From: SAR86 cluster bacterium AG-447-A08
GTDB taxonomy: Bacteria > Pseudomonadota > Gammaproteobacteria > Magnimaribacterales > Magnimaribacteraceae
Length of the DNA: 64,000 bases
NCBI GenBank assembly: GCA_003212335.1
Contig: QCQA01000004.1
Span: 62,001 to 126,000 of the forward strand
Reading direction: 5' to 3'
Position 1 is the first letter of the stretch; each line of letters begins with the position of its first letter. The notes under the pieces were generated by a model. That model ran no database searches and was not told the origin of the DNA. It was given only the letters and a program-made list of their open reading frames with translations. This document shows, in pieces, positions 1 through 64,000 of the stretch. The position numbers were made by a program, and so were the translations under genes.

Positions 1-609
1 GTTTTAAATCTTCAGCACTCTGATTTAACTTATATAGGCAAAGAGACTTGTTCTGAAGGTCCAAAAATCCTTGTAGCTCCTGGGACTGGACTTGGACTAG
101 CTGGACTGGCTGGTAATCAAGTTGTTTCCACAGAAGCAGGGCATATAAACATATCAGACAAGATCTTGAGACCAGATTTAAAAAAAATAATAGATAGATT
201 TATTTTAGACAACAAAAGAGTGCCTACTTACGAAGATTTGCTTTCCGGAAAAGGAATAACTTACTTCTATTCAACTTTGTCTGGTGACCTTGATAGTAAA
301 CTTACTAGCGAAAGAATATTGTCCGAAAGGTCGGACCCACATTGCTTAAGCACTATAAACTTATTAAATTATCTTTTAGCTTCATATCTTAGATATATGG
401 CTTTAGTTTGGGGAGCAAATGGAGGAGTCTTACTATCCGGTTCTATAGTAAACTCTCTGTTACTTGAAGAAGACTTTACAGAGTTCAGAAAAACCTTTGA
501 AGACAGCGAAACTATGAAAGATTTTATGCAATCAGTCCCCTTAGCAATAGTTAGAGTTGAAGATATTGGCTTTGCAGGTGGTTTAGAATTGTCTAAAAAA
601 TTATTATAA
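1..609 (+). CDS. glk: Glucokinase, C-terminal part (5' end outside window)
   Basis: Glucokinase phosphorylates glucose to glucose-6-phosphate in the cytoplasm. The reading frame is open from base 1, so the N-terminal part lies outside the window; about 202 residues are visible. The visible part contains a Gly-rich motif APGTGLGLAG and then TEAGH, which correspond to the (A/G)PGTGLG and EGGH motifs of the bacterial Glk family (PF02685). The later segment VPTYEDLLSGKGI matches the family's 'E..LSG.GL' helix. The EGGH glycine is replaced by alanine here (EAGH). The gene ends 40 bases before rpoE. Family assignment is good; substrate specificity for glucose is inferred from the family only. Confidence 0.85.
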   Translation, partial: VLNLQHSDLTYIGKETCSEGPKILVAPGTGLGLAGLAGNQVVSTEAGHINISDKILRPDLKKIIDRFILDNKRVPTYEDLLSGKGITYFYSTLSGDLDSKLTSERILSERSDPHCLSTINLLNYLLASYLRYMALVWGANGGVLLSGSIVNSLLLEEDFTEFRKTFEDSETMKDFMQSVPLAIVRVEDIGFAGGLELSKKLL

Positions 610-613
610 ATAA

Positions 614-640
614 GAACTTAACCTTATATTAGCTGTCTAT
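614..640 (+). promoter_or_regulatory. Putative sigma-E (AlgU/RpoE)-type promoter of rpoE
   Basis: GAACTT at 614-619 is followed after 16 bases by TCTAT at 636-640. The known sigma-E/AlgU consensus is GAACTT-N16/17-TCTGA or TCAAA, so the -35 is perfect and the -10 matches at its first three bases. It lies directly upstream of rpoE (start 650), where autoregulation by sigma-E is typical. An overlapping TATAAA (638-643) could also act as a sigma-70 -10 element. Either would put the transcript start only 0-5 bases before the ATG. Confidence 0.55.
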
Positions 641-649
641 AAAATAGTA

Positions 650-1258
650 ATGAAAGTTTCCAACAAAGAATTAGATCTTGTGCTCGTCAAAAGAGCAAAA
701 TCTGGAGATTATCAAGCCTTTGACTTGCTTGTATTGAAATATCAATCCCGATTGATATCTACGGCTTTCAAATTTGTGAAAGATGTACAAATTGCAGAAG
801 ATATTGTTCAAGATTCTTTCATAAAAGCTTTTAATGCACTTGAATCTTTTAGAGAAGATAGTTCCTTCTATACCTGGATATATAGGATCACGGTTAATAC
901 TTCAAAAAATTTCCTTGTTTCTAAAAAAAGAAAGAGCGAGTTATTGAACTCAGATCTTTCTGAAGAGGCATCTTATGAAATTGAGCCTGTAGAAACCTAT
1001 TCTCCTGAAGACTTATTACAGGCCACCCAGCTACAAAAAGTCATCACAGAGACTTTTGATCAGCTAGGAGAAGACACTAGGACAGCCCTAACTTTAAGAG
1101 AGCTGGATGGCCTGAGTTATGAACAAATAGCTGACGTTGTAAATTGCCCTGTGGGAACTGTTCGGTCAAGAATATTTAGAGGTAGAGAAGTGATTGATGA
1201 GGCCATATCTCAATATAAACAAGATAATAAGACAAAATATTTAGAGGTTAAGAAATGA
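650..1258 (+). CDS. rpoE: RNA polymerase sigma factor RpoE/AlgU (ECF family)
   Basis: Extracytoplasmic-function sigma factor that directs RNA polymerase to envelope-stress promoters. It has 202 residues, near the family's usual 190-200. Region 2 spans about residues 20-90, with the -10 recognition part around EDSSFYTWIYRITVNT. Region 4 spans about 135-190, with a helix-turn-helix around LSYEQIADVVNCPVGTVRSR. The ATG start leaves a short leader before the conserved core, and a sigma-E-like promoter lies just upstream. The stop overlaps the start of the next gene, the anti-sigma factor, by four bases (ATGA), the usual translational coupling of a sigma/anti-sigma pair. Confidence 0.93.
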   Translation: MKVSNKELDLVLVKRAKSGDYQAFDLLVLKYQSRLISTAFKFVKDVQIAEDIVQDSFIKAFNALESFREDSSFYTWIYRITVNTSKNFLVSKKRKSELLNSDLSEEASYEIEPVETYSPEDLLQATQLQKVITETFDQLGEDTRTALTLRELDGLSYEQIADVVNCPVGTVRSRIFRGREVIDEAISQYKQDNKTKYLEVKK

Positions 1259-1947
1259 GCGATAATAAAAACATGAAAGAAAAGATATCTGCTTTAGCAG
1301 ATGGAGAGCTTTCTGATTTTGAGACCAGAAGAATATTGACTGAAATATCGTCAAATCCTCAATATAGAGATTTCTGGCGCAGTATTCAGCAAACTAAACT
1401 TTCACTCGAAGAATCAGATGCCGAATTTCTAGATTCCGATATATCTGAACAACTCTATTCCAAGCTTGGAAAAAGAAGACCTATCAAGAGAAAGCAATTA
1501 AATAAACCTTCTCTATCTAAGTTCCAGTTTTATGCAGCTTCTTTGGTGGGTTGTTTTGGAGTAATAATTTATTCTTTGATTCCTCAATCCACTGAAACTT
1601 TTTCTGATTTTGCCTCTCAAAAGATTAATCAAGCCATCGATAGTCCTCAAGCTATGGAGGTGTTAAATAATTCTGTATCAGGAATGAATGTAATTCTGCA
1701 AGACTTTGAATCTAACAACTTAGGCACTTTAGCCAATTACAAGGTCACCAACTCAGGAGAAACATTCAAAGTAAGTTTGTATCCAATCCAAGAAATTAAT
1801 AAAATAGGCATAAACGAAGCTGCCAAGATTTCATACATAAAATCAAAAACAGGAGTTTATGTTGTATCAGTGAGTGGAAATATTTCAACTGACAAAAAGA
1901 ATCAAATTCTTCAGAAAGCAAATTTTTTTGCTGAGAAATTAAAATAA
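1255..1947 (+). CDS. rseA: Sigma-E anti-sigma factor, RseA/MucA-like
   Basis: Single-pass inner-membrane anti-sigma factor that would hold RpoE inactive until regulated proteolysis. The N-terminal cytoplasmic part (about 1-75) starts with ISALADGELSDFETRRIL, matching the 'SALMDGE' signature of the RseA N-terminal domain. A hydrophobic helix at about 90-109 (FYAASLVGCFGVIIYSLI) is the membrane anchor, and residues 110-230 are periplasmic. It is translationally coupled to rpoE (ATGA overlap) and sits 7 bases before degP/mucD. No rseB/mucB or rseC/mucC gene follows; the periplasmic domain is divergent and its identity rests on position plus the N-terminus. Confidence 0.82.
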   Translation: MSDNKNMKEKISALADGELSDFETRRILTEISSNPQYRDFWRSIQQTKLSLEESDAEFLDSDISEQLYSKLGKRRPIKRKQLNKPSLSKFQFYAASLVGCFGVIIYSLIPQSTETFSDFASQKINQAIDSPQAMEVLNNSVSGMNVILQDFESNNLGTLANYKVTNSGETFKVSLYPIQEINKIGINEAAKISYIKSKTGVYVVSVSGNISTDKKNQILQKANFFAEKLK

Positions 1948-1954
1948 ATTACAT

Positions 1955-3343
1955 ATGACAAAAAATAAATTATTTTTGCTAACCTTTCTCGTGTCTTTTT
2001 TTAGTACTCTAGAGGCAAGGGAACTACCTAATTTTTCAGATTTAGCTGAAAAATCTTCACCTGCTGTTGTGAACATCACAAGTTCTAGAACTGTCAAAGA
2101 AAGAAATGCCTATGGAAGAGGTTTTGGGGACCCAAGATACGACGAATTTTTTGAGAGATTTTTTGGACAGCAACCTAGGCCATCTACACCCAGAGAGAAT
2201 ACTAGGCCGGTAATATCAACAGGATCTGGCTTTATTATTTCTGAAGATGGTTATTTATTGACTAACAATCATGTAGTGGCCGACGCAGATGAGATAACTG
2301 TCAGCCTTGGAGACAGAAGAGAATATCAAGCCGAAGTTATCGGAGCAGATGAAAGATCAGATGTAGCACTGCTTAAAATTGATGCTGAAGATCTTCCAAC
2401 ATTAGATATTGGAAAATCTAAGGATTTAAGAGTTGGAGAATGGGTTGTGGCAATTGGTTCTCCTTTTCAGCTTAGATTTTCTGTTACCTCAGGAATCGTA
2501 AGCGCTAAAGGCAGAAGTATCCCCAATGGTTCTGACTCTACTTATGTCCCGTTCATACAAACAGATGTTGCAATAAATCCTGGTAATTCCGGAGGTCCTC
2601 TTTTTAATCTCGATGGAGAAGTAGTAGGAATAAACTCACAAATTTATACTAGATCGGGCGGGTATATGGGCGTCTCATTTGCTATTCCTATTGACTATGC
2701 AATGGATGTCGCCGATCAATTAAAAGAAAAAGGTTACGTTGCTAGAGGTTGGTTAGGTGTAAGTATTCAAGAAATAACTAGCGAACTAGCCGAAGCTCTA
2801 GATATGGAGATTCCAAAAGGAGCTCTAATCTCACAGATTATAGAGGATAGTCCTGCTGAAAAATCTGGCCTCAAAGAAGAGGACGTTATCTTGTTTTTTG
2901 ATGGGGAAGAAATTTTTTATTCTTCTGATCTTCCTCTAACTGTAGGAGCCATAAGACCAGACACTGAAGTGAACGCGATGGTTCTAAGAGATGGTAAGAA
3001 AAAAACTATTCAAGTTACTGTTGGCGAATTACCAAAAGATCCAATGATGGCTTTCAATGAAACTCAACAAAATATTCTAGGAATAGTCGTTGAGGATCAA
3101 ACTGAAGGCAATCAGAGAATATTCATTGAAGGAGTGAAAGTTGCTTCCGTTGATCCAGAGGGTATTGCTTATAAGTCTGGTATCCGTACAGGCGATATTA
3201 TTTACTCTTTGGCCAGAGTCAGAATTCAGAATGTAAATGAGTTTAAAGATGTTCTCTCAGATCTTGATTTAGAAAAAAATACAACAATAGGCGTTGCAAG
3301 AAACGGAAATAAGAGAATTCTTAGCCTAAATTTGTCAAAATAG
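1955..3343 (+). CDS. mucD: Periplasmic serine protease/chaperone DegP/MucD (Do family)
   Basis: HtrA-type protease for misfolded envelope proteins. It has 462 residues and a signal peptide of about 21 residues (Leu/Phe-rich core ending in LEA). The trypsin-like domain carries the triad His106 (TNNHVVADA), Asp136 (RSDVALLKI) and Ser212 (GNSGGP). Two PDZ domains follow at about 255-345 and 370-460. The last gene of the rpoE-rseA-degP unit, it is therefore probably under sigma-E control; the same arrangement places mucD in the algT-muc operon of Pseudomonas. Whether it acts more as DegP, DegQ or MucD cannot be told from sequence alone. Confidence 0.93.
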   Translation: MTKNKLFLLTFLVSFFSTLEARELPNFSDLAEKSSPAVVNITSSRTVKERNAYGRGFGDPRYDEFFERFFGQQPRPSTPRENTRPVISTGSGFIISEDGYLLTNNHVVADADEITVSLGDRREYQAEVIGADERSDVALLKIDAEDLPTLDIGKSKDLRVGEWVVAIGSPFQLRFSVTSGIVSAKGRSIPNGSDSTYVPFIQTDVAINPGNSGGPLFNLDGEVVGINSQIYTRSGGYMGVSFAIPIDYAMDVADQLKEKGYVARGWLGVSIQEITSELAEALDMEIPKGALISQIIEDSPAEKSGLKEEDVILFFDGEEIFYSSDLPLTVGAIRPDTEVNAMVLRDGKKKTIQVTVGELPKDPMMAFNETQQNILGIVVEDQTEGNQRIFIEGVKVASVDPEGIAYKSGIRTGDIIYSLARVRIQNVNEFKDVLSDLDLEKNTTIGVARNGNKRILSLNLSK

Positions 3344-3377
3344 CATTCTAGCTATCATTTTAGCTAGGCTATAGCTG

Positions 3378-5162
3378 ATGAATATTAGAAATTTCTCAAT
3401 CATTGCCCATATTGATCATGGAAAATCTACTTTAGCCGATAGAATTATTGAACTCTGCGGTGGTCTATCGGAAAGAGAAATGACCTCTCAAGTTCTTGAT
3501 ACTCTCGAATTGGAACAAGAGAGAGGTATTACTATCAAATCTCAGACTGTTAATTTAACTTACAAAGCAGATGATGGAGAGGTCTATCAATTCAATCTAA
3601 TCGATACACCAGGACATGTTGATTTTGCTTACGAAGTTTCCAGATCTTTATCAGCCTGCGAAGGGGCAATTCTTTTGGTGGATGCTTCCCAAGGTGTAGA
3701 AGCACAAACCCTCTCAACTTGTTATAACGCGGTTGAAGAGGGATTAACAATCATTCCGGTTCTCAATAAGATCGACCTCGCTCAATCAGATCCTGAAAGG
3801 ATTAAAAAAGAAATAGAAGAAATAATAGGAGTAGACGCTTCAAATGCACCAGCAATAAGTGCAAAAAACGGTACAGGTATAAAGGAAGTTCTGGAGCAAG
3901 TAGTAAGCATGGTGCCAGCACCTTCTGTTGAAACAGAAGAACCGCTACAAGCTTCAATTATAGATTCATGGTTTGATAATTATCTAGGTGTTGTTTCTTT
4001 GGTCAGAGTTGTAAAAGGTAAGATTTCAAAAGGAGATAAAATAGAAATTTTTTCCAGAAAAGAGACTCATTCAGTAGACAAAATAGGTGTTTTCACTCCT
4101 AAAATATCCGATCTTCAAGAATTACATTCCGGTCAGGTAGGATTTATCTGTGCAAGTATAAAGGAGATCAGAGGAGCTCCAGTTGGGGACACCATTATTA
4201 AAGCTAATTCAGGAACTGAAAATTTAGAAGGATTCCAAGAAGTTAATCCGCAAGTTTATGCTGCTTTATTTCCACAAGACTCCGATGACTTTGAAGCATT
4301 TAGGGAAGCCCTTGAAAAGTTATGTCTAAATGATGCTTCCTTACACTATGAGCCTGAACATTCAGAAGCTCTAGGTGCTGGATTTAGATGTGGCTTCTTA
4401 GGAACTTTGCATATGGAGATTATTTCTGAAAGACTAAATAGAGAATATGGAATGGACTTAATAGCCACAGCACCGACAGTTGCATATGAAGTAGTTACTA
4501 CAGATCAAGAAGTGCGAAGAGTCGAAAATCCTAGCGCATTACCTGATACCTCAAAAATTAAAACAATTCTAGAACCTATTGCTAGAGCTAATATATTAGT
4601 TCCTGATTCTTACATCGGCTCAGTGATGAAACTTTGTAACGATAGAAGAGGAAAGCAGGTAAATATGAGATATGTAGGAGGTCAAGTTGAGTTAACTTAC
4701 GACTTGCCCTTAAGCGAAATAGTTGTAGATTTTTTTGATAGATTAAAATCAGTTAGCAGGGGCTATGCCTCTCTAGATTATTCGTTAGATAGATACGAAG
4801 AGTCAGATGTCATTAAACTGGACATTCTTCTTAATGGAGATAAAGTCGATGCTCTTGCTTATATGGCACATAGAACGGTAGCTAATTTAAAAGGAAAGCA
4901 ATTTACCGAAGCATTAAAAGAGGTTATTCCGAGACAACAGTTTGATGTAGCAATACAAGCCGCTATAGGAGCTAAAATCATTTCTAGACAAACGGTAAAG
5001 GCTTATAGGAAAGATGTAACGGCTAAACTCTATGGAGGAGATGTTACTCGAAAGATGAAGCTGCAGAAGAAACAAAAAGAAGGTAAGAAAAGAATGAAAA
5101 ATATTGGAAGAGTAGAAGTGCCTCAAGATGCTTTTTTATCTGTCCTCAAGGTAGGAGATTAA
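3378..5162 (+). CDS. lepA: Elongation factor 4 (LepA), ribosome-associated GTPase
   Basis: Translational GTPase with back-translocase/ribosome quality activity, acting at the ribosome and inner membrane. It has 594 residues, close to the family's ~600. GTPase motifs are visible: AHIDHGKST (G1, from about residue 10), DTPGHVDF (G3) and NKIDL (G4), followed by EF-G-like domains II, III and V and the LepA-specific C-terminal domain ending in a Lys-rich stretch ([13 protein letters not shown]). It lies 34 bases after degP and immediately before lepB (1 base gap), the conserved lepA-lepB order. Confidence 0.97.
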
Positions 5163-5163
5163 G

Positions 5164-6147
5164 ATGCTTTCTACTGGTTTAGTTTTTTCTCTATTCATTG
5201 AATTGGTTGGTTTTATCCTGTGGATTAAGTTTGTTAGAGAGGGTCAAAATAAATATAAAGATATAACCAGCGCTTTCATGTTTTTGGTTGCTTTATTTAT
5301 TCTTTATCAAGTTTTCAAACTCAATTTAGATTTTGGATTAGTACTAGCTTCCGCAACCTTGTTTGCAGCTTTTGCTTGGATTCTAGGCAAAGCAATCAAC
5401 TTAGAAGAATTGAGAAAAGAGAGTAAATCTTATTTTTTTATACTTCTAGTGATCACTTGCATAAGATCGTTTGCCTATGAACCTTATCAAATACCTAGTA
5501 GATCAATGGTGCCAGGACTTCAAGTAGGCGACTTTGTTTTAGTAAACAAATATGCCTATGGCTTAAAATTTCCTGGTACTCATTTTCTTTTAAATACCTT
5601 CAATTCACCTCAAAGAAATGATGTTGCGGTCTTTATTCCCCCACATACACTCTGTAGCACTAAAGCAATAGAGGCACGACCTGACTTAGCAAATTTGTCT
5701 CTTGCTGAAAGCCAGCTTTTTTTAAAAAAATTCTCTAATCTTCAGGAAAGTAGATGCACACCCGGTGGAGTTAAATTTGTTAAGCGAGTCATAGGAGTTC
5801 CAGGAGATAAGGTAGAAATTAAGGGATATGAGATATGGATTAACGGAAATAAGATTGACCAAAAACTACTATCTTCTAATTTGGAAGAAAATTTAATCGA
5901 AGAGACTTTAAATCAGGGGATTCACGTTATAAGGACTTTAGGCTTGAGTGACTATGCCCAGCATAAATGGGAAGTACCAAATGGAAGCTACCTAGCCATC
6001 GGGGATAATAGAGATAATAGTTTGGATAGTCGAGCTTGGGGCTATTTTTCAGAAGATTATCTAGTTGGTAAGGCTGATTATATTTGGATGCACTGGTCTT
6101 CTTACTCATCGCTTCCTACTTTCTCAAGAAATACAAGAATTCAGTGA
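5164..6147 (+). CDS. lepB: Signal peptidase I (LepB)
   Basis: Inner-membrane serine protease that removes signal peptides from exported proteins. It has 327 residues. Several hydrophobic helices occupy residues 1-100 (more N-terminal membrane segments than the two of E. coli appear possible), followed by the periplasmic catalytic domain. The Ser/Lys dyad is visible as Ser114 in PSRSMVPGL and Lys207 in KFVKRVIGVPGD. The box E motif GDNRDNSLDSRAWG is present near the C-terminus. It sits between lepA and rnc, and its stop overlaps the rnc start (TGATG). Confidence 0.96.
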   Translation: MLSTGLVFSLFIELVGFILWIKFVREGQNKYKDITSAFMFLVALFILYQVFKLNLDFGLVLASATLFAAFAWILGKAINLEELRKESKSYFFILLVITCIRSFAYEPYQIPSRSMVPGLQVGDFVLVNKYAYGLKFPGTHFLLNTFNSPQRNDVAVFIPPHTLCSTKAIEARPDLANLSLAESQLFLKKFSNLQESRCTPGGVKFVKRVIGVPGDKVEIKGYEIWINGNKIDQKLLSSNLEENLIEETLNQGIHVIRTLGLSDYAQHKWEVPNGSYLAIGDNRDNSLDSRAWGYFSEDYLVGKADYIWMHWSSYSSLPTFSRNTRIQ

Positions 6148-6806
6148 TGAAGGATTTATTTTCTAATATTGGATACTCCTTTAAAGATTCTAGCCTTGTC
6201 GAGGTAGCTTTAACTCATAAAAGCTTCTCCTCTTCTAATAATGAAAGACTTGAATTTCTTGGTGATGCTTTAATAAATCTATATATTTCTGAAAGGTTGT
6301 TCAAAACTTACGATGGTCTGGATGAGGGAAAGTTAACAAGATTTAAAGCCAGTATGGTTAGTAGAGATAATCTTAATTTGATGGCGTCTAAACTGAATAT
6401 CGGAAGCCTTATTAAATTAGGTAGAGGAGAAAAATTAGAAGGTAATTCCATTCTAGGTAACACTTTTGAAGCCCTAATAGGGGCCGTTTTTCTTGATTCA
6501 GATTATTCAACAACTCAAATTGTTTTAGATAATTTATTCGATGGTGATTTCATCAGCATTGATGAAGTAGACGAGTTGAAGGATCCTAAATCACAGTTAC
6601 AAGAAATTATTCAAAAAAATTATAAATCTCTACCCAAATATTCAGTAAAAGAAATTTCCAACGGCTCTCTTACAGTGAAATTTGAGGCAACTTGCTCAGT
6701 AAAGGAAGCTAATCTAAAAAGCAAAGGAGAGGGAAAAACAAGAAAAAGATCGGAATTAGAAGCTGCTGCTAAAATGCTTCAGTTATTAAAAAATAATGAA
6801 TCCTAA
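6147..6806 (+). CDS. rnc: Ribonuclease III
   Basis: Double-strand-specific endoribonuclease for rRNA and mRNA processing. It has 219 residues from the ATG at 6147, chosen because it overlaps the lepB stop by one base and matches the family N-terminus; an in-frame start 63 bases upstream would lie inside lepB. The catalytic signature NERLEFLGDALINL lies near residues 32-45, and a second acidic motif is NTFEALIGAVFLD. A double-stranded RNA binding domain occupies the C-terminal third (DPKSQLQEIIQ ... SELEAAAKMLQLL). It overlaps era by 11 bases. Confidence 0.96.
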   Translation: MKDLFSNIGYSFKDSSLVEVALTHKSFSSSNNERLEFLGDALINLYISERLFKTYDGLDEGKLTRFKASMVSRDNLNLMASKLNIGSLIKLGRGEKLEGNSILGNTFEALIGAVFLDSDYSTTQIVLDNLFDGDFISIDEVDELKDPKSQLQEIIQKNYKSLPKYSVKEISNGSLTVKFEATCSVKEANLKSKGEGKTRKRSELEAAAKMLQLLKNNES

Positions 6807-7692
6807 AACTAAATCAGGGTACGTCTCAATAGTGGGCAAAACTAATGCTGGTAAATCTACTCTTCTCAATAATATTTTAGGTCAAAAGATTGCTATAACA
6901 TCAAGAAAACCTCAAACAACCCGACATAGATTTTTGGGAATTAGGACTGATAACGAAAATCAAATCATCTTCGTAGATACTCCTGGATTTCATTCGGGTC
7001 AAAAAAGAGCTCTAAACCGTTATATGAATAAAGTTGCTTCTAATGCAATGAGGGGAGTTGACATAGTTCTTTATGTTTTAGATAAACTAAATTGGTCAGA
7101 GGATGATCTATCAAGAGTTCAATCAATTTCTAAAGAAACCTCAATCATTTTAATTATCAATAAAGTTGACAAGCTTGAAGATAAGGGCAGTTTATTGCCC
7201 TTCATAGACGACCTCAGTAAAGATAATTTGTTTAGGCATATTGTTCCTATATCTGCATTAAAAGATATAGGAGTTGAGAACTTGGTAAGACTGATTCATG
7301 AACAGTTGCCCGAAGGAGGGCATTTATACCCCGAAGACCAAGTTACAGATATATCTGAAAAATTTTTGGCTAGCGAAATAGTTAGAGAAAACTGTATTAA
7401 TAGGCTTGGAGATGAGCTTCCTTACAGGATCACTGTATCCATTGAAAGGTTTAATCAATTGAAGGGTATTATTCACATAGATTCAGTAATTTATGTTGAG
7501 AAACAAAGCCAGAAAGGAATGCTGATTGGCCAATCAGGTTCAATGTTGAAATCGATAGGAACAGCATCCAGAAAGGAGTTAGAAAAATTATTAGATTCTA
7601 AGGTCATGCTTAAAACATGGATAAAAGTTAAAAATAACTGGTCTGACAATGAATCACTTCTTCCATCAATGGGGTACGATATTGATAAATAA
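6796..7692 (+). CDS. era: GTPase Era, 30S ribosome assembly factor
   Basis: Essential GTPase that binds 16S rRNA during 30S subunit maturation. It has 298 residues, close to the 301 of E. coli. GTPase motifs are GKTNAGKST (G1), DTPGFH (G3) and NKVDKL (G4). The C-terminal KH domain includes the loop GMLIGQSGSMLKSIG, equivalent to the GxxG RNA-binding loop. It overlaps rnc by 11 bases and is followed closely by recO, the conserved rnc-era-recO order. Confidence 0.97.
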   Translation: MNPKTKSGYVSIVGKTNAGKSTLLNNILGQKIAITSRKPQTTRHRFLGIRTDNENQIIFVDTPGFHSGQKRALNRYMNKVASNAMRGVDIVLYVLDKLNWSEDDLSRVQSISKETSIILIINKVDKLEDKGSLLPFIDDLSKDNLFRHIVPISALKDIGVENLVRLIHEQLPEGGHLYPEDQVTDISEKFLASEIVRENCINRLGDELPYRITVSIERFNQLKGIIHIDSVIYVEKQSQKGMLIGQSGSMLKSIGTASRKELEKLLDSKVMLKTWIKVKNNWSDNESLLPSMGYDIDK

Positions 7693-8395
7693 GATCTCAT
7701 TGGAGCCAGCATTTGTACTGCACACAAGGGCATTTCAAGAAACAAGTATCATCGTAGATTTTTTTACACAATCCTATGGGAGGCTAAATGCTATTGCAAA
7801 AGGTGCAAAAAGACCCAAGAGCCCTTTAAGAAGTGTTCTAACTCCAGCATCTAAGTTATCTATTACTTTATCGGGTAAAAACGATCTTAAAACCCTTTCT
7901 TCAGTTGAAATTATTGATCAGTACCAATTGAATAGTGGAACCTCATTAAATTCAATTATTTACGTTAATGAATTAATAACCAAAGCAACTGAAAAGGAAG
8001 ACCCTCATGTTGAAATTTTCAAGTATTACGAGAAATTGATTATTAATTTATCTGATAATTCCAGCACAGGAGATTTGGAGAAGGTTTTAAGAAAATTTGA
8101 ATTAAATCTACTTCAAGAGATGGGCTATGGAATAGACTTAACCAGGGATGCTGAAACAAACCAAAAGATAGAGCGTGATAATAATTACAAATTTGATCCT
8201 GAAAGAGGCTTTGTTTTGGAAGATAAAATAACTTCTGTAAAGCTATTTTCAGGAAAAGATATAATAAACTTCAGCAAAGGCGATTTCGAAAAAAAGGAAA
8301 CAAGAGATAGTGCAAAGTTTATAATGAGACAGGCACTGGACTTCCATTTAGGAAATAAAAGCTTAAATATAAGAAAGTACTTAACTAAAAATTAA
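7682..8395 (+). CDS. recO: DNA repair protein RecO
   Basis: RecFOR-pathway protein that helps load RecA on SSB-coated DNA. The N-terminal OB-fold starts with EPAFVLHTRAFQETSIIVD, typical of the family, and continues with the Gly/Lys-rich AIAKGAKRPKSPL. The start is ambiguous. I chose TTG at 7682 (237 residues, 11-base overlap with era, GGGG seven bases upstream). ATG at 7649 would add 11 residues and overlap era by 44 bases; TTG at 7700 would begin right at the conserved block. No Cys4 zinc motif is seen in the C-terminal part. Position between era and acpS supports the call. Confidence 0.88.
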   Translation: MINKISLEPAFVLHTRAFQETSIIVDFFTQSYGRLNAIAKGAKRPKSPLRSVLTPASKLSITLSGKNDLKTLSSVEIIDQYQLNSGTSLNSIIYVNELITKATEKEDPHVEIFKYYEKLIINLSDNSSTGDLEKVLRKFELNLLQEMGYGIDLTRDAETNQKIERDNNYKFDPERGFVLEDKITSVKLFSGKDIINFSKGDFEKKETRDSAKFIMRQALDFHLGNKSLNIRKYLTKN

Positions 8396-8396
8396 A

Positions 8397-8786
8397 ATGA
8401 TTACAGGAATTGGAATTGACTCAGTTGATCAGGACAGAATCACAAAAATTTATTCTAAATTTGGGCAAAAGTTCCAAGATAAGATACTTGGTCCCAATGA
8501 AAAAGAAGAGTTAAAAAATAAATCTAATAATTTTCAAAAAATTAGATACCTCTCAAACAATTTCGCCGGCAAAGAGGCTCTTTCTAAGGCATTAGGTACT
8601 GGGTTCAGTGAAGGTGTGTCTCTCAAAGAGATCGAAGTATTAAGAGATGAAAGGGGCAAGCCTTATATTCATCTATCAGGTAATACCCATGCAATAGCCA
8701 TTAGTTTAAATCTAGAGAAAATTAATCTCTCAATTACCGATACTAAAAATTTATCTACCGCATTTGTGATAGGAGAATCTACATGA
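8397..8786 (+). CDS. acpS: Holo-[acyl-carrier-protein] synthase AcpS
   Basis: Transfers 4'-phosphopantetheine from CoA to acyl carrier protein. It has 129 residues, the usual size. The Mg-binding residues are visible: Asp8 in [12 protein letters not shown] and Glu60 in [14 protein letters not shown]. It begins one base after recO and overlaps adk by four bases (ATGA). In E. coli pdxJ separates recO and acpS; here it is absent. Confidence 0.95.
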
Positions 8787-9430
8787 AAATTATTCTTTTG
8801 GGACCTCCCGGAGCTGGAAAAGGAACTCAAGCTGAATCAATTTGCGAGAATTATAAAATTCCACATATTTCAACAGGCAATATGCTGAGAGAAGCTGTTG
8901 ATGCGGGAACAGAGCTTGGTTTAGAGGCTAAGTCTCTTATGGATGCAGGAATTTTAGTTTCAGACGAAGTCATAGTCGGCTTGGTTGAAGAAAGAATATC
9001 TCAATCGGATTGTTTTGACGGCTTCCTTTTTGATGGCTTTCCACGAACTATCCCTCAAGCAGAAGCGCTTATTGAAAGAAATATCAATATAGACGCGGTT
9101 GTGGAGATAGATGTACCTGATCAGGATATCATTGATCGCATGTCTGGAAGAAGAATGCATCCTGCATCGGGAAGAAATTATCATGTAATCTATAACCCTC
9201 CTAAAATTGAAGGCAAAGATGATATCACTGGAGAAGATCTTATCTTGAGGGAAGATGATAAGCCTGAGACTGTTAGGGACAGATTAAAGGTATATGCAGA
9301 TCAGACTTCTCCCCTGATCTCTTTTTACTCTGAATTGTCCTCCCAGGCCAAACTGGATTATATAAAAGTTTCTGGAACAGCTTCACCCATAGAAGTTACA
9401 AAAGAAATTTTAAGAAATTTGAATAGTTAA
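8783..9430 (+). CDS. adk: Adenylate kinase
   Basis: Interconverts ATP + AMP and 2 ADP in the cytoplasm. It has 215 residues, the long form with a LID domain. The P-loop [10 protein letters not shown] is at residues 7-16, [13 protein letters not shown] lies in the core, and the LID includes [14 protein letters not shown] and the [10 protein letters not shown] segment. The LID lacks the four-Cys zinc site, as in most Gram-negative enzymes. It is translationally coupled to acpS by ATGA and followed without a gap by tsaB. Confidence 0.97.
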
Positions 9431-10084
9431 TTGACCAATATTCTTGCATTAGAAACTTCTACTGATATTTGCTCCGTTTCTATAAGAAAAGGCGTTGATG
9501 TTTTTAACTTTCATGAGAGCTTGCCCCGTCAACACACGGAAAATCTTCTTAGTGTAATAAGTGAATTGTTAAATGAAAGTAAACTAGGTTTTAAGGATTT
9601 AGATGCTATTGCAGTCGGAGTTGGTCCTGGATCTTATACAGGAGTAAGATTGTCATGTGCAGTTGCTCAGGGCATTGCTTTTTCGCACGACATAAAAGGT
9701 TTGATACTCTCTAGCTTAGAATTAATCGCAATAGAGGCTTTTAATAAAACCAACTCATCCCACATAGTGGGTATCTCAGAAGTAAATATGGAGAATGTAT
9801 ATATTTCTGAATCAAGACTTGAAGATGGCGATATTTATTCTAAGTTTAAATTGATTAAACAAGATGAATTTAATATACAAGATTTTCATGATGATAGCCT
9901 TTTTGTTGGTCCAGGCTGTTCGCAATTTCCTGAGTTGACAAATAAATTAGAAGGAGCTACTCCTAAAGCAATTCATTTACTCGATATAGCTGAAAAGAGA
10001 TCTAGGCAAAATCTTCTCAAAGAGCCGGAAGAATTCTTACCAATCTATTTGAATGATGAAAATAGCTGGAAAAAATTAAAATGA
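9431..10084 (+). CDS. tsaB: tRNA threonylcarbamoyladenosine biosynthesis protein TsaB
   Basis: Partner of TsaD/TsaE in making the t6A37 modification of ANN-decoding tRNAs. It has 217 residues. The ASKHA-fold N-terminus ILALETSTDICSVSI and the motif AVGVGPGSYTGVRLS are hallmarks of TsaB (YeaZ). The start codon is TTG at 9431, directly after the adk stop; no better start gives the conserved N-terminus. It overlaps the uppP start by four bases. Confidence 0.94.
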   Translation: MTNILALETSTDICSVSIRKGVDVFNFHESLPRQHTENLLSVISELLNESKLGFKDLDAIAVGVGPGSYTGVRLSCAVAQGIAFSHDIKGLILSSLELIAIEAFNKTNSSHIVGISEVNMENVYISESRLEDGDIYSKFKLIKQDEFNIQDFHDDSLFVGPGCSQFPELTNKLEGATPKAIHLLDIAEKRSRQNLLKEPEEFLPIYLNDENSWKKLK

Positions 10085-10863
10085 ATTTCTTAGAAGCATT
10101 TTATCTCGCTCTCATACAAGGATTAACCGAATTTTTACCTATATCCAGTTCTGCTCATTTAATCCTTCTATCTGAGTATTTGGGATCAAATCAAAATCTT
10201 TTCTATGATGTTTCTCTACATCTAGGAACTTTATTTGCTGTTTGTATTTATTTTAAGAATGACTTAAAGCAAATGCTCTATTCTTTTACGAAAGATAGAT
10301 CCTCAGCGAACAATCAACTCTTAGTGCAATTAGTCCTATCTTCGCTACCTACGTTGATACTAGGATTTATTCTCGTAGATTTAATAGATTCTCATCTAAG
10401 GACTAGCTCAATTATTGCAATAACAACAATTTTATTTGGTATGGTTTTATTCATTGCTACTTTCAAAAAACCTGAGAAATTAAATATGAATGACATAACC
10501 TTGCGAGATGCATTCATTATAGGGTTAGCTCAATCCTTATCTTTAATTCCTGGCACTTCAAGATCTGGAATTACAATTTCAACTGGGCTATTTTTAGGCT
10601 TAGATAATAAAACAGCTTCAAAGTTTAGTTTTTTAATGGCTATACCAACCATTGGAGCAATTGCAGGTTACCAGTTATTCTCTGTAGATATAAACTACCT
10701 AATCAAATACTCTCAGATGAACATTTTAGGAGTGTTTGTGTCTTTTATAGTTGCCTATATTACTATCGACCTTTTTATAAAGTTTATAAATAAAATAGGT
10801 TTTCTTCCTTTCATTATCTATAGGATTGCCCTTGGACTTGTTCTGTTCTCGGTAATTATTTGA
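10081..10863 (+). CDS. uppP: Undecaprenyl-diphosphatase UppP (BacA)
   Basis: Integral membrane phosphatase that recycles undecaprenyl pyrophosphate for cell-wall and surface polymer synthesis. It has 260 residues and about eight hydrophobic helices. The two family motifs are visible: GLTEFLPISSSAHL at 14-27 and SLIPGTSRSGITIS at about 153-166, the latter holding the catalytic Arg. ATGA overlap with tsaB; its stop overlaps the next start by one base (TGATG). Confidence 0.96.
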   Translation: MNFLEAFYLALIQGLTEFLPISSSAHLILLSEYLGSNQNLFYDVSLHLGTLFAVCIYFKNDLKQMLYSFTKDRSSANNQLLVQLVLSSLPTLILGFILVDLIDSHLRTSSIIAITTILFGMVLFIATFKKPEKLNMNDITLRDAFIIGLAQSLSLIPGTSRSGITISTGLFLGLDNKTASKFSFLMAIPTIGAIAGYQLFSVDINYLIKYSQMNILGVFVSFIVAYITIDLFIKFINKIGFLPFIIYRIALGLVLFSVII

Positions 10864-11609
10864 TGAGATTTTTTATCACTTACTCACAACCATCTGTAGA
10901 AAAAAAAGCTTTATCTTTATCTAAAAAACTAAACCTAGAATTATTTGATGATTCAGGCATTTATGACACTGACTCTTTCTCTAGTGATTATTTCTTAGTT
11001 TGTAAGAGTGAAAGGTTAATTCTAAAAAAAGGTTTAAGAAAAAATGCTAAACCTATTTTCTGTGACTTTGATGATTGGGTGTCAAATTATGATGATAGCT
11101 TGTTGAAAAAAGCTCTAAAAGGCTTACCTAAGAAATTTTCTTGTCTCGATGTTACAGCAGGATTTGGTAAAGATTCTCTCGAAATATCCAAATCAAATAA
11201 TTGCCACTCAATTTCATTACTTGAAAAAGCATCCTGGATGCATGCGCTCTTGCAGGATGGACTAGAAAACGTTACCACACCAGAAGCAAAAGAATTGACG
11301 ATGAAGTTTACTCTTTACAATATAGATAATCTAACGTTTCTAAATTCTTCAATTAAGAAATTTGATCTAATTTATATTGATCCTATGTTTTATGGGGTCC
11401 AGAGATCAAAAGCCAAAAAACATATGCAAGCCCTAAGAGATTTATTGCCTGAGTTGAAGCAAGAAGGATTATTAAAAGAATGTCTAAATTCTGCAAGATA
11501 TCGAGTTATCGTCAAAAGACACAAGCATATGAATTATCTCGAAGATTTAGTCCCTACAAGGTCTGTAGAAGGTAAGGTGGTGCGATATGATTTATACAAT
11601 ATCAACTAG
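10863..11609 (+). CDS. rsmJ: 16S rRNA (guanine(1516)-N(2))-methyltransferase RsmJ
   Basis: SAM-dependent methyltransferase for m2G1516 of 16S rRNA. It has 248 residues from ATG 10863 (a TTG three bases upstream is also possible). The SAM motif I is LDVTAGFGKDSLE, followed by LLEKASWMHALLQDGL and the catalytic-site motif YIDPMFYGVQRSKAKKHMQ, where the RsmJ family has DPMFP.R.KSA..KK.M. Its 3' end overlaps the 3' end of the opposite-strand plsB by eight bases. Confidence 0.9.
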   Translation: MRFFITYSQPSVEKKALSLSKKLNLELFDDSGIYDTDSFSSDYFLVCKSERLILKKGLRKNAKPIFCDFDDWVSNYDDSLLKKALKGLPKKFSCLDVTAGFGKDSLEISKSNNCHSISLLEKASWMHALLQDGLENVTTPEAKELTMKFTLYNIDNLTFLNSSIKKFDLIYIDPMFYGVQRSKAKKHMQALRDLLPELKQEGLLKECLNSARYRVIVKRHKHMNYLEDLVPTRSVEGKVVRYDLYNIN

Positions 11610-14010
11610 GAAAGCTATCAACGAATTCTAAGAAATCCTTATCAAAAAATTGTTTATATAGCTTTTTTGCTCTTTTAGTAATCTTAGAGGCAGACAAATA
11701 CCCTTCCTCATCTTCTTTAAAATACTTAGTTTCTTTCATCATATATACAAAGTTATCAAACTTAGCTTTGTCTGAAAATTCAGGATAGGGCCATCCTTCT
11801 GTCAATTCTAAGCTCTCTGCTAATTCCTGGCATTGAATTTTAAGATCTTCTTTCATGATTTTTTCTTTTTTCCATATAGAGCTCATAACAATATAAAACC
11901 TCTTCAAACTAGGCTCACACAGATTAGAAAGGGCAATATAATTATTAAAAGAAGGGCTATTTTCTGATGGCGGAACGATATTACCTTCCTCATCGCTATT
12001 CAGCACACCCATGCCTTTAAGAACTATCATGGCTGCTTTAACAGTTTCACTGGTAGCTATACTTTGCTTCAAATGGAAATCTTTAGCAAAAATCGGGTAG
12101 ATCATGACCAATAGGTTTACGATATCATCTTCCGAAGCTTTCTTAACAAATTTAATTGACTCACAAATCAACGAATAAAGAATAAATAGATGGGCGATGT
12201 TGTTCTTGTAAAAAGACAATGTCGATATTTGATCTGCAGAAGGGCGATAGATTTTCTTCGACGAAACAAAAGTAGGAGATATAAATCCCAGTTTCTCAGT
12301 TTTAGCAATCATCTCTTGTATGTCCTCTTGCGTAAACCATACATCTTTATAATCTGAGGAATTACTAATTAATGTCATAAAAAATTTTATTCTGCTTATC
12401 ATATCCTCCTCACTCATAGCTTGTGTTGAAGAAGTGAGAAGCGCAACGGAGAAAAGACTTGTGGAAGTTACAGCTACAGAGTTGTTGATAGACTTAATGA
12501 CCTTTTGTCCTAACTGACTTGTTGCCTGCTGCAGCCATTCAGGTTTTTCTTGAGGAGAAGAAATTGAGTACTCTCCCACATGTTCTTTTAAGAAACTATC
12601 AAGATCAATTGGTTCGGAAAAGTTCAGATAAGCATTTCCAAGATAATTTCTGAAGTCCTTAAAAACCTTCAATGGATCAAATATACTCTCCTTTTTCTTT
12701 TTGCCTCCCGCTAACTCTGTAAGATAGCTTTGACCTTCTAATATTTTTTCATAGCCAATATATACAGGGACAATTTTTACATTTTGATTTTTTAAGGAAG
12801 CGTAACTTCTGATTATTAGAGACAGTAATCCGGGTCTTGATGGAAGGCTAAGACCTGTCCTGCTTCTACCTCCTTCTGGGAAGAATTCAATGGAGTTGCC
12901 CCTAGTCATTAACGCCCTAATATGTTCAAAAAAAACAGTACTATACAAAGTATTGCTCATAAATGTTCTTCGCATAAATACTGCTCCTGCACCCCTCAAA
13001 ATACCTCCAATAATAGGAAGATTAAGGTTGTTCCCAGCTGCTACCTGAGGAACCATCAAACCATTTTCATAGAGCAAATAGGTCAGGGCACAGTAATCGA
13101 TATGACTTCTGTGACAGGGTAAATAGATTAAAGAATTGTCTTTAGAAAGTTCTCTAATTTCTTCTAGATTTTTAGTGTGCAACCCTTCATATCGTGTATT
13201 CCAAAACCAGGTAAAACCTGAAGCAAGTAAGTTAACTATCGGATAGTTCAAGTCTGAACAAATCTCATTAGCATATCTGTAAGCTTTTTTTGTTAGTTGC
13301 CTTTTTCTAGAATTATTTCCATCTGACAATGTCTTAATTTCATTTCTCACATATTTGTTTCTTACTAGAGATTTAACGAGAGTTCTTCTGTGTGAGATAT
13401 CAGGACCTAACATAGCTTGCTTTGATTTTCTAAACACTGCTCTTAGATATCTACTTATTATCAGAGCATTTTTTTCTGTAGAATTATTTTGTTCAACTTC
13501 CTGCTTGATATCGAACAATCTCTCGAATTGAATAGTTAAATTTCTACCGTGAATAATTAGCTTAAAAATTCTTTTTACTGTACCGGCTGGCCTCCAAGAA
13601 GGAGAGAATATAATTTTGAATAAGGATTGCTCTTTGTCAGGCCTATTTCCCCAGGATATAGTCACTGGAATAATGGCAATGTCATCTTCGTAACTGAGAA
13701 TTTCCTCTAAATTATGAGTTTTTTGTCTCTTAAATTTCTGCTCTGAAATTAAATACTTTGGACTCTTTAAACATATAAATCTTTTGGATCCAATACCAGA
13801 GAGATTTTCAAGAGGGCTCGGCAAATTATTTTGTTTACAAATTTCATTCAGTGCAGCTAAATCAATTACAGATTCGCTCGCGAGCGCGTATACAATATTT
13901 CTATTACTTTCTAATTTATTTAGATCTTCAGTCCTTAACTTGGACGAGATAAGAGGCTTAATAAAAAAGCTCAATAGCTTGAAAATAAAACTATTGGTAT
14001 AAAAATTCAT
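11602..14010 (-). CDS. plsB: Glycerol-3-phosphate acyltransferase PlsB
   Basis: Inner-membrane enzyme that acylates sn-glycerol-3-phosphate at position 1, the first step of phospholipid synthesis. It has 802 residues, matching the ~800-residue PlsB type rather than the short PlsY. The acyltransferase blocks are visible: HRSHID at 300-305 (HX4D), then FFPEGGRSRTG at 376-386 and IVPVYIGYEKI around 420. The N-terminal 270 residues and C-terminal 300 residues are the PlsB-specific flanking domains. It starts 83 bases from tRNA-Leu on the opposite strand and converges on rsmJ. Confidence 0.95.
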   Translation of the reverse strand: MNFYTNSFIFKLLSFFIKPLISSKLRTEDLNKLESNRNIVYALASESVIDLAALNEICKQNNLPSPLENLSGIGSKRFICLKSPKYLISEQKFKRQKTHNLEEILSYEDDIAIIPVTISWGNRPDKEQSLFKIIFSPSWRPAGTVKRIFKLIIHGRNLTIQFERLFDIKQEVEQNNSTEKNALIISRYLRAVFRKSKQAMLGPDISHRRTLVKSLVRNKYVRNEIKTLSDGNNSRKRQLTKKAYRYANEICSDLNYPIVNLLASGFTWFWNTRYEGLHTKNLEEIRELSKDNSLIYLPCHRSHIDYCALTYLLYENGLMVPQVAAGNNLNLPIIGGILRGAGAVFMRRTFMSNTLYSTVFFEHIRALMTRGNSIEFFPEGGRSRTGLSLPSRPGLLSLIIRSYASLKNQNVKIVPVYIGYEKILEGQSYLTELAGGKKKKESIFDPLKVFKDFRNYLGNAYLNFSEPIDLDSFLKEHVGEYSISSPQEKPEWLQQATSQLGQKVIKSINNSVAVTSTSLFSVALLTSSTQAMSEEDMISRIKFFMTLISNSSDYKDVWFTQEDIQEMIAKTEKLGFISPTFVSSKKIYRPSADQISTLSFYKNNIAHLFILYSLICESIKFVKKASEDDIVNLLVMIYPIFAKDFHLKQSIATSETVKAAMIVLKGMGVLNSDEEGNIVPPSENSPSFNNYIALSNLCEPSLKRFYIVMSSIWKKEKIMKEDLKIQCQELAESLELTEGWPYPEFSDKAKFDNFVYMMKETKYFKEDEEGYLSASKITKRAKKLYKQFFDKDFLEFVDSFPS

Positions 14011-14093
14011 TATTTACTAGATTTTGTTAAGTTATCTGCGGTGAGTTTACCTTTTCATAGTAAAATTTGTACTTACTTTGTACTTTTAAATTT

Positions 14094-14179
14094 GCCGAAG
14101 TGGCGGAATTGGTAGACGCAGGGGATTCAAAATCCCCCGCCCTTTGGGTGTGAGAGTTCGAGTCTCTCCTTCGGCACCA
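14094..14179 (+). tRNA. tRNA-Leu (anticodon CAA)
   Basis: 86-base class II tRNA with encoded CCA. The acceptor stem GCCGAAG (14094-14100) pairs with CTTCGGC (14169-14175), with discriminator A and CCA at 14177-14179. The anticodon stem GGGGA/TCCCC closes the loop TTCAAAA, giving anticodon CAA. A long variable arm (CCC-TTT-GGG) and the T-arm GAGAGTTCGAGTCTCTC fit leucine. The queA coding region begins 12 bases after the CCA, so the two are probably co-transcribed. Confidence 0.97.
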
Positions 14180-14191
14180 TCTAATATTCAT

Positions 14192-16341
<2,150 letters not shown>

Positions 16342-16350
16342 AGGAGAAAC

Positions 16351-16644
16351 ATGGAACAATCACCAACTTTTTTCGATCCAACATTATTTTTACTGTTTGG
16401 ATTCATGATCCTTATTTATTTTCTGATGATACGTCCAGAAAATAAAAGAAGGAAAACTCATCAAGATATGCTTGCCAGCTTAGAAGTGGGCGAAGAAATA
16501 GTCACAGCTGGAGGAATTCTAGGAAAAGTCTCTAAATTAACTGATCAATACATTGAATTATCCATTGCAGATAATACGAAAATAAAAATTCAAAAAACAT
16601 CAATCTCTGCTGTTTTACCTAAAGGAACATTAAAGTCCATCTAA
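16351..16644 (+). CDS. yajC: Preprotein translocase accessory subunit YajC
   Basis: Small inner-membrane protein that associates with SecDF. It has 97 residues: one hydrophobic helix (about 11-27, LFLLFGFMILIYFLMI) ending in RPENKRRK, then a soluble domain with the family motif VGEEIVTAGGILGKV. A good ribosome binding site (GAGGAG) precedes the ATG. It is followed three bases later by secD. Confidence 0.95.
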   Translation: MEQSPTFFDPTLFLLFGFMILIYFLMIRPENKRRKTHQDMLASLEVGEEIVTAGGILGKVSKLTDQYIELSIADNTKIKIQKTSISAVLPKGTLKSI

Positions 16645-16647
16645 GTC

Positions 16648-18498
16648 ATGAGGCGTTACGGCATTTGGAAATATTTGCTAATCCTGTTCGTTCTGGGATT
16701 TGGAATAGTATATTCATTGCCCAATTTGTATGCTCCAGACCCGGCAGTTCAAATCTCTTATACTAGCAGTTCGCAATCCGCAGATACTTTTCTTGTAGAA
16801 AGAGTTGAAGAAGTTATCAAAGATGAGAATATCAGTACCAAGATCGAATTAGAAAATGATTATGTTTTGATTAGAACCGATACCTATCAAAATCAATTAA
16901 AACTTAAAGATATCCTTTCAAAAAATTTGGTTAATGATGTGGTCATTGCCTTAAATTTGGCTCCAACTACTCCGAGATGGTTAATGGATATAGGTGCCAA
17001 TCCGATGAAATTAGGTTTGGATCTTAGAGGTGGAGTTCATTTTTTAATGCAAGTAGACACTGAAACTGCTTTAAAAAACAGACAGAATGGCACTCTTCAG
17101 GATTTGAGAATAAGATTAAGAGAAGAGAAGATCAGATACAACCAAGCATTAGTGCAAGACAATTCCTCAATACTCTTAAAATTTAACAATATTGAATCAA
17201 AAGAGAAAGCAGAAGAATTTATAAATGATAACTATACGCAGTTCAACCTGCCTCTTCTTTCTAACGAAAATAACTCTTTAGTTCTATCTTTATCTGATCT
17301 TGAGATAGACCAAATTGAGTCTGATGCCATCGATCAGAATCTAACTACTCTGAGGAATAGGGTAAACGAACTTGGTGTTTCTGAACCCATTGTTCAACGA
17401 CAAGGAAAAAAAAGGATAGTTGTTCAATTACCTGGCATACAAGATACTGCTGAGGCCAAAAATATTTTAGGTAAGACGGCAACTCTGGAATTTCACCTTG
17501 AAGCACAAATGGATACCCCGAGATCTAGAAAGACTTCGTATCCCTATAGAAATGGGTTAGGTGCACCAGCCTTCTTGCAAGATTCTATTATCCTAGGAGG
17601 AGATCAGGTCGCAACAGCACAAGCATCGTTCGACGAAAATGGATTACCTCAAGTAAACATAACTCTTGATGGAGAGGGTGGCTCTAAGATGCATAGAGCG
17701 ACAAGAGGAAATATAGGAAAACGCTTAGGAGTGCTTTTTGTAGAGCAGAAAACAAGAACTATCTACGAACGGAATGCGGAAGGAAAACAAATTCCAGTCC
17801 AAGAGTCCTATGAAGTAAAAGAAATAATTAGCTTAGCGACAATCAGGGCCGCTCTTGGAACAACTTTTAGAATAACTGGTCTTGATAGTCCTAGTGAATC
17901 CTCTGAATTAGCTTTATTGCTAAGAGCGGGTGCTTTAGCAGCTCCAATGACCTTTGTAGAAGAGAGAACAGTTGGACCAAGCCTTGGAGCAGACAACATT
18001 CAAGCAGGCGTTTTTTCTATGCAACTTGGTCTGTTGTTGGTTCTTGGATTCATACTTTTTTATTATAGGATATTCGGTATAGCAGCTAGCTTGGCTTTGA
18101 CATTCAATATTGTGTTATTGGTAGCGATAATGTCTATTCTTTCAGCCACGCTTACTTTGCCTGGAATCGCTGGAATAGTATTAACAGTTGGAATGGCTGT
18201 CGACGCAAATGTGCTTATATTCTCGCGAATTAGGGAGGAACTTAAGCGGGGCAGAGAGCCTCTAGAAGCTATAGATGCTGGTTACAATAGAGCTTTTTTA
18301 ACTATATGGGATGCTAATGTAACCACGTTGATCGTAGCAGTTATTTTACTTTCTTACGGTACCGGCCCAGTCAAAGGTTTTGCTATCACTCTTTCTATAG
18401 GCATTATTACTTCAATGTTTACTGCCATTATGGGCACTAGAGCATTTGTTAATTTAATATATGGCTCTAAGAAGAATATTGAGAGGATATCAATATGA
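16648..18498 (+). CDS. secD: Protein translocase subunit SecD
   Basis: Proton-motive-force-driven helper of the Sec translocon. It has 616 residues, the usual length for gammaproteobacteria. One helix at about 9-26 is followed by a large periplasmic region starting with the [16 protein letters not shown] motif, then five C-terminal helices (about 450-605) with [26 protein letters not shown] overlap couples it to secF. Confidence 0.97.
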
Positions 18499-19409
18499 CT
18501 TTTAATATAGATTTTCTAGCATGGAGAAAAATAGCAATCGTTTTCTCATCTGTTTTTCTACTTGTATCAATTGGCTCTGTGGTTCTTAAAGAACTAAATT
18601 GGGGTTTAGATTTTACTGGAGGGACTCTCGTTGAGTTAAGCTACCCTCAAGAGGCCAATATTTCAGTTATAAGAGATACGCTTGTGAATGGCGGATTTGA
18701 AGGCGCTCAAGTTGCTAATTTTGGTTCTACAAGAGAAGTCTTGATTAAACTTCCAGGTACGGTGAGTGATAGTTTAGGTTCTGAGATTGTTGGTTTATTA
18801 AGTTCAGCTAATGCCGATCAGATTGACCTGAGGAGGATAGAGTATGTAGGCCCTCAAATTGGAAGTGAATTGAGAGATGATGGAGGAACGGCAATGCTCA
18901 TAGCGCTCGCCTTCATGATGTTATACATAGCTTTTAGATTTCAATCAATGTTTGCTGGGGCAGCGGTTGTAGCATTGATTCACGACGTAATTATTGTTGT
19001 GGGTATATTTTCGCTTATACAAATTGAATTTGACTTGACTGTTTTGGCTGCTCTATTGGCTGTAATAGGGTATTCCCTTAACGACACTATCGTTGTGTCT
19101 GATCGTATAAGGGAAAATCTGAGATCCTCTGAACTCGATGAGACAAGCGACATTATTAACATGTCTTTGAATCAAACATTAGGAAGAACATTAATTACTT
19201 CTTTAACGACTTTATTAGTTTTATTTTCCTTGTATTTCCTGGGTGGTGAGCTTATCAAGAATTTTGCTTTAGCCTTAATTTTTGGCGTTGTAATTGGAAC
19301 CTACTCATCTATCTATATAGCAGCTAATGCCCTGATAATGATGGGTTTAAACAAAGATCACTTAAAGGTAGAACAACCTGAAAATGCAGACGATAATCCT
19401 CTTCCCTAA
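18495..19409 (+). CDS. secF: Protein translocase subunit SecF
   Basis: Partner of SecD in the membrane. It has 304 residues and six predicted helices. Conserved motifs are [12 protein letters not shown] near residue 35 and [19 protein letters not shown] near 195, the SecF version of the SecD '[11 protein letters not shown]' motif. The gene ends the queA-secF run and shares a four-base 3' overlap (CTAA) with the convergent suhB. Confidence 0.97.
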
Positions 19410-20215
19410 CTTTCAACTATTGTGGTGAAGGGTTTAATAGATTGAAGCATTGGTTTGAAGCATTTATTAGTTGAACAGATTATATTGTCTCCCTCGAGAT
19501 AGTCTGGATTTCCAAAATAATCACTAACCAATCCACCAGCTTCTCTAACCAATAGACCGCCAGCTGCAATATCCCACATACCTAGTCCACTTCCCCAGAA
19601 ACCATCTAATCTACCTGCAGCTACATTTGCCATATCTAATGCCGCTGAACCAGTTCTTCTAATAGTCAATCCATTTGAGTAAAGAGAACGAAAAGTCGAC
19701 ATATTATCGTGTCTAACGCGACCTTTATCTGTATCGTGAGAAGAATTACTTAATAAAGTGCCTGAAAGATTTTTTGCCTTGCTAACTCTAATCCTTCTAT
19801 TGTTAAGATAAGCTCCTCCTCCTAAGCTTGCCGTGAATTCATCTTGTCTGGCGACATCTATGATCAGCGCATGCATTGTTTTACCTTTTTCTACATAAGC
19901 AATTGAAATTGCGTAATAAGGAAACCCATGAATATAGTTCGTTGTTCCATCAAGTGGATCTATTACCCACATAGATTCTATATCTTTACCAGAACCTTCT
20001 AACCTTCCAACTTCCTCTGATACATAAGTGTGTTTGGGGTAGATTGATTTTAAGGAGTCAATAATTATAGATTCCACCCTCCTGTCGAGCTGAGTGACGA
20101 AATTCGATGGTCCTTTTTCCTTAATCTCAAGTTGATCAAGTCTGTAGGCAAAACTTAACAGTTCTTTGCATCCTGCACGAGCTGCTTCCAGGGCAATGTT
20201 TACTTTTGGTTCCAT
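19406..20215 (-). CDS. suhB: Inositol-1-monophosphatase family protein SuhB
   Basis: Mg-dependent phosphatase of the inositol monophosphatase family; in E. coli SuhB also takes part in rRNA transcription antitermination complexes. It has 269 residues. Metal-site motifs are visible: EE at 67-68 (VSEEVGR), [15 protein letters not shown] at 83-97 with Asp86 and Asp89, and [17 protein letters not shown] near 220. It is divergent from trmJ, 47 bases away, the same suhB/trmJ arrangement as in many gammaproteobacteria. Confidence 0.93.
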
Positions 20216-20262
20216 AATTAGATGCGCATCCTAACATATTGAATCTATTCCCCTGATAGAAT

Positions 20263-21018
20263 ATGCATGTGGATGAAAAAAAAATTAAGTCTGATAATTT
20301 GCTCAATTCAGTCAAGGTAGTTTTGGTTGGCACTACTCATCCTGGAAATATTGGCGCGACAGCAAGAGCTATGAAGAATATGGGTATACTTGATCTAGCT
20401 CTCGTGGAACCAAAAGAATTTCCCAGCGATGTAGCAACGTTTAGGTCCAAGGCAGCTAAAGACATTCTAGAAAAAGCATCTGTTCATAGAAGTCTTGCCG
20501 AGGCCATATCTGAATGTGAGTTAGTTGTTGGCACAAGCGCACGAGGTAGGACCGTTCCTTGGCCAGTTCTTAATCCTAGAGAAGCAGCTGAGGAAATGCA
20601 TAAAAGCTCTCTAAATGGAAAAGTTGCGATTGTTTTTGGCAGAGAAGATAGAGGTCTAACCAATGAAGAGCTTGGTTTATGTAATTTTCACGTACATATA
20701 CCTTCAGATCCCGAATATTCCTCCCTTAATTTATCGCAGGCTGTTCAAATTTTAGCTTACGAAATAAGGCTATCTTATTTACAAGATCGACATGTAAATA
20801 AAGAATACTGGGATGTTGAGCTTGCAAATAATGAACAAACAGAGAGATTAATTAATCATATGGACGAACTTATGCAAGAAGTTGATTTTTATGATGTTGA
20901 AAACCCTAGGAAGCTCTTAGTAAGGGTAAGAAGGTTTTTCAAGAGGAGCAAAATAGATGTTATGGAAGCTAATATTTTTAGAGGATTATTTGCTACTATT
21001 CAAAAGAAGTTGAAATGA
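20263..21018 (+). CDS. trmJ: tRNA (cytidine/uridine-2'-O-)-methyltransferase TrmJ
   Basis: SPOUT-family methyltransferase for Nm32 in the tRNA anticodon loop. It has 251 residues. Motifs are VLVGTTHPGNIGATARAMKNMG (here in two parts: VLVGTTHPGNIG, then ARAMKNMG), VFGREDRGLTNEELGLC and the SAM-knot segment PSDPEYSSLNLSQAVQIL. The first 17 residues before the conserved strand are slightly longer than in E. coli, so a later start cannot be ruled out. The usual downstream iscR is not present here; a GntR gene follows. Confidence 0.93.
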   Translation: MHVDEKKIKSDNLLNSVKVVLVGTTHPGNIGATARAMKNMGILDLALVEPKEFPSDVATFRSKAAKDILEKASVHRSLAEAISECELVVGTSARGRTVPWPVLNPREAAEEMHKSSLNGKVAIVFGREDRGLTNEELGLCNFHVHIPSDPEYSSLNLSQAVQILAYEIRLSYLQDRHVNKEYWDVELANNEQTERLINHMDELMQEVDFYDVENPRKLLVRVRRFFKRSKIDVMEANIFRGLFATIQKKLK

Positions 21019-21023
21019 TTTGG

Positions 21024-21052
21024 TTGTAAGTGTGTTAGTAAAGTAATACACT
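21024..21052 (+). promoter_or_regulatory. Promoter with overlapping inverted repeat: probable YtrA-type operator
   Basis: AGTGT at 21029-21033 and ACACT at 21048-21052 are exact reverse complements; extended arms AGTGTGTTA and TAATACACT match at 8 of 9 positions around a 6-base centre. Known YtrA-subfamily operators have AGTGT(A)...(T)ACACT arms with similar spacing. A possible sigma-70 promoter, TTGTAA (21024-21029), 17 bases, TACACT (21047-21052), is almost completely covered by the repeat. The next gene, starting at 21071, encodes the GntR/YtrA repressor, so autorepression is likely. Confidence 0.65.
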
Positions 21053-21070
21053 GCTCTTAAGGATTGCTTC

Positions 21071-21415
21071 ATGCAGTGGACAAACGATCAACCCATATAC
21101 CAACAAGTTAGAGACCATGTAGTCTCTCTGATCATCGACAATGTTCTTAAGTCAGGTGATCCAATACCTTCCGTAAGACAAATGGCTGTCGAAGGCGGCG
21201 TAAATCCTTTAACAGTTTCAAAGGCCTATCAAGAACTTGTTGATTTAAATATTGTCGAAAAAAGAAGGGGATTGGGTATGTTCATTACCGAAGGCGCTAA
21301 AAAAGAATTATTAAAACTAGAAAAAACAAAATTCTTGGATAATGAATGGCCTAATACTCTAAAAAGAGCAGAAAGCTTAGGAATAGATCTTATTGAACTA
21401 TTAGGTAAGAAATGA
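21071..21415 (+). CDS. GntR-family transcriptional repressor, YtrA subfamily
   Basis: DNA-binding repressor of the linked ABC transporter operon. It has 114 residues: the winged helix GntR domain (about 5-75; IYQQVRDHVVSLI, SGDPIPSVRQMAVEGGVNPLTVSKAYQEL, GLGMFI) and only a short C-terminal dimerisation tail of about 40 residues, as in YtrA. It overlaps nothing but ends one base before the ABC ATPase gene. An inverted repeat 18 bases upstream of the start is the likely operator. The effector is unknown; in Gram-positive YtrA systems cell-wall-active compounds induce the operon. Confidence 0.88.
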   Translation: MQWTNDQPIYQQVRDHVVSLIIDNVLKSGDPIPSVRQMAVEGGVNPLTVSKAYQELVDLNIVEKRRGLGMFITEGAKKELLKLEKTKFLDNEWPNTLKRAESLGIDLIELLGKK

Positions 21416-21416
21416 G

Positions 21417-22292
21417 ATGAATACTGAAGTTGTCATTAAAGCGAATAATATTTCAAAGAAGTATGATGAAAGTTATGCTCTTGATAGCATCGATATAGAA
21501 GTAAGCAAAGGCCAAATCATGGGGCTTATCGGTCCTAATGGAGCAGGTAAATCAACATTTTTACAATCAGTTTTAGGACTGTTAAAAACCGAAGGAAATT
21601 TAGAAGTTCTTGGTTTAGATCCTAGAAAAGATCGCCATAAACTTTTAAAAGAGGTGTGCTCAATAACTGACGTTGCAGTATTACCCAAATGGATGACAGT
21701 CCAGCAATTGCTGAGTTACATGGATGGTGTTCATCCAGGGTTTGATCTTGATAAATGTATATCTATTTTATCAAGAACTAATATTAAGCTTCACTCGAAA
21801 ATAAAAGTTCTTTCCAGGGGGATGGTTGTGCAACTCCATCTCTCATTAGTTATGGCTATAGACGCCAAAATACTCATTCTTGACGAGCCTACATTAGGAC
21901 TTGATCTTGTATACAGAAAAGATTTCTATTCCCAACTGATTGAAGATTACTACGAAGGTAATAAAACTATTTTAATAAGCACGCATCAAGTTGAAGAAAT
22001 CGAAGGAGTTCTCTCTGACGCTGTATTTATGAATCAAGGTCGAATCGTTATGCAGGATTCAATTGAATCAATCAATAAAAAATACTTAGAGTTAAGGCCT
22101 GATCAAAATTCAATAAACGCAGCTAAATCTTTAAATCCTATGCATCATAGAACTGAACTTGGAAGAGAAGTTATGCTTTTTGAGGATATGGATAAAGATA
22201 AGCTTATGGAGCTTGGGGATGTTAGACCTCCTGTCATTGCAGATCTATTTATGGCCATCATGGAAACGACTAAGGGCGGAGGACAGTCATGA
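21417..22292 (+). CDS. ABC transporter ATP-binding protein (YtrB-like)
   Basis: ATPase subunit of a two-component ABC exporter. It has 291 residues. Walker A GPNGAGKST is at 39-47, Walker B ILILDEP at 152-158, and the H-loop is STHQVEEIE. The signature motif reads LSRGM at 132-136 instead of LSGGQ, seen in this group of transporters with 'LS.GM'. The C-terminal 70 residues are an extension after the nucleotide-binding domain. It is encoded between the GntR repressor (one-base gap) and the permease (ATGA overlap). The substrate is unknown. Confidence 0.9.
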   Translation: MNTEVVIKANNISKKYDESYALDSIDIEVSKGQIMGLIGPNGAGKSTFLQSVLGLLKTEGNLEVLGLDPRKDRHKLLKEVCSITDVAVLPKWMTVQQLLSYMDGVHPGFDLDKCISILSRTNIKLHSKIKVLSRGMVVQLHLSLVMAIDAKILILDEPTLGLDLVYRKDFYSQLIEDYYEGNKTILISTHQVEEIEGVLSDAVFMNQGRIVMQDSIESINKKYLELRPDQNSINAAKSLNPMHHRTELGREVMLFEDMDKDKLMELGDVRPPVIADLFMAIMETTKGGGQS

Positions 22293-23203
22293 TCCAAGTT
22301 CTTAAAGCTATGATAGTGAGAGAAATTCAAGAGCATAAGGTCGCTTTCGTTTATGCACCATTTTTTGTATCCATCATTTTATGTTTTGTGATCGCATCAG
22401 TATATTTTGGAGGAACAAATATCCAAACAGATCAATTCAATTTTTCTACAGAATATTATGACGAAGAGATAAGGCAAGCGATGCAATCAGTCTCTAGTGT
22501 CTCCAGGATCGATATTGTTAGAACTGGACTGCTTGTGCTTGGATTTCCTATTTTACTTACAGTTGGGTTTGGATTACTGGCTTACAGTCTTTCGACTTTT
22601 GCTGATGAAAGAAAAGACAGAAGCTTAATTTTTTGGAGATCCTTACCTGTATCAGATTTAACAACAGTTCTATCAAAGGTTTTTATAGTAACCCTCATAG
22701 TCCCATTAATGGTTATACCCTACATTATTCTTTTGCAACTTGTTGCTATGACAAGTGCATCAATATTCTTTGCTACAAATGACATCGTATCTTTTGGTTG
22801 GTTGTGGGGGTCTTATATCATCACTGATTGGTTCAGAATAATATTCAGTTTATGGGCTCAAGCTCTATGGTCATTGCCCTTATTCTTATGGTTAATGCTA
22901 GCTGGCACTTATGCAGCAAGACCCATTGCAGGAGCTATAGTGCCGCCTGTAATTTTAATAGTACTTGAGGGAGTTATTTTTAAGACAAACCTTGTTCTAG
23001 AATTTATTGAAAATCGAATTGGATTTTGGTCAAGATCAGACTCCTTTCCAAAGGAATATCAAGAAATAAGGGTAGTAGATATTTCTGATATTTTGCTTTT
23101 ATTTTCTACCCAAGCCTTTTGGATTGGAATTTTAGCTAGTGTAATTTTAGTAGCAGGCATAGTTTATGTTCGTTCTTCAAATAGCGATCATGCTATAGAT
23201 TAA
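22289..23203 (+). CDS. ABC transporter permease (ABC-2 type)
   Basis: Membrane subunit partner of the preceding ATPase. It has 304 residues with about six hydrophobic helices (first at about 17-40), and the segment TFADERKDRSLIFWRSLPVSD after helix 2 resembles the cytoplasmic coupling loop of ABC-2 exporters; of this I cite only the core DERKDRSLIFWRSLPVS. It is translationally coupled by ATGA to the ATPase. The exported substrate cannot be told from sequence; a link to envelope stress is only suggested by the YtrA-type regulator. Confidence 0.85.
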   Translation: MIQVLKAMIVREIQEHKVAFVYAPFFVSIILCFVIASVYFGGTNIQTDQFNFSTEYYDEEIRQAMQSVSSVSRIDIVRTGLLVLGFPILLTVGFGLLAYSLSTFADERKDRSLIFWRSLPVSDLTTVLSKVFIVTLIVPLMVIPYIILLQLVAMTSASIFFATNDIVSFGWLWGSYIITDWFRIIFSLWAQALWSLPLFLWLMLAGTYAARPIAGAIVPPVILIVLEGVIFKTNLVLEFIENRIGFWSRSDSFPKEYQEIRVVDISDILLLFSTQAFWIGILASVILVAGIVYVRSSNSDHAID

Positions 23204-23211
23204 AAATACAT

Positions 23212-23240
23212 TTGACCTAGGAAGCTACCCTCCATACAAT
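23212..23240 (+). promoter_or_regulatory. Sigma-70 promoter of tRNA-Glu
   Basis: TTGACC (23212-23217), 17-base spacer, TACAAT (23235-23240). Each hexamer differs from consensus at one position. The expected transcript start near 23247 is four bases before the mature tRNA 5' end at 23251. Confidence 0.75.
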
Positions 23241-23250
23241 GCCCATTTTC

Positions 23251-23325
23251 GGCCCGTTCGTCTAGTGGTTAGGACATCTGGTTTTCATCCAGGCAACAGG
23301 AGTTCGATTCTCCTACGGGCTACCA
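23251..23325 (+). tRNA. tRNA-Glu (anticodon TTC)
   Basis: 75 bases with encoded CCA (23323-23325). The acceptor stem GGCCCGT pairs with ACGGGCT (one G-T wobble at the first pair). The anticodon stem CTGG/CCAG encloses TTTTCAT, giving anticodon TTC. D-arm TCGTCTAGTGG and T-loop GTTCGATTC are typical of tRNA-Glu. A protein gene begins only 15 bases after the CCA. Confidence 0.97.
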
Positions 23326-23340
23326 ACCTCTCAAAAAAAT

Positions 23341-23862
23341 ATGAACTTCCTCACTCTAATTATTTCAGCATTTGTATACTGTTATCGCTTCATTCGTTTT
23401 TCATTTGGAAATTTTTTTAATGCTGTTTCATCCGCTTTCATAAACTATTTTAGCTTTTCGGGTAGGGCAACAAGATCACAGTTCTGGTATTTTTTTCTTT
23501 TCTGTATATTGCTTTATCTATGCACGTTGAGTGTATCTATCGAAGGCCTTGAAGAGGTTATATCAAATGCAGACTCTAGTCAGGAAAGTAGTAGAGAAAT
23601 TTTAACCTATCTTCTGACTTCTTGGTTTGGTATATCAGTAATGATCACTTTCATTCCGCAAATAACGCTTTCAATAAGAAGGTTACACGATATTGGTAAA
23701 TCGGGATGGTGGTATGTAGGTCTTCAAATTGTTCCTAGCTTGATGCCTAATGTTTTTCCTTTTCAATTCATCGCGATTATGGCGCTTTTTGTTTTTATTT
23801 ACTTTATGGCGCTAGAGGGTGAAGCGGACAATTCGTACGGTCCAAGTACACTTAAAAAATAA
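23341..23862 (+). CDS. DUF805 family membrane protein
   Basis: Membrane protein of unknown function. It has 173 residues. The DUF805 hallmarks are FSGRATRSQFWYF before the first long helix and LSIRRLHDIGKSGWW before the later ones; the C-terminus ends with the typical acidic and polar tail EGEADNSYGPS. About four hydrophobic helices are visible, plus an amphipathic N-terminal segment of about 35 residues. It starts 15 bases after tRNA-Glu without a clear ribosome binding site and is probably made from the tRNA transcript. Confidence 0.85.
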   Translation: MNFLTLIISAFVYCYRFIRFSFGNFFNAVSSAFINYFSFSGRATRSQFWYFFLFCILLYLCTLSVSIEGLEEVISNADSSQESSREILTYLLTSWFGISVMITFIPQITLSIRRLHDIGKSGWWYVGLQIVPSLMPNVFPFQFIAIMALFVFIYFMALEGEADNSYGPSTLKK

Positions 23863-23870
23863 AGTTAAGT

Positions 23871-25043
23871 TTATGTAATTGGAGCCAAGATAGTTTCAGC
23901 TAGCTCTACCCAATAAGTTGCTCCTATCGGTAAAACCTCATCATTGAAGTCATAACCTGGATTGTGGATCATGCAAGAACCTTCTCCATCTCCATTTCCG
24001 ATCCAGATATAACTTCCTGGCTTTTCCTGAAGCATGTAGGCAAAATCCTCTGACCCCATACCTGGAGTAGGTGAGAGGTTTACCATCTCTTCTCCAGCTA
24101 CCTTTTGTGCTACTTTTCCTGAAAGTGCTGCTTCATCAGCAGTATTAATTGTTGCAGGGTATCTGTGCTCAAATTCAAATTCAAAATTAGCACCATAAGC
24201 AGCACAAATTGAATCAGTAATTTGCCTCATTTGCTTTTCTAGCTGACTTTGAACTTTTGGTGAGAAGCATCTTGTGCATCCTTTTATTTCTATTTCGTTA
24301 GGAATTACATTGTAAGCATCTCCTCCATGAAACTGAGTTACACTCAAAACAACTGGATCTTGAGGATCGATAAATCGGCTTACTATCGATTGATAGGCAT
24401 CTATTACTTTAGTACCAATGATTATAGGATCAATTGTTGTTTGGGGCATCGCAGCATGACCACCTTTACCAATTATTTTTACGTTAAAAATATCAAAAGC
24501 TGCCATGATTGGCCCCGGTTTTACTGCAAAGGAGCCTACCGGCATTCCAGGAATATTGTGCATACCAAAAACTGACTCAACAGGATATTTTTCAAATAAT
24601 CCTTCATCTATCATTGCTTTTCCACCGCCTTCATTTTCTTCAGCTGGTTGAAATATAAAATTAACCGTTCCGTCAAAATCTCCTTTTTCTGCTAGGTATT
24701 TAGCTGCGCCAAGCAGCATTGTCGTATGACCATCATGACCACAAGCATGCATTTTTCCTGGATTTTGGGACTTATGAGCAAAGTCATTCGCTTCATGGAT
24801 AAGGAGTGCATCCAGGTCCGCTCTAAGACCAATAGATCTATTTCCACTCCCTTTTTTTAGAGTGCCTACAACTCCTGTACCGGCAATTCCTGTCTCAACT
24901 TCTATTCCAAAGCTTTCTAGTTTTTCAGCAACTATTTTGGCAGTCCTATGCTCTTCAAAGGCAATTTCAGGATGAGCATGGATATCTCTTCTCCATTTTT
25001 GCATCTCCGCCTGAAGATCTTCTAATTCTTTTATAGTATTCAT
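23871..25043 (-). CDS. M20D amidohydrolase (hippurate/N-acyl-amino-acid hydrolase-like)
   Basis: Metal-dependent hydrolase that removes acyl groups from amino acids or similar amides in the cytoplasm. It has 390 residues, standard for the HipO/AmaA group. The metal site motifs are MHACGHDGHTTMLLG near 100, QPAEENEGGGKAMI near 135, and a C-terminal PTPGMGSEDFAYM with the conserved SEDF. A dimerisation insert lies in the middle. There is no signal peptide. Convergent with DUF805 (8-base gap). Exact substrate unknown; hippurate hydrolase and IAA-amino-acid hydrolases are equally close families. Confidence 0.88.
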   Translation of the reverse strand: MNTIKELEDLQAEMQKWRRDIHAHPEIAFEEHRTAKIVAEKLESFGIEVETGIAGTGVVGTLKKGSGNRSIGLRADLDALLIHEANDFAHKSQNPGKMHACGHDGHTTMLLGAAKYLAEKGDFDGTVNFIFQPAEENEGGGKAMIDEGLFEKYPVESVFGMHNIPGMPVGSFAVKPGPIMAAFDIFNVKIIGKGGHAAMPQTTIDPIIIGTKVIDAYQSIVSRFIDPQDPVVLSVTQFHGGDAYNVIPNEIEIKGCTRCFSPKVQSQLEKQMRQITDSICAAYGANFEFEFEHRYPATINTADEAALSGKVAQKVAGEEMVNLSPTPGMGSEDFAYMLQEKPGSYIWIGNGDGEGSCMIHNPGYDFNDEVLPIGATYWVELAETILAPIT

Positions 25044-25096
25044 ATTGTTAATTTATATTTAGTAAAAGTTTAGGGCAAGAATATATTCTGTTTGGA

Positions 25097-25102
25097 TATA
25101 AT
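25097..25102 (+). promoter_or_regulatory. Perfect -10 hexamer upstream of chorismate mutase-like gene
   Basis: TATAAT at 25097-25102, 27 bases before the ATG at 25130. No good -35 hexamer is seen at the right distance. A purine-rich ribosome binding site (GAAGAAGGGAAAG) follows. Confidence 0.4.
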
Positions 25103-25129
25103 GATGTTTTTTTTGAAGAAGGGAAAGAT

Positions 25130-25420
25130 ATGGAAATTAGTATGAAAGAAGTTAGGGAGGAAATTGATTTAATCGATAGAGAACTTGTTCTATTGCTAGC
25201 AAGAAGACAGAAATGCGTGGAAATGGCAGCTGCAGTAAAAAATGATAAAGATCTAATTATAGATAAAGAAAGAATAGAAGAAGTAATTTCAAAAGTAACT
25301 CAGTTTGGAGATTCATGCGGATTACACAAAGAGATTTCTGAACCATTATGGAGAAAGTTGATTGATTTAAGTATAGAGCATGAATTTAAAGAACTAGAAA
25401 ATATACAAAGTTTTAATTAA
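25130..25420 (+). CDS. Chorismate mutase type II (AroQ-like), stand-alone
   Basis: Converts chorismate to prephenate for phenylalanine and tyrosine synthesis. It has 96 residues, all helical, matching a free AroQ domain: REEIDLIDRELVLLLARRQKCV in helix 1 (core DRELVLLLARRQ), AAAVKNDKDLIIDKERIEEV with the conserved Lys, and WRKLIDLSIEHE at the end. Stand-alone domains of this type also include isochorismate-pyruvate lyases (PchB), so this alternative remains. It may head an operon with the two following unknown genes (36-base gap). Confidence 0.82.
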   Translation: MEISMKEVREEIDLIDRELVLLLARRQKCVEMAAAVKNDKDLIIDKERIEEVISKVTQFGDSCGLHKEISEPLWRKLIDLSIEHEFKELENIQSFN

Positions 25421-25455
25421 TCTTATAAATAAAAAAACAACAGGGTGAGAAGTTT

Positions 25456-25992
25456 ATGACTGAATCAGTTAATGGGGGAGAAATTAATATAATTGGATGG
25501 CTTTTCAAAGAAATTAGTGAAATTAAAGATGCTGATGAAATCTTTGAAGCACTGAAAGAACACCACTTAAGTTTTGATGAGAATAGAGAATGTTATCCAG
25601 TTGGCCTGAAATTAGATAATAAAATTACGGTTCAAGACTGTGGATCTTATTTTCCAGATGACGAAGGTTGCTTGGTTTTAGGTCATTATTTTGTTTATAA
25701 GAATGCTGGTTATGAAATATCTTCAGAAACAACTACAGTAGAATCAAGACGTTTTTTAGATTGGGAAATAATGCAAAACCCCATGCAAGGTGAGGATTAT
25801 GGAGATTTTGAGTTAATGGGCACAGGTGATGTAATCACTGAAGAGACGTTTGCATTATGGGTATTAAATGGAGAATCTGATTATTTATCTAGAGAAATAG
25901 AAGCACCTCTTTACTCTACAGAATACCTAGAAGAAGAGGCTGAAGAAGAATTGCAAGAATTTAGCCAAGAATTATTTGAATTGATAGGATAA
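25456..25992 (+). CDS. Hypothetical acidic protein, 178 residues
   Basis: I do not recognise this protein. It is soluble-looking, without signal peptide or membrane segments, and very acidic; the last 40 residues are Glu-rich (LEEEAEEELQEFSQELFELI) and probably helical. It has a central Gly/Tyr-rich beta-like stretch (VLGHYFVYKNAGYEIS). Its ribosome binding site is AGGGTGAGAAG. The stop overlaps the start of the next gene by one base (TAATG), so the two proteins are probably made together and may interact. Confidence 0.7.
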   Translation: MTESVNGGEINIIGWLFKEISEIKDADEIFEALKEHHLSFDENRECYPVGLKLDNKITVQDCGSYFPDDEGCLVLGHYFVYKNAGYEISSETTTVESRRFLDWEIMQNPMQGEDYGDFELMGTGDVITEETFALWVLNGESDYLSREIEAPLYSTEYLEEEAEEELQEFSQELFELIG

Positions 25993-26879
25993 TGAAAGTT
26001 GAACTTAAAATTGAAGGACCCGGTATCCAAGTATATTGCTATGAGTTGAATGCCGAAAGGAAGAAAGAGCTAGAAGAAAATTTCAATAAAATGGTCATGA
26101 TTCCAGAGGTATGGAAAATGGACAATCCTGGTAAGGAGTGGACACCCCCCATATATCCAATGGATATGATTGCAGAATATTGCGAAAACGGAGTTCCTAG
26201 TCTCATCACACACGGCATGATGGGCCCAACAGATGGAGTTGATATAAACGTTTCGTTATCCGTTGACGGTGAAGATAAGGAGTTCGCAGGCGTTTGCTGG
26301 TTAGTGGATGCTGAGTTAGAAGAGGACTTAATAAATATCGCTTATCAATATTCTTTTGAGATGGATGGAGTAGAGTTCTTAGAAAAACCAGCAAACTTCG
26401 ATGAATGTATTCTTCATGTTGGACACCAAAGCGGTACGCGAAAGGAGGAGGGTGAAGTCCCTCACAACCATCTGCTTGTTTATAGAATCATTAGTTATAC
26501 AAAGGGATGTTTAACCGCTTCATTTGAGGTGGACGACGATTTTAAGCCTAGTCAACTTGCTTTAGTAGACGAACTACCTGATGCAGCGACCATGGAAGAG
26601 TCTATTTATTATTTTAATATCTTTGATTGCTTAAGAGATAGATACCAAGATTCAATAGGATTTGACGAAAATACATTAAGAGGCGTTCTCTACAAAGGCC
26701 AGCTTTATGATTTTGAACTTTCCTTTAAAGGCGGTGATCGATTTGTTGCTGCCCTTGAAAATGATTCCGGAGACGAAGGAGGTTGGCATCCCAACCGTTG
26801 GGATCATGCTTATCTTCATGAATCCTGGGGGGATTATAGACAAGTGAGTCCATATTATGATGATTGGAAGGACTCTTAA
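25992..26879 (+). CDS. Hypothetical acidic protein, 295 residues
   Basis: Unrecognised. It has 295 residues, acidic, no signal peptide and no hydrophobic helix. The sequence alternates short strands with many aromatic and His residues. A His-containing motif HVGHQSGTRKEEGEVPHNHL lies near 143-162 and a Trp/His-rich C-terminus (GGWHPNRWDHAYLHESWGDY) near 260-280, either of which might bind a metal or ligand; this is only a guess. It is translationally coupled to the preceding acidic gene and converges with the next minus-strand gene 19 bases away. Confidence 0.7.
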   Translation: MKVELKIEGPGIQVYCYELNAERKKELEENFNKMVMIPEVWKMDNPGKEWTPPIYPMDMIAEYCENGVPSLITHGMMGPTDGVDINVSLSVDGEDKEFAGVCWLVDAELEEDLINIAYQYSFEMDGVEFLEKPANFDECILHVGHQSGTRKEEGEVPHNHLLVYRIISYTKGCLTASFEVDDDFKPSQLALVDELPDAATMEESIYYFNIFDCLRDRYQDSIGFDENTLRGVLYKGQLYDFELSFKGGDRFVAALENDSGDEGGWHPNRWDHAYLHESWGDYRQVSPYYDDWKDS

Positions 26880-26898
26880 AAGAGTGTATCTTTAGAAT

Positions 26899-29166
26899 TT
26901 AATCATCATATTTATCTATAAAATCTAACGACTCTTTTATCATTTGGTTTCTTGGTAACGGCCAGTGCCCTGAATTGTAAAAAACTATTTTTTTATCATC
27001 TTCTGAAGTCCCGGAAAAGTTGTACAAAGCCATAGCCATACTTTTAGGTACTAGATAATCATCTTCACCATTTAACATGAGAAATGGAGTTTTTATTCTA
27101 GGAAGATGGTTATTGCCATCACTGAGAGGTGGTGCACTCGGGCTAGCACCTCCTACATAAAATAGAGCTCCTTTGTATCTGTCTTCAAAAAGAAGGGTAT
27201 GAGTTGTATATATAGCTCCATAAGACATACCTAGATAAAAAAAGTTCTCATCATCTAAATCTTGTCTAGTTTGCAAATAATCAATAGCTTTACTTGTATC
27301 AGTTGTCCAATATCTGAGTAACTCTCTAAAATTTCTTGCTCTATCTTCAGGAGAGGCTGTCAAAGATGAAGTCATCCTATCAAGAGAACCCTTCCATGCG
27401 GGCCATATAATAGCCCTGCCACTTTTGACTATAAAATCTAGTCCAAATTCACCCGGGTTTATATCATCAATTTCAGGCGGGGTTGAAAAATAGTTAGCTC
27501 CAGGATAAATAACGACAGATGAAAGAGGGCGATATGTATCTTTAGGTTTAAAGATTAAAATATCCATTTTTTCATTGTTGTAGCCAACTTCTATCTGAAC
27601 CCTTTCTTTTATCCATATAGGATGAGAGTCATCTACGTATATTTCTTTGGTATTTAGAGGAGATCTGTTTACTTCATAATTTCTTGCATAAACCTTGAAA
27701 ACTTCATCAGTCATTGGTTTATAAAAGCTTGCTGGCTTAGGAGGTGTTCTTTCTATTGGATCACCAAAAGGATTTAGGTCCCTTGGATTAATTAATCTTG
27801 CAGTCCTAAAGCCATTTATTAAAGATCGATCCATTCTGGCTAAAGGGGTATTTTGAGTAGCAGAATACTGTGGATCTGTATATCCGCCACCCATTACTAA
27901 ACCTCTTCCGCCAAATATATTCCACGCCCATTCTCTTGCATTACCAGCCATATCAAAGGTTCCATAAGGCCCAGGACCCTTTCCAACCTCAGTTAGATTC
28001 TTTTGAGAAAAATTGCTATTTTTAAGAAGCTTAGAGGAAATGGGTGCAACGATTTCAGCAGGAGGAAAAGCAGCTTTAACCCAATGATACATAGGGGGTA
28101 AAATATTTCCTTTAAATCTGGCATAAGCCAATGCTTCATACCAACTTATTCCTGTAACGGGCTTCTTTGCTTCTCCTTCAAGATAAGTTCCTACTTCCCA
28201 ATTTGCTGGCCCTTGAGATCCAGTAGAGTCTTTCATTCTTTTTTTTGCCTCTTCCCAAGTAAGAGATATCCCATCTTCAACAAAGTCCATATCTACCCAG
28301 TATTGTGGATTTTCATACCCTCCTGCATTTACGAATTCTTTAAAATCTGCATTGGTCACTTCAAATTTATCAATAAAGAAGGGATTAAGGGAAACAGGAT
28401 CAATACCTCCTCCAAGTAACGCAGGTATAAAATTTCCACCTGGAATATATATCATTCCCTCTGGAACTGTCCCTAAAGACTGAAGAGAGATTGGGTCCAG
28501 AGCCCATCCAAGTGATACTGGAAAATTTTCAAATCTGTAACTTGGATTTGCTGACGTTATGATTGAAGTAATAAATCCTTCTTTTTCAAATTTGATCTGT
28601 ATCACTCCTAGAGGCAGCCTTTGAGGCGTTAAAGGTGTTGTACCTAAAGGTCTCCATAATTTATTATTGATATCTTCATAAGGTCTCCAGGAAACCTTAA
28701 CTCCATCTTGCGATACTTTTAAATTTACTGGAGCACTTAATTCATCACTGTTTTCACTATACTCCGAAAAAAATGGAGCGAAGGAGTTGATCATGTTGGA
28801 AGCTAACCAGGCCTCCATATAGTTATCTTCAGAAATATTCTTTTCTAGTTCAGGTAAGACAAAGTTATTAACCCAAACATAACTTCCTGTTCCATATCCT
28901 GCAAAAATAATTACTAAACTTAGACCTAGTATTTTTAATGTTCCGAATCTAGATGATGCTGCCCAGGCGATGAGAGCAATAAACGGTAAAACCACAAAGA
29001 AACCAAGGATAACATTTTGCATAAATGTTTGGCCAAACCCAAAAGAGTCACTAACAAGACTCGCTACTTGAACAGTTATAAATGCAACAACTGCATATCC
29101 AGAAATCACCTTAAAAACGGTGCTACTTTTTAATTTATCCAAAATGTTATTAGACTGCTCGCTCAT
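26899..29166 (-). CDS. Membrane-anchored protein: formylglycine-generating-enzyme-like (SUMF1) domain fused to alpha/beta hydrolase
   Basis: 755 residues in four parts. (1) Residues 1-105: three hydrophobic helices with an N-terminus (KLKSSTVFKVISGYAVVAF) resembling the membrane leader of bacterial signalling/TPR proteins with 'LKRRNVFRV..AY.VVAW'. (2) About 110-230: a beta-rich linker. (3) About 236-460: SUMF1/FGE-sulfatase fold, with GMIYIPGGNF, FFIDKFEVTNADFKEFV, PVTGISWYEALAYARF, FDMAGNAREWAWN and NGFRTAR. (4) About 530-755: alpha/beta hydrolase with nucleophile Ser648 in GMSYG, acid Asp702 or Asp703 in NGEDDYLVP and His734 in SGHWPLP. Such domain pairs also occur in kinase-linked proteins; no kinase domain is present here. 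The catalytic Cys pair of true FGE was not seen, so domain 3 may be structural. Confidence 0.8.
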   Translation of the reverse strand: MSEQSNNILDKLKSSTVFKVISGYAVVAFITVQVASLVSDSFGFGQTFMQNVILGFFVVLPFIALIAWAASSRFGTLKILGLSLVIIFAGYGTGSYVWVNNFVLPELEKNISEDNYMEAWLASNMINSFAPFFSEYSENSDELSAPVNLKVSQDGVKVSWRPYEDINNKLWRPLGTTPLTPQRLPLGVIQIKFEKEGFITSIITSANPSYRFENFPVSLGWALDPISLQSLGTVPEGMIYIPGGNFIPALLGGGIDPVSLNPFFIDKFEVTNADFKEFVNAGGYENPQYWVDMDFVEDGISLTWEEAKKRMKDSTGSQGPANWEVGTYLEGEAKKPVTGISWYEALAYARFKGNILPPMYHWVKAAFPPAEIVAPISSKLLKNSNFSQKNLTEVGKGPGPYGTFDMAGNAREWAWNIFGGRGLVMGGGYTDPQYSATQNTPLARMDRSLINGFRTARLINPRDLNPFGDPIERTPPKPASFYKPMTDEVFKVYARNYEVNRSPLNTKEIYVDDSHPIWIKERVQIEVGYNNEKMDILIFKPKDTYRPLSSVVIYPGANYFSTPPEIDDINPGEFGLDFIVKSGRAIIWPAWKGSLDRMTSSLTASPEDRARNFRELLRYWTTDTSKAIDYLQTRQDLDDENFFYLGMSYGAIYTTHTLLFEDRYKGALFYVGGASPSAPPLSDGNNHLPRIKTPFLMLNGEDDYLVPKSMAMALYNFSGTSEDDKKIVFYNSGHWPLPRNQMIKESLDFIDKYDD

Positions 29167-29287
29167 TAAAGTCTCCGAAACTATTCATTAAAAGTTATAT
29201 TCAATGAAACTAATAAAAAAGTAAAATATCTTTTCACACTTGTATAAGAAAATACTTAAGATATATGTTAATAATGAGGAGCAATTC

Positions 29288-29866
29288 ATGCAACAGACAC
29301 ATATAGGAGGAAACAAAAGAGAGGATTTTGCTGATTTTGAAGAGCTATTTAAAGGAGTTGAATCTTTTATGGGTTACCTTCCTAACGCTCATTTAACAAT
29401 GGCAGAAAAACCTGAGCTCTTAATGGCCTTTTCAAATTTAGCAAATACTATTTTTCAAGCAGAAGGTATTGATTTACAGACCAAGCAATTAATAGCCTTA
29501 GCAACAAGCCTTTCTTCAGGATGTAAGTATTGTCAAGCTCACACTTCTCATGGGGCTGAGAGAGCAGGAATAGACGAAGACAAAATATCTGAAATTCTCC
29601 ATTACAATCAAAGTGATAAATATTCTAAAAAGGAAATTGCAGTGCTAGATCTAGCTTTTGCTGCAGGCCAGACACCAAATTTGAGTACAAAACAACACTT
29701 TGATAATCTACTGAATTATTATTCTAAAGAAGAAATTATAGATATAGTTTCTGTTATATCTTTATTTGGATATCTGAATAGGTGGAACGATACATTAGGT
29801 ACTGTTTTGGAAGAGGTTCCAAAAGATTTTGTAGAAAAAAAATTAAGACCTTTGGGTTGGAAATAG
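29288..29866 (+). CDS. Carboxymuconolactone decarboxylase/AhpD-like family protein
   Basis: 192 residues from ATG 29288, chosen because GAGGAG lies eight bases upstream and because an upstream TTG would add an unconserved leader. The AhpD-like core is TKQLIALATSLSSGCKYCQAH, whose centre is SGCKYCQAHTSHGA with Cys79, Cys82, His85 (CxxCxxH), the redox/proton-relay site of AhpD-type proteins. Members are peroxidase-linked reductants or decarboxylases. It is followed 9 bases later by an acyl-CoA ligase, so a catabolic role is as likely as antioxidant defence. Confidence 0.85.
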   Translation: MQQTHIGGNKREDFADFEELFKGVESFMGYLPNAHLTMAEKPELLMAFSNLANTIFQAEGIDLQTKQLIALATSLSSGCKYCQAHTSHGAERAGIDEDKISEILHYNQSDKYSKKEIAVLDLAFAAGQTPNLSTKQHFDNLLNYYSKEEIIDIVSVISLFGYLNRWNDTLGTVLEEVPKDFVEKKLRPLGWK

Positions 29867-29875
29867 GAGAGGAAA

Positions 29876-31441
29876 ATGGAAATACCATATGAAAAAACAC
29901 TTGCGGACTTGTTTAGATGGAGGGTTGCTGAATCAGGTGAAGATGTTGCTCATAAATTTATAGATAAAGAAACAACCTACGCGGAGCTAGATTCTTATGC
30001 AAATAAGGTTGCACAAGGTCTTATTAGTCTAGATTGCAAACCGGATAGCAGAGTAGCTTTTTTAGGAAAAAACTCTGATTTATTTTTTGAATTCTTATAT
30101 GGAACCATTAAATCTAATACTGTTACTGTTGGAATAAATTGGAGACTAGCACCTCCTGAAGTTGCTTACATTATTAATGACTCAAAAAGTGAGGTTTTAC
30201 TGGTGGGACCTGAATTCTTCGGTTTGATTGAAGAAATTAAAAATGACATTCCTACTGTAAAGAAAATACTTACAGTTGGTGGAAGTCACGAAGAGTGGGA
30301 AGATTATGTAACTTGGCGCGATTCGCATGATGATGTTGATCCTATGCTTGAAAGCAAAGGCGAAGATGATGTGATTCAGCTTTATACCTCAGGAACAACA
30401 GGTCATCCTAAAGGCGTCCAACTAACAAATGATAACTTTAGTAGCTGTTTTCTTATGAATGAAGATTCGATGTATAGAGAAATGGAACAGGGGGAGGTAA
30501 ATTTGGTCTGCATGCCAATTTTTCATGTTGCTGGAACAAATATGGGTTTAGCTGGCATGGTAACAGGCGCAAAAAATATAATAATACCTGAAGTTGATCC
30601 TACGCTTATTCTAAAACTCATAGAGCAAGAAAAAATCCAGCATGCTCTTTTTGTTCCCGCCGTAATACTATTTTTAGTACAGCATCCTGAAGCAGCTTCT
30701 ACAGATTTTTCTTCCTTAAAGACAGTAATATACGGAGCTTCTCCAATCACTGACGATACCTTAATCAAAGCTATGGAATTGATGAAATGTGACTTCTGGC
30801 AAGTTTATGGATTAACAGAAACAAATGGCGCAGTGACTTTCTTGTATCCAGAGGATCATGATATTTCACGAGGTAAACTAAGATCTTGCGGTAAAGCAGG
30901 AAAAGACGTCGGATTAAGAGTTGTTGATGCTAATGATAATGACGTTCCTGTAGGTGAAGTTGGAGAGGTAATAATTAGGTCACTCAATAACATGAAAGGA
31001 TATTGGAATAGACCTGATGCTACTGAAGAGGCAATAAAGGATGGATGGTTCTATTCAGGTGATATTGGTTACTTCGATGATGAAGGATTTTTATACATAC
31101 ACGATAGAGTCAAAGATATGATAGTTTCTGGAGGAGAAAATATTTATCCTGCGGAAGTCGAAAATGCTCTTTTAAGTCATCCTCAGATTGCAGATGCTGC
31201 TGTAATTGGAATTCCCGATGATAAATGGGGGGAAGCAACCAAAGCATTTATTGTGCAAACTGAAGGTGAACCTCTAGCCGAAGCTGACGTTATTTCATAT
31301 GTTAGAACCCAGATTGCCGGTTATAAATGTCCCAAAACAGTAGAGCACATTGATGCACTGCCAAGAAACCCTTCTGGAAAAATCCTCAGAAAAGATTTAC
31401 GCGCACCTTACTGGGAAGGTAGAGAAAGGAACGTTTCTTAA
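29876..31441 (+). CDS. Long/medium-chain acyl-CoA synthetase (AMP-dependent)
   Basis: Activates a carboxylic acid to its CoA thioester via an acyl-AMP. It has 521 residues. ANL-family motifs are the P-loop YTSGTTGHPKG at 170-180, VYGLTETNGAVTF, GWFYSGDIGYFDDEGFLYI (core SGDIGYFDDEG), the hinge region IHDRVKDMIVSGGENIYP and the C-terminal catalytic Lys in NPSGKILRKDLR. The ribosome binding site AGGAGAGG precedes the start. Chain length preference is unknown; fatty-acid or aromatic-acid ligases are the nearest groups. Lies in a plus-strand run with the AhpD-like, HIT and TauD genes. Confidence 0.88.
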   Translation: MEIPYEKTLADLFRWRVAESGEDVAHKFIDKETTYAELDSYANKVAQGLISLDCKPDSRVAFLGKNSDLFFEFLYGTIKSNTVTVGINWRLAPPEVAYIINDSKSEVLLVGPEFFGLIEEIKNDIPTVKKILTVGGSHEEWEDYVTWRDSHDDVDPMLESKGEDDVIQLYTSGTTGHPKGVQLTNDNFSSCFLMNEDSMYREMEQGEVNLVCMPIFHVAGTNMGLAGMVTGAKNIIIPEVDPTLILKLIEQEKIQHALFVPAVILFLVQHPEAASTDFSSLKTVIYGASPITDDTLIKAMELMKCDFWQVYGLTETNGAVTFLYPEDHDISRGKLRSCGKAGKDVGLRVVDANDNDVPVGEVGEVIIRSLNNMKGYWNRPDATEEAIKDGWFYSGDIGYFDDEGFLYIHDRVKDMIVSGGENIYPAEVENALLSHPQIADAAVIGIPDDKWGEATKAFIVQTEGEPLAEADVISYVRTQIAGYKCPKTVEHIDALPRNPSGKILRKDLRAPYWEGRERNVS

Positions 31442-31449
31442 AAATTAGA

Positions 31450-31863
31450 TTGAAATTTCGATTAGATAAACGACTCGAGAGTGATACCTTTTGGGTAGGG
31501 GATATGCCTCTATGTAAAGTACTCTTAATGAATGTAGCTAACTTTCCTTGGATTATACTGGTACCTAGAGTTTCAGATAAAAGTGAGATATTTGACTTGA
31601 ATCAATCAGATTTAGAAAAGTACCATAGAGAAACAAGCTATCTTTTGCAAAGTATGTCTAAACTCTATGTGGCTGACAAAATGAATATTGCCAGCTTAGG
31701 CAATCTCGTCCCTCAATTGCATACACACATTATAGTAAGGTATAAAAAAGATGACGCTTGGCCCAATCCTGTTTGGTCTTATCCTGAGATGATCCCTTAT
31801 AAGACGAACAAATACCAGATGGAGATTGACAAGATTAAGAAGCTTGTTGATGATTATGATTAG
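31450..31863 (+). CDS. HIT-family nucleotide-binding protein
   Basis: Small histidine-triad-fold hydrolase/transferase. It has 137 residues, starting with TTG at 31450, after which the sequence follows the family (SDTFWVGDMPLCKVLLMN). The triad region reads VPQLHTHIIVRY: the second and third His are present, but Gln replaces the first, as in a common proteobacterial subgroup with 'QLH.H'. Substrate unknown. It lies eight bases after the acyl-CoA ligase and 11 before the TauD-like gene. Confidence 0.85.
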   Translation: MKFRLDKRLESDTFWVGDMPLCKVLLMNVANFPWIILVPRVSDKSEIFDLNQSDLEKYHRETSYLLQSMSKLYVADKMNIASLGNLVPQLHTHIIVRYKKDDAWPNPVWSYPEMIPYKTNKYQMEIDKIKKLVDDYD

Positions 31864-31874
31864 GGAGAATATTT

Positions 31875-32741
31875 ATGAATGACTTTAGTCCAGAGAGTTT
31901 TGAAAAGAAGGATCTACCTTTCGTAGTTAACCGACTTAGTCCAAGTATTGGAGGTGAAATCTTAGGGATAGATCTATCGAAACCACTAGATAAAAAGACG
32001 AAAGACCTAATATACGAAGCTCTATTGGTTTATAAAGTTATTTTTTTTAGAGATCAAAATATTTCGACTAAACAACACATAGAATTTTCAAAAAACTTTG
32101 GTGAATTAGAAATACATCCCTTTGCCCCTAAAAAGGATCTTTTTCCAGAAGTTCTTGTCATAACTCATAATGAAAAAAGTAGAGGAAGAGAGAATACTTG
32201 GCATTCTGACGTTACGTGGAGACTAGAACCTTCCCTTGGATCGGTTCTAAGAATGATTGAAAAACCCGATCATGGAGGTGACACCCTATTTGCTGATATG
32301 TACGCGGCTTACGAAGGTTTGACTGATGAAATAAAAGAAAAATTAGAAGGAGCAATAGCCGTCCATGATTTTGCTAACTTTCGAAATAGACTAATACAGG
32401 AGGGGAAATCAGAAGAAGAAATAGAAGCTTTCAATAAACAATATCCTATGCCTGAACACCCTGTTATTAGGACGCACCCAGACACTTTAAAAAAAGTTAT
32501 TTATGTAAATGCAGCCTTTACTCAATATATTAAAGATTGGGATCCGGAAGAATCTACACAGATGCTTAATTATCTATATTCAAGAGCCTCTATACCTGAA
32601 TATCAATGTCGATTTGCTTGGCAAGATAACTCTATAGCATTCTGGGATAACAGGGCATGCCAACATTACGCAAATTCAGATTATTGGCCTAATGTAAGGA
32701 AAGTGGAAAGAGTCACTATTATTGGAGATAGACCTTACTAG
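31875..32741 (+). CDS. TauD/TfdA-family Fe(II)/2-oxoglutarate-dependent dioxygenase
   Basis: Oxygenase that hydroxylates or cleaves a small organic substrate, releasing CO2 from 2-oxoglutarate. It has 288 residues. The iron ligands are His110 and Asp112 in NTWHSDVTW and His264 in CQHYANSDYW, and Arg275/Arg279 near the end would bind 2-oxoglutarate. Conserved GGDTLFADMYAAYEGL follows. Substrates of relatives include taurine, sulfonates and phenoxyacetates; nothing here picks one. The genes before it and the transporter after it may belong to the same unit. Confidence 0.92.
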   Translation: MNDFSPESFEKKDLPFVVNRLSPSIGGEILGIDLSKPLDKKTKDLIYEALLVYKVIFFRDQNISTKQHIEFSKNFGELEIHPFAPKKDLFPEVLVITHNEKSRGRENTWHSDVTWRLEPSLGSVLRMIEKPDHGGDTLFADMYAAYEGLTDEIKEKLEGAIAVHDFANFRNRLIQEGKSEEEIEAFNKQYPMPEHPVIRTHPDTLKKVIYVNAAFTQYIKDWDPEESTQMLNYLYSRASIPEYQCRFAWQDNSIAFWDNRACQHYANSDYWPNVRKVERVTIIGDRPY

Positions 32742-32768
32742 GCCTCTTTAGTAAGACATTAATCATAA

Positions 32769-33641
32769 ATGAATAAGAATTCAGTTATAGACTGGTCTTT
32801 AATCATTGCTATAGGCATAGCCTGGGGGTCATCATTCTTATTTATCAAAGTATCAGCCCCTGAAGTAGGTCCTATCACTTTAGTTTTTTCAAGACTTTTG
32901 ATAGCTTCAATGTTGTTGACTCCGTTCTTTATAAGAAGAGAGCACTTGTTGAACATTAAAGAAGATTTCCCATCAATTCTTTTTTTAGCACTAATTAATG
33001 CCTCTGTTCCATTTTACCTTTTTTCTAAAGCAGCCATCGAATTGAATGCAGGAACTATGTCCGTACTAAATGGTACAACACCTTTGTTTGCTTTTATTAT
33101 TGCCACTCTTTGGTTGAGATTAGGTTCTAACTGGACTCAATTACTTGGAATTTTTATCGGCATGATTGGACTAATCATATTCGTTGGATACGAATCTCTA
33201 GAATTCTCTCTAATTGCCCTCATTTTGTGCCTCTTGGCTTCCTTCTTTTATGCATTTAGTTCCAACTTCATATTCAAAACTAAAGAAATCGACGCCACCT
33301 ACTTGGCATCTATGACTTTATTGGTTGCAACATTTTTAGTTTTTCCATTCACCTTCTTAGAAAGTGGATTGAACTTCGATCATCCTAATGAAGTTTTATT
33401 AAGTGTTTTCCTTCTGGGTTTCTTATGTACCGGTATGGCTTATATGGGATATGTTGTTTTGATTAAGAGAGTAGGGCCCGTTAAAGCTTCTACAGTAGTA
33501 TTGATCGTTCCTGTATCGGGGATGTTATGGGCTAACTTATTTCTAAATGAGGCTATTACCTCAACGATGTTATTGGGATGTCTACTAATTATTACAGGAG
33601 TAGGTCTGGTAAATTTCTTTAAAGATGAGGCTTCCAGTTAA
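32769..33641 (+). CDS. EamA/DMT-superfamily transporter
   Basis: Ten-helix metabolite transporter, usually an exporter. It has 290 residues with the two EamA repeats (about 6-140 and 150-288); the first helix contains IAIGIAWGSSFLFIKVS and the second repeat FYAFSSNFIFK. The ATG is 28 bases after the TauD-like stop. It ends with a four-base convergent overlap (TTAA) with the GNAT gene. Substrate unknown. Confidence 0.9.
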   Translation: MNKNSVIDWSLIIAIGIAWGSSFLFIKVSAPEVGPITLVFSRLLIASMLLTPFFIRREHLLNIKEDFPSILFLALINASVPFYLFSKAAIELNAGTMSVLNGTTPLFAFIIATLWLRLGSNWTQLLGIFIGMIGLIIFVGYESLEFSLIALILCLLASFFYAFSSNFIFKTKEIDATYLASMTLLVATFLVFPFTFLESGLNFDHPNEVLLSVFLLGFLCTGMAYMGYVVLIKRVGPVKASTVVLIVPVSGMLWANLFLNEAITSTMLLGCLLIITGVGLVNFFKDEASS

Positions 33642-34129
33642 GAAGATCTGGATAGGTATACTACACTGTGATCATCGTAATCCTTGGTGCCAACTTCTTT
33701 GAATCCAAAGTTTTCGTGAAAAGCCAAGGATGGTTCATTCCTAGGCACGGTATTCACCTCACAACAGGTAATAACATCTAATTCTTTAGCTATTTCGATA
33801 GTTTTTTCATAAATTTTACGGCCAAGACCCTTTCGCCTGTGACCGTCTTTGATTGCTATTCTATCAACATACAAGAATGGATGATCCTGGGAATTAAAGA
33901 ATTCATAATTGAGGGAGTCATAATCTTGACCTTCTCTCATCAGAATAATGAATCCTGCTATTTCATCTTTTTTAATAACTATTAGATGGCTACTCCAATC
34001 TAAGAGTGATTTCAATCTACCCATATCAGGAACACTTCCAACCTCGGGAATATTAGCTTGGTTGATAGCTAAGATCTCTTCTAGATCAGAGCTAAGATAA
34101 GGCTCTTTAAGAACTTCGAGTTTATACAA
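33638..34129 (-). CDS. GNAT-family N-acetyltransferase
   Basis: Acetyl-CoA-dependent acetyltransferase of unknown substrate. It has 163 residues. The acetyl-CoA site is in IKDGHRRKGLGRKIYEKTIE (core HRRKGLG, the Q/RxxGxG/A motif), followed by ITCCEVNTVPRNEPSLAFHENFGF, of which NEPSLAFHENFGF is the family's C-terminal beta-bulge motif. It is the last of a minus-strand run folE-monooxygenase-GNAT, three bases after the monooxygenase. Confidence 0.85.
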   Translation of the reverse strand: MYKLEVLKEPYLSSDLEEILAINQANIPEVGSVPDMGRLKSLLDWSSHLIVIKKDEIAGFIILMREGQDYDSLNYEFFNSQDHPFLYVDRIAIKDGHRRKGLGRKIYEKTIEIAKELDVITCCEVNTVPRNEPSLAFHENFGFKEVGTKDYDDHSVVYLSRSS

Positions 34130-34132
34130 TGA

Positions 34133-36016
34133 TTAACTCAGTTCGAGGCCTTCTAAATTGCCTTTCGCTCTCCACTTCTCCATAAGAGAAAAGAATTCTA
34201 TTGGACCACCGCCGTAAGTATTGTTTTGAGGAGTTTGGTTCACTTTTCCCTCATTGTTGTAATATCCTGGAGTACAGTTTTCTTGAAATTCTGCTGTTAA
34301 TCTCGCTTTTTCAATAATTGTTTGTATCCATTTCTCTTCTGCTTCTTGTGAAGCTTCAATTCGCTTAGCGCCTTTGTCTTTAGCAGTTTTGAGGATATGT
34401 GCTAAGTGAATACTTTGTTCGTCTAATGAGTACGTATAAGTCGCTGTGAAGCCGGACTGAGCCGGTCCAAAAAAGAAAGAATTAGGAAAACCTCTGCTGT
34501 GCATTCCATGAAATGTGGCAAGGCCATTCTCCCATTTTTTAGAAACAGTAAGACCATCAGTACCATGAATTTGATATCCAGCCCTTCTACTGTAATCAGT
34601 TCCAACCTCAAATCCTGTAGCAAAAATAATACAGTCTACCTCGTACAATTTCCCTTCAAAAACTATACCTTCTGCTGTTATTTCTTCTAACCCTTTCCCA
34701 TCTGTATCCACCAATTCAACATTAGGATTATTAAATGTTTTTAGGTACTCGTCATGGAAACAAGGACGTTTACAGAATTGATTGTAGTAAGGCTTTAAGG
34801 ACTCAGCAGTATCTTTGTCATCTACAACCTCATCTGCTCTTGCTCTGACTTTTTCCATCTTCTGGAAATCAGCCATTTGCATGGCATTTCTTAAGTCCAT
34901 TGCATCAGTAACTTTCTCTGTCATATAAGCCTTAAATCCAGTTTTATACATTTTAGGAGAGAAGATGGCTGAAACTGCCCAGGATGCCATTTGAAGCTTA
35001 GAAGGTGCTTTATTTCTTAAATTACCAAAGAGTAATCTAAATGCTTCTGTCCACCCATCTGATACCAAATCTTCTTTGACCATACCGCCAGTTAAGAGTG
35101 TTTCAAAATTTTTCCTTCTTTCATCATGCCAACCTTTGGGTTGAGTAGATATCCAATTAGGATCTGTAGGCTGATTATTTCTTACGTCTATTGAAGAAGG
35201 TGTTCTTTGGAAGACATATAGCTTCTCTGCAGAAGCTCCTAAATGGGGGACGCACTGAACCGCAGTTGCACCTGTTCCAATAATGGCTACTTTCTTATCT
35301 TTAAGATTTGATAGATCACCATGCGAAGATCCTCCGGTATATGCATAATCCCAACGGCTAGTATGAAAAGTATGTCCCTTGTAGTCATTTATACCTTTAA
35401 TTGCAGGTAACTTAGGTCTATTAAGGGGTCCATTAGAGTGAACAACATACCTAGCCTTGAGTTCATCACCTTTATTTGTTTTGACAGTCCATCTAAGAGA
35501 CTCCTCATCCCAGTCCGTGGAGGTTACTTCAGTTTGCATGCACGCATTGTCATAAAGTTTGAATTTTTCACATATAACTTTGCAATACTCTAGGGTTTCG
35601 GGTGCGTTAGTATATTTTTGTTTAGGTACAAAACCAGTTTCTTCTAGTAGAGGGAAATAGATATAAGATTCGATATCACAAGACGCACCTGGATATCTAT
35701 TCCAGTACCAAGTTCCTCCAAAATCTCCACCTTTTTCTATGATTTTGAAGTCATCTATACCAGCTTCTCTTAATCTAGCTCCAGCAAGCATGCCACCAAA
35801 ACCGCCACCAATTATCACAACCTCAACATCTTCTTTGAAAGCTTCTCTTTCAATCTCTTGGTCAATGTAAGGATCTTCTACAAAGTATGAGAATTCACCT
35901 TTTACTTCTTGGTATTGATCATTACCGTCTTGTCTGAGACGCTTATCTCTTTCTTCTCTGTACTTTTTTCTTAAATAATCTGGATCAAAATCAAAACTTT
36001 CTAATTCAACTGCCAT
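34133..36016 (-). CDS. Flavin-containing monooxygenase, Baeyer-Villiger type
   Basis: FAD/NADPH-dependent monooxygenase that would insert oxygen into ketones or oxygenate related substrates. It has 627 residues. FAD-binding motif VIIGGGFGGMLAG (about 67-80), then GGTWYWNRYPGASCD, the BVMO fingerprint YKGHTFHTSRWDY and the NADPH site VAIIGTGATAVQC. The unusual N-terminal ~60 residues precede the FAD motif. The ribosome binding site is GGGGG before the ATG. Its natural substrate is unknown; steroid, cyclic-ketone and hydroxyacetophenone enzymes are all in this family. Confidence 0.9.
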   Translation of the reverse strand: MAVELESFDFDPDYLRKKYREERDKRLRQDGNDQYQEVKGEFSYFVEDPYIDQEIEREAFKEDVEVVIIGGGFGGMLAGARLREAGIDDFKIIEKGGDFGGTWYWNRYPGASCDIESYIYFPLLEETGFVPKQKYTNAPETLEYCKVICEKFKLYDNACMQTEVTSTDWDEESLRWTVKTNKGDELKARYVVHSNGPLNRPKLPAIKGINDYKGHTFHTSRWDYAYTGGSSHGDLSNLKDKKVAIIGTGATAVQCVPHLGASAEKLYVFQRTPSSIDVRNNQPTDPNWISTQPKGWHDERRKNFETLLTGGMVKEDLVSDGWTEAFRLLFGNLRNKAPSKLQMASWAVSAIFSPKMYKTGFKAYMTEKVTDAMDLRNAMQMADFQKMEKVRARADEVVDDKDTAESLKPYYNQFCKRPCFHDEYLKTFNNPNVELVDTDGKGLEEITAEGIVFEGKLYEVDCIIFATGFEVGTDYSRRAGYQIHGTDGLTVSKKWENGLATFHGMHSRGFPNSFFFGPAQSGFTATYTYSLDEQSIHLAHILKTAKDKGAKRIEASQEAEEKWIQTIIEKARLTAEFQENCTPGYYNNEGKVNQTPQNNTYGGGPIEFFSLMEKWRAKGNLEGLELS

Positions 36017-36087
36017 ATTTAGCCCCCTACGAAAATACTAATTTAAATTTAAAAGAAATTCATTGAAATATGAAGATAAAAAACTAT

Positions 36088-36678
36088 CTATAGTTTATTA
36101 GAGATTAAGTTCAAGAATTCCATGCGAGATTTCTGATTTTCTCTGAATACACCAATCATTCGACTTGTTATCGTGCTAGAACCATGTTTGTTTACCCCTC
36201 TACTGCTCATACATTGATGTTCTGCATCTATTACAACTGCGACGCCTTTGGGTTGAAGGACATCATTAATAGTATCAGCAATTTGTGCTGTCATAGTTTC
36301 TTGAGTTTGGAGTCGTTTACCAAACATATCTACTACTCTTGCCAATTTACTTAATCCCACGACTCTTTGATCAGGCAGGTAAGCAACATGTGCTTTGCCT
36401 ATAATAGGCACCATATGATGTTCACAGTGTGACTGCAGAGGAATGTCTTTTACTAAAACAATTTCATCGTATCCTTCAATCTCTTCAAAGACTTTAGATA
36501 GAATTTCTTTAGGGTCTTTATCGTATCCCTCATAAAATTCTTCATATGATTTAACTACTCTCTTTGGGGTTTCTAGCAGGCCTTCTCTAGAAGGATCGTC
36601 TCCGGCCCATGCAATCAGGGTTCTAACGGCTGCTTCCGCTTCTTCCCTTGAAGGTTTTTGATTCCTTTCGTTGCTCAT
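36088..36678 (-). CDS. folE: GTP cyclohydrolase I (FolE)
   Basis: Converts GTP to 7,8-dihydroneopterin triphosphate, the first step of folate synthesis. It has 196 residues. Zinc ligands Cys85 and His88 are in [10 protein letters not shown] and Cys156 in HQCMSSRGV; the family motifs [10 protein letters not shown] and [13 protein letters not shown] are present. It lies upstream of the monooxygenase on the same strand but with a 71-base gap. A TATAAT sits on the minus strand in the 111-base gap shared with the divergent SDR gene. Confidence 0.95.
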
Positions 36679-36789
36679 AATTTACCTCTGTAATAATTAT
36701 ACATCATGATTTTAAAAAAAATTACAGTATGGATTTATCCATCTACTAGATATAAATTAACAGACTAATAAAACAAAAGTGGAGAAAAA

Positions 36790-37569
36790 ATGAGCGATTT
36801 TAATACACCTAATTTTTCTGTAGATCTATCTGATCAAGTAGCATTGGTAACAGGAGCTTCTTCTGGTCTTGGATATAGATTTTCAAAAGTACTAGCTAAG
36901 TGTGGTGCTAAAGTTGCTTTGGCAGCCAGGAGAGTTGAAAAACTAGAGGCTCTTGAGAAAGAAATTAGAGATGACGGAGGTGAGTGTGCTGTTGTGCCTT
37001 TAGATGTGCAAGATAGGGATAGTATCAGAAATGCAGTAGATGTTGTTGAGAACCAAATGGGTTTAATTAATACATTAATCAATAATGCCGGTATGGTTGA
37101 TGCACAGTGGGCTATCAAACAGGATGATGCTTTAATTGATGGTGTTGTAGACACTAACCTGGTAGGTCCATATCTGCTCTCTAATGAAGTTGCAAGAAGG
37201 CTTATAAAAGCAGAACAACCTGGTCGAATGGTAAACATTGCCTCAATGGCTGCATTTAATATAAGTCCAACCTCCGCTTCCGTTCTGTATTCCACAACAA
37301 AATCGGCTATTGTAAGAATGACGGAGTCTCTTGCAGTGGAATGGGCAAGGAATAATATTAATGTAAATGCTATAGCGCCCGGAATATTTCATTCTGAGAT
37401 GGCTGATGCCATGCTGGAAAGGATAGGGGATGTTAGCAAGGGTCTGCCTAGAAAAAGAATATGTGTGCCGGAGCAGATGGATTCAACACTTTTATTTTTA
37501 GTTTCCCCTTCATCAGAGTGCGTCACGGGAACTTGTATAAAAATTGACGATGGACAAACAGCTCGATAG
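36790..37569 (+). CDS. Short-chain dehydrogenase/reductase (SDR)
   Basis: NAD(P)-dependent oxidoreductase of the classical SDR family. It has 259 residues. The nucleotide site TGASSGLG is at 21-28, NNAG at 98-101, the catalytic Ser152, Tyr167 and Lys171 (YSTTK), and the NVNAIAPG segment follows. Substrate unknown; 3-oxoacyl or alcohol dehydrogenases are the closest. matB begins eight bases later, suggesting a two-gene unit. The ribosome binding site is GTGGAG. Confidence 0.88.
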   Translation: MSDFNTPNFSVDLSDQVALVTGASSGLGYRFSKVLAKCGAKVALAARRVEKLEALEKEIRDDGGECAVVPLDVQDRDSIRNAVDVVENQMGLINTLINNAGMVDAQWAIKQDDALIDGVVDTNLVGPYLLSNEVARRLIKAEQPGRMVNIASMAAFNISPTSASVLYSTTKSAIVRMTESLAVEWARNNINVNAIAPGIFHSEMADAMLERIGDVSKGLPRKRICVPEQMDSTLLFLVSPSSECVTGTCIKIDDGQTAR

Positions 37570-37577
37570 CTATACCT

Positions 37578-39071
37578 ATGGGAAATCTCTACTTAACTTA
37601 TAGAGAGGGGTTTCCTAAAGACCTTGATAGCACCTTTATTGAAAATACTGATGGCACAATAATCAGTTATGGAGAGTTAGAAGAAGAGTCGGCTAAATAT
37701 GCAAATGGCTTATCTGAATTGGGCTTACAGCCAGGTGATAGAGTTTCTGTTCAGCTCGATAAAAGCCATGAAGTTGTTTTTATTTATTTAGCCTGTTTAA
37801 GAGCTAATCTTATTTTTCACCCTATTAATACAGCCTACAAAGAAAATGAATTATCTTTTTTATTAAATGATGCCAAGCCTTCTGTCTTTATCTGCGAAAA
37901 AGAAATTTATGAAAATATAAGTTTCTTGAATTTAGAGGAATCCATATCACATGTCTTCACTCTAAATCCTGCTGACCATGAATCCATTCAATCTATAAAG
38001 AAAGAGGGTGATCATGAAATTGTTGACTGCTCTCCTGATCATACTGCCGCTTTGCTATATTCCTCTGGAACGACTGGTCGACCTAAGGGAATTATGCTCA
38101 CTCATGGCAATATAGGATCTAATGCTCATGCATTGAAAGATGCATGGGGCTTTAGCGATGATGACATCTTGCTACACAGCTTACCCATTTATCATGTACA
38201 CGGATTGTTTGTGGCTCTAGGATGTGTTTTTTTATCAGGTTCAAAAATCTTATGGACCAAGTCTTTTGATGCAGAGCAGGCAATAGAACTATTGCCTAGA
38301 TGCACAGTAATGATGGGTGTGCCTACTTACTACACGAGATTAGTAGCATCTAAAGACTTAGATAAAAGTTGTCTCAGCAAAATGAGACTTTTTATATCTG
38401 GTTCCGCTCCTTTATTAGAAGATACGTTTATTCAATTTTATAAAAAAACAGATCATCACATTCTTGAAAGATATGGCATGACTGAAACAAACATAATTTG
38501 CTCAAATCCTCTTAATGGTGAGCGTAAGCCAGAAACTGTCGGTATACCATTAAAGGACATCCTCTTAAGGATAGTGGATGATTCATTTAATTCACTCGAA
38601 ATTGGTGAAATAGGCCACATTCAGGTTAGAGGTCCTAATGTATTCAATAGTTATTGGAATCTTCCCGAAAAAACAAAAGAAGATTTCACATCAGATAATT
38701 ATTTCAATACTGGAGACAAAGGATTTGTCGATAAAGATGGATATCTCTCAATAGTTGGTAGAACAAAAGATATGATAATTTCTGGCGGTCTCAATGTTTA
38801 TCCCAAGGAAGTTGAATCATTGATCGATAGTTATGAAGAAGTAGAAGAATCTGCAGTAATAGGACTGGCAGATAAAGATTTAGGAGAGAGTGTTACGGCA
38901 ATTGTTGTTTTGAATGCAAATTTTTATTTAAGCGAAGACGATATAATTTTTAGATTAAAGGAAGATATGGCTGGGTTTAAAGTCCCAAAAAAGGTCATTT
39001 TTGTTGACGATCTTCCCCGAAATGCCATGGGTAAGGTTCAAAAGAATATTCTCAGAGATAAATATCAGTAA
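37578..39071 (+). CDS. matB: Malonyl-CoA synthetase (MatB-like)
   Basis: AMP-dependent ligase that would convert malonate (or methylmalonate) to its CoA ester. It has 497 residues, typical of MatB. Alongside the general ANL motifs (YSSGTTGRPKG at 161-171; GDKGFVDKDGYLSIVG) it carries the MatB-like segments RLFISGSAPLLEDTF, ILERYGMTETN, VFNSYWNLPEKTKEDF and the C-terminal LPRNAMGKVQKNILRDKY. From memory these align closely with MatB of Rhizobium. The MadL/MadM malonate carrier is encoded at 52.9-54.1 kb, which supports the substrate call. Confidence 0.87.
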   Translation: MGNLYLTYREGFPKDLDSTFIENTDGTIISYGELEEESAKYANGLSELGLQPGDRVSVQLDKSHEVVFIYLACLRANLIFHPINTAYKENELSFLLNDAKPSVFICEKEIYENISFLNLEESISHVFTLNPADHESIQSIKKEGDHEIVDCSPDHTAALLYSSGTTGRPKGIMLTHGNIGSNAHALKDAWGFSDDDILLHSLPIYHVHGLFVALGCVFLSGSKILWTKSFDAEQAIELLPRCTVMMGVPTYYTRLVASKDLDKSCLSKMRLFISGSAPLLEDTFIQFYKKTDHHILERYGMTETNIICSNPLNGERKPETVGIPLKDILLRIVDDSFNSLEIGEIGHIQVRGPNVFNSYWNLPEKTKEDFTSDNYFNTGDKGFVDKDGYLSIVGRTKDMIISGGLNVYPKEVESLIDSYEEVEESAVIGLADKDLGESVTAIVVLNANFYLSEDDIIFRLKEDMAGFKVPKKVIFVDDLPRNAMGKVQKNILRDKYQ

Positions 39072-39097
39072 AGAATTTTTATAATTTTAAATTCGTT

Positions 39098-39103
39098 TAT
39101 AAT
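39098..39103 (+). promoter_or_regulatory. Perfect -10 hexamer upstream of tRNA-Gly
   Basis: TATAAT at 39098-39103, ten bases before the mature tRNA. The -35 region is T-rich without a clear TTGACA. Confidence 0.5.
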
Positions 39104-39113
39104 GCTCCCACAA

Positions 39114-39187
39114 GCGAGATTGGTATAGTGGTATTACGCAACCTTGCCAAGGTTGAGAGACGAGTTCAATTCTCGTATCTCGCTCCA
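39114..39187 (+). tRNA. tRNA-Gly (anticodon GCC)
   Basis: 74 bases with encoded CCA (39185-39187). The acceptor stem GCGAGAT pairs with ATCTCGC, the discriminator is T, and the anticodon stem CAACC/GGTTG encloses TTGCCAA, giving anticodon GCC. The T-arm ACGAG-TTCAATT-CTCGT is intact; the T-loop is TTCAATT. Confidence 0.97.
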
Positions 39188-39234
39188 CACATCTGACTCT
39201 AATTTTGCTAGTGTAAGTTAAGAGTTACTTAAAA

Positions 39235-40665
39235 GTGCAAGACCTTCAAAAAAAATATCTAAATTCCTGGGCTATAGGAAGTGTAGGTGGAGGTGCTTCT
39301 GAAGCCTTCATGTCAATGTTCTTGCTTTATTTTTATAATCAAGTTTTGGGCTTAAATCCTTTTTTATGTGGGCTAGGTATAGCTTTATCTTTATTTGTAG
39401 ATGCTTTTTCAGACCCAATGATTGGAGGCTTATCTGACCGGACAAGATCACGTTTTGGTAGAAGGATACCTTACATGTTTATGGGTCTTTTCGGTTTCGC
39501 GCTGGGAATATTTTTACTCTTTAATGTTCGAATTGGCGATACCCAGTTAGGTTTATTTTTACAGCTTTTACTTTTTATTATCATTACAAGGATTAGTAGC
39601 ACCATGTTCTTTATTCCTAGGGCCTCTTTAGGAGTTGAGATGATAAAAGGATATGAACAAAGAAATTTACTTCATGCCAGGGATAATAACTTTGGCATTC
39701 TAGGAACTGTCATATTTTATAGTGCCATAGCTATTATTTTTGGAAACAACTGGAATCGAGAAACTGGCTACGAAGCAGTTTCTTTATTAGTGATAGGCCT
39801 TTTTCTAGCAACAAGCATTTTTTCCGTTTTTAAACTTAGAAATATCGAGTCGCTTTTTGAGAAGACATCCATAGAAGATAAAACTCAACATATAGGAGTT
39901 TTAAAAGGTCTAACCTTGTTATGGAAAAATGACTCTTGGCGAAATTTAATCATTGGCACCTCATTGTTTGGAATAGTAGGTTCCTTATCAAGCGTTTTTA
40001 GCATTTATATGATTAACTTTTTTTGGTTATGGCTGCCAAATGAATTTACGCTTATTTTGGCGTTATCAATACCTGGAGCAATGATAGCGGCATTAAGTGC
40101 CAATAAACTTTTAGAAAATCGTGATAAGAAAAAAACAGTTTTATTACTGACATGTATTTTAATTTCTATTGGACCTTCGCTGACCATTCTGAGAATCCTA
40201 GATATTAAGTTTGAAACTGAAATCCTTCCAGAAGTGGGGTTAGGTATCTACAGTCTCCTTTTTATTATAGTAGCTCTGCATTCATCCTTTATGGCGGGTG
40301 TGAGGGTAATAAATGGAATTGTTTTTAGTTCTATGTTTTCCGATGTAGTGGAAGATCATCAAAAGAAAACATACTCTAGATCCGAAGGATTAATTATTTC
40401 TGTAAATGGTTTATCGGGGAAAATACTAGGAGGAGTTGGAATATTGTTATCAGGAACACTGTTATCTTTAGTGGGATTTGGAGAAGATGGTTCTATAGAA
40501 GATAAAAGAGAAGCTGTAACCTCTCTTGCAATTTTCTCAACCGCTTTGTTGTTCGTTATTGCACCTATCTCTTTATTCTTTATTTCAAAATACAAAATAA
40601 ATAAATCTATTCATGAGGATAATCTTCATGAATTAGGTTATGAAACTGGTAGAGTTGAAATATGA
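39235..40665 (+). CDS. MFS transporter, GPH (glycoside-pentoside-hexuronide):cation symporter type
   Basis: Twelve-helix symporter, 476 residues, starting with GTG at 39235. The N-terminal region has the MelB/GPH signature ALSLFVDAFSDPMIGGLSDRTRSRFGRR (shown in part: DAFSDPMIGGLSD, with the cation-site Asp residues and RSRFGRRIPYMF). Family substrates are sugars and glycosides, but many marine homologues are unassigned. It overlaps the next MFS gene by four bases (ATGA). Confidence 0.87.
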   Translation: MQDLQKKYLNSWAIGSVGGGASEAFMSMFLLYFYNQVLGLNPFLCGLGIALSLFVDAFSDPMIGGLSDRTRSRFGRRIPYMFMGLFGFALGIFLLFNVRIGDTQLGLFLQLLLFIIITRISSTMFFIPRASLGVEMIKGYEQRNLLHARDNNFGILGTVIFYSAIAIIFGNNWNRETGYEAVSLLVIGLFLATSIFSVFKLRNIESLFEKTSIEDKTQHIGVLKGLTLLWKNDSWRNLIIGTSLFGIVGSLSSVFSIYMINFFWLWLPNEFTLILALSIPGAMIAALSANKLLENRDKKKTVLLLTCILISIGPSLTILRILDIKFETEILPEVGLGIYSLLFIIVALHSSFMAGVRVINGIVFSSMFSDVVEDHQKKTYSRSEGLIISVNGLSGKILGGVGILLSGTLLSLVGFGEDGSIEDKREAVTSLAIFSTALLFVIAPISLFFISKYKINKSIHEDNLHELGYETGRVEI

Positions 40666-41984
40666 CCAACTCTTCTGCATCAAACTATCCACCTAGAAGG
40701 GCAGGTTACTTGGCCGTTGTTGTTATGACTTTGGCACAAGTATTTGCTTTCATTGATAGGCAAATACCTGCAATGCTTGTTGAACCCATCAAACAAGATT
40801 TTAGCCTTAATGATTCGCAGATAGCCTTGTTGGGAGGAGCTGCATTCTCAATTTTCTACGCAATCATGGCACTGCCAATTGGTTATGCTGTAGATAGATA
40901 CAAAAGGGTAAATGTACTAGGCACTGGTATTTTTGTTTGGTCTTTAATGACAACCCTTGCAGGTCTAGCTAACAGCTTTGGAAGATTATTTGGGGCTAGA
41001 ATTGGAGTGGCTGTAGGTGAGGCAGTGATGGCGCCCGTAAGCGTATCTTTAGTAAGTGATTATTTCCCCCAAAATAAACAAGGTAAGCCTATGGGAATAA
41101 TTACTGCTGGAGTTTATATTGGTATAGGTGCTACTTTAATAGGTGGAGGTTATCTTATTGATTATCTTACAGATATTGGTGGAATAACAATTCCTGGTAT
41201 CGGTTATTTCAAACCTTGGCAGGCAACTTTTTTGGTTGTAGGCATACCAGGAATATTAATATCTATTGCTGCTTTTATGTTGCATGAGCCGAGGAGACTA
41301 GGTCTTGCTCAAACACCAGAAAAAGACTCTAAATCTATAAATATTTTTTCACATCTAATTAAAAATAAATCTACTCTTATTCCCATGTTTGCTGGATTAA
41401 TATTTATGGCCCTGATCTTTTATTCATTTACCTTTTGGGCTCCATCCATGATGGTTAGAACTCATGGTTTGAGCCTCACTGAGGTTGGGTTCAGTTTGGG
41501 AATAATAACCATTCTTTCTTCAATACTTGGCACAATAAGCTCTGGTGCAGTAGTTGATTATTTAAGATCAAAGGGTCGAACTGATGCACCTATAAGGACT
41601 GCCATGTTCGCGTGTATTTTTGCTATGCCAGCAATATGCTTAGCCCCTATAGTAGAAAATGTTGTGGTTGCTTGGATATTGATAGGAATCTATTTATTCT
41701 TTATAAGTTCTTTTGCGCCTATAGGTCTATTGGCTGTAAGTGGTGTTTCAAGTAATGAAGTAAAGGGTCAAATGGCAGCAGTGCATGCTTTCTTGATGAT
41801 GGCATTTGGATTAAGTCTTGGGCCTCAAATCACAGCATTCTTTACTGATTTTATTCTGCAAGATGAATCTAAACTAGGATTGGCAGTCTCTTTGACCGGA
41901 GGTCTTGTTTTACCTATAGCCGCGGTATGCTTTTGGATGTCTCTTAAAAGATACAGAAAAGCTTATGATCAACTTGCTGTCTAA
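40662..41984 (+). CDS. MFS transporter (spinster-like/ACS-like)
   Basis: Major-facilitator transporter with 12 hydrophobic helices, 440 residues. The first helix contains AQVFAFIDRQIPAMLVEPIK with the 'D-R' motif of the spinster-like group (core FAFIDRQIPA), and the loop 2-3 motif is GYAVDRYKR. The neighbouring GPH transporter is encoded by an overlapping gene, so both may serve the same substrate family. Substrate unknown. Confidence 0.85.
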   Translation: MTNSSASNYPPRRAGYLAVVVMTLAQVFAFIDRQIPAMLVEPIKQDFSLNDSQIALLGGAAFSIFYAIMALPIGYAVDRYKRVNVLGTGIFVWSLMTTLAGLANSFGRLFGARIGVAVGEAVMAPVSVSLVSDYFPQNKQGKPMGIITAGVYIGIGATLIGGGYLIDYLTDIGGITIPGIGYFKPWQATFLVVGIPGILISIAAFMLHEPRRLGLAQTPEKDSKSINIFSHLIKNKSTLIPMFAGLIFMALIFYSFTFWAPSMMVRTHGLSLTEVGFSLGIITILSSILGTISSGAVVDYLRSKGRTDAPIRTAMFACIFAMPAICLAPIVENVVVAWILIGIYLFFISSFAPIGLLAVSGVSSNEVKGQMAAVHAFLMMAFGLSLGPQITAFFTDFILQDESKLGLAVSLTGGLVLPIAAVCFWMSLKRYRKAYDQLAV

Positions 41985-42019
41985 TTGATTTTTTAAACAC
42001 TAACTCTTAGTCTGTATAA

Positions 42020-42904
42020 ATGGATATCTTAATAGTTGTCTTATTAATCTTAATAATAGGTCTTATTCTCTTTAATTCACTTAGAGGTGATAAGAGTAAT
42101 GAAGAGTCTGAAGACTTTCTTAAAGGAATTGATAATTCAATTGAAATTCAAAGAACTACTATAGGAGAATTATCTAAAGATATTCAATCTTTCAACGAAC
42201 CACTCTCTAAATTAAATCGATACTTATCAGGTGGTACTCTTGCCGGTAAGTTTGGAGAATGGTCTTTAGAATCAATTATTAAGGATATCTTCCACCCAAA
42301 TCAATTTGAAACAAATGCAGAAGTTATACCTGGAAGTGGTAAAAGAGTTGAATTCATAGTCAAACTTCCTGAAGGCCTAGTTTTGCCTATTGATGCAAAA
42401 TTCCCCTCTGCACTTTTTGATAATTACCTAAATGCAAGCGAACTCGGAGATGAAAAGCTTGTAAAGAAATCAAAAGACGACATAAAAAGACATGTCCTTA
42501 AGGATGCCTCTGATATTAAAGAAAAGTACATTCAATCAGGTATAACTGTTGATCTTGGAGTGATGTACATTCCAAGTGAAAGTTTAATGCAAATAATAGA
42601 CTCTCTAGACAACATAAGAGAATCTATTTTTCGTGACTATCGTGTTTTGATCATGGGCCCTAATTCCTTAGCTGCTTATTTAATTAGTGTTCACATGGGC
42701 TTTAGAACCCTGGCTCTTAATGAAAGAGCTGGAGAGATAATGAATGAATTTGGAAAATTAAAAAAAGAATTTGAGAAATTTAGCGGCTCTACCGAGGATA
42801 TAATGAAAAAAGTAGACGCCCTGCAGAAATCCATAAACGAGTATTCAACTCGAGAAAGGCAAATGCAACGTGCTATAGACAATATGGATAAACTTGATTC
42901 TTAA
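42020..42904 (+). CDS. rmuC: RmuC-domain DNA recombination/limiting protein, short form
   Basis: RmuC proteins limit inversions at short repeats. 294 residues, much shorter than the 475 of E. coli. An N-terminal helix (2-18, LIVVLLILIIGLILF) is followed directly by the conserved domain: TLAGKFGEWSLESIIKDIF, LPEGLVLPIDAKFPSALFDNY, MYIPSESLMQIID and VLIMGPNSLAAYLISVHMGF. The long coiled-coil segment of E. coli RmuC is missing, with only a short helical stretch near 30-60 and a C-terminal coil near 235-290. It precedes a Pif1-like helicase by eight bases. Confidence 0.85.
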   Translation: MDILIVVLLILIIGLILFNSLRGDKSNEESEDFLKGIDNSIEIQRTTIGELSKDIQSFNEPLSKLNRYLSGGTLAGKFGEWSLESIIKDIFHPNQFETNAEVIPGSGKRVEFIVKLPEGLVLPIDAKFPSALFDNYLNASELGDEKLVKKSKDDIKRHVLKDASDIKEKYIQSGITVDLGVMYIPSESLMQIIDSLDNIRESIFRDYRVLIMGPNSLAAYLISVHMGFRTLALNERAGEIMNEFGKLKKEFEKFSGSTEDIMKKVDALQKSINEYSTRERQMQRAIDNMDKLDS

Positions 42905-42912
42905 AAAACCAT

Positions 42913-44196
42913 ATGTCTTTTGAAAAAGTTCATGATGAAATACTCGCTCTTCTTTCTGAGGATGTTGATCAGCAATTCATTTTTCTTACCGGCGCAGCAG
43001 GAACCGGAAAAACAACTCTTCTTGAAAGGGTAAAAAATCAACTATCCCTAAAAAAGATGGTCGTTGCTCCAACAGGTATAGCTGCCCTCAATATTGGCGG
43101 AACAACAATTAACTCTGCATTCAGGATTGGATTTGACACCATTCCTGTTATCACAAAGTCTAAAGATCCTAGATTTGGAAAATTACTTAGAAATCTAGAG
43201 TTATTAATAATTGATGAAGTATCGATGGTAAGAGCTCCTATGCTGGATGCTATTTCTCAGTCTCTTCAAATCCATAGGAATTCCGAAAAACCATTTGGAG
43301 GTGTCCATGTTTTGGCTTGTGGTGATCTTTTTCAACTACCTCCTATCATTAAAGAGAGTGAAGAGAGAGTAATTTACGAGAAATATGATTCCGTTTATTT
43401 CTTTGATTCTCATGCTTTTAAAGATATGGATGAAATTCATTTTTTTGAATTAACTGAATCTTTTAGACAAGAAGAAGACCAAAAATTTTGTGAGCTTTTA
43501 AATAATATACGTATTGGAGAAAACCTTGAATCTACAATAGATCAAATTAACTCTCAGTGCTTTGATCCAACATTAGAGTCAGATTTTTTCATGACACTAA
43601 CTTCTAGAAAAAAAAGAGCAGAAGAATTAAATGAATATAAATTAAGTCACATAGAAGGCGCGGAAGAGGTTATAAAATCAAAAGAATCCGGAGATCTGAA
43701 TGAAAATGATTTACCTGCACCTAGGGAGCTAAAAATTAAAGTTGGTGCTAATGTTATGTTTATCAAAAATGATCCTGATGGTAGATGGGTTAATGGAACT
43801 CTGGGAACAGTATCTGAGTGTTTGGATAAAAAGAAAAAAAATATAAAGATTAAAATTAACAACAAAACTCATAAAGTAGAAAGAGAAGAATGGAATAAAG
43901 TACGTTTTACTTATGATGAGGATTCAGATGAGGTCTTAGAGGAGGTCATCTCATCCTTCAAGCAATTTCCTATTAAACTTGGCTGGGCAGTTACCATTCA
44001 TAAATCTCAAGGATTGACGTTAGAAAGTTGTTCTGTAGATTTAGGTACAGGCGCCTTTGCAACAGGACAAGCATATGTCGCCCTGAGTCGATGTAAGAAT
44101 CTTAACTCATTGCACTTACAACGAGAGCTAAAAGTTTCCGATGCGTTAGTTGATCCTGATATTATTGATTTTCATCAAAAATTTATACATAACTAG
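42913..44196 (+). CDS. Pif1-like/RecD-like DNA helicase
   Basis: ATP-dependent 5'-3' DNA helicase of superfamily 1B. It has 427 residues. Walker A GAAGTGKT is at 27-34, APTGIAALNIGGTTINS follows, Walker B is LLIIDEVSM, and motifs ELTESFRQEED and GWAVTIHKSQGLTLES are typical of Pif1/RecD2. The C-terminal YVALSRCKNLNSLHL is the helicase motif VI. It may resolve G-quadruplexes or stalled forks. Encoded between rmuC and the M20 peptidase; the next start is one base after its stop. Confidence 0.9.
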   Translation: MSFEKVHDEILALLSEDVDQQFIFLTGAAGTGKTTLLERVKNQLSLKKMVVAPTGIAALNIGGTTINSAFRIGFDTIPVITKSKDPRFGKLLRNLELLIIDEVSMVRAPMLDAISQSLQIHRNSEKPFGGVHVLACGDLFQLPPIIKESEERVIYEKYDSVYFFDSHAFKDMDEIHFFELTESFRQEEDQKFCELLNNIRIGENLESTIDQINSQCFDPTLESDFFMTLTSRKKRAEELNEYKLSHIEGAEEVIKSKESGDLNENDLPAPRELKIKVGANVMFIKNDPDGRWVNGTLGTVSECLDKKKKNIKIKINNKTHKVEREEWNKVRFTYDEDSDEVLEEVISSFKQFPIKLGWAVTIHKSQGLTLESCSVDLGTGAFATGQAYVALSRCKNLNSLHLQRELKVSDALVDPDIIDFHQKFIHN

Positions 44197-44197
44197 A

Positions 44198-45568
44198 ATG
44201 ATAAAAATAGTTTTTTCGATACTCGCCCTATATGTTTTTTCTACCTTTACATTTGCAGATGAAAATTTAGAAAATGAAGCGGTAAAATTACTCCAAGCAT
44301 ATCTAAAAGTAGATACCATTAGCCCTCCTGGAAATGAATCAAGAGCAGTAGATTTTTTAGCTGAAATATTTGATCAAGAAGGTATCCAATATGATTCAGC
44401 AGAAAGTGCCCCTGGTAGGGGAAATATTTGGGCAAGAATAAAGGGAGGTGATAAACCAGCTCTTATCCTTTTGCATCATTCTGATGTTGTACCAGCTAAT
44501 AAAGAATATTGGGATTTTGACCCCCTATCTGGTGCAATAGTAGACGGTTACATACAGGGTAGAGGCGCTTTAGATATGAAAGGATTGGGTATCTCCCACT
44601 TAGCAAACTTTCTTAAATTCCACAGATCAAATAAACCTCTTAATAGAGACATAATTTATATAGCTGCAGCCGATGAAGAGTCTGGAGGTAAATATGGAAT
44701 GGGATGGCTTATTGAGAATAGACCAGAGGCTTTTAAAGGCGCAGAATTATTATTGAACGAAGGTGGCAGTGGTTTTAAATCTGATGATGGCATTGGATTT
44801 AGTATCGAAGTCACTCAGAAGATTCCTGTATGGTTAAGACTTAATTCTGTTGATCAACCCGGTCATGGTTCTTCACCTAGATCAACAAGTTCAGTTTCAA
44901 GAATAGTAGAGGCTTTAAATATTATATGGAATAGTCCTTTTGAGCCCAGAATAATACCTGAAGTTGATAGAGTATTTTTAGATAGGTCTGAGGCTCTAGA
45001 TGAACCTTTTAAAAGTAAGTATAAAAATATTAAGAATATGATCCAAGATCCAGTCTTTATGAAAGAACTTCAGGAGTTTTCACCTTCTTCTCATGCACTA
45101 ACTAGAAATACTTGTTCGCTGACTAGAATGAATGGAGGCATAAAAATTAATGTAGTTCCTCCTTCAGCATGGGCCGAGATAGATTGCAGAATATTACCCG
45201 ATCTTAAACCTGAAGAATTTATAGAGCAGATAGAGGATCTTATTAAGGACACTGGAGTTGAGGTTGAGCCTCTCATGTTAGGTTTTTCGGGTTCATCTTC
45301 AACAAATTCAGAGCTTTACAAGGCTATTGAGGCCTTTATTCAAAAAAATTATCCTGGCTCAAAATTGTCCCCATCTGTTAGTGCTGGATTTACAGATAGC
45401 AGATTTTCAAGAGGAATAGGTATAGCTAGCTATGGTTTCAATACTTATATTTACGAAGGAAACGAAAGTTCAGGTATACATGGTAATAATGAACGTATCC
45501 ATGAGAACCGTTATAGGCAAAGTGTAAGAGATTTAAGTCTTATACTTGAAAAAGTTATATACGACTAA
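44198..45568 (+). CDS. Exported M20 metallopeptidase
   Basis: Zinc peptidase, 456 residues. The start is ATG 44198, chosen because it gives a signal peptide (1-20, ending TFAD) and lies right after the helicase stop. Metal-ligand motifs are LLHHSDVVPA, GRGALDMKGLG and AADEESGGKYG, plus LLNEGGSG with the catalytic Glu region. The dimerisation domain begins near 205. Relatives hydrolyse dipeptides or acyl-amino acids. As an exported enzyme it fits peptide scavenging. It converges on the amidase gene with a CTAA overlap. Confidence 0.88.
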   Translation: MIKIVFSILALYVFSTFTFADENLENEAVKLLQAYLKVDTISPPGNESRAVDFLAEIFDQEGIQYDSAESAPGRGNIWARIKGGDKPALILLHHSDVVPANKEYWDFDPLSGAIVDGYIQGRGALDMKGLGISHLANFLKFHRSNKPLNRDIIYIAAADEESGGKYGMGWLIENRPEAFKGAELLLNEGGSGFKSDDGIGFSIEVTQKIPVWLRLNSVDQPGHGSSPRSTSSVSRIVEALNIIWNSPFEPRIIPEVDRVFLDRSEALDEPFKSKYKNIKNMIQDPVFMKELQEFSPSSHALTRNTCSLTRMNGGIKINVVPPSAWAEIDCRILPDLKPEEFIEQIEDLIKDTGVEVEPLMLGFSGSSSTNSELYKAIEAFIQKNYPGSKLSPSVSAGFTDSRFSRGIGIASYGFNTYIYEGNESSGIHGNNERIHENRYRQSVRDLSLILEKVIYD

Positions 45569-46950
45569 ACTGGATCTATAGGAGTAGGGCTCGGAACTTC
45601 GTCTTGTATCATTTCCGCAACGGCCAAACATAAATCTTCTCTATATAATTCAGAATATATTTGGATGCCCGTCGGTAAACCATCATGAACTTCCATAGGC
45701 AACGCCACTGAAGGAAGTCCCAGGCAATTTCCAGGAGATATAAAAATGAAACTTTCTTTTAAGGTTTGTATTCCAATATCTGGATCAAGGTCTGTATCAA
45801 TTGGCCAAGGACGATTCGCCCATGTAGGCCCTATACATACTTGATAGTCTGTTAAGAAAGCTGACCACAATCTTCTAAGTCTTCTCCTTTCAAGTAAAGC
45901 CTGGTCCAAAGTCATATCATTTTGAGGGAACTGCTTTTCAAAACGGCGTAAGTAATCTGCAGTTTCAGGTTTAAAGGCTTCTTCAGGCATTTCATCTAAC
46001 ATGCCACTGTTGAGTACCTTATGCCATATCTCGTAAACTCTTTCTGTTTCAGGAGCATCGACTTCTTCCACTTCCCAGCCTTTATCAGAAAGGATTTTTC
46101 CTGCTTTTTCAATTGCCTCCACGTTGGCAGAATCAATAGTATGATTCTCAAATTTAGTCACAAGTGCTGCCTTGGGTTTTTGCGGTATATGACCTTCGAA
46201 AGGAACAGTCACAGATTGAGGGTCTTCAATGTGCCTTCCTGCCATAGTAAGCAATCCTGACCTAAGATCTTTGACAGATCTGGCCATAGGGCCATCAGTA
46301 AGAAAAGCAGCAGCTATGCCAAAATCCTTAAATCCATCAATTGTTCTTACGAAAGGTATTCTTCCAATAGAAGGCTTAAGAGATGCAATTCCACAGCAGT
46401 AAGCTGGATTTCTCAAAGAACCTCCAATATCGTTACCTATACCAAAAGGGCTCATACCTGATGCTATTGCAGCGCCTTCGCCTCCGCTAGAACCTCCCGG
46501 AGTTACATCCTTGTTCCATGGATTGTAAGTCCTACCTCTTAATGGGTTATCCGTATCAAGTCGCATCCCCATCTCTGGTAAATTAGTTCTTCCTATAGGA
46601 ATTACACCTGCATTTAACATACGATCAACCAGAGGGGCATTTTCATTAGGAAAAGAATCTTTCAATAAAGGAATTCCGCTAGTAGTTGGAGAGCCAACTA
46701 AATCAACATTTTCTTTAATCGTGATCGGAACTCCGTGAAAAGGTCTGTTTTTTTCATCTTCACTAGCATTATCAGCTTTATCAGAAAGCGCCAACGCAGA
46801 TTCTTCAAGTACCACTGTCACAGCATTGATATCCGGATTGACTTCATTAATTCTGTCCAGATGAGCCTGAACAATTTCCCGGCTTGAAACCTCTTTAGTT
46901 TGGATTAACTTTGCGAGTTCACCAGCACTCTTTTTGATTAGTTCATTCAC
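45565..46950 (-). CDS. Amidase signature family enzyme
   Basis: Hydrolyses a C-N amide bond. It has 461 residues. The Ser-cisSer-Lys triad is visible: Lys79 in GVPITIKENVDL, Ser154 in PGGSSGGEGA and Ser178 in IGNDIGGSLRNPA. It could be mistaken for GatA, but the C-terminal half lacks typical GatA features and it is not next to gatB or gatC, so it is probably a nonspecific or substrate-specific amidase. Nine bases separate it from the upstream fadB-like gene on the same strand. Confidence 0.88.
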   Translation of the reverse strand: MNELIKKSAGELAKLIQTKEVSSREIVQAHLDRINEVNPDINAVTVVLEESALALSDKADNASEDEKNRPFHGVPITIKENVDLVGSPTTSGIPLLKDSFPNENAPLVDRMLNAGVIPIGRTNLPEMGMRLDTDNPLRGRTYNPWNKDVTPGGSSGGEGAAIASGMSPFGIGNDIGGSLRNPAYCCGIASLKPSIGRIPFVRTIDGFKDFGIAAAFLTDGPMARSVKDLRSGLLTMAGRHIEDPQSVTVPFEGHIPQKPKAALVTKFENHTIDSANVEAIEKAGKILSDKGWEVEEVDAPETERVYEIWHKVLNSGMLDEMPEEAFKPETADYLRRFEKQFPQNDMTLDQALLERRRLRRLWSAFLTDYQVCIGPTWANRPWPIDTDLDPDIGIQTLKESFIFISPGNCLGLPSVALPMEVHDGLPTGIQIYSELYREDLCLAVAEMIQDEVPSPTPIDPV

Positions 46951-46959
46951 ATTAAATAC

Positions 46960-49032
46960 CTATAAAATATTGATCTTCTCAGCTACTACTTTTTCCAAGT
47001 AAGCAGAAGGTTTAAATTCTGGACCTAATTCCTTTTCTGCATTTTGTAGCCACTCAAGTACTTTGTCGTAGCCCACTAGATTCCCGTAGAACATTGGTCC
47101 GCCTTCGTAGACTGGCCATCCATATCCATTTGTCCAAACAATATCAATATCGCTTGCTCTGATAGCCATTCCTTCTTCTAAGATTTTGAAGCCTTCATTT
47201 ATCATTGGGTACAAACACCTTTGAAGAATTTCCTCTTTAGAGATATCTCTCATTTGAGCTTGTCTTTCTTCTCCAAATTTTTTGATAATTTCTTCTACTT
47301 CTGGATCTGGTGATTTATTTCTATTTTCATCATATGTATAGAATCCTTTTCCTGATTTTTGACCCAATCTACCTGCTTCGCAAAGAACATCCCTAAGGGT
47401 TTCACCATTAGAAGTCTCCTTATTCCAGCCTATGTCTAAGCCTGCAAGATCAGACATCGCAAAAGGACCCATAGGGAATCCAAAATCAAACAATGCGTCA
47501 TCTATATCCCACGGAAGGGCTCCTTCAAGGATAAGTTTATTAGCTTCTCTTTGTCTCTGAGCAAGGATTCTATTTCCAACAAATCCAGGACAGACTCCTA
47601 CCACAGCAGCAATCTTTTGAATCTTTTTAGCTATAGCTAGAGAACTCGCTATAACTGATTTAGATGTTTTATCACCCCTAACAATTTCTAAGAGTTTCAT
47701 GACATTTGCCGGGCTAAAGAAATGAAGACCTATTACATCTTCCGGTCTACTGGTTTCGGCAGCAATTTCATTTACGTCTAATGCAGAAGTGTTTGAAGCC
47801 AAGATAGCACCGTCTTTACATATTCCATCCAATTGTTTGAAAATATCTTTTTTTAGATCCATATTTTCAAATACAGCTTCAATAATGAGATCTTGAGAAT
47901 CAAGTGCTTCTATAGAAGTTTGACCATTAATGAGCGCCATTCTTTCTTCGACTTGTTCATTTGTGATACGACCCTTTGCAGCCGTGTTCTCATAGTTTTT
48001 TCTGATAATACCTAAGCCTTTATCCAATCTCTCCTGACTTTGTTCAATGATTGTTACCGGGATACCAACATTAGCAAAGTTCATAGAAATACCACCACCC
48101 ATAGTTCCGGCTCCGATAACACCTACACTATTTATTTCTTTAAGAGGAGTGTCTTTCTCGATATCTGGGATTTTTGTGACTTGTCTCTGTGCAAAGAATA
48201 TATATCTTTGTGCAGCTGATTGAGAGCCAGTCATCAGTTTCATAAATAAATCTTGTTCAACTTTCAATCCCTCTTCAAAGGGTAGGTTGACCGCAGCCTC
48301 TACACACTGAATATTATATTCAGGTGCAAGAAAACCTCTTGTTTTTCTAAGAATTGATTTTCTAAAGTCAGCAAATAGAGCATCATTACCCTTATCAGCT
48401 TTTATTTTGTCATTAGCATCTCTTACTTTGACTAAAGGTCTTCCTTCGGAAACAATCTTATTGGCAAAATTAATCGCGTCATTTTCAAGTTCACCTTCAT
48501 TTGCCATTTCATCAACTAGACCCATAGCAAGACATTGATCAGCAGGAACATGTTCTCCACTTGTCATCATTACTAAAGCTTTTTGAGCCCCCACAATTCT
48601 TGGTAATCTCTGAGTTCCACCAGCTCCTGGTAAAAGTCCTAAGTTAACCTCTGGCAGACCACATTTTGCTGAGGGCACTGCAATACGATAATGACATGTT
48701 AGTGCTACCTCTAATCCACCTCCCAAAGCTGTTCCGTGTATTGCAGCAATAACTGGTTTTGGAGAATTCTCTATCATGTCCTGTACATCATAAAGAGAAG
48801 GACCCTTAGGTGCTTGACCAAACTCAGTGATATCAGCTCCTGCAATGAAAGTTCTTCCTTCGCAAATAATGACTATAGATTTTACAGATCCATCTTCTAT
48901 AGCAGCACTCACCCCGTTATTTAATCCTTCTCTTACATTTGCAGATAAAGCATTTACAGGAGGAGAATTTAGAGTGATAACTGCAACTTCTCCTTTGATT
49001 TCTAAGTTAGTAACTTCGTTTATGGTAGGCAT
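46960..49032 (-). CDS. Bifunctional enoyl-CoA hydratase/3-hydroxyacyl-CoA dehydrogenase (FadB/FadJ-like)
   Basis: Performs two steps of fatty-acid beta-oxidation. It has 690 residues. The N-terminal crotonase domain (about 1-190) contains AGADITEFG, GTALGGGLEVALTCHYRIA with Glu108 and GLPEVNLGLLPGAGGTQR with Glu128. The dehydrogenase domain starts with GVIGAGTMGGGI at 304-315, followed by the C-terminal repeats (GNRILAQRQREA, FDFGFPMGPF). Size and start resemble the peroxisomal-type single-chain MFE rather than E. coli FadB. The usual thiolase partner fadA is not adjacent. The ribosome binding site is AAGGAACA. Confidence 0.92.
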   Translation of the reverse strand: MPTINEVTNLEIKGEVAVITLNSPPVNALSANVREGLNNGVSAAIEDGSVKSIVIICEGRTFIAGADITEFGQAPKGPSLYDVQDMIENSPKPVIAAIHGTALGGGLEVALTCHYRIAVPSAKCGLPEVNLGLLPGAGGTQRLPRIVGAQKALVMMTSGEHVPADQCLAMGLVDEMANEGELENDAINFANKIVSEGRPLVKVRDANDKIKADKGNDALFADFRKSILRKTRGFLAPEYNIQCVEAAVNLPFEEGLKVEQDLFMKLMTGSQSAAQRYIFFAQRQVTKIPDIEKDTPLKEINSVGVIGAGTMGGGISMNFANVGIPVTIIEQSQERLDKGLGIIRKNYENTAAKGRITNEQVEERMALINGQTSIEALDSQDLIIEAVFENMDLKKDIFKQLDGICKDGAILASNTSALDVNEIAAETSRPEDVIGLHFFSPANVMKLLEIVRGDKTSKSVIASSLAIAKKIQKIAAVVGVCPGFVGNRILAQRQREANKLILEGALPWDIDDALFDFGFPMGPFAMSDLAGLDIGWNKETSNGETLRDVLCEAGRLGQKSGKGFYTYDENRNKSPDPEVEEIIKKFGEERQAQMRDISKEEILQRCLYPMINEGFKILEEGMAIRASDIDIVWTNGYGWPVYEGGPMFYGNLVGYDKVLEWLQNAEKELGPEFKPSAYLEKVVAEKINIL

Positions 49033-49162
49033 ATTTTGTTCCTTAATTTTTAATCGGTCGTCTATGCTAGCTTAAATAGAACTTAAAAAAAATATTATTT
49101 ATCTCTCTTGGTTATCATGTAATATTCAACATACTTATATGTACACCAAATTAAGGAAATAA

Positions 49163-51328
49163 ATGTCAGATCGAATTGAATACGGAAATTTACAGGTTGC
49201 CAAAGAGCTTGATAATTTTTTAAGAGAAGAAGTTGTGCCAGGTATTGATGTTGATCCTGATGATTTTTGGAAGTCATTTGAGAAAGTCCTTGAAGAGTTT
49301 GGTGCAAAGAATAAAGAACTTCTAGAGAAAAGAGAGACTATACAAAAGCAAATTGATGAATGGCATCTATCAAGAAAAGATGAAAACCATGATCACGAAG
49401 AATATGTAAACTTTCTTAAAGAAATAGGCTATCTACTGGATGAAGGAGAAGATTTTCAAATCACAACTCAAGATGTTGACGATGAGATCAAAAAGGTAGC
49501 GGGAGCTCAACTTGTAGTTCCTGTTATGAACGCAAGATTCTCTCTGAATGCAGCAAATGCAAGGTGGGGCAGTCTTTATGATGCCCTTTATGGCACTGAC
49601 ATGATCTCAGAAGAAGGAGGGGCAGAAAGGTCAGGTCCTTATAATCCAGTAAGAGGTGATAAAGTTATAGAGTTTTCGAAGAATTTTTTAGATGAAACGG
49701 TTCCATTATCAGCTGTCAGTTTTACAGAAGTTACAGGTTTTTCCATTGAAAATGGAAATCTAAAAGTTAATACAAGCGGTCAAACATCTGATGTCTTAAA
49801 AGATCAATCTCAATTTGTAGGTTATACAGGAGATTCTGATAGTCCATCAAGTATATTGTTGAAAAACAATAACTTACATATAGAAATTCAAATAGATGCT
49901 GAAGACTCAGTAGGAAAAGATGATCCTGCCAACATCAAAGATGTAGTGCTCGAGTCTGCTGTGACTACTATTCAGGATTTAGAAGATTCAGTTGCCGCTG
50001 TTGATGCTGAAGATAAGTCCTTAGCCTACAGAAACTGGTTGGGTTTAATGAGAGGTGATTTAAAGGAATCATTCATGAAAGGAGGAGAAGAAATGACTCG
50101 CTCTTTAAATGAAGATAGAACTTATTCTGATGTTGATGGTAATGAAATGACCCTTCCAGGTAGGAGTGTCCTTCTTGTAAGAAATGTAGGGCATTTAATG
50201 ACTAATCCAGCAATTTTAGATGGCAATGGCAATGAAGTTCCTGAAGGAATTATGGATGCAATGTTTACTATTTGTATCGGTAAACACGACCTTCAGAAAA
50301 AAGGGCATCTTGCTAATTCAAGAACTGGAAGCATATATATAGTTAAACCAAAAATGCATGGACCTGAAGAGGTTAAATTCACTTGCGATTTATTTGCTAG
50401 AGTTGAAGAAGAGCTTGGCCTGGAGCCCCTCACTGTGAAAGTAGGAATAATGGATGAGGAGAGACGAACTACAGTCAATCTTAAGGAATGTATAAGAGCA
50501 GCTAGCGATAGAGTTATTTTTATAAATACAGGATTTTTAGATAGAACTGGCGATGAAATTCATACCAGCATGGAGGCAGGGCCTGTAATACCTAAAGCAC
50601 AGATGAAACAACAGCCCTGGATAAGTGCTTATGAAGACTGGAATGTAGATGTCGGCCTTGAGACTGGCTTTAAAGGTAAGGCTCAAATAGGAAAAGGAAT
50701 GTGGGCTATGCCTGACGAAATGCTAGGAATGTATGAGAATAAATCTATGCACCCTGAAGCTGGAGCTAACTGTGCTTGGGTTCCTTCACCAACCGCAGCT
50801 ACCTTGCATGCAATCCATTATCATCAAGTTTCTGTTCCAGAGAGACAAGAAGAATTGATCTCAAGAACTAGAGCAGACTTGAAAGACATTTTATCTATAC
50901 CCTTATTAAAAGATCCTGAAAGTTTAACTCCTGAAGAAATCCAGGCTGAGCTAGATAATAATTGCCAAGGCATATTAGGTTATGTTGTTAGGTGGGTTGA
51001 TCTTGGGGTGGGCTGCTCGAAAGTTCCGGATATAAATAATGTCGGCCTTATGGAAGATAGAGCTACCTGTAGAATATCTAGTCAACATATCGCAAATTGG
51101 CTTCATCATGATCTCTGTACTGAAGATCAGGTTGTAGAGACAATGCGAAAGATGGCCTCTGTTGTAGATGAACAAAATGCTGGTGACCCTGAATATATAA
51201 ACATGGCTCCTAGTTTTGATGGTATAGCTTTTTCAGCTGCAGTAGATTTGGCTATCAAAGGAAGAACACAGCCTAGTGGATATACTGAACCTATTCTTCA
51301 TTCCAAAAGATTAGAGTTTAAAGCTTAA
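49163..51328 (+). CDS. glcB: Malate synthase G (GlcB)
   Basis: Condenses glyoxylate with acetyl-CoA to malate in the cytoplasm. It has 721 residues, matching the ~720-residue isoform G rather than the ~540-residue isoform A. Typical regions are [27 protein letters not shown] (in part [18 protein letters not shown]), [44 protein letters not shown] (core GIMDEERRT) and [17 protein letters not shown]. No isocitrate lyase gene is in the window, so the source of glyoxylate is not shown. Divergent from the fadB-like gene. Confidence 0.96.
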
Positions 51329-51341
51329 TATAAACTGCTAT

Positions 51342-51369
51342 TTGACCTTTCAAGTCTATTCTTTAGACT
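51342..51369 (+). promoter_or_regulatory. Possible promoter and overlapping inverted repeat
   Basis: TTGACC (51342-51347), 16 bases, TAGACT (51364-51369) resembles a sigma-70 promoter. The arms AGTCTA (51353-51358) and TAGACT (51364-51369) form an exact inverted repeat around five bases, which could be an operator or a weak hairpin. No T-run follows, so it is not a clear terminator. Gene start is at 51391. Confidence 0.35.
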
Positions 51370-51390
51370 AGAAGGGCAGTCGAGGTTTTT

Positions 51391-51909
51391 ATGAAGAAAG
51401 CGTTATTTTTGAGTTTCTTTTTATTTTCAAGTTCTCATTTTTTTGGAGAAGATACTTCTTTTAATTGTGATCCAAAGAAATTTTTAGCTGATGATGTACT
51501 TGAAAAAGTTTTGGTGCATAGAGACTCGGCTTTCAATATTTGTTTAGATTGTGAAGATCAGTCTTGTCGGTTTAAAGCCGCATTGCTTTCAGATGAAAAA
51601 AGCCTTTCGATATGTAAGCGACTTTTTTGTACGGCATCTTTTGCTAGCAGAGGATTTGAAATACCCCCCGAAACGCCCAGAGGTAAAAGTCTTTTTAGCT
51701 ACAAGTACTCTATTTCAAAGGAAGGTAAGGTTAAAAACATAAAAGTTGAGAGTACTGAAGGTGTCTTCTCATCTCGGGATGCAAGAGAATTTATCAAGGC
51801 TCTTACTAGAAAAACTAAATATGTACCAATAGAGTTCGAAGGGAATTACTATGAATTAACAAATTTAAAGTCTGAAATTTCAATCAATACAAGATTAGGA
51901 AACGATTAA
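51391..51909 (+). CDS. Hypothetical exported Cys-rich protein with TonB-C-like tail
   Basis: 172 residues. An N-terminal signal peptide of about 19 residues (FLSFFLFSSSHFFG) is followed by a region with seven Cys residues (e.g. CDPKKF, CLDCEDQSC, CKRLFC), suggesting disulfides or metal binding. The C-terminal half (YKYSISKEGKVKNIKVESTE ... KALTRKTKYVPIEFEG, in parts) resembles the TonB C-terminal domain pattern 'G.v.nv.v..s......aa...l....y.P'. No transmembrane anchor or proline-rich arm is present, so it is not a typical TonB. Good ribosome binding site is not clear. Function unknown. Confidence 0.65.
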   Translation: MKKALFLSFFLFSSSHFFGEDTSFNCDPKKFLADDVLEKVLVHRDSAFNICLDCEDQSCRFKAALLSDEKSLSICKRLFCTASFASRGFEIPPETPRGKSLFSYKYSISKEGKVKNIKVESTEGVFSSRDAREFIKALTRKTKYVPIEFEGNYYELTNLKSEISINTRLGND

Positions 51910-51911
51910 TT

Positions 51912-52199
51912 ATGAAAGGATATTGGATAACATTATGCAATGTGACTGACCCAGAAGGGTATGGAGAATATATTAAACTAGCTGGGCCCGCGATTGAAAA
52001 ATTTGGTGGTAGATTTTTGGCAAGAGGAGGTGATCAAATTAAATTTGAAGGTGATCCTTATGAAAGAACTGTAGTTGTAGAGTTTAACTCTTTACAGGAT
52101 GCACAAGATGCTTACAACTCAGAAGATTATAAAATCGCCTTAAAATATTCCTCCACTTCTTCTGAGAGACATGTTGTAGTTGTAGAAGGTCTTGATTAG
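51912..52199 (+). CDS. DUF1330 family protein
   Basis: 95-residue alpha/beta dimeric-fold protein. The family pattern is clear: GYWITLCNVTDPEGYGEYI at the start, FGGRFLARGGDQIKFEGDP in the middle (in part GGRFLARGG), and VVVEFNSLQDAQDAYNSEDY. DUF1330 members are small enzymes or stress-induced proteins of unclear function. It begins two bases after the preceding stop. Confidence 0.88.
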   Translation: MKGYWITLCNVTDPEGYGEYIKLAGPAIEKFGGRFLARGGDQIKFEGDPYERTVVVEFNSLQDAQDAYNSEDYKIALKYSSTSSERHVVVVEGLD

Positions 52200-52202
52200 A
52201 GG

Positions 52203-52955
52203 GTGGAAATCCTCAATTTATTCTTAGTTTGCTTGGCTGCATTTTTGGCAGGGAGTTTGAATTCCTTAGCAGGAGGAGGAAGTTTCATCACTCTTCCAGC
52301 ATTGTTATTTGTAGGTATACCTCCAGTATTAGCAAATACCACTAGTGCAGCGGTTCTTTTGCCAGGTTACTTGGGTTCTGTATTAGGATTTAAAAACACT
52401 TTCTCTACAATCGATTATAAAAAGCTACTACCCTTATTATTAATATCAATAATATGTTGTGTTGGGGGAGCGATTTCTCTTATTAAGACTTCTAATGAGT
52501 TCTTTTTAAAATTTATTCCCTTTTTAATTTTAATTGCAACATTAATGTTCATTATCAATCCTTCTTTAAATCAGACTCAATCTCCAACCTCCTCAGGCTT
52601 CTTAAGAAGTATTGGATTAGCTCTTGTGAGTACATATGGAGGATATTTTAACGGTGGTTTAGGCATAGCACTGCTATCAGTACTGTCATTGGGGAAAGAA
52701 TTTTCTTTGAAGCAGATGTCAGCGATTAAGTCTTTTCTTTCTTTTTTGATAACAACCGTCTCAGTAATCATTTTCTTCTTTAATGATTTTATTGTTTGGA
52801 GTTATGTTTTTTATATGGTTTTCTTTTCAATTATGGGCGGGTTTTTTGGCGCTAAATTAACAGAACTCTTACCCTCTCAATGGGTTAGGAGGTTTGTTAT
52901 TCTAGTTGGTTCTGTTTTAAGTTTTTCATTAATTTACACAAGTTACTTCAAATAA
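52203..52955 (+). CDS. TauE/SafE family membrane transporter
   Basis: Multi-helix anion exporter family (sulfite, sulfoacetate or other organic anions). 250 residues, start GTG at 52203, three bases after the DUF1330 gene. The repeat motifs are SLAGGGSFITLPALLF and, in the second half, TYGGYFNGGLGIALLSVLSL, both typical of TauE. About eight hydrophobic helices. The malonate-carrier genes follow one base later, so it may be part of the same transport unit. Confidence 0.85.
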   Translation: MEILNLFLVCLAAFLAGSLNSLAGGGSFITLPALLFVGIPPVLANTTSAAVLLPGYLGSVLGFKNTFSTIDYKKLLPLLLISIICCVGGAISLIKTSNEFFLKFIPFLILIATLMFIINPSLNQTQSPTSSGFLRSIGLALVSTYGGYFNGGLGIALLSVLSLGKEFSLKQMSAIKSFLSFLITTVSVIIFFFNDFIVWSYVFYMVFFSIMGGFFGAKLTELLPSQWVRRFVILVGSVLSFSLIYTSYFK

Positions 52956-52956
52956 T

Positions 52957-53316
52957 ATGGTCATTTACGGAATTGCTTTACTTGGAATTTGCACTCTTAT
53001 TGGTTTATTTGCTGGTCAGTTATTAGGTTCATGGTTTGGTATAGATGCAAATGTAGGAGGTATAGGGATAGCCATGCTTCTACTCATGTATTTTTCAAAT
53101 ACCTCTAACGCCCATTTCAAAATTGGAGATATGTCTGAGAAAGGTATTACCTTTTGGAGTATGATTTATATTCCCATCGTGGTTGCAATGGCGGCAAAGC
53201 AAAATGTAATAGGAGCAATTGATGGAGGCTTAATGGCTCTTTTAGCCGGTATATTTGCTGTTTCGGTTTCTTTTATCTTCATCCCCATCATTTCTAACTT
53301 TGAGAAAAATAAATGA
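52957..53316 (+). CDS. madL: Malonate transporter subunit MadL
   Basis: Membrane subunit of the sodium-dependent malonate carrier. It has 119 residues and four helices. The family sequence is recognisable: IYGIALLGICTLIGLFAGQ, GGIGIAMLLLMYFSN and AIDGGLMALLAG. It is followed by madM with a four-base overlap. In known systems (Malonomonas, Acinetobacter, Pseudomonas) MadL and MadM work together; here no mdc decarboxylase genes are adjacent. Confidence 0.88.
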   Translation: MVIYGIALLGICTLIGLFAGQLLGSWFGIDANVGGIGIAMLLLMYFSNTSNAHFKIGDMSEKGITFWSMIYIPIVVAMAAKQNVIGAIDGGLMALLAGIFAVSVSFIFIPIISNFEKNK

Positions 53317-54071
53317 ACAGTTTTGAAGATATTCTAATAACTAATAACTTAATTACAGCCTTTGTTTTTGTTGGTTTAACAGTTTATTTTGCTTATTTTA
53401 TTTCGGAAAAATTAACTAATGGACGTTTTCATGGATCAGCAGTAGCAATAATCTTAGGTTTAATTTTTGCTTACTTTGCTGGCACTCTTACCGGAGGAGA
53501 AAAAGGTGTAGCTGATATTGCCATATTATCCGGAGTAGGTATCTTAGGTGGATCTATGTTGCGAGATTTTGCTATTGTTGCAACAGCTTATGGCGCAAAC
53601 TTCAGTGATTTAAAGTCTTCAGGTAAAGCTGGAATTTTCTCTCTTTTTTTTGGTGTGATACTTTCATTTAGCTTAGGTGCCATAGTGGCAATAGCTTTTG
53701 GGTACGATGATCCAAAGGATATAACTACAATTGGGGCTGGAACAGTTACTTTTGTTGTAGGACCCGTTAGTGGCTCAGCAATTGGAGCCAGTAGCGAAGT
53801 TATAGCTCTGAGCATTGCTGCAGGTCTGGTCAAGTCTATTTTAGTAATGACTATGACTCCTTTATTTGCCAAACGAATTGGTTTGGATAATCCTAAGTCG
53901 GCCATGGTATTTGGAGGATTGATGGGTACTAACAGCGGTGTTGCTGCTGGATTAGCAGCCGTCGACCCTAAGCTGGTTCCCTATGGAGCTATGACAGCAA
54001 CCTTTTATACAGCTGTAGGATGTTTATTAGTACCTTCTGTATTATTTCTTTTAATTGATTTAATGTTCTAG
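53313..54071 (+). CDS. madM: Malonate transporter subunit MadM
   Basis: Large membrane subunit of the malonate carrier. It has 252 residues and about nine helices. Family-like segments are GSAVAIILGLIFAYFAG, GGSMLRDFAIVATAYGA, GPVSGSAIGASSEVIALSIA and VFGGLMGTNSGVAAGLAAVD. Coupled to madL by ATGA. With MatB at 37.6 kb it suggests uptake and activation of malonate, possibly for use as a malonyl-CoA source. Confidence 0.88.
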   Translation: MNSFEDILITNNLITAFVFVGLTVYFAYFISEKLTNGRFHGSAVAIILGLIFAYFAGTLTGGEKGVADIAILSGVGILGGSMLRDFAIVATAYGANFSDLKSSGKAGIFSLFFGVILSFSLGAIVAIAFGYDDPKDITTIGAGTVTFVVGPVSGSAIGASSEVIALSIAAGLVKSILVMTMTPLFAKRIGLDNPKSAMVFGGLMGTNSGVAAGLAAVDPKLVPYGAMTATFYTAVGCLLVPSVLFLLIDLMF

Positions 54072-54074
54072 TTT

Positions 54075-54395
54075 ATGAAAGCTAGCTCCTTTTTAATCTT
54101 ACCTTTGTTAATTTCTTGTGCTTCAGGAACTAACTTAATATCTACTATCGAAAAAGAAGATAACTTCTTCCTTTGTTTTCCAACTGCAAATAATTCTTAT
54201 TCTATGTTATCCATGGAAGAGAAAATTGAGATTCAAAAAAAGATTGCATTAGAAAAAGATAAGCGAAATCTCGACTGCAGTAAATTTACTAATTTACTCA
54301 GCGCAGAAGAAAATTTAAAAAACATTAATCAACAAGAGCTCGATAGAAGAATAAATAAATGTCGTTATCGTGGAGAACCTTGTCGTTATGAGTAA
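54075..54395 (+). CDS. Hypothetical lipoprotein, 106 residues
   Basis: Signal peptide MKASSFLILPLLISCASG with a lipobox-like LISC, so the mature protein would start at Cys15 and be anchored in the membrane. The rest is charged and helical with Lys/Glu (MEEKIEIQKKIALEKDKRN); the C-terminus CRYRGEPCRYE has two Cys. Unrecognised. Its 3' end overlaps the next gene by eight bases. Confidence 0.6.
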   Translation: MKASSFLILPLLISCASGTNLISTIEKEDNFFLCFPTANNSYSMLSMEEKIEIQKKIALEKDKRNLDCSKFTNLLSAEENLKNINQQELDRRINKCRYRGEPCRYE

Positions 54396-54723
54396 AAAAA
54401 ACATACTGATATTTTTATTTATGATTTCAATGCATTCAAAAGCAGAAATGATAAATTTAGAGTGTGCAACACAGAATAGCGATAGGAATGTTTCCTTCAA
54501 TTTATTATTAGGAACTGCAACAGGTAAGGCCGTTCAGATCCTGAAAAAAGGGCAGTTACGTATGGACCTTTCCGTCACTGACAAGTATTTTGATATTGGT
54601 CAGTACACTGATGCATCCCAACAAGAATTAATAAGCGTTATAAAAGTTAATAGAGATACGCTTGAGATTGAATACGCAAAATACATGGAATTAGTTGAGC
54701 CAATTTTATGCATAAAGTTATAA
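54388..54723 (+). CDS. Hypothetical small exported protein, 111 residues
   Basis: Start ATG 54388 gives a signal peptide (KKNILIFLFMISMHSKA, cleavage near SKA-E) followed by a compact beta-rich domain with two Cys (LECATQN and ILCIKL) that could pair. An upstream start would overlap the preceding gene by 26 bases. Unrecognised. Confidence 0.6.
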   Translation: MSKKNILIFLFMISMHSKAEMINLECATQNSDRNVSFNLLLGTATGKAVQILKKGQLRMDLSVTDKYFDIGQYTDASQQELISVIKVNRDTLEIEYAKYMELVEPILCIKL

Positions 54724-54732
54724 AATAGTACT

Positions 54733-54951
54733 ATGTTCTATTATTGTGTATCTCGAGACAAAGAGAATGAGAAAGTCTACCTGGTGAGTGACACTCAAGA
54801 AGATATAGATTCTCACTGTAAAGAAAATGACTTAGAGGTTTTAAGTCTTCCAAGATATGTTGAGCCTGCAATGGTAGCTCATCATTTTATATGGGTAGGA
54901 AAAGAGAAAAGGCCCGCAATATTAGAAATATCTAGACCTTATAAATACTAA
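54733..54951 (+). CDS. Hypothetical small protein, 72 residues
   Basis: Short, cytoplasmic-looking sequence: MFYYCVSRDKENEKVYLVSD start, no membrane segment, basic/acidic mix. Unrecognised. Its stop overlaps the stop of the opposite-strand gene by four bases (CTAA). The tight fit to neighbours and coding-like composition support a real gene. Confidence 0.5.
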   Translation: MFYYCVSRDKENEKVYLVSDTQEDIDSHCKENDLEVLSLPRYVEPAMVAHHFIWVGKEKRPAILEISRPYKY

Positions 54952-55292
54952 TTTATACTAGGTCGAGTTTTATGGCGAGCGGAGGAGGGCATGCCTCTCT
55001 CAATTTCATCAAGTATATCTAAGACATGAGATCTAGAGTCTAACCCAAAGTAATTACATCTATCTTTAAATAAACTGAGAACTCTGTAGAGATACCTATA
55101 TATAAGTTCTGAATTAATTTTCATTTCTCTCTCAGCTTCAATTAAAACTCTGAATTTATCTATAAATTCCATCGATTGTTTGATGTTGAGAATCCTTTCA
55201 TCTCTTTGAGCTGTTTCAGTTAACTCTCTTTTCCTGTATAACGCGATTAGTCTAATCTCTTCCTCTGTGAGCTCAAATCTTTGTTTAATCAT
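54948..55292 (-). CDS. Hypothetical helical protein, 114 residues
   Basis: All-helical, charged protein (RFELTEEEIRLIALYRKREL at the start; KINSELIYRYLYRVLSLFKD). No signal peptide or membrane helix. One Cys. Unrecognised; could be a small regulator or a coiled-coil protein. A strong Fur-box-like site lies 24-42 bases upstream of its start (55316-55334), so it may be iron-regulated together with the divergent ahpC. Confidence 0.55.
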   Translation of the reverse strand: MIKQRFELTEEEIRLIALYRKRELTETAQRDERILNIKQSMEFIDKFRVLIEAEREMKINSELIYRYLYRVLSLFKDRCNYFGLDSRSHVLDILDEIERGMPSSARHKTRPSIN

Positions 55293-55315
55293 AAGATTTA
55301 TATTAATTTTTAATT

Positions 55316-55334
55316 ATTAATGAGAATCATTATC
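55316..55334 (+). promoter_or_regulatory. Fur box 1 (divergent gene side)
   Basis: The 19-base site ATTAATGAGAATCATTATC matches the Fur consensus GATAATGATAATCATTATC at 16 of 19 positions by my alignment. It lies upstream of the minus-strand gene ending its 5' end at 55292 and 6 bases before Fur box 2. Confidence 0.75.
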
Positions 55335-55339
55335 AAGTT

Positions 55340-55358
55340 AGTAATGATAATCATTATC
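55340..55358 (+). promoter_or_regulatory. Fur box 2 (ahpC side)
   Basis: AGTAATGATAATCATTATC matches the 19-base Fur consensus at 17 of 19 positions. A TATAAT (55362-55367) begins four bases later, so the box covers the -35/-10 spacer of the likely ahpC promoter and would block it when Fur is iron-loaded. Confidence 0.82.
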
Positions 55359-55361
55359 ATC

Positions 55362-55367
55362 TATAAT
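55362..55367 (+). promoter_or_regulatory. -10 element of ahpC
   Basis: Perfect TATAAT, 33 bases before the ahpC ATG (55401). The -35 position falls in Fur box 2 (TTAGTA or TAGTAA). Confidence 0.6.
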
Positions 55368-55400
55368 TCAAGAATATTATTTATATTTAAGGAGAAAACT

Positions 55401-55949
55401 ATGATCGGAATAGGAGAGAAATTGCCAGAGTTTAAACTTGTTTCTGTAAAACCAGGATTTAATGACCCTGAAGAATCTGGAGAATCTGCTTTTGAAGAAT
55501 TCTCTGATTCAAGTTTTAGCGGTAAGTGGAAAGTGATTTATTTTTATCCTAAGGATTTTACGTTTATATGCCCTACAGAAATTATTGAATTTGCTTCGAT
55601 AAATGATGAGCTAGAGAAAAAAGACTGTGTTTTAATCGGAGGAAGTACTGATAATGAGTTTTGTAAGCTTGCATGGAGAAGAGAGCACCCGGGACTGAAT
55701 AAATTGAATCATAGAAGTTTTGCTGACCCTCAAGGTAAATTAACACAGGAATTAGGTCTTATGTCTGATGAAGGAGTTGCATACAGAGCTACTTTAATTG
55801 TCGATACTGACAATGTAGTACAACATATTTGCGTGAATGCACTAGATACTGGGAGAAATCCGCAAGAGACCTTAAGAACATTGGAATCATTACAAGCAGG
55901 AGGACTAACTGCGTGTAATTGGAAACCTGGCCAAGAACTATTGGGTTAA
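55401..55949 (+). CDS. ahpC: Alkyl hydroperoxide reductase/peroxiredoxin AhpC
   Basis: Thiol peroxidase that reduces hydrogen peroxide and organic peroxides. It has 182 residues. Start ATG 55401 was chosen because AGGAGA lies five to ten bases upstream and because the upstream in-frame start would put the Fur boxes inside the gene. Peroxidatic Cys57 is in DFTFICPTE and resolving Cys172 in TACNWKPG; an Arg near SMQAGGL... is not assigned. The sequence resembles the mycobacterial AhpC type rather than E. coli AhpC (no AhpF adjacent). Fur boxes directly upstream predict derepression on iron limitation. A P19-like protein gene follows after nine bases. Confidence 0.92.
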   Translation: MIGIGEKLPEFKLVSVKPGFNDPEESGESAFEEFSDSSFSGKWKVIYFYPKDFTFICPTEIIEFASINDELEKKDCVLIGGSTDNEFCKLAWRREHPGLNKLNHRSFADPQGKLTQELGLMSDEGVAYRATLIVDTDNVVQHICVNALDTGRNPQETLRTLESLQAGGLTACNWKPGQELLG

Positions 55950-55958
55950 AATGAAGGT

Positions 55959-56504
55959 ATGCAGAAGCGTTTTACTTTTGTCTTATTATTGATTGCGTCT
56001 TTGAATGTCTTCGGAGGATTACCGGAGATGATATTTGGAAAAGCTAAGATTGAACCGGGAATTAACCTGATATTTGAAGGAGCAATTAAAGATGACGTTT
56101 TTCCTCCCGCTAAATTTGGTTCTGCAGGAGACTCCGATATTCATCTTGAAGTCCTTGCTAATTGGAATGAAGATGCCCCAAGTGGTGCTCCCGAGGGAGG
56201 TTTTGTTGCTTATTTGAGAATTACGGCAGTGATTACTAACCAAGAAACTACGCAAACTAAATCAGTAGAACTCCTTCCGCATATTAATATGTCCGACAAT
56301 TTGCATTATGCTCTCAATGTAAAGTTACCGGGAAAGAGATCTGATACTTACGCCATCAAGTTTGCAGTGAGTCCGCCAAGAAGTTACGATCTGGGTTTGC
56401 ACTATGACTGGAGTGAAGAAGTTGGTTCTTATTTGATCAAGAGTCACGAATTTGAATATAAGAACTTAGATTTCTTTGAGATGTCAAACTCATCAAGAAG
56501 GTAA
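55959..56504 (+). CDS. P19/Tp34-like periplasmic iron/copper-binding protein (PF10634-type)
   Basis: Exported 181-residue protein with an N-terminal signal peptide (about 1-19). The family motifs are visible in divergent form: SDIHLEVLANWN (like 'ADIHLEADI'), FVAYLRITAVITNQ (like 'PYL.I.Y.ltn'), MSDNLHYALNVKL (like 'SDGPHYG.NV') and GLHYDWSEEVG (like 'rH.D.eTGV'). Candidate metal ligands are His62, Glu64, Met111 or His108, His116 and His148. P19/FetP proteins serve high-affinity iron uptake and work with FTR1-type permeases, which are not in this window. Same operon as Fur-regulated ahpC. Homology is by eye and moderate. Confidence 0.72.
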   Translation: MQKRFTFVLLLIASLNVFGGLPEMIFGKAKIEPGINLIFEGAIKDDVFPPAKFGSAGDSDIHLEVLANWNEDAPSGAPEGGFVAYLRITAVITNQETTQTKSVELLPHINMSDNLHYALNVKLPGKRSDTYAIKFAVSPPRSYDLGLHYDWSEEVGSYLIKSHEFEYKNLDFFEMSNSSRR

Positions 56505-57503
56505 CTAGTCAGTACTGATAACCACTTTACCAATTAACTTTCTTTCAGAGAGGTAGTGAATAGCTTCTTTTGCTTCATTTAAATTGAATACCTTACATAT
56601 ATAAGGATCAAAATAACCCGATTCGCAGATCTCTCTTATTGCTTCGTTATTTTCTTTTCCAGCTAAAGGATTTTTACGTCCATATTCTCCTGCACGCACT
56701 CCTATTACTGAAAATCCCTTAATAAGGGCCATATTTACTGGAAGGGTGGGGATTCTTCCACTTGCGAAACCAACTATCAACAATCTTCCACCCCAATTTA
56801 TACATCTGATTGAGTGATCAAAAACATCACCCCCCACAGGATCATAGATAACATCAGCTCCTTTTCCGTCAGTAAGATCTTTAACCTCTTCTCTAAATTC
56901 AACCTTACCTTCTTTATGGGTTACTATCGTATGATCTGCTCCCCAAGATTTAGTGTGCTTTAATTTCTCTTCTGATGTTCCAGTAGCGATAACCTTTGCA
57001 CCGAGGTATTTTCCTAATTGCACTGCTGCCATACCAACACCCCCTGTCGAGCCATGTACCAGTAGTGTCTCACCTTTAGTCAGTTCTCCTCTTCTAACAA
57101 GCGAGACATAGGCAGTTAAGTAGGCGGTTTGAAAAGCCGCTGCTTGTTCAAAGGTTAAGTTGGAAGGTTTTATCTGAACTGCTCGTTCGTCCAAAACAAC
57201 ATAATCAGAAAATGCTCCCTGACCAATTGCTCCAAAGGTTATCTCATCATTAGCTTTAAATTTAGTTATCTCTTCCCCGGTCTCTTCAATAATCCCAGAT
57301 CCTTCCATACCCAAACCAAATGGAAGTTCTGGTTTATGTTGATATTTTCCTTGAGTCATGAGGTAGTCAGGAAAATTTACAGAGCTAGCTTTAACTTTGA
57401 TCAGGATCTCTTTCGGTCCTAATTCAGGGATGTCTTTTTCGATCAGTTTGACCCCAGACATGTCCTCACTTAAAAATTCACACTGGAGACTTCTTGACTT
57501 CAT
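56505..57503 (-). CDS. Zinc-independent NADPH:quinone reductase-type alcohol dehydrogenase (MDR)
   Basis: Medium-chain dehydrogenase of the QOR/crotonyl-CoA-reductase-like group, 332 residues. The GroES-like domain has FPDYLMTQGKYQHKPELPFG (in part SSVNFPDYLMTQG) and GMEGSGII; the Rossmann part has LVHGSTGGVGMAAVQLGK. No catalytic zinc Cys/His set is seen. Substrates could be quinones or enoyl compounds. Its stop directly abuts the P19-like stop on the other strand; it follows the GST gene after four bases on the same strand, so both may form a detoxification unit. Confidence 0.88.
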   Translation of the reverse strand: MKSRSLQCEFLSEDMSGVKLIEKDIPELGPKEILIKVKASSVNFPDYLMTQGKYQHKPELPFGLGMEGSGIIEETGEEITKFKANDEITFGAIGQGAFSDYVVLDERAVQIKPSNLTFEQAAAFQTAYLTAYVSLVRRGELTKGETLLVHGSTGGVGMAAVQLGKYLGAKVIATGTSEEKLKHTKSWGADHTIVTHKEGKVEFREEVKDLTDGKGADVIYDPVGGDVFDHSIRCINWGGRLLIVGFASGRIPTLPVNMALIKGFSVIGVRAGEYGRKNPLAGKENNEAIREICESGYFDPYICKVFNLNEAKEAIHYLSERKLIGKVVISTD

Positions 57504-57507
57504 TTTT

Positions 57508-58155
57508 TTATTTTAGCTCTTCTGGTCCAGATGGTCCTGGACCGTCGTATTTATACTCAATGACTTTTTTAAATGCCTCTCTCTCAAACAACATATCAGT
57601 CCATCTTTTAATATTGGGTTTAAATGCTTGCTCGATCCCCAATGTACCAGCTAAATAGATTGCATAACTTACGCATATGTCTGCAATTGTGAATCTATTC
57701 GAGCAAAGATACTCTCTATCATTTAATGTTGCTTCTAGTAATTTAAGTCTGGCTACAAACCATCTTTTATAACCCTCTGCTGCTGCATCAGCGACACCTG
57801 GTTCTTGTAATGTATACCTGATAAAGACTGTTTGAGGAAACGTTAGAGTTGCATCAGCATGTGTTAACCAGTTCAAGTAAGCTCCATAATCCTCTTCATC
57901 AACATTTACCTTCAGGTCTGTTGGGCCGTATTTATCCACTAGGTATTGGCTGATACCAACTGACTCAGTCATTTTAGTATTGCCATCAATCATACAGGGA
58001 ATTGTTCCTAGGATATTTACTTCTAAATATTCAGGTTTTAAGAACCTAGGAGGAAAAGGCATCATTTCTATTTCGTAATCTAGACCCATTTCTTCTGCAG
58101 TCCAGATGGGCCTTACACCTCTTGAACCTTCAGTACTGTAAATCTTAATTGTCAT
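57508..58155 (-). CDS. Glutathione S-transferase family protein
   Basis: 215 residues. The N-terminal thioredoxin-like domain includes IYSTEGSRGVRPIWTAEEMG, a PRFLKPEYLEVNILGTIPCMIDG segment with the conserved cis-Pro (in part NILGTIPCMID) and MTESVGISQYLVDKYG. The C-terminal helical domain has FTIADICVSYAIYLAG, the usual N-capping box. Conjugates electrophiles to glutathione or acts as a relative. Same strand and 4 bases upstream of the quinone reductase. Confidence 0.9.
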   Translation of the reverse strand: MTIKIYSTEGSRGVRPIWTAEEMGLDYEIEMMPFPPRFLKPEYLEVNILGTIPCMIDGNTKMTESVGISQYLVDKYGPTDLKVNVDEEDYGAYLNWLTHADATLTFPQTVFIRYTLQEPGVADAAAEGYKRWFVARLKLLEATLNDREYLCSNRFTIADICVSYAIYLAGTLGIEQAFKPNIKRWTDMLFEREAFKKVIEYKYDGPGPSGPEELK

Positions 58156-58200
58156 AATTTTCCTCTTAAATTTTGACGTTATATTAAAGAAAAAAATGAA

Positions 58201-58223
58201 AAAAGGGGCATTAAGCCCCTTTT
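58201..58223 (-). terminator. Rho-independent terminator (bidirectional)
   Basis: AAAAGGGGC (58201-58209) and GCCCCTTTT (58215-58223) form a perfect stem around ATTAA, with further T on both strands' 3' sides. It lies between the 5' end of the GST gene and the 3' end of the membrane protein gene at 58241-58669, so it ends the latter's transcript. Confidence 0.88.
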
Positions 58224-58240
58224 TCTCTTGCTTAATTAAA

Positions 58241-58669
58241 CTACTTTTTTGTCATCCAAGTTTGGCTAAGTTGAATTACTAAAATTGATCCAAGAAATAG
58301 CCCTTGAACAAGATTAGGCATCATAGTGAATGGCGCAGCCGGATCTGAAGCATCTAAATGCATTTGTGCATTAGGACTAATAGAAGTCCCTGCTTGACTA
58401 AGTTCACTAAATGCATTCGCAACTCCATTCATATGCCATTCCATATAACCCCACCAAATTAACAAGAACCATGCAACGCATAAGTTAAATACAGTAACAG
58501 CTATTTTAGCAACTATATTTGTTTCTCCAGAGTTATATATACCGTTGGATAATCTAAACCCGACCCATACAGCAAATATTGACATTGCCAAAGATATCAC
58601 AAGGGCAGTCATTGCTATCCAGTGAATGGACCAGATTTGTAGCTCCATATCAGTAAACGAAATTTCCAT
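58241..58669 (-). CDS. Small three-helix membrane protein, paralogue A
   Basis: 142 residues; helices at about 15-40, 53-75 and 116-136. Unrecognised. It is paralogous to the protein at 58786-59193: IWSIHWIA/VWSLFWLA, WVGFRLSN/WVSFRAAN, MNGVANAF/SNGIAGVF and the final TWMTKK/IWMKK align along the whole length with a one-residue gap. Trp-rich, with a short periplasmic or cytoplasmic loop at 80-115. The ribosome binding site GGAGAG precedes the ATG by about seven bases. It is divergent from its paralogue across a 116-base gap and ended by a strong terminator, so it is a single-gene transcript. Confidence 0.75.
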   Translation of the reverse strand: MEISFTDMELQIWSIHWIAMTALVISLAMSIFAVWVGFRLSNGIYNSGETNIVAKIAVTVFNLCVAWFLLIWWGYMEWHMNGVANAFSELSQAGTSISPNAQMHLDASDPAAPFTMMPNLVQGLFLGSILVIQLSQTWMTKK

Positions 58670-58745
58670 TTTTTTCTCTCCAATTATTAAAAAAAAGTAA
58701 TAAGTATTTCACGATAAATTAACTTAAATGCTTTATTATGTAAAT

Positions 58746-58758
58746 GAGAATTATTCTC
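58746..58758 (+). promoter_or_regulatory. Fur-like palindrome upstream of paralogue B
   Basis: GAGAATTATTCTC, an inverted repeat of GAGAAT/ATTCTC around one base, resembling the core of Fur boxes; 14 of 19 positions match the Fur consensus in the wider alignment (58740-58758). TATTAT at 58734-58739 could be the -10 just before it. It begins 40 bases upstream of the start at 58786. Confidence 0.5.
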
Positions 58759-58785
58759 GTTTTTTTAATTACACAGGAGATGGAT

Positions 58786-59193
58786 ATGCCTACAGAAATA
58801 GAAGTATGGAGTTTATTTTGGTTAGCAACTTTAGCAAATGCAGCTTATTTTGTTGGATTAGCGTTTTTATTATGGGTTAGCTTTAGAGCAGCAAATATGG
58901 CCGGAGAATCTGAAAATCTTTTAGGAAAGATAGTAGTTTCTATATTTTGCCTAATAATAGTTTTTAACATTAACTTAAATGCTGGTGCAGCTGAATGGGT
59001 TAGCAATGGTATAGCTGGAGTTTTTGCTTCTATGCAAAATCAAGGAGCTGAAATTAGTCAAGGAGCTCAAGAATTTATTGCAAATGCAGCTGAACCAGGA
59101 GCAGCATTTAATCTTGTTCCAGATGCATTAGGCGCATTGTTTTTAATCTGCATTGTTTTTATGCAAATGTTTAATATTTGGATGAAAAAATAA
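58786..59193 (+). CDS. Small three-helix membrane protein, paralogue B
   Basis: 135 residues from ATG 58786, chosen because AGGAG ends six bases upstream; a start at 58744 would lie inside the Fur-like palindrome. Helices at about 8-35, 46-66 and 112-130. Paralogue of the divergent protein at 58241-58669 with the same motif order (VWSLFWLA, WVSFRAAN, NGIAGVF, PDALGALF, IWMKK). No known domain. The exported-protein gene begins two bases after its stop, so B and that protein are probably co-expressed. Confidence 0.75.
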   Translation: MPTEIEVWSLFWLATLANAAYFVGLAFLLWVSFRAANMAGESENLLGKIVVSIFCLIIVFNINLNAGAAEWVSNGIAGVFASMQNQGAEISQGAQEFIANAAEPGAAFNLVPDALGALFLICIVFMQMFNIWMKK

Positions 59194-59194
59194 T

Positions 59195-59938
59195 ATGAAA
59201 GAAATATTAATTCTATTATTAACATTTTCTGCCTTCTTAAGCGCGCAAGAATATGAATTTGAACCTATTCCAAATAAAGCTGAATATTATTCAGGTAATT
59301 TCAATAAAGGTAAGGATATGAGTGACCTTTATGATTGGGCTGAGAAGTTTGTAGCATGGACTGAAGATAGAGGTGATCTTTGGAGTGAGATGGAGACAGT
59401 TATTTTTACTCCTTATTACTCAAATGACCTGCAGCAAACAGATTTTGTTTGGTTAAATCTCCATCCTAATTCGACCTCTCAATACAGAACTGTAGAGAAT
59501 TGGGCCAAAGAAGGAGGAAAGATTTTTAGCACGATACCAATCACTAACTCTAGGGTAACAGAAGTTTGGCAATGGCCAGTTTCTACTCCTGATGGAGAAA
59601 TTTCAGATATGGGTTTTGTGCGCTTTACAGATTGTAAATTAAAAGAAGGCGTTACTATGAGAGAGGCTTTTGATGCTTACAAAAAGTTTGCCATAAAAGC
59701 TAAATCAACAGGCGATACCATGGGTCGTAAGATGATTATGTCTCCAGTAGGCGCTGGAAATATTGATTTTGATTATGTGTATTCTCTTTATGCGAATTCG
59801 CCAAGTGAATACGGAAAAAACGTTGATAACTTTGGCTTAAATTTAAGAGGTACTCCAGAAGCGGAGGCGCTTAATAGTATTTCAGAATGTGGCAACGGAA
59901 GAAGCTACACAACAGTTCGGGTAAAAGAAGCTAAGTAA
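59195..59938 (+). CDS. Hypothetical exported protein, 247 residues
   Basis: Signal peptide of about 17 residues (ILILLLTFSAFLSA, cleavage near SA-Q). The mature part is Trp/Tyr-rich and of mixed alpha/beta appearance, with two Cys (FTDCKLKEG and SECGNGRS) that could form a disulfide. Unrecognised; dimeric alpha-beta-barrel-like repeats are possible (VWLNLHPNSTSQYRTVEN ... MGFVRFTDCKLKEG). It follows paralogue B after one base and is closed by a strong terminator at 59941-59967. Confidence 0.7.
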   Translation: MKEILILLLTFSAFLSAQEYEFEPIPNKAEYYSGNFNKGKDMSDLYDWAEKFVAWTEDRGDLWSEMETVIFTPYYSNDLQQTDFVWLNLHPNSTSQYRTVENWAKEGGKIFSTIPITNSRVTEVWQWPVSTPDGEISDMGFVRFTDCKLKEGVTMREAFDAYKKFAIKAKSTGDTMGRKMIMSPVGAGNIDFDYVYSLYANSPSEYGKNVDNFGLNLRGTPEAEALNSISECGNGRSYTTVRVKEAK

Positions 59939-59940
59939 TG

Positions 59941-59967
59941 AAAAAGGGGTCTAAAGACCCCTTTTTT
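59941..59967 (+). terminator. Rho-independent terminator (bidirectional)
   Basis: GGGGTC (59946-59951) and GACCCC (59956-59961) form a stem around TAAA, extended by A5 before and T6 after. It closes the paralogue B transcript and, on the other strand, the PhoD-like gene. Confidence 0.9.
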
Positions 59968-60964
59968 AAATCTTAACCGAAAGAATTTCTTTTCCATCTA
60001 TATCTTTAAGGAAAACCGAGATTTGATCCTGTTCAAATCTGATAACCCCATAATTTTCTTGGGAATACATTTCTCCTTGAAGTAGATCATCACTCTCTTT
60101 GCCTAAGAAATCCCATAAAAATGCTATAGGTTTAGAAATGGGTTTATTCATCGAAGAAGAGGTTATTTCAATTATATCTCCATCTTTATAGAATCCAGCT
60201 TTGTGCCTATCTCCAGATAGAAGAATAACTGGCTTATCCTTTGATTTAAGTAAATTCAAAAGTTTTATTCTTTCGTGTGGAAAGTTATGCCATTTCTCAA
60301 ATCCATGATTTTTTGGAAGTATCTGAATTGAGGAAACGACAATAATTAAATCACTTTCTTCGTTTAGAGTCTCTTCAAGCCATTTCCATTGAGCTTCACC
60401 TAAGATAGTTTTGGTTTTATCCTGAGTTGGAGAATAAGGTTTATCTGCCTGATCTAGGAAAGAACGATGATATCTTGTATCTAAAGCAATTAGGTTTATT
60501 GTTCTTCCAAATATCTCTTTCTCTTCACTGAAATATATTCCTTCTCTCAGATGCCTTGGGTCGTCTTTAGCCACATTCCAAAATTCTAAAAACATTGCCT
60601 GCGCTTCTTGCTTTAAAGGGTATTCAAATCCTCCATCATTTTTTCCATAATCATGATCGTCCCAAATAGCATTGAGTTTTTTGCTAAAAACCCAATCAGG
60701 AAACATATTTTTTTGCTTTTTATAAGATTCTTTCATCTCTATAAGAAGGCCATCATCAGAATCTCCATAAACGTTATCTCCCATAAAAAAGAATTCATCT
60801 ATATTTTCTTCTTTAATAGCCTTCCAAATTGGCTGTTCTCTTTTTTCAGTTATACACGAACCAAATCCTATCGTGTAAGTTTGATGAGAAGCTTCTGCTT
60901 CGAGAAAGGCCGGCGGAAGCATCAATACAACAATAGATATAACTTTAATAATTAGATTAACCAT
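59966..60964 (-). CDS. PhoD-like/alkaline phosphatase D family metallophosphoesterase
   Basis: Exported phosphatase or phosphodiesterase, 332 residues, with a signal peptide of about 25 residues (VISIVVLMLPPAFLEAEA). PhoD-family motifs are FGSCITEKREQPIW, FFFMGDNVYGD, AIWDDHDYGKNDGG and the C-terminal LLSGDRHKAGFYK. It may release phosphate from organic esters or phospholipids. Divergent from the prolyl oligopeptidase gene, about 50 bases apart. Confidence 0.9.
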   Translation of the reverse strand: MVNLIIKVISIVVLMLPPAFLEAEASHQTYTIGFGSCITEKREQPIWKAIKEENIDEFFFMGDNVYGDSDDGLLIEMKESYKKQKNMFPDWVFSKKLNAIWDDHDYGKNDGGFEYPLKQEAQAMFLEFWNVAKDDPRHLREGIYFSEEKEIFGRTINLIALDTRYHRSFLDQADKPYSPTQDKTKTILGEAQWKWLEETLNEESDLIIVVSSIQILPKNHGFEKWHNFPHERIKLLNLLKSKDKPVILLSGDRHKAGFYKDGDIIEITSSSMNKPISKPIAFLWDFLGKESDDLLQGEMYSQENYGVIRFEQDQISVFLKDIDGKEILSVKI

Positions 60965-61015
60965 AGAATTTATGAACTTTATTTGATTTATACTAAGTAT
61001 ATTAAAAAGGGGATT

Positions 61016-63115
61016 ATGTTGATAAGACTAATTAAAATATGTTTTCTTATCTTGCTCACAGGCTGCACATCAGAAACTATTGAAATGAAATATCCAGAGA
61101 CAAAAAAAGAAGATATCCAAGATCTTATTTTTGGAAAATATATCAATGATCCTTATCGTTGGTTAGAAGACTTCACTAGTAAAGAGGCTACGGATTGGGT
61201 AGATAGACAAAACAAATTAACCGACGCCTTCTTAGAGAACGAATACCAAAGAAAAATTAAGGAAGATCTTAAAGATATTTGGATTACAGAAGATATAAGC
61301 ATTCCATTCAGAAGAGGGGATAGAACGTTTTATTATTACGATAACGGCAAGCAACAACAGTCAGTCTTTATGATGAAAGATTGCAATAGTTGTGAAGCAG
61401 AGGTTTTATTAGATCCAAATCAGTTTTCTACAGATGGCACTATTTCTTTATCAGATATTAGCGTAAGTCCCAATGGAGAATATCTTGCCTATGCAATATC
61501 TGATGGCGGTTCAGATTGGAGAACATGGAAAGTTTTTAATATAAAAGAGAAACGTGACACAGATGATGTAATTGAATGGTCTAAATTTTCTTATGCGACC
61601 TGGGAATCAGACAGCTCTGGATTTTATTATCAAAAATATCAGCAACCCGATGAAGCTCTCTCTGATATAAATAAAAGTCCACAATTATTTTTTCATAGAC
61701 TTGGTGATGAGCAGGGTAAAGATAAATTAATCTACGAAGATAAAGAAAATCCTGACTTCTCATGGTCTATAAGCGTTCCCGAAAAAGGACGTTATCGAGT
61801 TTTATCGATAGGTGAAGGCACCGATGAAAGAAACTTTCTTTCTATCAGCCTAGATGAATCTCTAAATTTCGTACCGTTAATAGATAAATTTGAAGCCACT
61901 TATAGATTTTTAGGAGGTAATGAGGATACTTTGTGGTTTTTTTCCAACTTGAATTCTCCTAATGGCAAGATACTTTCTTTAAAAATTAATGATGGTAATT
62001 TCATTTGGGATGAGATTGTAGCTGAAAAAGAATTCCCCATTTCAGGAGCTTCTGTTGCAGGGGATAAATTGATCATCAATTATCTTGTTGACACTATATC
62101 AAAAGTTGAATTCTTTGATTTAGAGGGAAACTTTATAGAAGAGCTTATGTTTACAGGTGAAGGTACTTTGTCAGGTTTTTACGGAAAACTTGGAAATAAG
62201 GTTTCTTATTTCGAATTTTCAAATTTCACAACCCCTCAAAGTATTTATGAATTAGATTTAGAAACCATAAGCTATAAACCCTATTGGCAAACAGAAATTA
62301 AAGGCCTGAATATCAAAGATTATGCTGGTAGGTTAGATTTTTATAAATCTAAAGATGGCACCAGTATCCCAATACATATCTCGTATAGAAAAGATTTAGA
62401 GATTACTTCACAAACTCCTGTTCTGTTATATGGGTATGGCGGTTTCAATATACCGATCTTACCTTATTTCAGTAAGACGTTTTATATGTGGATTAAATCT
62501 GGAGGAGTTTTGGCTGTTGCAAATCTAAGAGGGGGATCTGAGTATGGTGATAGATGGCACCAAGAAGGCATGCTTCTGAATAAACAAAATGTCTTTGATG
62601 ATTTTGCCTACGGAGCAAAGTACCTTCACTCTCTAAACATTGGTTCTCCTGAAACAACTACCTCTCTTGGAAGATCGAATGGTGGTCTATTAGTTGCAGC
62701 CACTATGCTTCAATATCCAGAATTATTTAAAGTAGCAATCCCTCAAGTAGGTGTATTAGATATGTTGAGATTCCATAAATTTACTATCGGTTGGGCTTGG
62801 GAAAGTGATTATGGAGAGCCTGACAATCAAGAGGATTTTAACTATCTATTAAATTATTCTCCGTATCACAATATTAAAGAAGAGATTTGTTATCCAACTA
62901 CCTTGATAACAACTTCTTCAAGAGATGATCGAGTTGTTCCGGCTCATTCGTATAAATTTGCAGCTAGATTACAGGAGCTACAGTCTTGCTCTAATCCAAT
63001 ACTTCTTAGAGTTGAATCAAGAGCAGGGCACGGAGCAGGAACTTCAAAGGACAAACAAATTGATGAGATTGCTGATATATTTGGTTATGCACTTCAGGCA
63101 ATAAAAGGTAATTAA
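61016..63115 (+). CDS. Prolyl oligopeptidase family (S9A) lipoprotein
   Basis: Serine peptidase cleaving proline-containing oligopeptides. It has 699 residues from ATG 61016, chosen because AAAAGGGG is just upstream and it yields a lipoprotein signal (ILLTGC, lipobox Leu-Leu-Thr-Gly-Cys, Cys17). The N-terminal beta-propeller spans about 80-440, and the catalytic alpha/beta hydrolase domain 440-699 has Ser554 in GRSNGG, Asp637 or Asp638 in SSRDDRVVPAHS and His672 in RAGHGAG. A membrane-anchored periplasmic protease, it fits scavenging of peptides with the M20 enzyme. Confidence 0.93.
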   Translation: MLIRLIKICFLILLTGCTSETIEMKYPETKKEDIQDLIFGKYINDPYRWLEDFTSKEATDWVDRQNKLTDAFLENEYQRKIKEDLKDIWITEDISIPFRRGDRTFYYYDNGKQQQSVFMMKDCNSCEAEVLLDPNQFSTDGTISLSDISVSPNGEYLAYAISDGGSDWRTWKVFNIKEKRDTDDVIEWSKFSYATWESDSSGFYYQKYQQPDEALSDINKSPQLFFHRLGDEQGKDKLIYEDKENPDFSWSISVPEKGRYRVLSIGEGTDERNFLSISLDESLNFVPLIDKFEATYRFLGGNEDTLWFFSNLNSPNGKILSLKINDGNFIWDEIVAEKEFPISGASVAGDKLIINYLVDTISKVEFFDLEGNFIEELMFTGEGTLSGFYGKLGNKVSYFEFSNFTTPQSIYELDLETISYKPYWQTEIKGLNIKDYAGRLDFYKSKDGTSIPIHISYRKDLEITSQTPVLLYGYGGFNIPILPYFSKTFYMWIKSGGVLAVANLRGGSEYGDRWHQEGMLLNKQNVFDDFAYGAKYLHSLNIGSPETTTSLGRSNGGLLVAATMLQYPELFKVAIPQVGVLDMLRFHKFTIGWAWESDYGEPDNQEDFNYLLNYSPYHNIKEEICYPTTLITTSSRDDRVVPAHSYKFAARLQELQSCSNPILLRVESRAGHGAGTSKDKQIDEIADIFGYALQAIKGN

Positions 63116-63116
63116 C

Positions 63117-64000
63117 ATGGCAAAGATTCATGAAATAGATGGTTGGATAGATAGAGTAAAAGAAGAAATAATTGATCCACAAAGGGAAATAATTGATCCT
63201 CATCATCATCTTTGGCATGGTCCTGAAAACCCACCTGGTATTAAAGAGAGTTATAGATATCTTTTAGAAGATTTATGGAACGATACTTGTAGCGGTCATA
63301 ATATAAAAAAAACTGTTTTTATTGATTGTGGTCAGGAATATTATTCAGAAGGTCCTGACCGATTTAAGCCTGTGGGTGAAACTGAATTTGTGGTTGAGAT
63401 TGCCAAGCAGGCTCAAGAAGATTTATCAAAAGCGCAGATTAGCGGAATAGTAGGGCACGCTAACATGATGTTAGGTACCTCTGTAAATGAAGTGCTAGAA
63501 ATGCATATTGAAAAAGGTGATGGCTTGTTTAGAGGTATTCGTCATGCAGGAGGATGGGATGAAGACGAGAGGGTTAAGAATGCCCACTCTCATCCAACAC
63601 CTCATATTTATTTGGAGGATGAATTTCAAAAAGGGCTAGAAGAATTAGCCTCTTTAAATTTGGTTTTTGATACTTGGCATTACCACAACCAAATTAAGGA
63701 CTTAACTACCTTAGCAAAAAATTTACCTGAACTAGTTATCATTCATGATCACTTTGGTGGTCCCTTAGGAATTGGTCCATATAAAAACAAGAGAGAAGAG
63801 ATATTTGAAATATGGAAAGAGGATATTGTTGATCTGAGCCAGTGTCCTAATGTCTATTCAAAATTAGGAGGATTAGCAATGCCTGTTAATGGTTGGGATT
63901 GGCATAAGAGAGAATTACCTGCAACTTCAGATGAAATACTTCTAGAACAGAGTAGATACTATCTTCATACATTAGAGTGCTTTGGATCAGAAAGATGTAT
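63117..64000 (+). CDS. Amidohydrolase-2 family protein (3' end outside window)
   Basis: TIM-barrel metal-dependent hydrolase/decarboxylase family. 294 codons are visible, open to base 64000, so the C-terminus lies beyond the window. Metal motif DPHHHLWHG is near residue 27, and later motifs include GIVGHANMM, RGIRHAGGWDE, IIHDHFGGPLG and YSKLGGLAMP. It begins one base after the prolyl oligopeptidase stop. Relatives include lactonases and 2-pyrone-4,6-dicarboxylate hydrolase; substrate unknown. Confidence 0.88.
   Translation, partial: MAKIHEIDGWIDRVKEEIIDPQREIIDPHHHLWHGPENPPGIKESYRYLLEDLWNDTCSGHNIKKTVFIDCGQEYYSEGPDRFKPVGETEFVVEIAKQAQEDLSKAQISGIVGHANMMLGTSVNEVLEMHIEKGDGLFRGIRHAGGWDEDERVKNAHSHPTPHIYLEDEFQKGLEELASLNLVFDTWHYHNQIKDLTTLAKNLPELVIIHDHFGGPLGIGPYKNKREEIFEIWKEDIVDLSQCPNVYSKLGGLAMPVNGWDWHKRELPATSDEILLEQSRYYLHTLECFGSERC

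Follow-up and report, generated by a model that had tools for sequence, protein, structure and literature searches.

The locus considered here raises the question of whether three adjacent genes in SAR86, a group of Gammaproteobacteria among the commonest bacteria of the sunlit ocean, form a working unit, and if they do, to which signal this unit responds. The genes lie near the right end of the stretch of DNA that was analysed (64,000 nucleotides, referred to below as the window); two of them (A and B) encode membrane proteins and the third (C) encodes an exported protein. Nothing on the A/B/C module was found among the papers listed by our literature searches. Iron-siderophore receptors are stressed across the order in an earlier study (PMC11582366), in the main text of which the word Fur is absent.

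Organization of the A/B/C module

Gene A (58241-58669, minus strand) encodes a protein of 142 aa, which is predicted to be a three-helix inner-membrane protein from the list of open reading frames (ORFs), its homology to B and the family alignment, whereas gene B (58786-59193, plus strand), placed by the ORF list, its aligned relatives and a structure model, encodes its paralogue of 135 aa. The ORF list also gives an upstream start for B at 58744; the aligned relatives of B start at 58786. The two genes diverge from a common region of 116 bp. The ATG of gene C (59195-59938, plus strand) follows the stop codon of B after a gap of 1 base, and the encoded protein of 247 aa, for which the model predicts two tandem ferredoxin-like domains, has an N terminus that is signal-like when judged by eye, in keeping with the exported protein of about 250 residues described in an earlier note on this DNA. 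On the left of A are found a GST gene, recognized by Pfam search, and a gene which we take to be of the zinc-dehydrogenase/quinone-reductase type; one member of the latter gene's cluster (in L065) matches ADH_zinc_N in Pfam. On the right of C there is a gene for a PhoD-like phosphatase (Pfam search).

The three genes are bracketed by a left hairpin terminator (58199-58225), which lies 3' of A and between A and the GST gene, and by a right hairpin terminator (59939-59968) between the convergent genes for C and the PhoD-like protein. Each hairpin can form on both strands (-15.5 to -18.2 kcal/mol, z -3.3 to -4.7), and together with the ORFs this confirms the insulated three-gene module between two strong hairpins which the earlier note had proposed. 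The left hairpin is reported by a consensus terminator scanner as well as by folding, whereas the right one, identified by folding, is missed by the scanner; its T-run belongs to its stem. The further claim that these are the only two terminators in the window is roughly right, as in three of the four window stretches the terminator-like matches do not exceed those in shuffled sequences (9 vs 11.5, 12 vs 13.0 and 2 vs 6.5). However, it does not hold for the stretch 50000-64000, where the matches are in excess (18 vs 8.6) and a further stem with 5 G-C pairs is present inside the GST gene at 57523. In each of the four stretches a promoter scanner found more sites in shuffled sequences than in the real one, and its output was set aside.

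A family of three-helix membrane proteins in the SAR86 order

When A is searched against its own genome, B is retrieved with 33% identity (E 1.2e-19) over residues 8-141, which bears out the claim that the two are paralogues over their full length; judged by this alignment, A and B are true paralogues belonging to one three-helix membrane family, referred to here as MEM. A profile of this family (A1, built from 47 members) matches 145 of 203 genomes of the order, with at most 4 copies in each. Among the 40 genomes of the order that are at least 90% complete, MEM is found in 35 and the other 5 show none. In the window's own SAR86 family it is present in 16 of 35 genomes (14 of 19 in its genus), and many of the 19 genomes lacking a match are incomplete assemblies; in one genome of this family (G006), MEM is found at a different site from that in the window (site I). 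Beyond the order, MEM was detected in 4/369 genomes of a class sample, all four of which belong to the SAR86 order, in 1/398 genomes of a phylum sample, viz. the window's own genome, and in 1/399 genomes of a Rhodoferax-family sample, viz. the query genome itself, the 398 further genomes having no match; these samples overlap in part and the counts apply to the genomes listed. Relatives with 31-33% identity to B are present in three metagenome-assembled genomes of what we take to be the order Burkholderiales, two from Rhodoferax (L102, from Lake Baikal, and L103) and one from Comamonas (L104), and a strict restriction of MEM to SAR86 is thereby ruled out. On the basis of these profile matches, MEM is an order-level family. 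Two ORFs lie upstream of the Rhodoferax MEM pair in L103 (202-3080); they are presumably transposase-like and may point to transfer.

The view that A and B stand outside any known family held in searches of Pfam, NCBIfam, PHROG and solved structures: no family was found for MEM in Pfam, NCBIfam or the PDB, and the PHROG matches of the window's proteins are at chance level. When the 47 members were searched against Pfam, 26 families had a match, and each of the 25 that were listed was hit by a single member. The Pfam families anthrone oxygenase DUF1772 and MotA/ExbB, which we had presumed to be candidates, were rejected, as no profile match among those listed is common to several of the 47 members. 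A viral origin was likewise rejected, the MEM profile A2 having no relative in IMG/VR and B no match in phage records; the Rhodoferax MEM has no match among plasmid records.

In the A1 alignment, only two columns, W132 and K48, reach 90% conservation among the members, and there is no near-invariant His, Cys or Met for binding a metal or haem. The model for B is confident (pLDDT 92.1, pTM 0.81) and places helices at residues 4-40, 45-85, 92-100 and 114-132, i.e. a long two-helix hairpin followed by a short helix and then by the last membrane helix. As read from the alignment, the N terminus of MEM is acidic, and basic residues are found between helices 1 and 2 and at the C terminus. Due to this charge pattern, the N terminus is placed outside and the loop 86-113 in the periplasm. 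MEM is thus predicted to be an inner-membrane protein of three helices, with its N terminus outside and its C terminus inside, and with a periplasmic loop of about 28 residues, carrying the short helix, between helix 2 and the last membrane helix. The matches listed by Foldseek and VIA for MEM are common bundles, a type of match that proves nothing.

Conservation of site I in related genomes

The conserved A/B/C neighbourhood that the earlier note proposed to look for is present at the same site in 15 genomes, including that of the window, in which MEM adjoins the GST gene and, usually, C and PhoD. C adjoins MEM in 14 of these 15 genomes; the exception, G018, keeps A and B without C. The MEM content of the site varies, with genomes carrying A and B, A only, B only, a third MEM type (G013) or three copies (G033), and this variation fits the suggestion that A and B are alternative or paired subunits. 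In a phylogenetic tree, nine B copies form one clade (100/99), the A copies form a pair (100/100) and a group of six (95/80), and all A and B copies fall in one weakly supported set of 17 rows, while the third type groups with copies from family f3 (98/90). This branching suggests to us that A and B are old alternatives rather than the result of a recent duplication.

The neighbourhood loci were hand-picked from the best-scoring matches among the matches listed and are not a random sample. L081, which is the same place as L094, is kept among the 89 neighbourhood loci and excluded from the pairing and box counts given below, and two further loci, L166, which repeats L115, and L167, which consists of 10 bases of filler, were unused. 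The window and the A-only genomes G005, G008, G011, G012 and G017 are outside the pairing and unit-box counts and inside the count of 15 palindrome regions. The locus-to-genome labels in the pairing and unit-box counts were assigned by hand. A class of loci labelled 'V cox/QOR' had mixed seven site-I loci with 14 f3 loci, because both hold the zinc-dehydrogenase/quinone-reductase-type gene; after their separation by hand, C is found at 8 of the 9 site-I loci in the pairing count.

A Fur-type palindrome upstream of MEM genes

The common promoter region of A and B contains the palindrome TGAGAATTATTCTCG (58745-58759), which was found by a motif scan and in relatives and is located 26 bp before the ATG of B and 75 bp from that of A. 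It is one mismatch from TGAGAATNATTCTCA, which we take to be the Fur 7-1-7 type motif. The window holds 3 matches to this motif at up to 2 mismatches vs 1.2 expected, and due to this the candidate site is weak on its own and is carried by its recurrence in relatives. The palindrome is present with 0-2 mismatches in 10 of the 15 site-I promoter regions, so that the Fur-like palindrome near B, as claimed earlier, is real: the box is perfect in six genomes (G018, G003, G007, G004, G033 and G002), has one mismatch in the window, G015 and G012, and two in G013, whereas no box at 0-2 mismatches is found in G017, G011, G008, G005 and G026. When each region was shuffled 300 times (mononucleotide shuffles), at most one shuffle did as well in each of the ten box regions, compared with 12-62% of shuffles in the five box-less regions. 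Among the ten regions with a match, a set selected for matching, pairwise identity is 87% within the box vs 36 and 38% in its 30-bp flanks.

Over the neighbourhood loci, the box precedes 26 of 90 MEM units vs 8 of 253 further genes at these loci with 40 bp or more of upstream space (Fisher p 1.2e-10, a value which overstates the difference, since the rows are related and divergent pairs may count twice). The eight control matches represent four intergenic regions, two of which lie in a peroxiredoxin/iron-transport region. By family, the box is found before 13/15 MEM units in f1, 10/13 in f3, 3/58 in f2, 0/3 in f4 and 0/1 in Burkholderiales. However, the f1 figure flatters, as divergent pairs are partly counted twice and the window and five A-only genomes, four of which are box-less, are absent from it; the count by genome (10/15) is fairer. 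Hence iron control, if real, would characterize f1 and f3, where it is partly kept, rather than the MEM genes as a whole. Within the window, two further Fur-type boxes, TGAGAATCATTATCA and a perfect TGATAATCATTATCA, are present at 55321-55359, just upstream of genes for an AhpC/TSA peroxiredoxin and a PF10634 iron-transport protein, and perfect boxes also precede peroxiredoxin/PF10634-type genes in L095 and L097. The boxes at 55321-55359 are likely to serve as a positive control for the motif.

The predicted fold of C and the neighbours of MEM

The model of C is of low confidence (pLDDT 58.5). The order of its secondary-structure elements gives two beta-alpha-beta-beta-alpha-beta repeats, with which the fold matches agree, and C is accordingly predicted, at this low confidence, to consist of two ferredoxin-like repeats forming a pseudo-dimeric alpha+beta barrel with a pocket. 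Its best Foldseek matches are chains of HemQ/coproheme decarboxylase (E 1.7e-4 to 1e-3), and further fold matches include 2pgc (a marine metagenome protein), 3gn6 (CT0912), the putative monooxygenases 3f44 and 3mcs, 5f9p (anthrone oxidase-like) and 9kdp (PenE). The structural matches of C thus comprise putative monooxygenases, other small-molecule enzymes and haem proteins. No invariant His, such as the proximal His of chlorite dismutase, HemQ and DyP proteins, is seen in 8 or in 25 sequences of the C family. C and 25 family members gave no NIPSNAP or ABM match above the curated Pfam cut-off, and profiles of C and of two further groups of MEM neighbours, D and E, found no barrel protein among the sequences of solved structures. 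The C family is found in 4 of 274 class genomes, one of which (G226) is a gammaproteobacterium outside the SAR86 order (C16:70219-70929, E 2.5e-32); a strict restriction of this family to SAR86 is therefore ruled out. Tandem C-family genes also occur away from MEM sites, as an array with five matches in G005 (C1:1030952-1034747) and as two genes and a fragment in the window's own genome (G000, C15:19409-21188).

At 41 of 85 SAR86 places, a protein of the C family (group A8), of D (A6) or of E (A7) is encoded no more than two genes away from MEM, the other 44 places being without one; the full pairing set of 88 places (41/88) includes three from Burkholderiales that have no such match. Eight genomes hold 2-7 matches of these types each. 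Tight spacing is also seen elsewhere, one example being the 4-bp overlap of MEM with the gene of a C-like protein, C', in L066 and another the 1-bp overlap of MEM with D in L072. Profile comparison relates C to C' (82.8%, E 9.4e-6) and gives nothing for C against D or E. Weak Pfam hints to ABM are seen in 2 of 12 members of the D group (best E 0.14) and to NIPSNAP in 4 of 9 members of the E group (best E 0.025), but unrelated Pfam families score as well for both groups. D and E may be other exported families having a C-like barrel fold. Within Burkholderiales, MEM follows a NIPSNAP-like protein in L102 (E 5e-4, 20.6 bits vs a cut-off of 22.3) and a DUF6854-like protein in L104 (E 5e-5, 24 vs 27 bits), and the partner gene in L103 is, by eye, near-identical to that of L102. 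By eye, no signal peptide is seen in these partners; due to this, they would sit across the membrane from C, and one fixed geometry of MEM and partner is disfavoured.

Other neighbours were also observed. A small cupin-like protein, probably exported, follows the group D gene in L067 (10202-10630; Cupin_2, E 6.6e-4, below cut-off), and its cluster adjoins D at most site-III places. In L069 (7679-9371), the neighbours of MEM are a protein with a heavy-metal-associated domain, one resembling MerT (below cut-off) and a metal-sensitive repressor (PF02583). In family f3 (L062-L065 and L108-L117), runs of 1-4 divergent MEM genes occur near genes for SURF1, CtaA, UbiA-type and SCO1 proteins; for these neighbours the full gene set was run against Pfam for L065 only.

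Interpretation of the module and alternative explanations

The explanation that we put forward, which in our judgement has an even chance of being correct, is that A-B-C is a Fur-repressed envelope module of two SAR86 families, in which inner-membrane MEM proteins and a barrel partner are made when iron is short. With iron present, Fur-Fe(II) bound at 58745-58759 would block B-C, and probably also A, from the common 116-bp region. Without iron, A and B would be inserted into the membrane, either as alternatives to each other or as mixed subunits, and C would dock onto their periplasmic face. C would then bind or chemically modify a small hydrophobic or aromatic molecule, candidates for which are a catechol, a quinone or a siderophore fragment, and MEM would either anchor C or pass the molecule through the membrane. 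A ligand of this kind is favoured because it would suit the predicted fold, haem is unlikely, quinone-reductase-type, GST and peroxiredoxin genes are nearby, and the order is reported to be rich in siderophore receptors (PMC11582366); we infer this ligand and passage step with less assurance than any other part of the mechanism. Several observations run counter to the proposed module: the box is missing from 5 of the 15 site-I regions and from 55 of 58 f2 MEM units; MEM lacking a recognized barrel partner is common, with 0 of 14 f3 places having one; no homology of D or E to C is detectable, and the model of C is of low confidence; and MEM is present in only 16 of the 35 genomes of the window's family.

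The f3 loci also lend support to a different, though rather unlikely, explanation, viz. that MEM works alone as an accessory, assembly or scaffold subunit of the respiratory chain in iron shortage, and that the barrel proteins are frequent neighbours without any partnership. At these loci the MEM runs are adjacent to SCO1 and the cox assembly genes (SURF1, CtaA and UbiA-type, CtaB-like) or no more than two genes away, a barrel partner is never recognized and the box precedes 10 of 13 units; that W132 and K48 are the sole columns above the 90% level, leaving no near-invariant metal or haem ligand, is likewise in line with this explanation. However, MEM has barrel-type proteins as direct neighbours at a number of unrelated sites, in Burkholderiales as NIPSNAP- or DUF6854-like proteins, their spacing from MEM is tight in three cases, the neighbours seen at sites I to IV are not cox genes, and a fixed oxidase subunit would not usually be present as one to four divergent paralogues per genome. 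The presence of haem A genes close to MEM in f3, together with the Fur-type box and the HemQ matches noted above, could also be taken to indicate that C belongs to the haem enzymes of the chlorite dismutase/coproheme decarboxylase/DyP type and that the module handles haem iron, but due to the lack of a conserved His in the C family this is considered highly improbable.

Two other explanations, each of which is given a small probability, concern the regulator and the unity of the cluster. As the palindrome is assigned to Fur by its sequence, another regulator may bind there and the module may answer to a signal other than iron; however, the palindrome is presumably of the Fur 7-1-7 type, and the same motif is found before the peroxiredoxin/PF10634 genes, both some 3 kb away in the window and in two relatives. 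The cluster may also be an ordinary one, made up of orphan envelope genes that evolve fast and have no role in common, as might be expected from the great variation in MEM presence, copy number and type and from the absence of MEM in 5 of 40 near-complete genomes of the order and in 19 of 35 of the window's family. It would then be difficult to account for the conserved synteny, the recurrence of the box within promoter regions that otherwise differ and the repeated pairing.

Going beyond the Fur-repressed module, one may tentatively envisage, as an unlikely extension, a SAR86 envelope machine for iron starvation, of a kind not known before, in which interchangeable MEM subunits carry different extracytoplasmic tandem alpha+beta-barrel proteins that handle iron-chelators, possibly of the catechol/quinone type, by releasing, modifying or recycling them, a pairing with a cytoplasmic barrel having moved to or from Burkholderiales. 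The module itself is real and is conserved in part of SAR86, where it is probably iron-regulated. It is not yet a demonstrated machine, and the cox-linked MEM runs of f3 suggest that there is room for a respiratory role. Relative to the first reading of this DNA, the predicted two-domain fold of C, the order-level extent of MEM and the recurrence of barrel-type proteins next to it at other sites are new. The module points to a membrane response to iron shortage in SAR86 that may have gone unrecognized, and the Fur-type box marking an orphan membrane family in two SAR86 families could provide an iron-stress marker for metatranscriptomes. A/B/C are a concrete gene set for study, and MEM is a membrane family, often accompanied by a partner fold, which is missing from the family libraries searched.

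Comparison with known systems

The most frequent NCBIfam hint for MEM is to the ABZJ_00895 family (NF038216), which is matched by 3 of 47 members (best E 0.0037), with two other NCBIfam families matching 2 members each; however, B is far under the cut-off of NF038216 (15.8 vs 33 bits). The NIPSNAP (PF07978), DUF6854 (PF21614) and ABM (PF03992) families give weak profile matches to MEM-adjacent proteins, those of L102 and L104 being below the cut-offs and those of D and E having E values of 0.025 or worse, and C has no match to them. With the two-domain dimeric alpha+beta barrel proteins of the PDB (2pgc, 3gn6, 3f44, 3mcs, 5f9p and 9kdp), C has 7-12% identity and none of them is retrieved by sequence; C differs from them in being exported, as judged by eye, and its family in having two invariant cysteines. 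HemQ/coproheme decarboxylase and chlorite dismutase have the overall two-domain fold predicted for C and are of similar size to C, which, however, lacks the conserved histidine for haem. The P19/PF10634 iron-uptake operons are Fur-regulated. The A/B/C module has in common with these operons both the type of box and the neighbourhood, but none of its three proteins matches PF10634 or is a known iron carrier.
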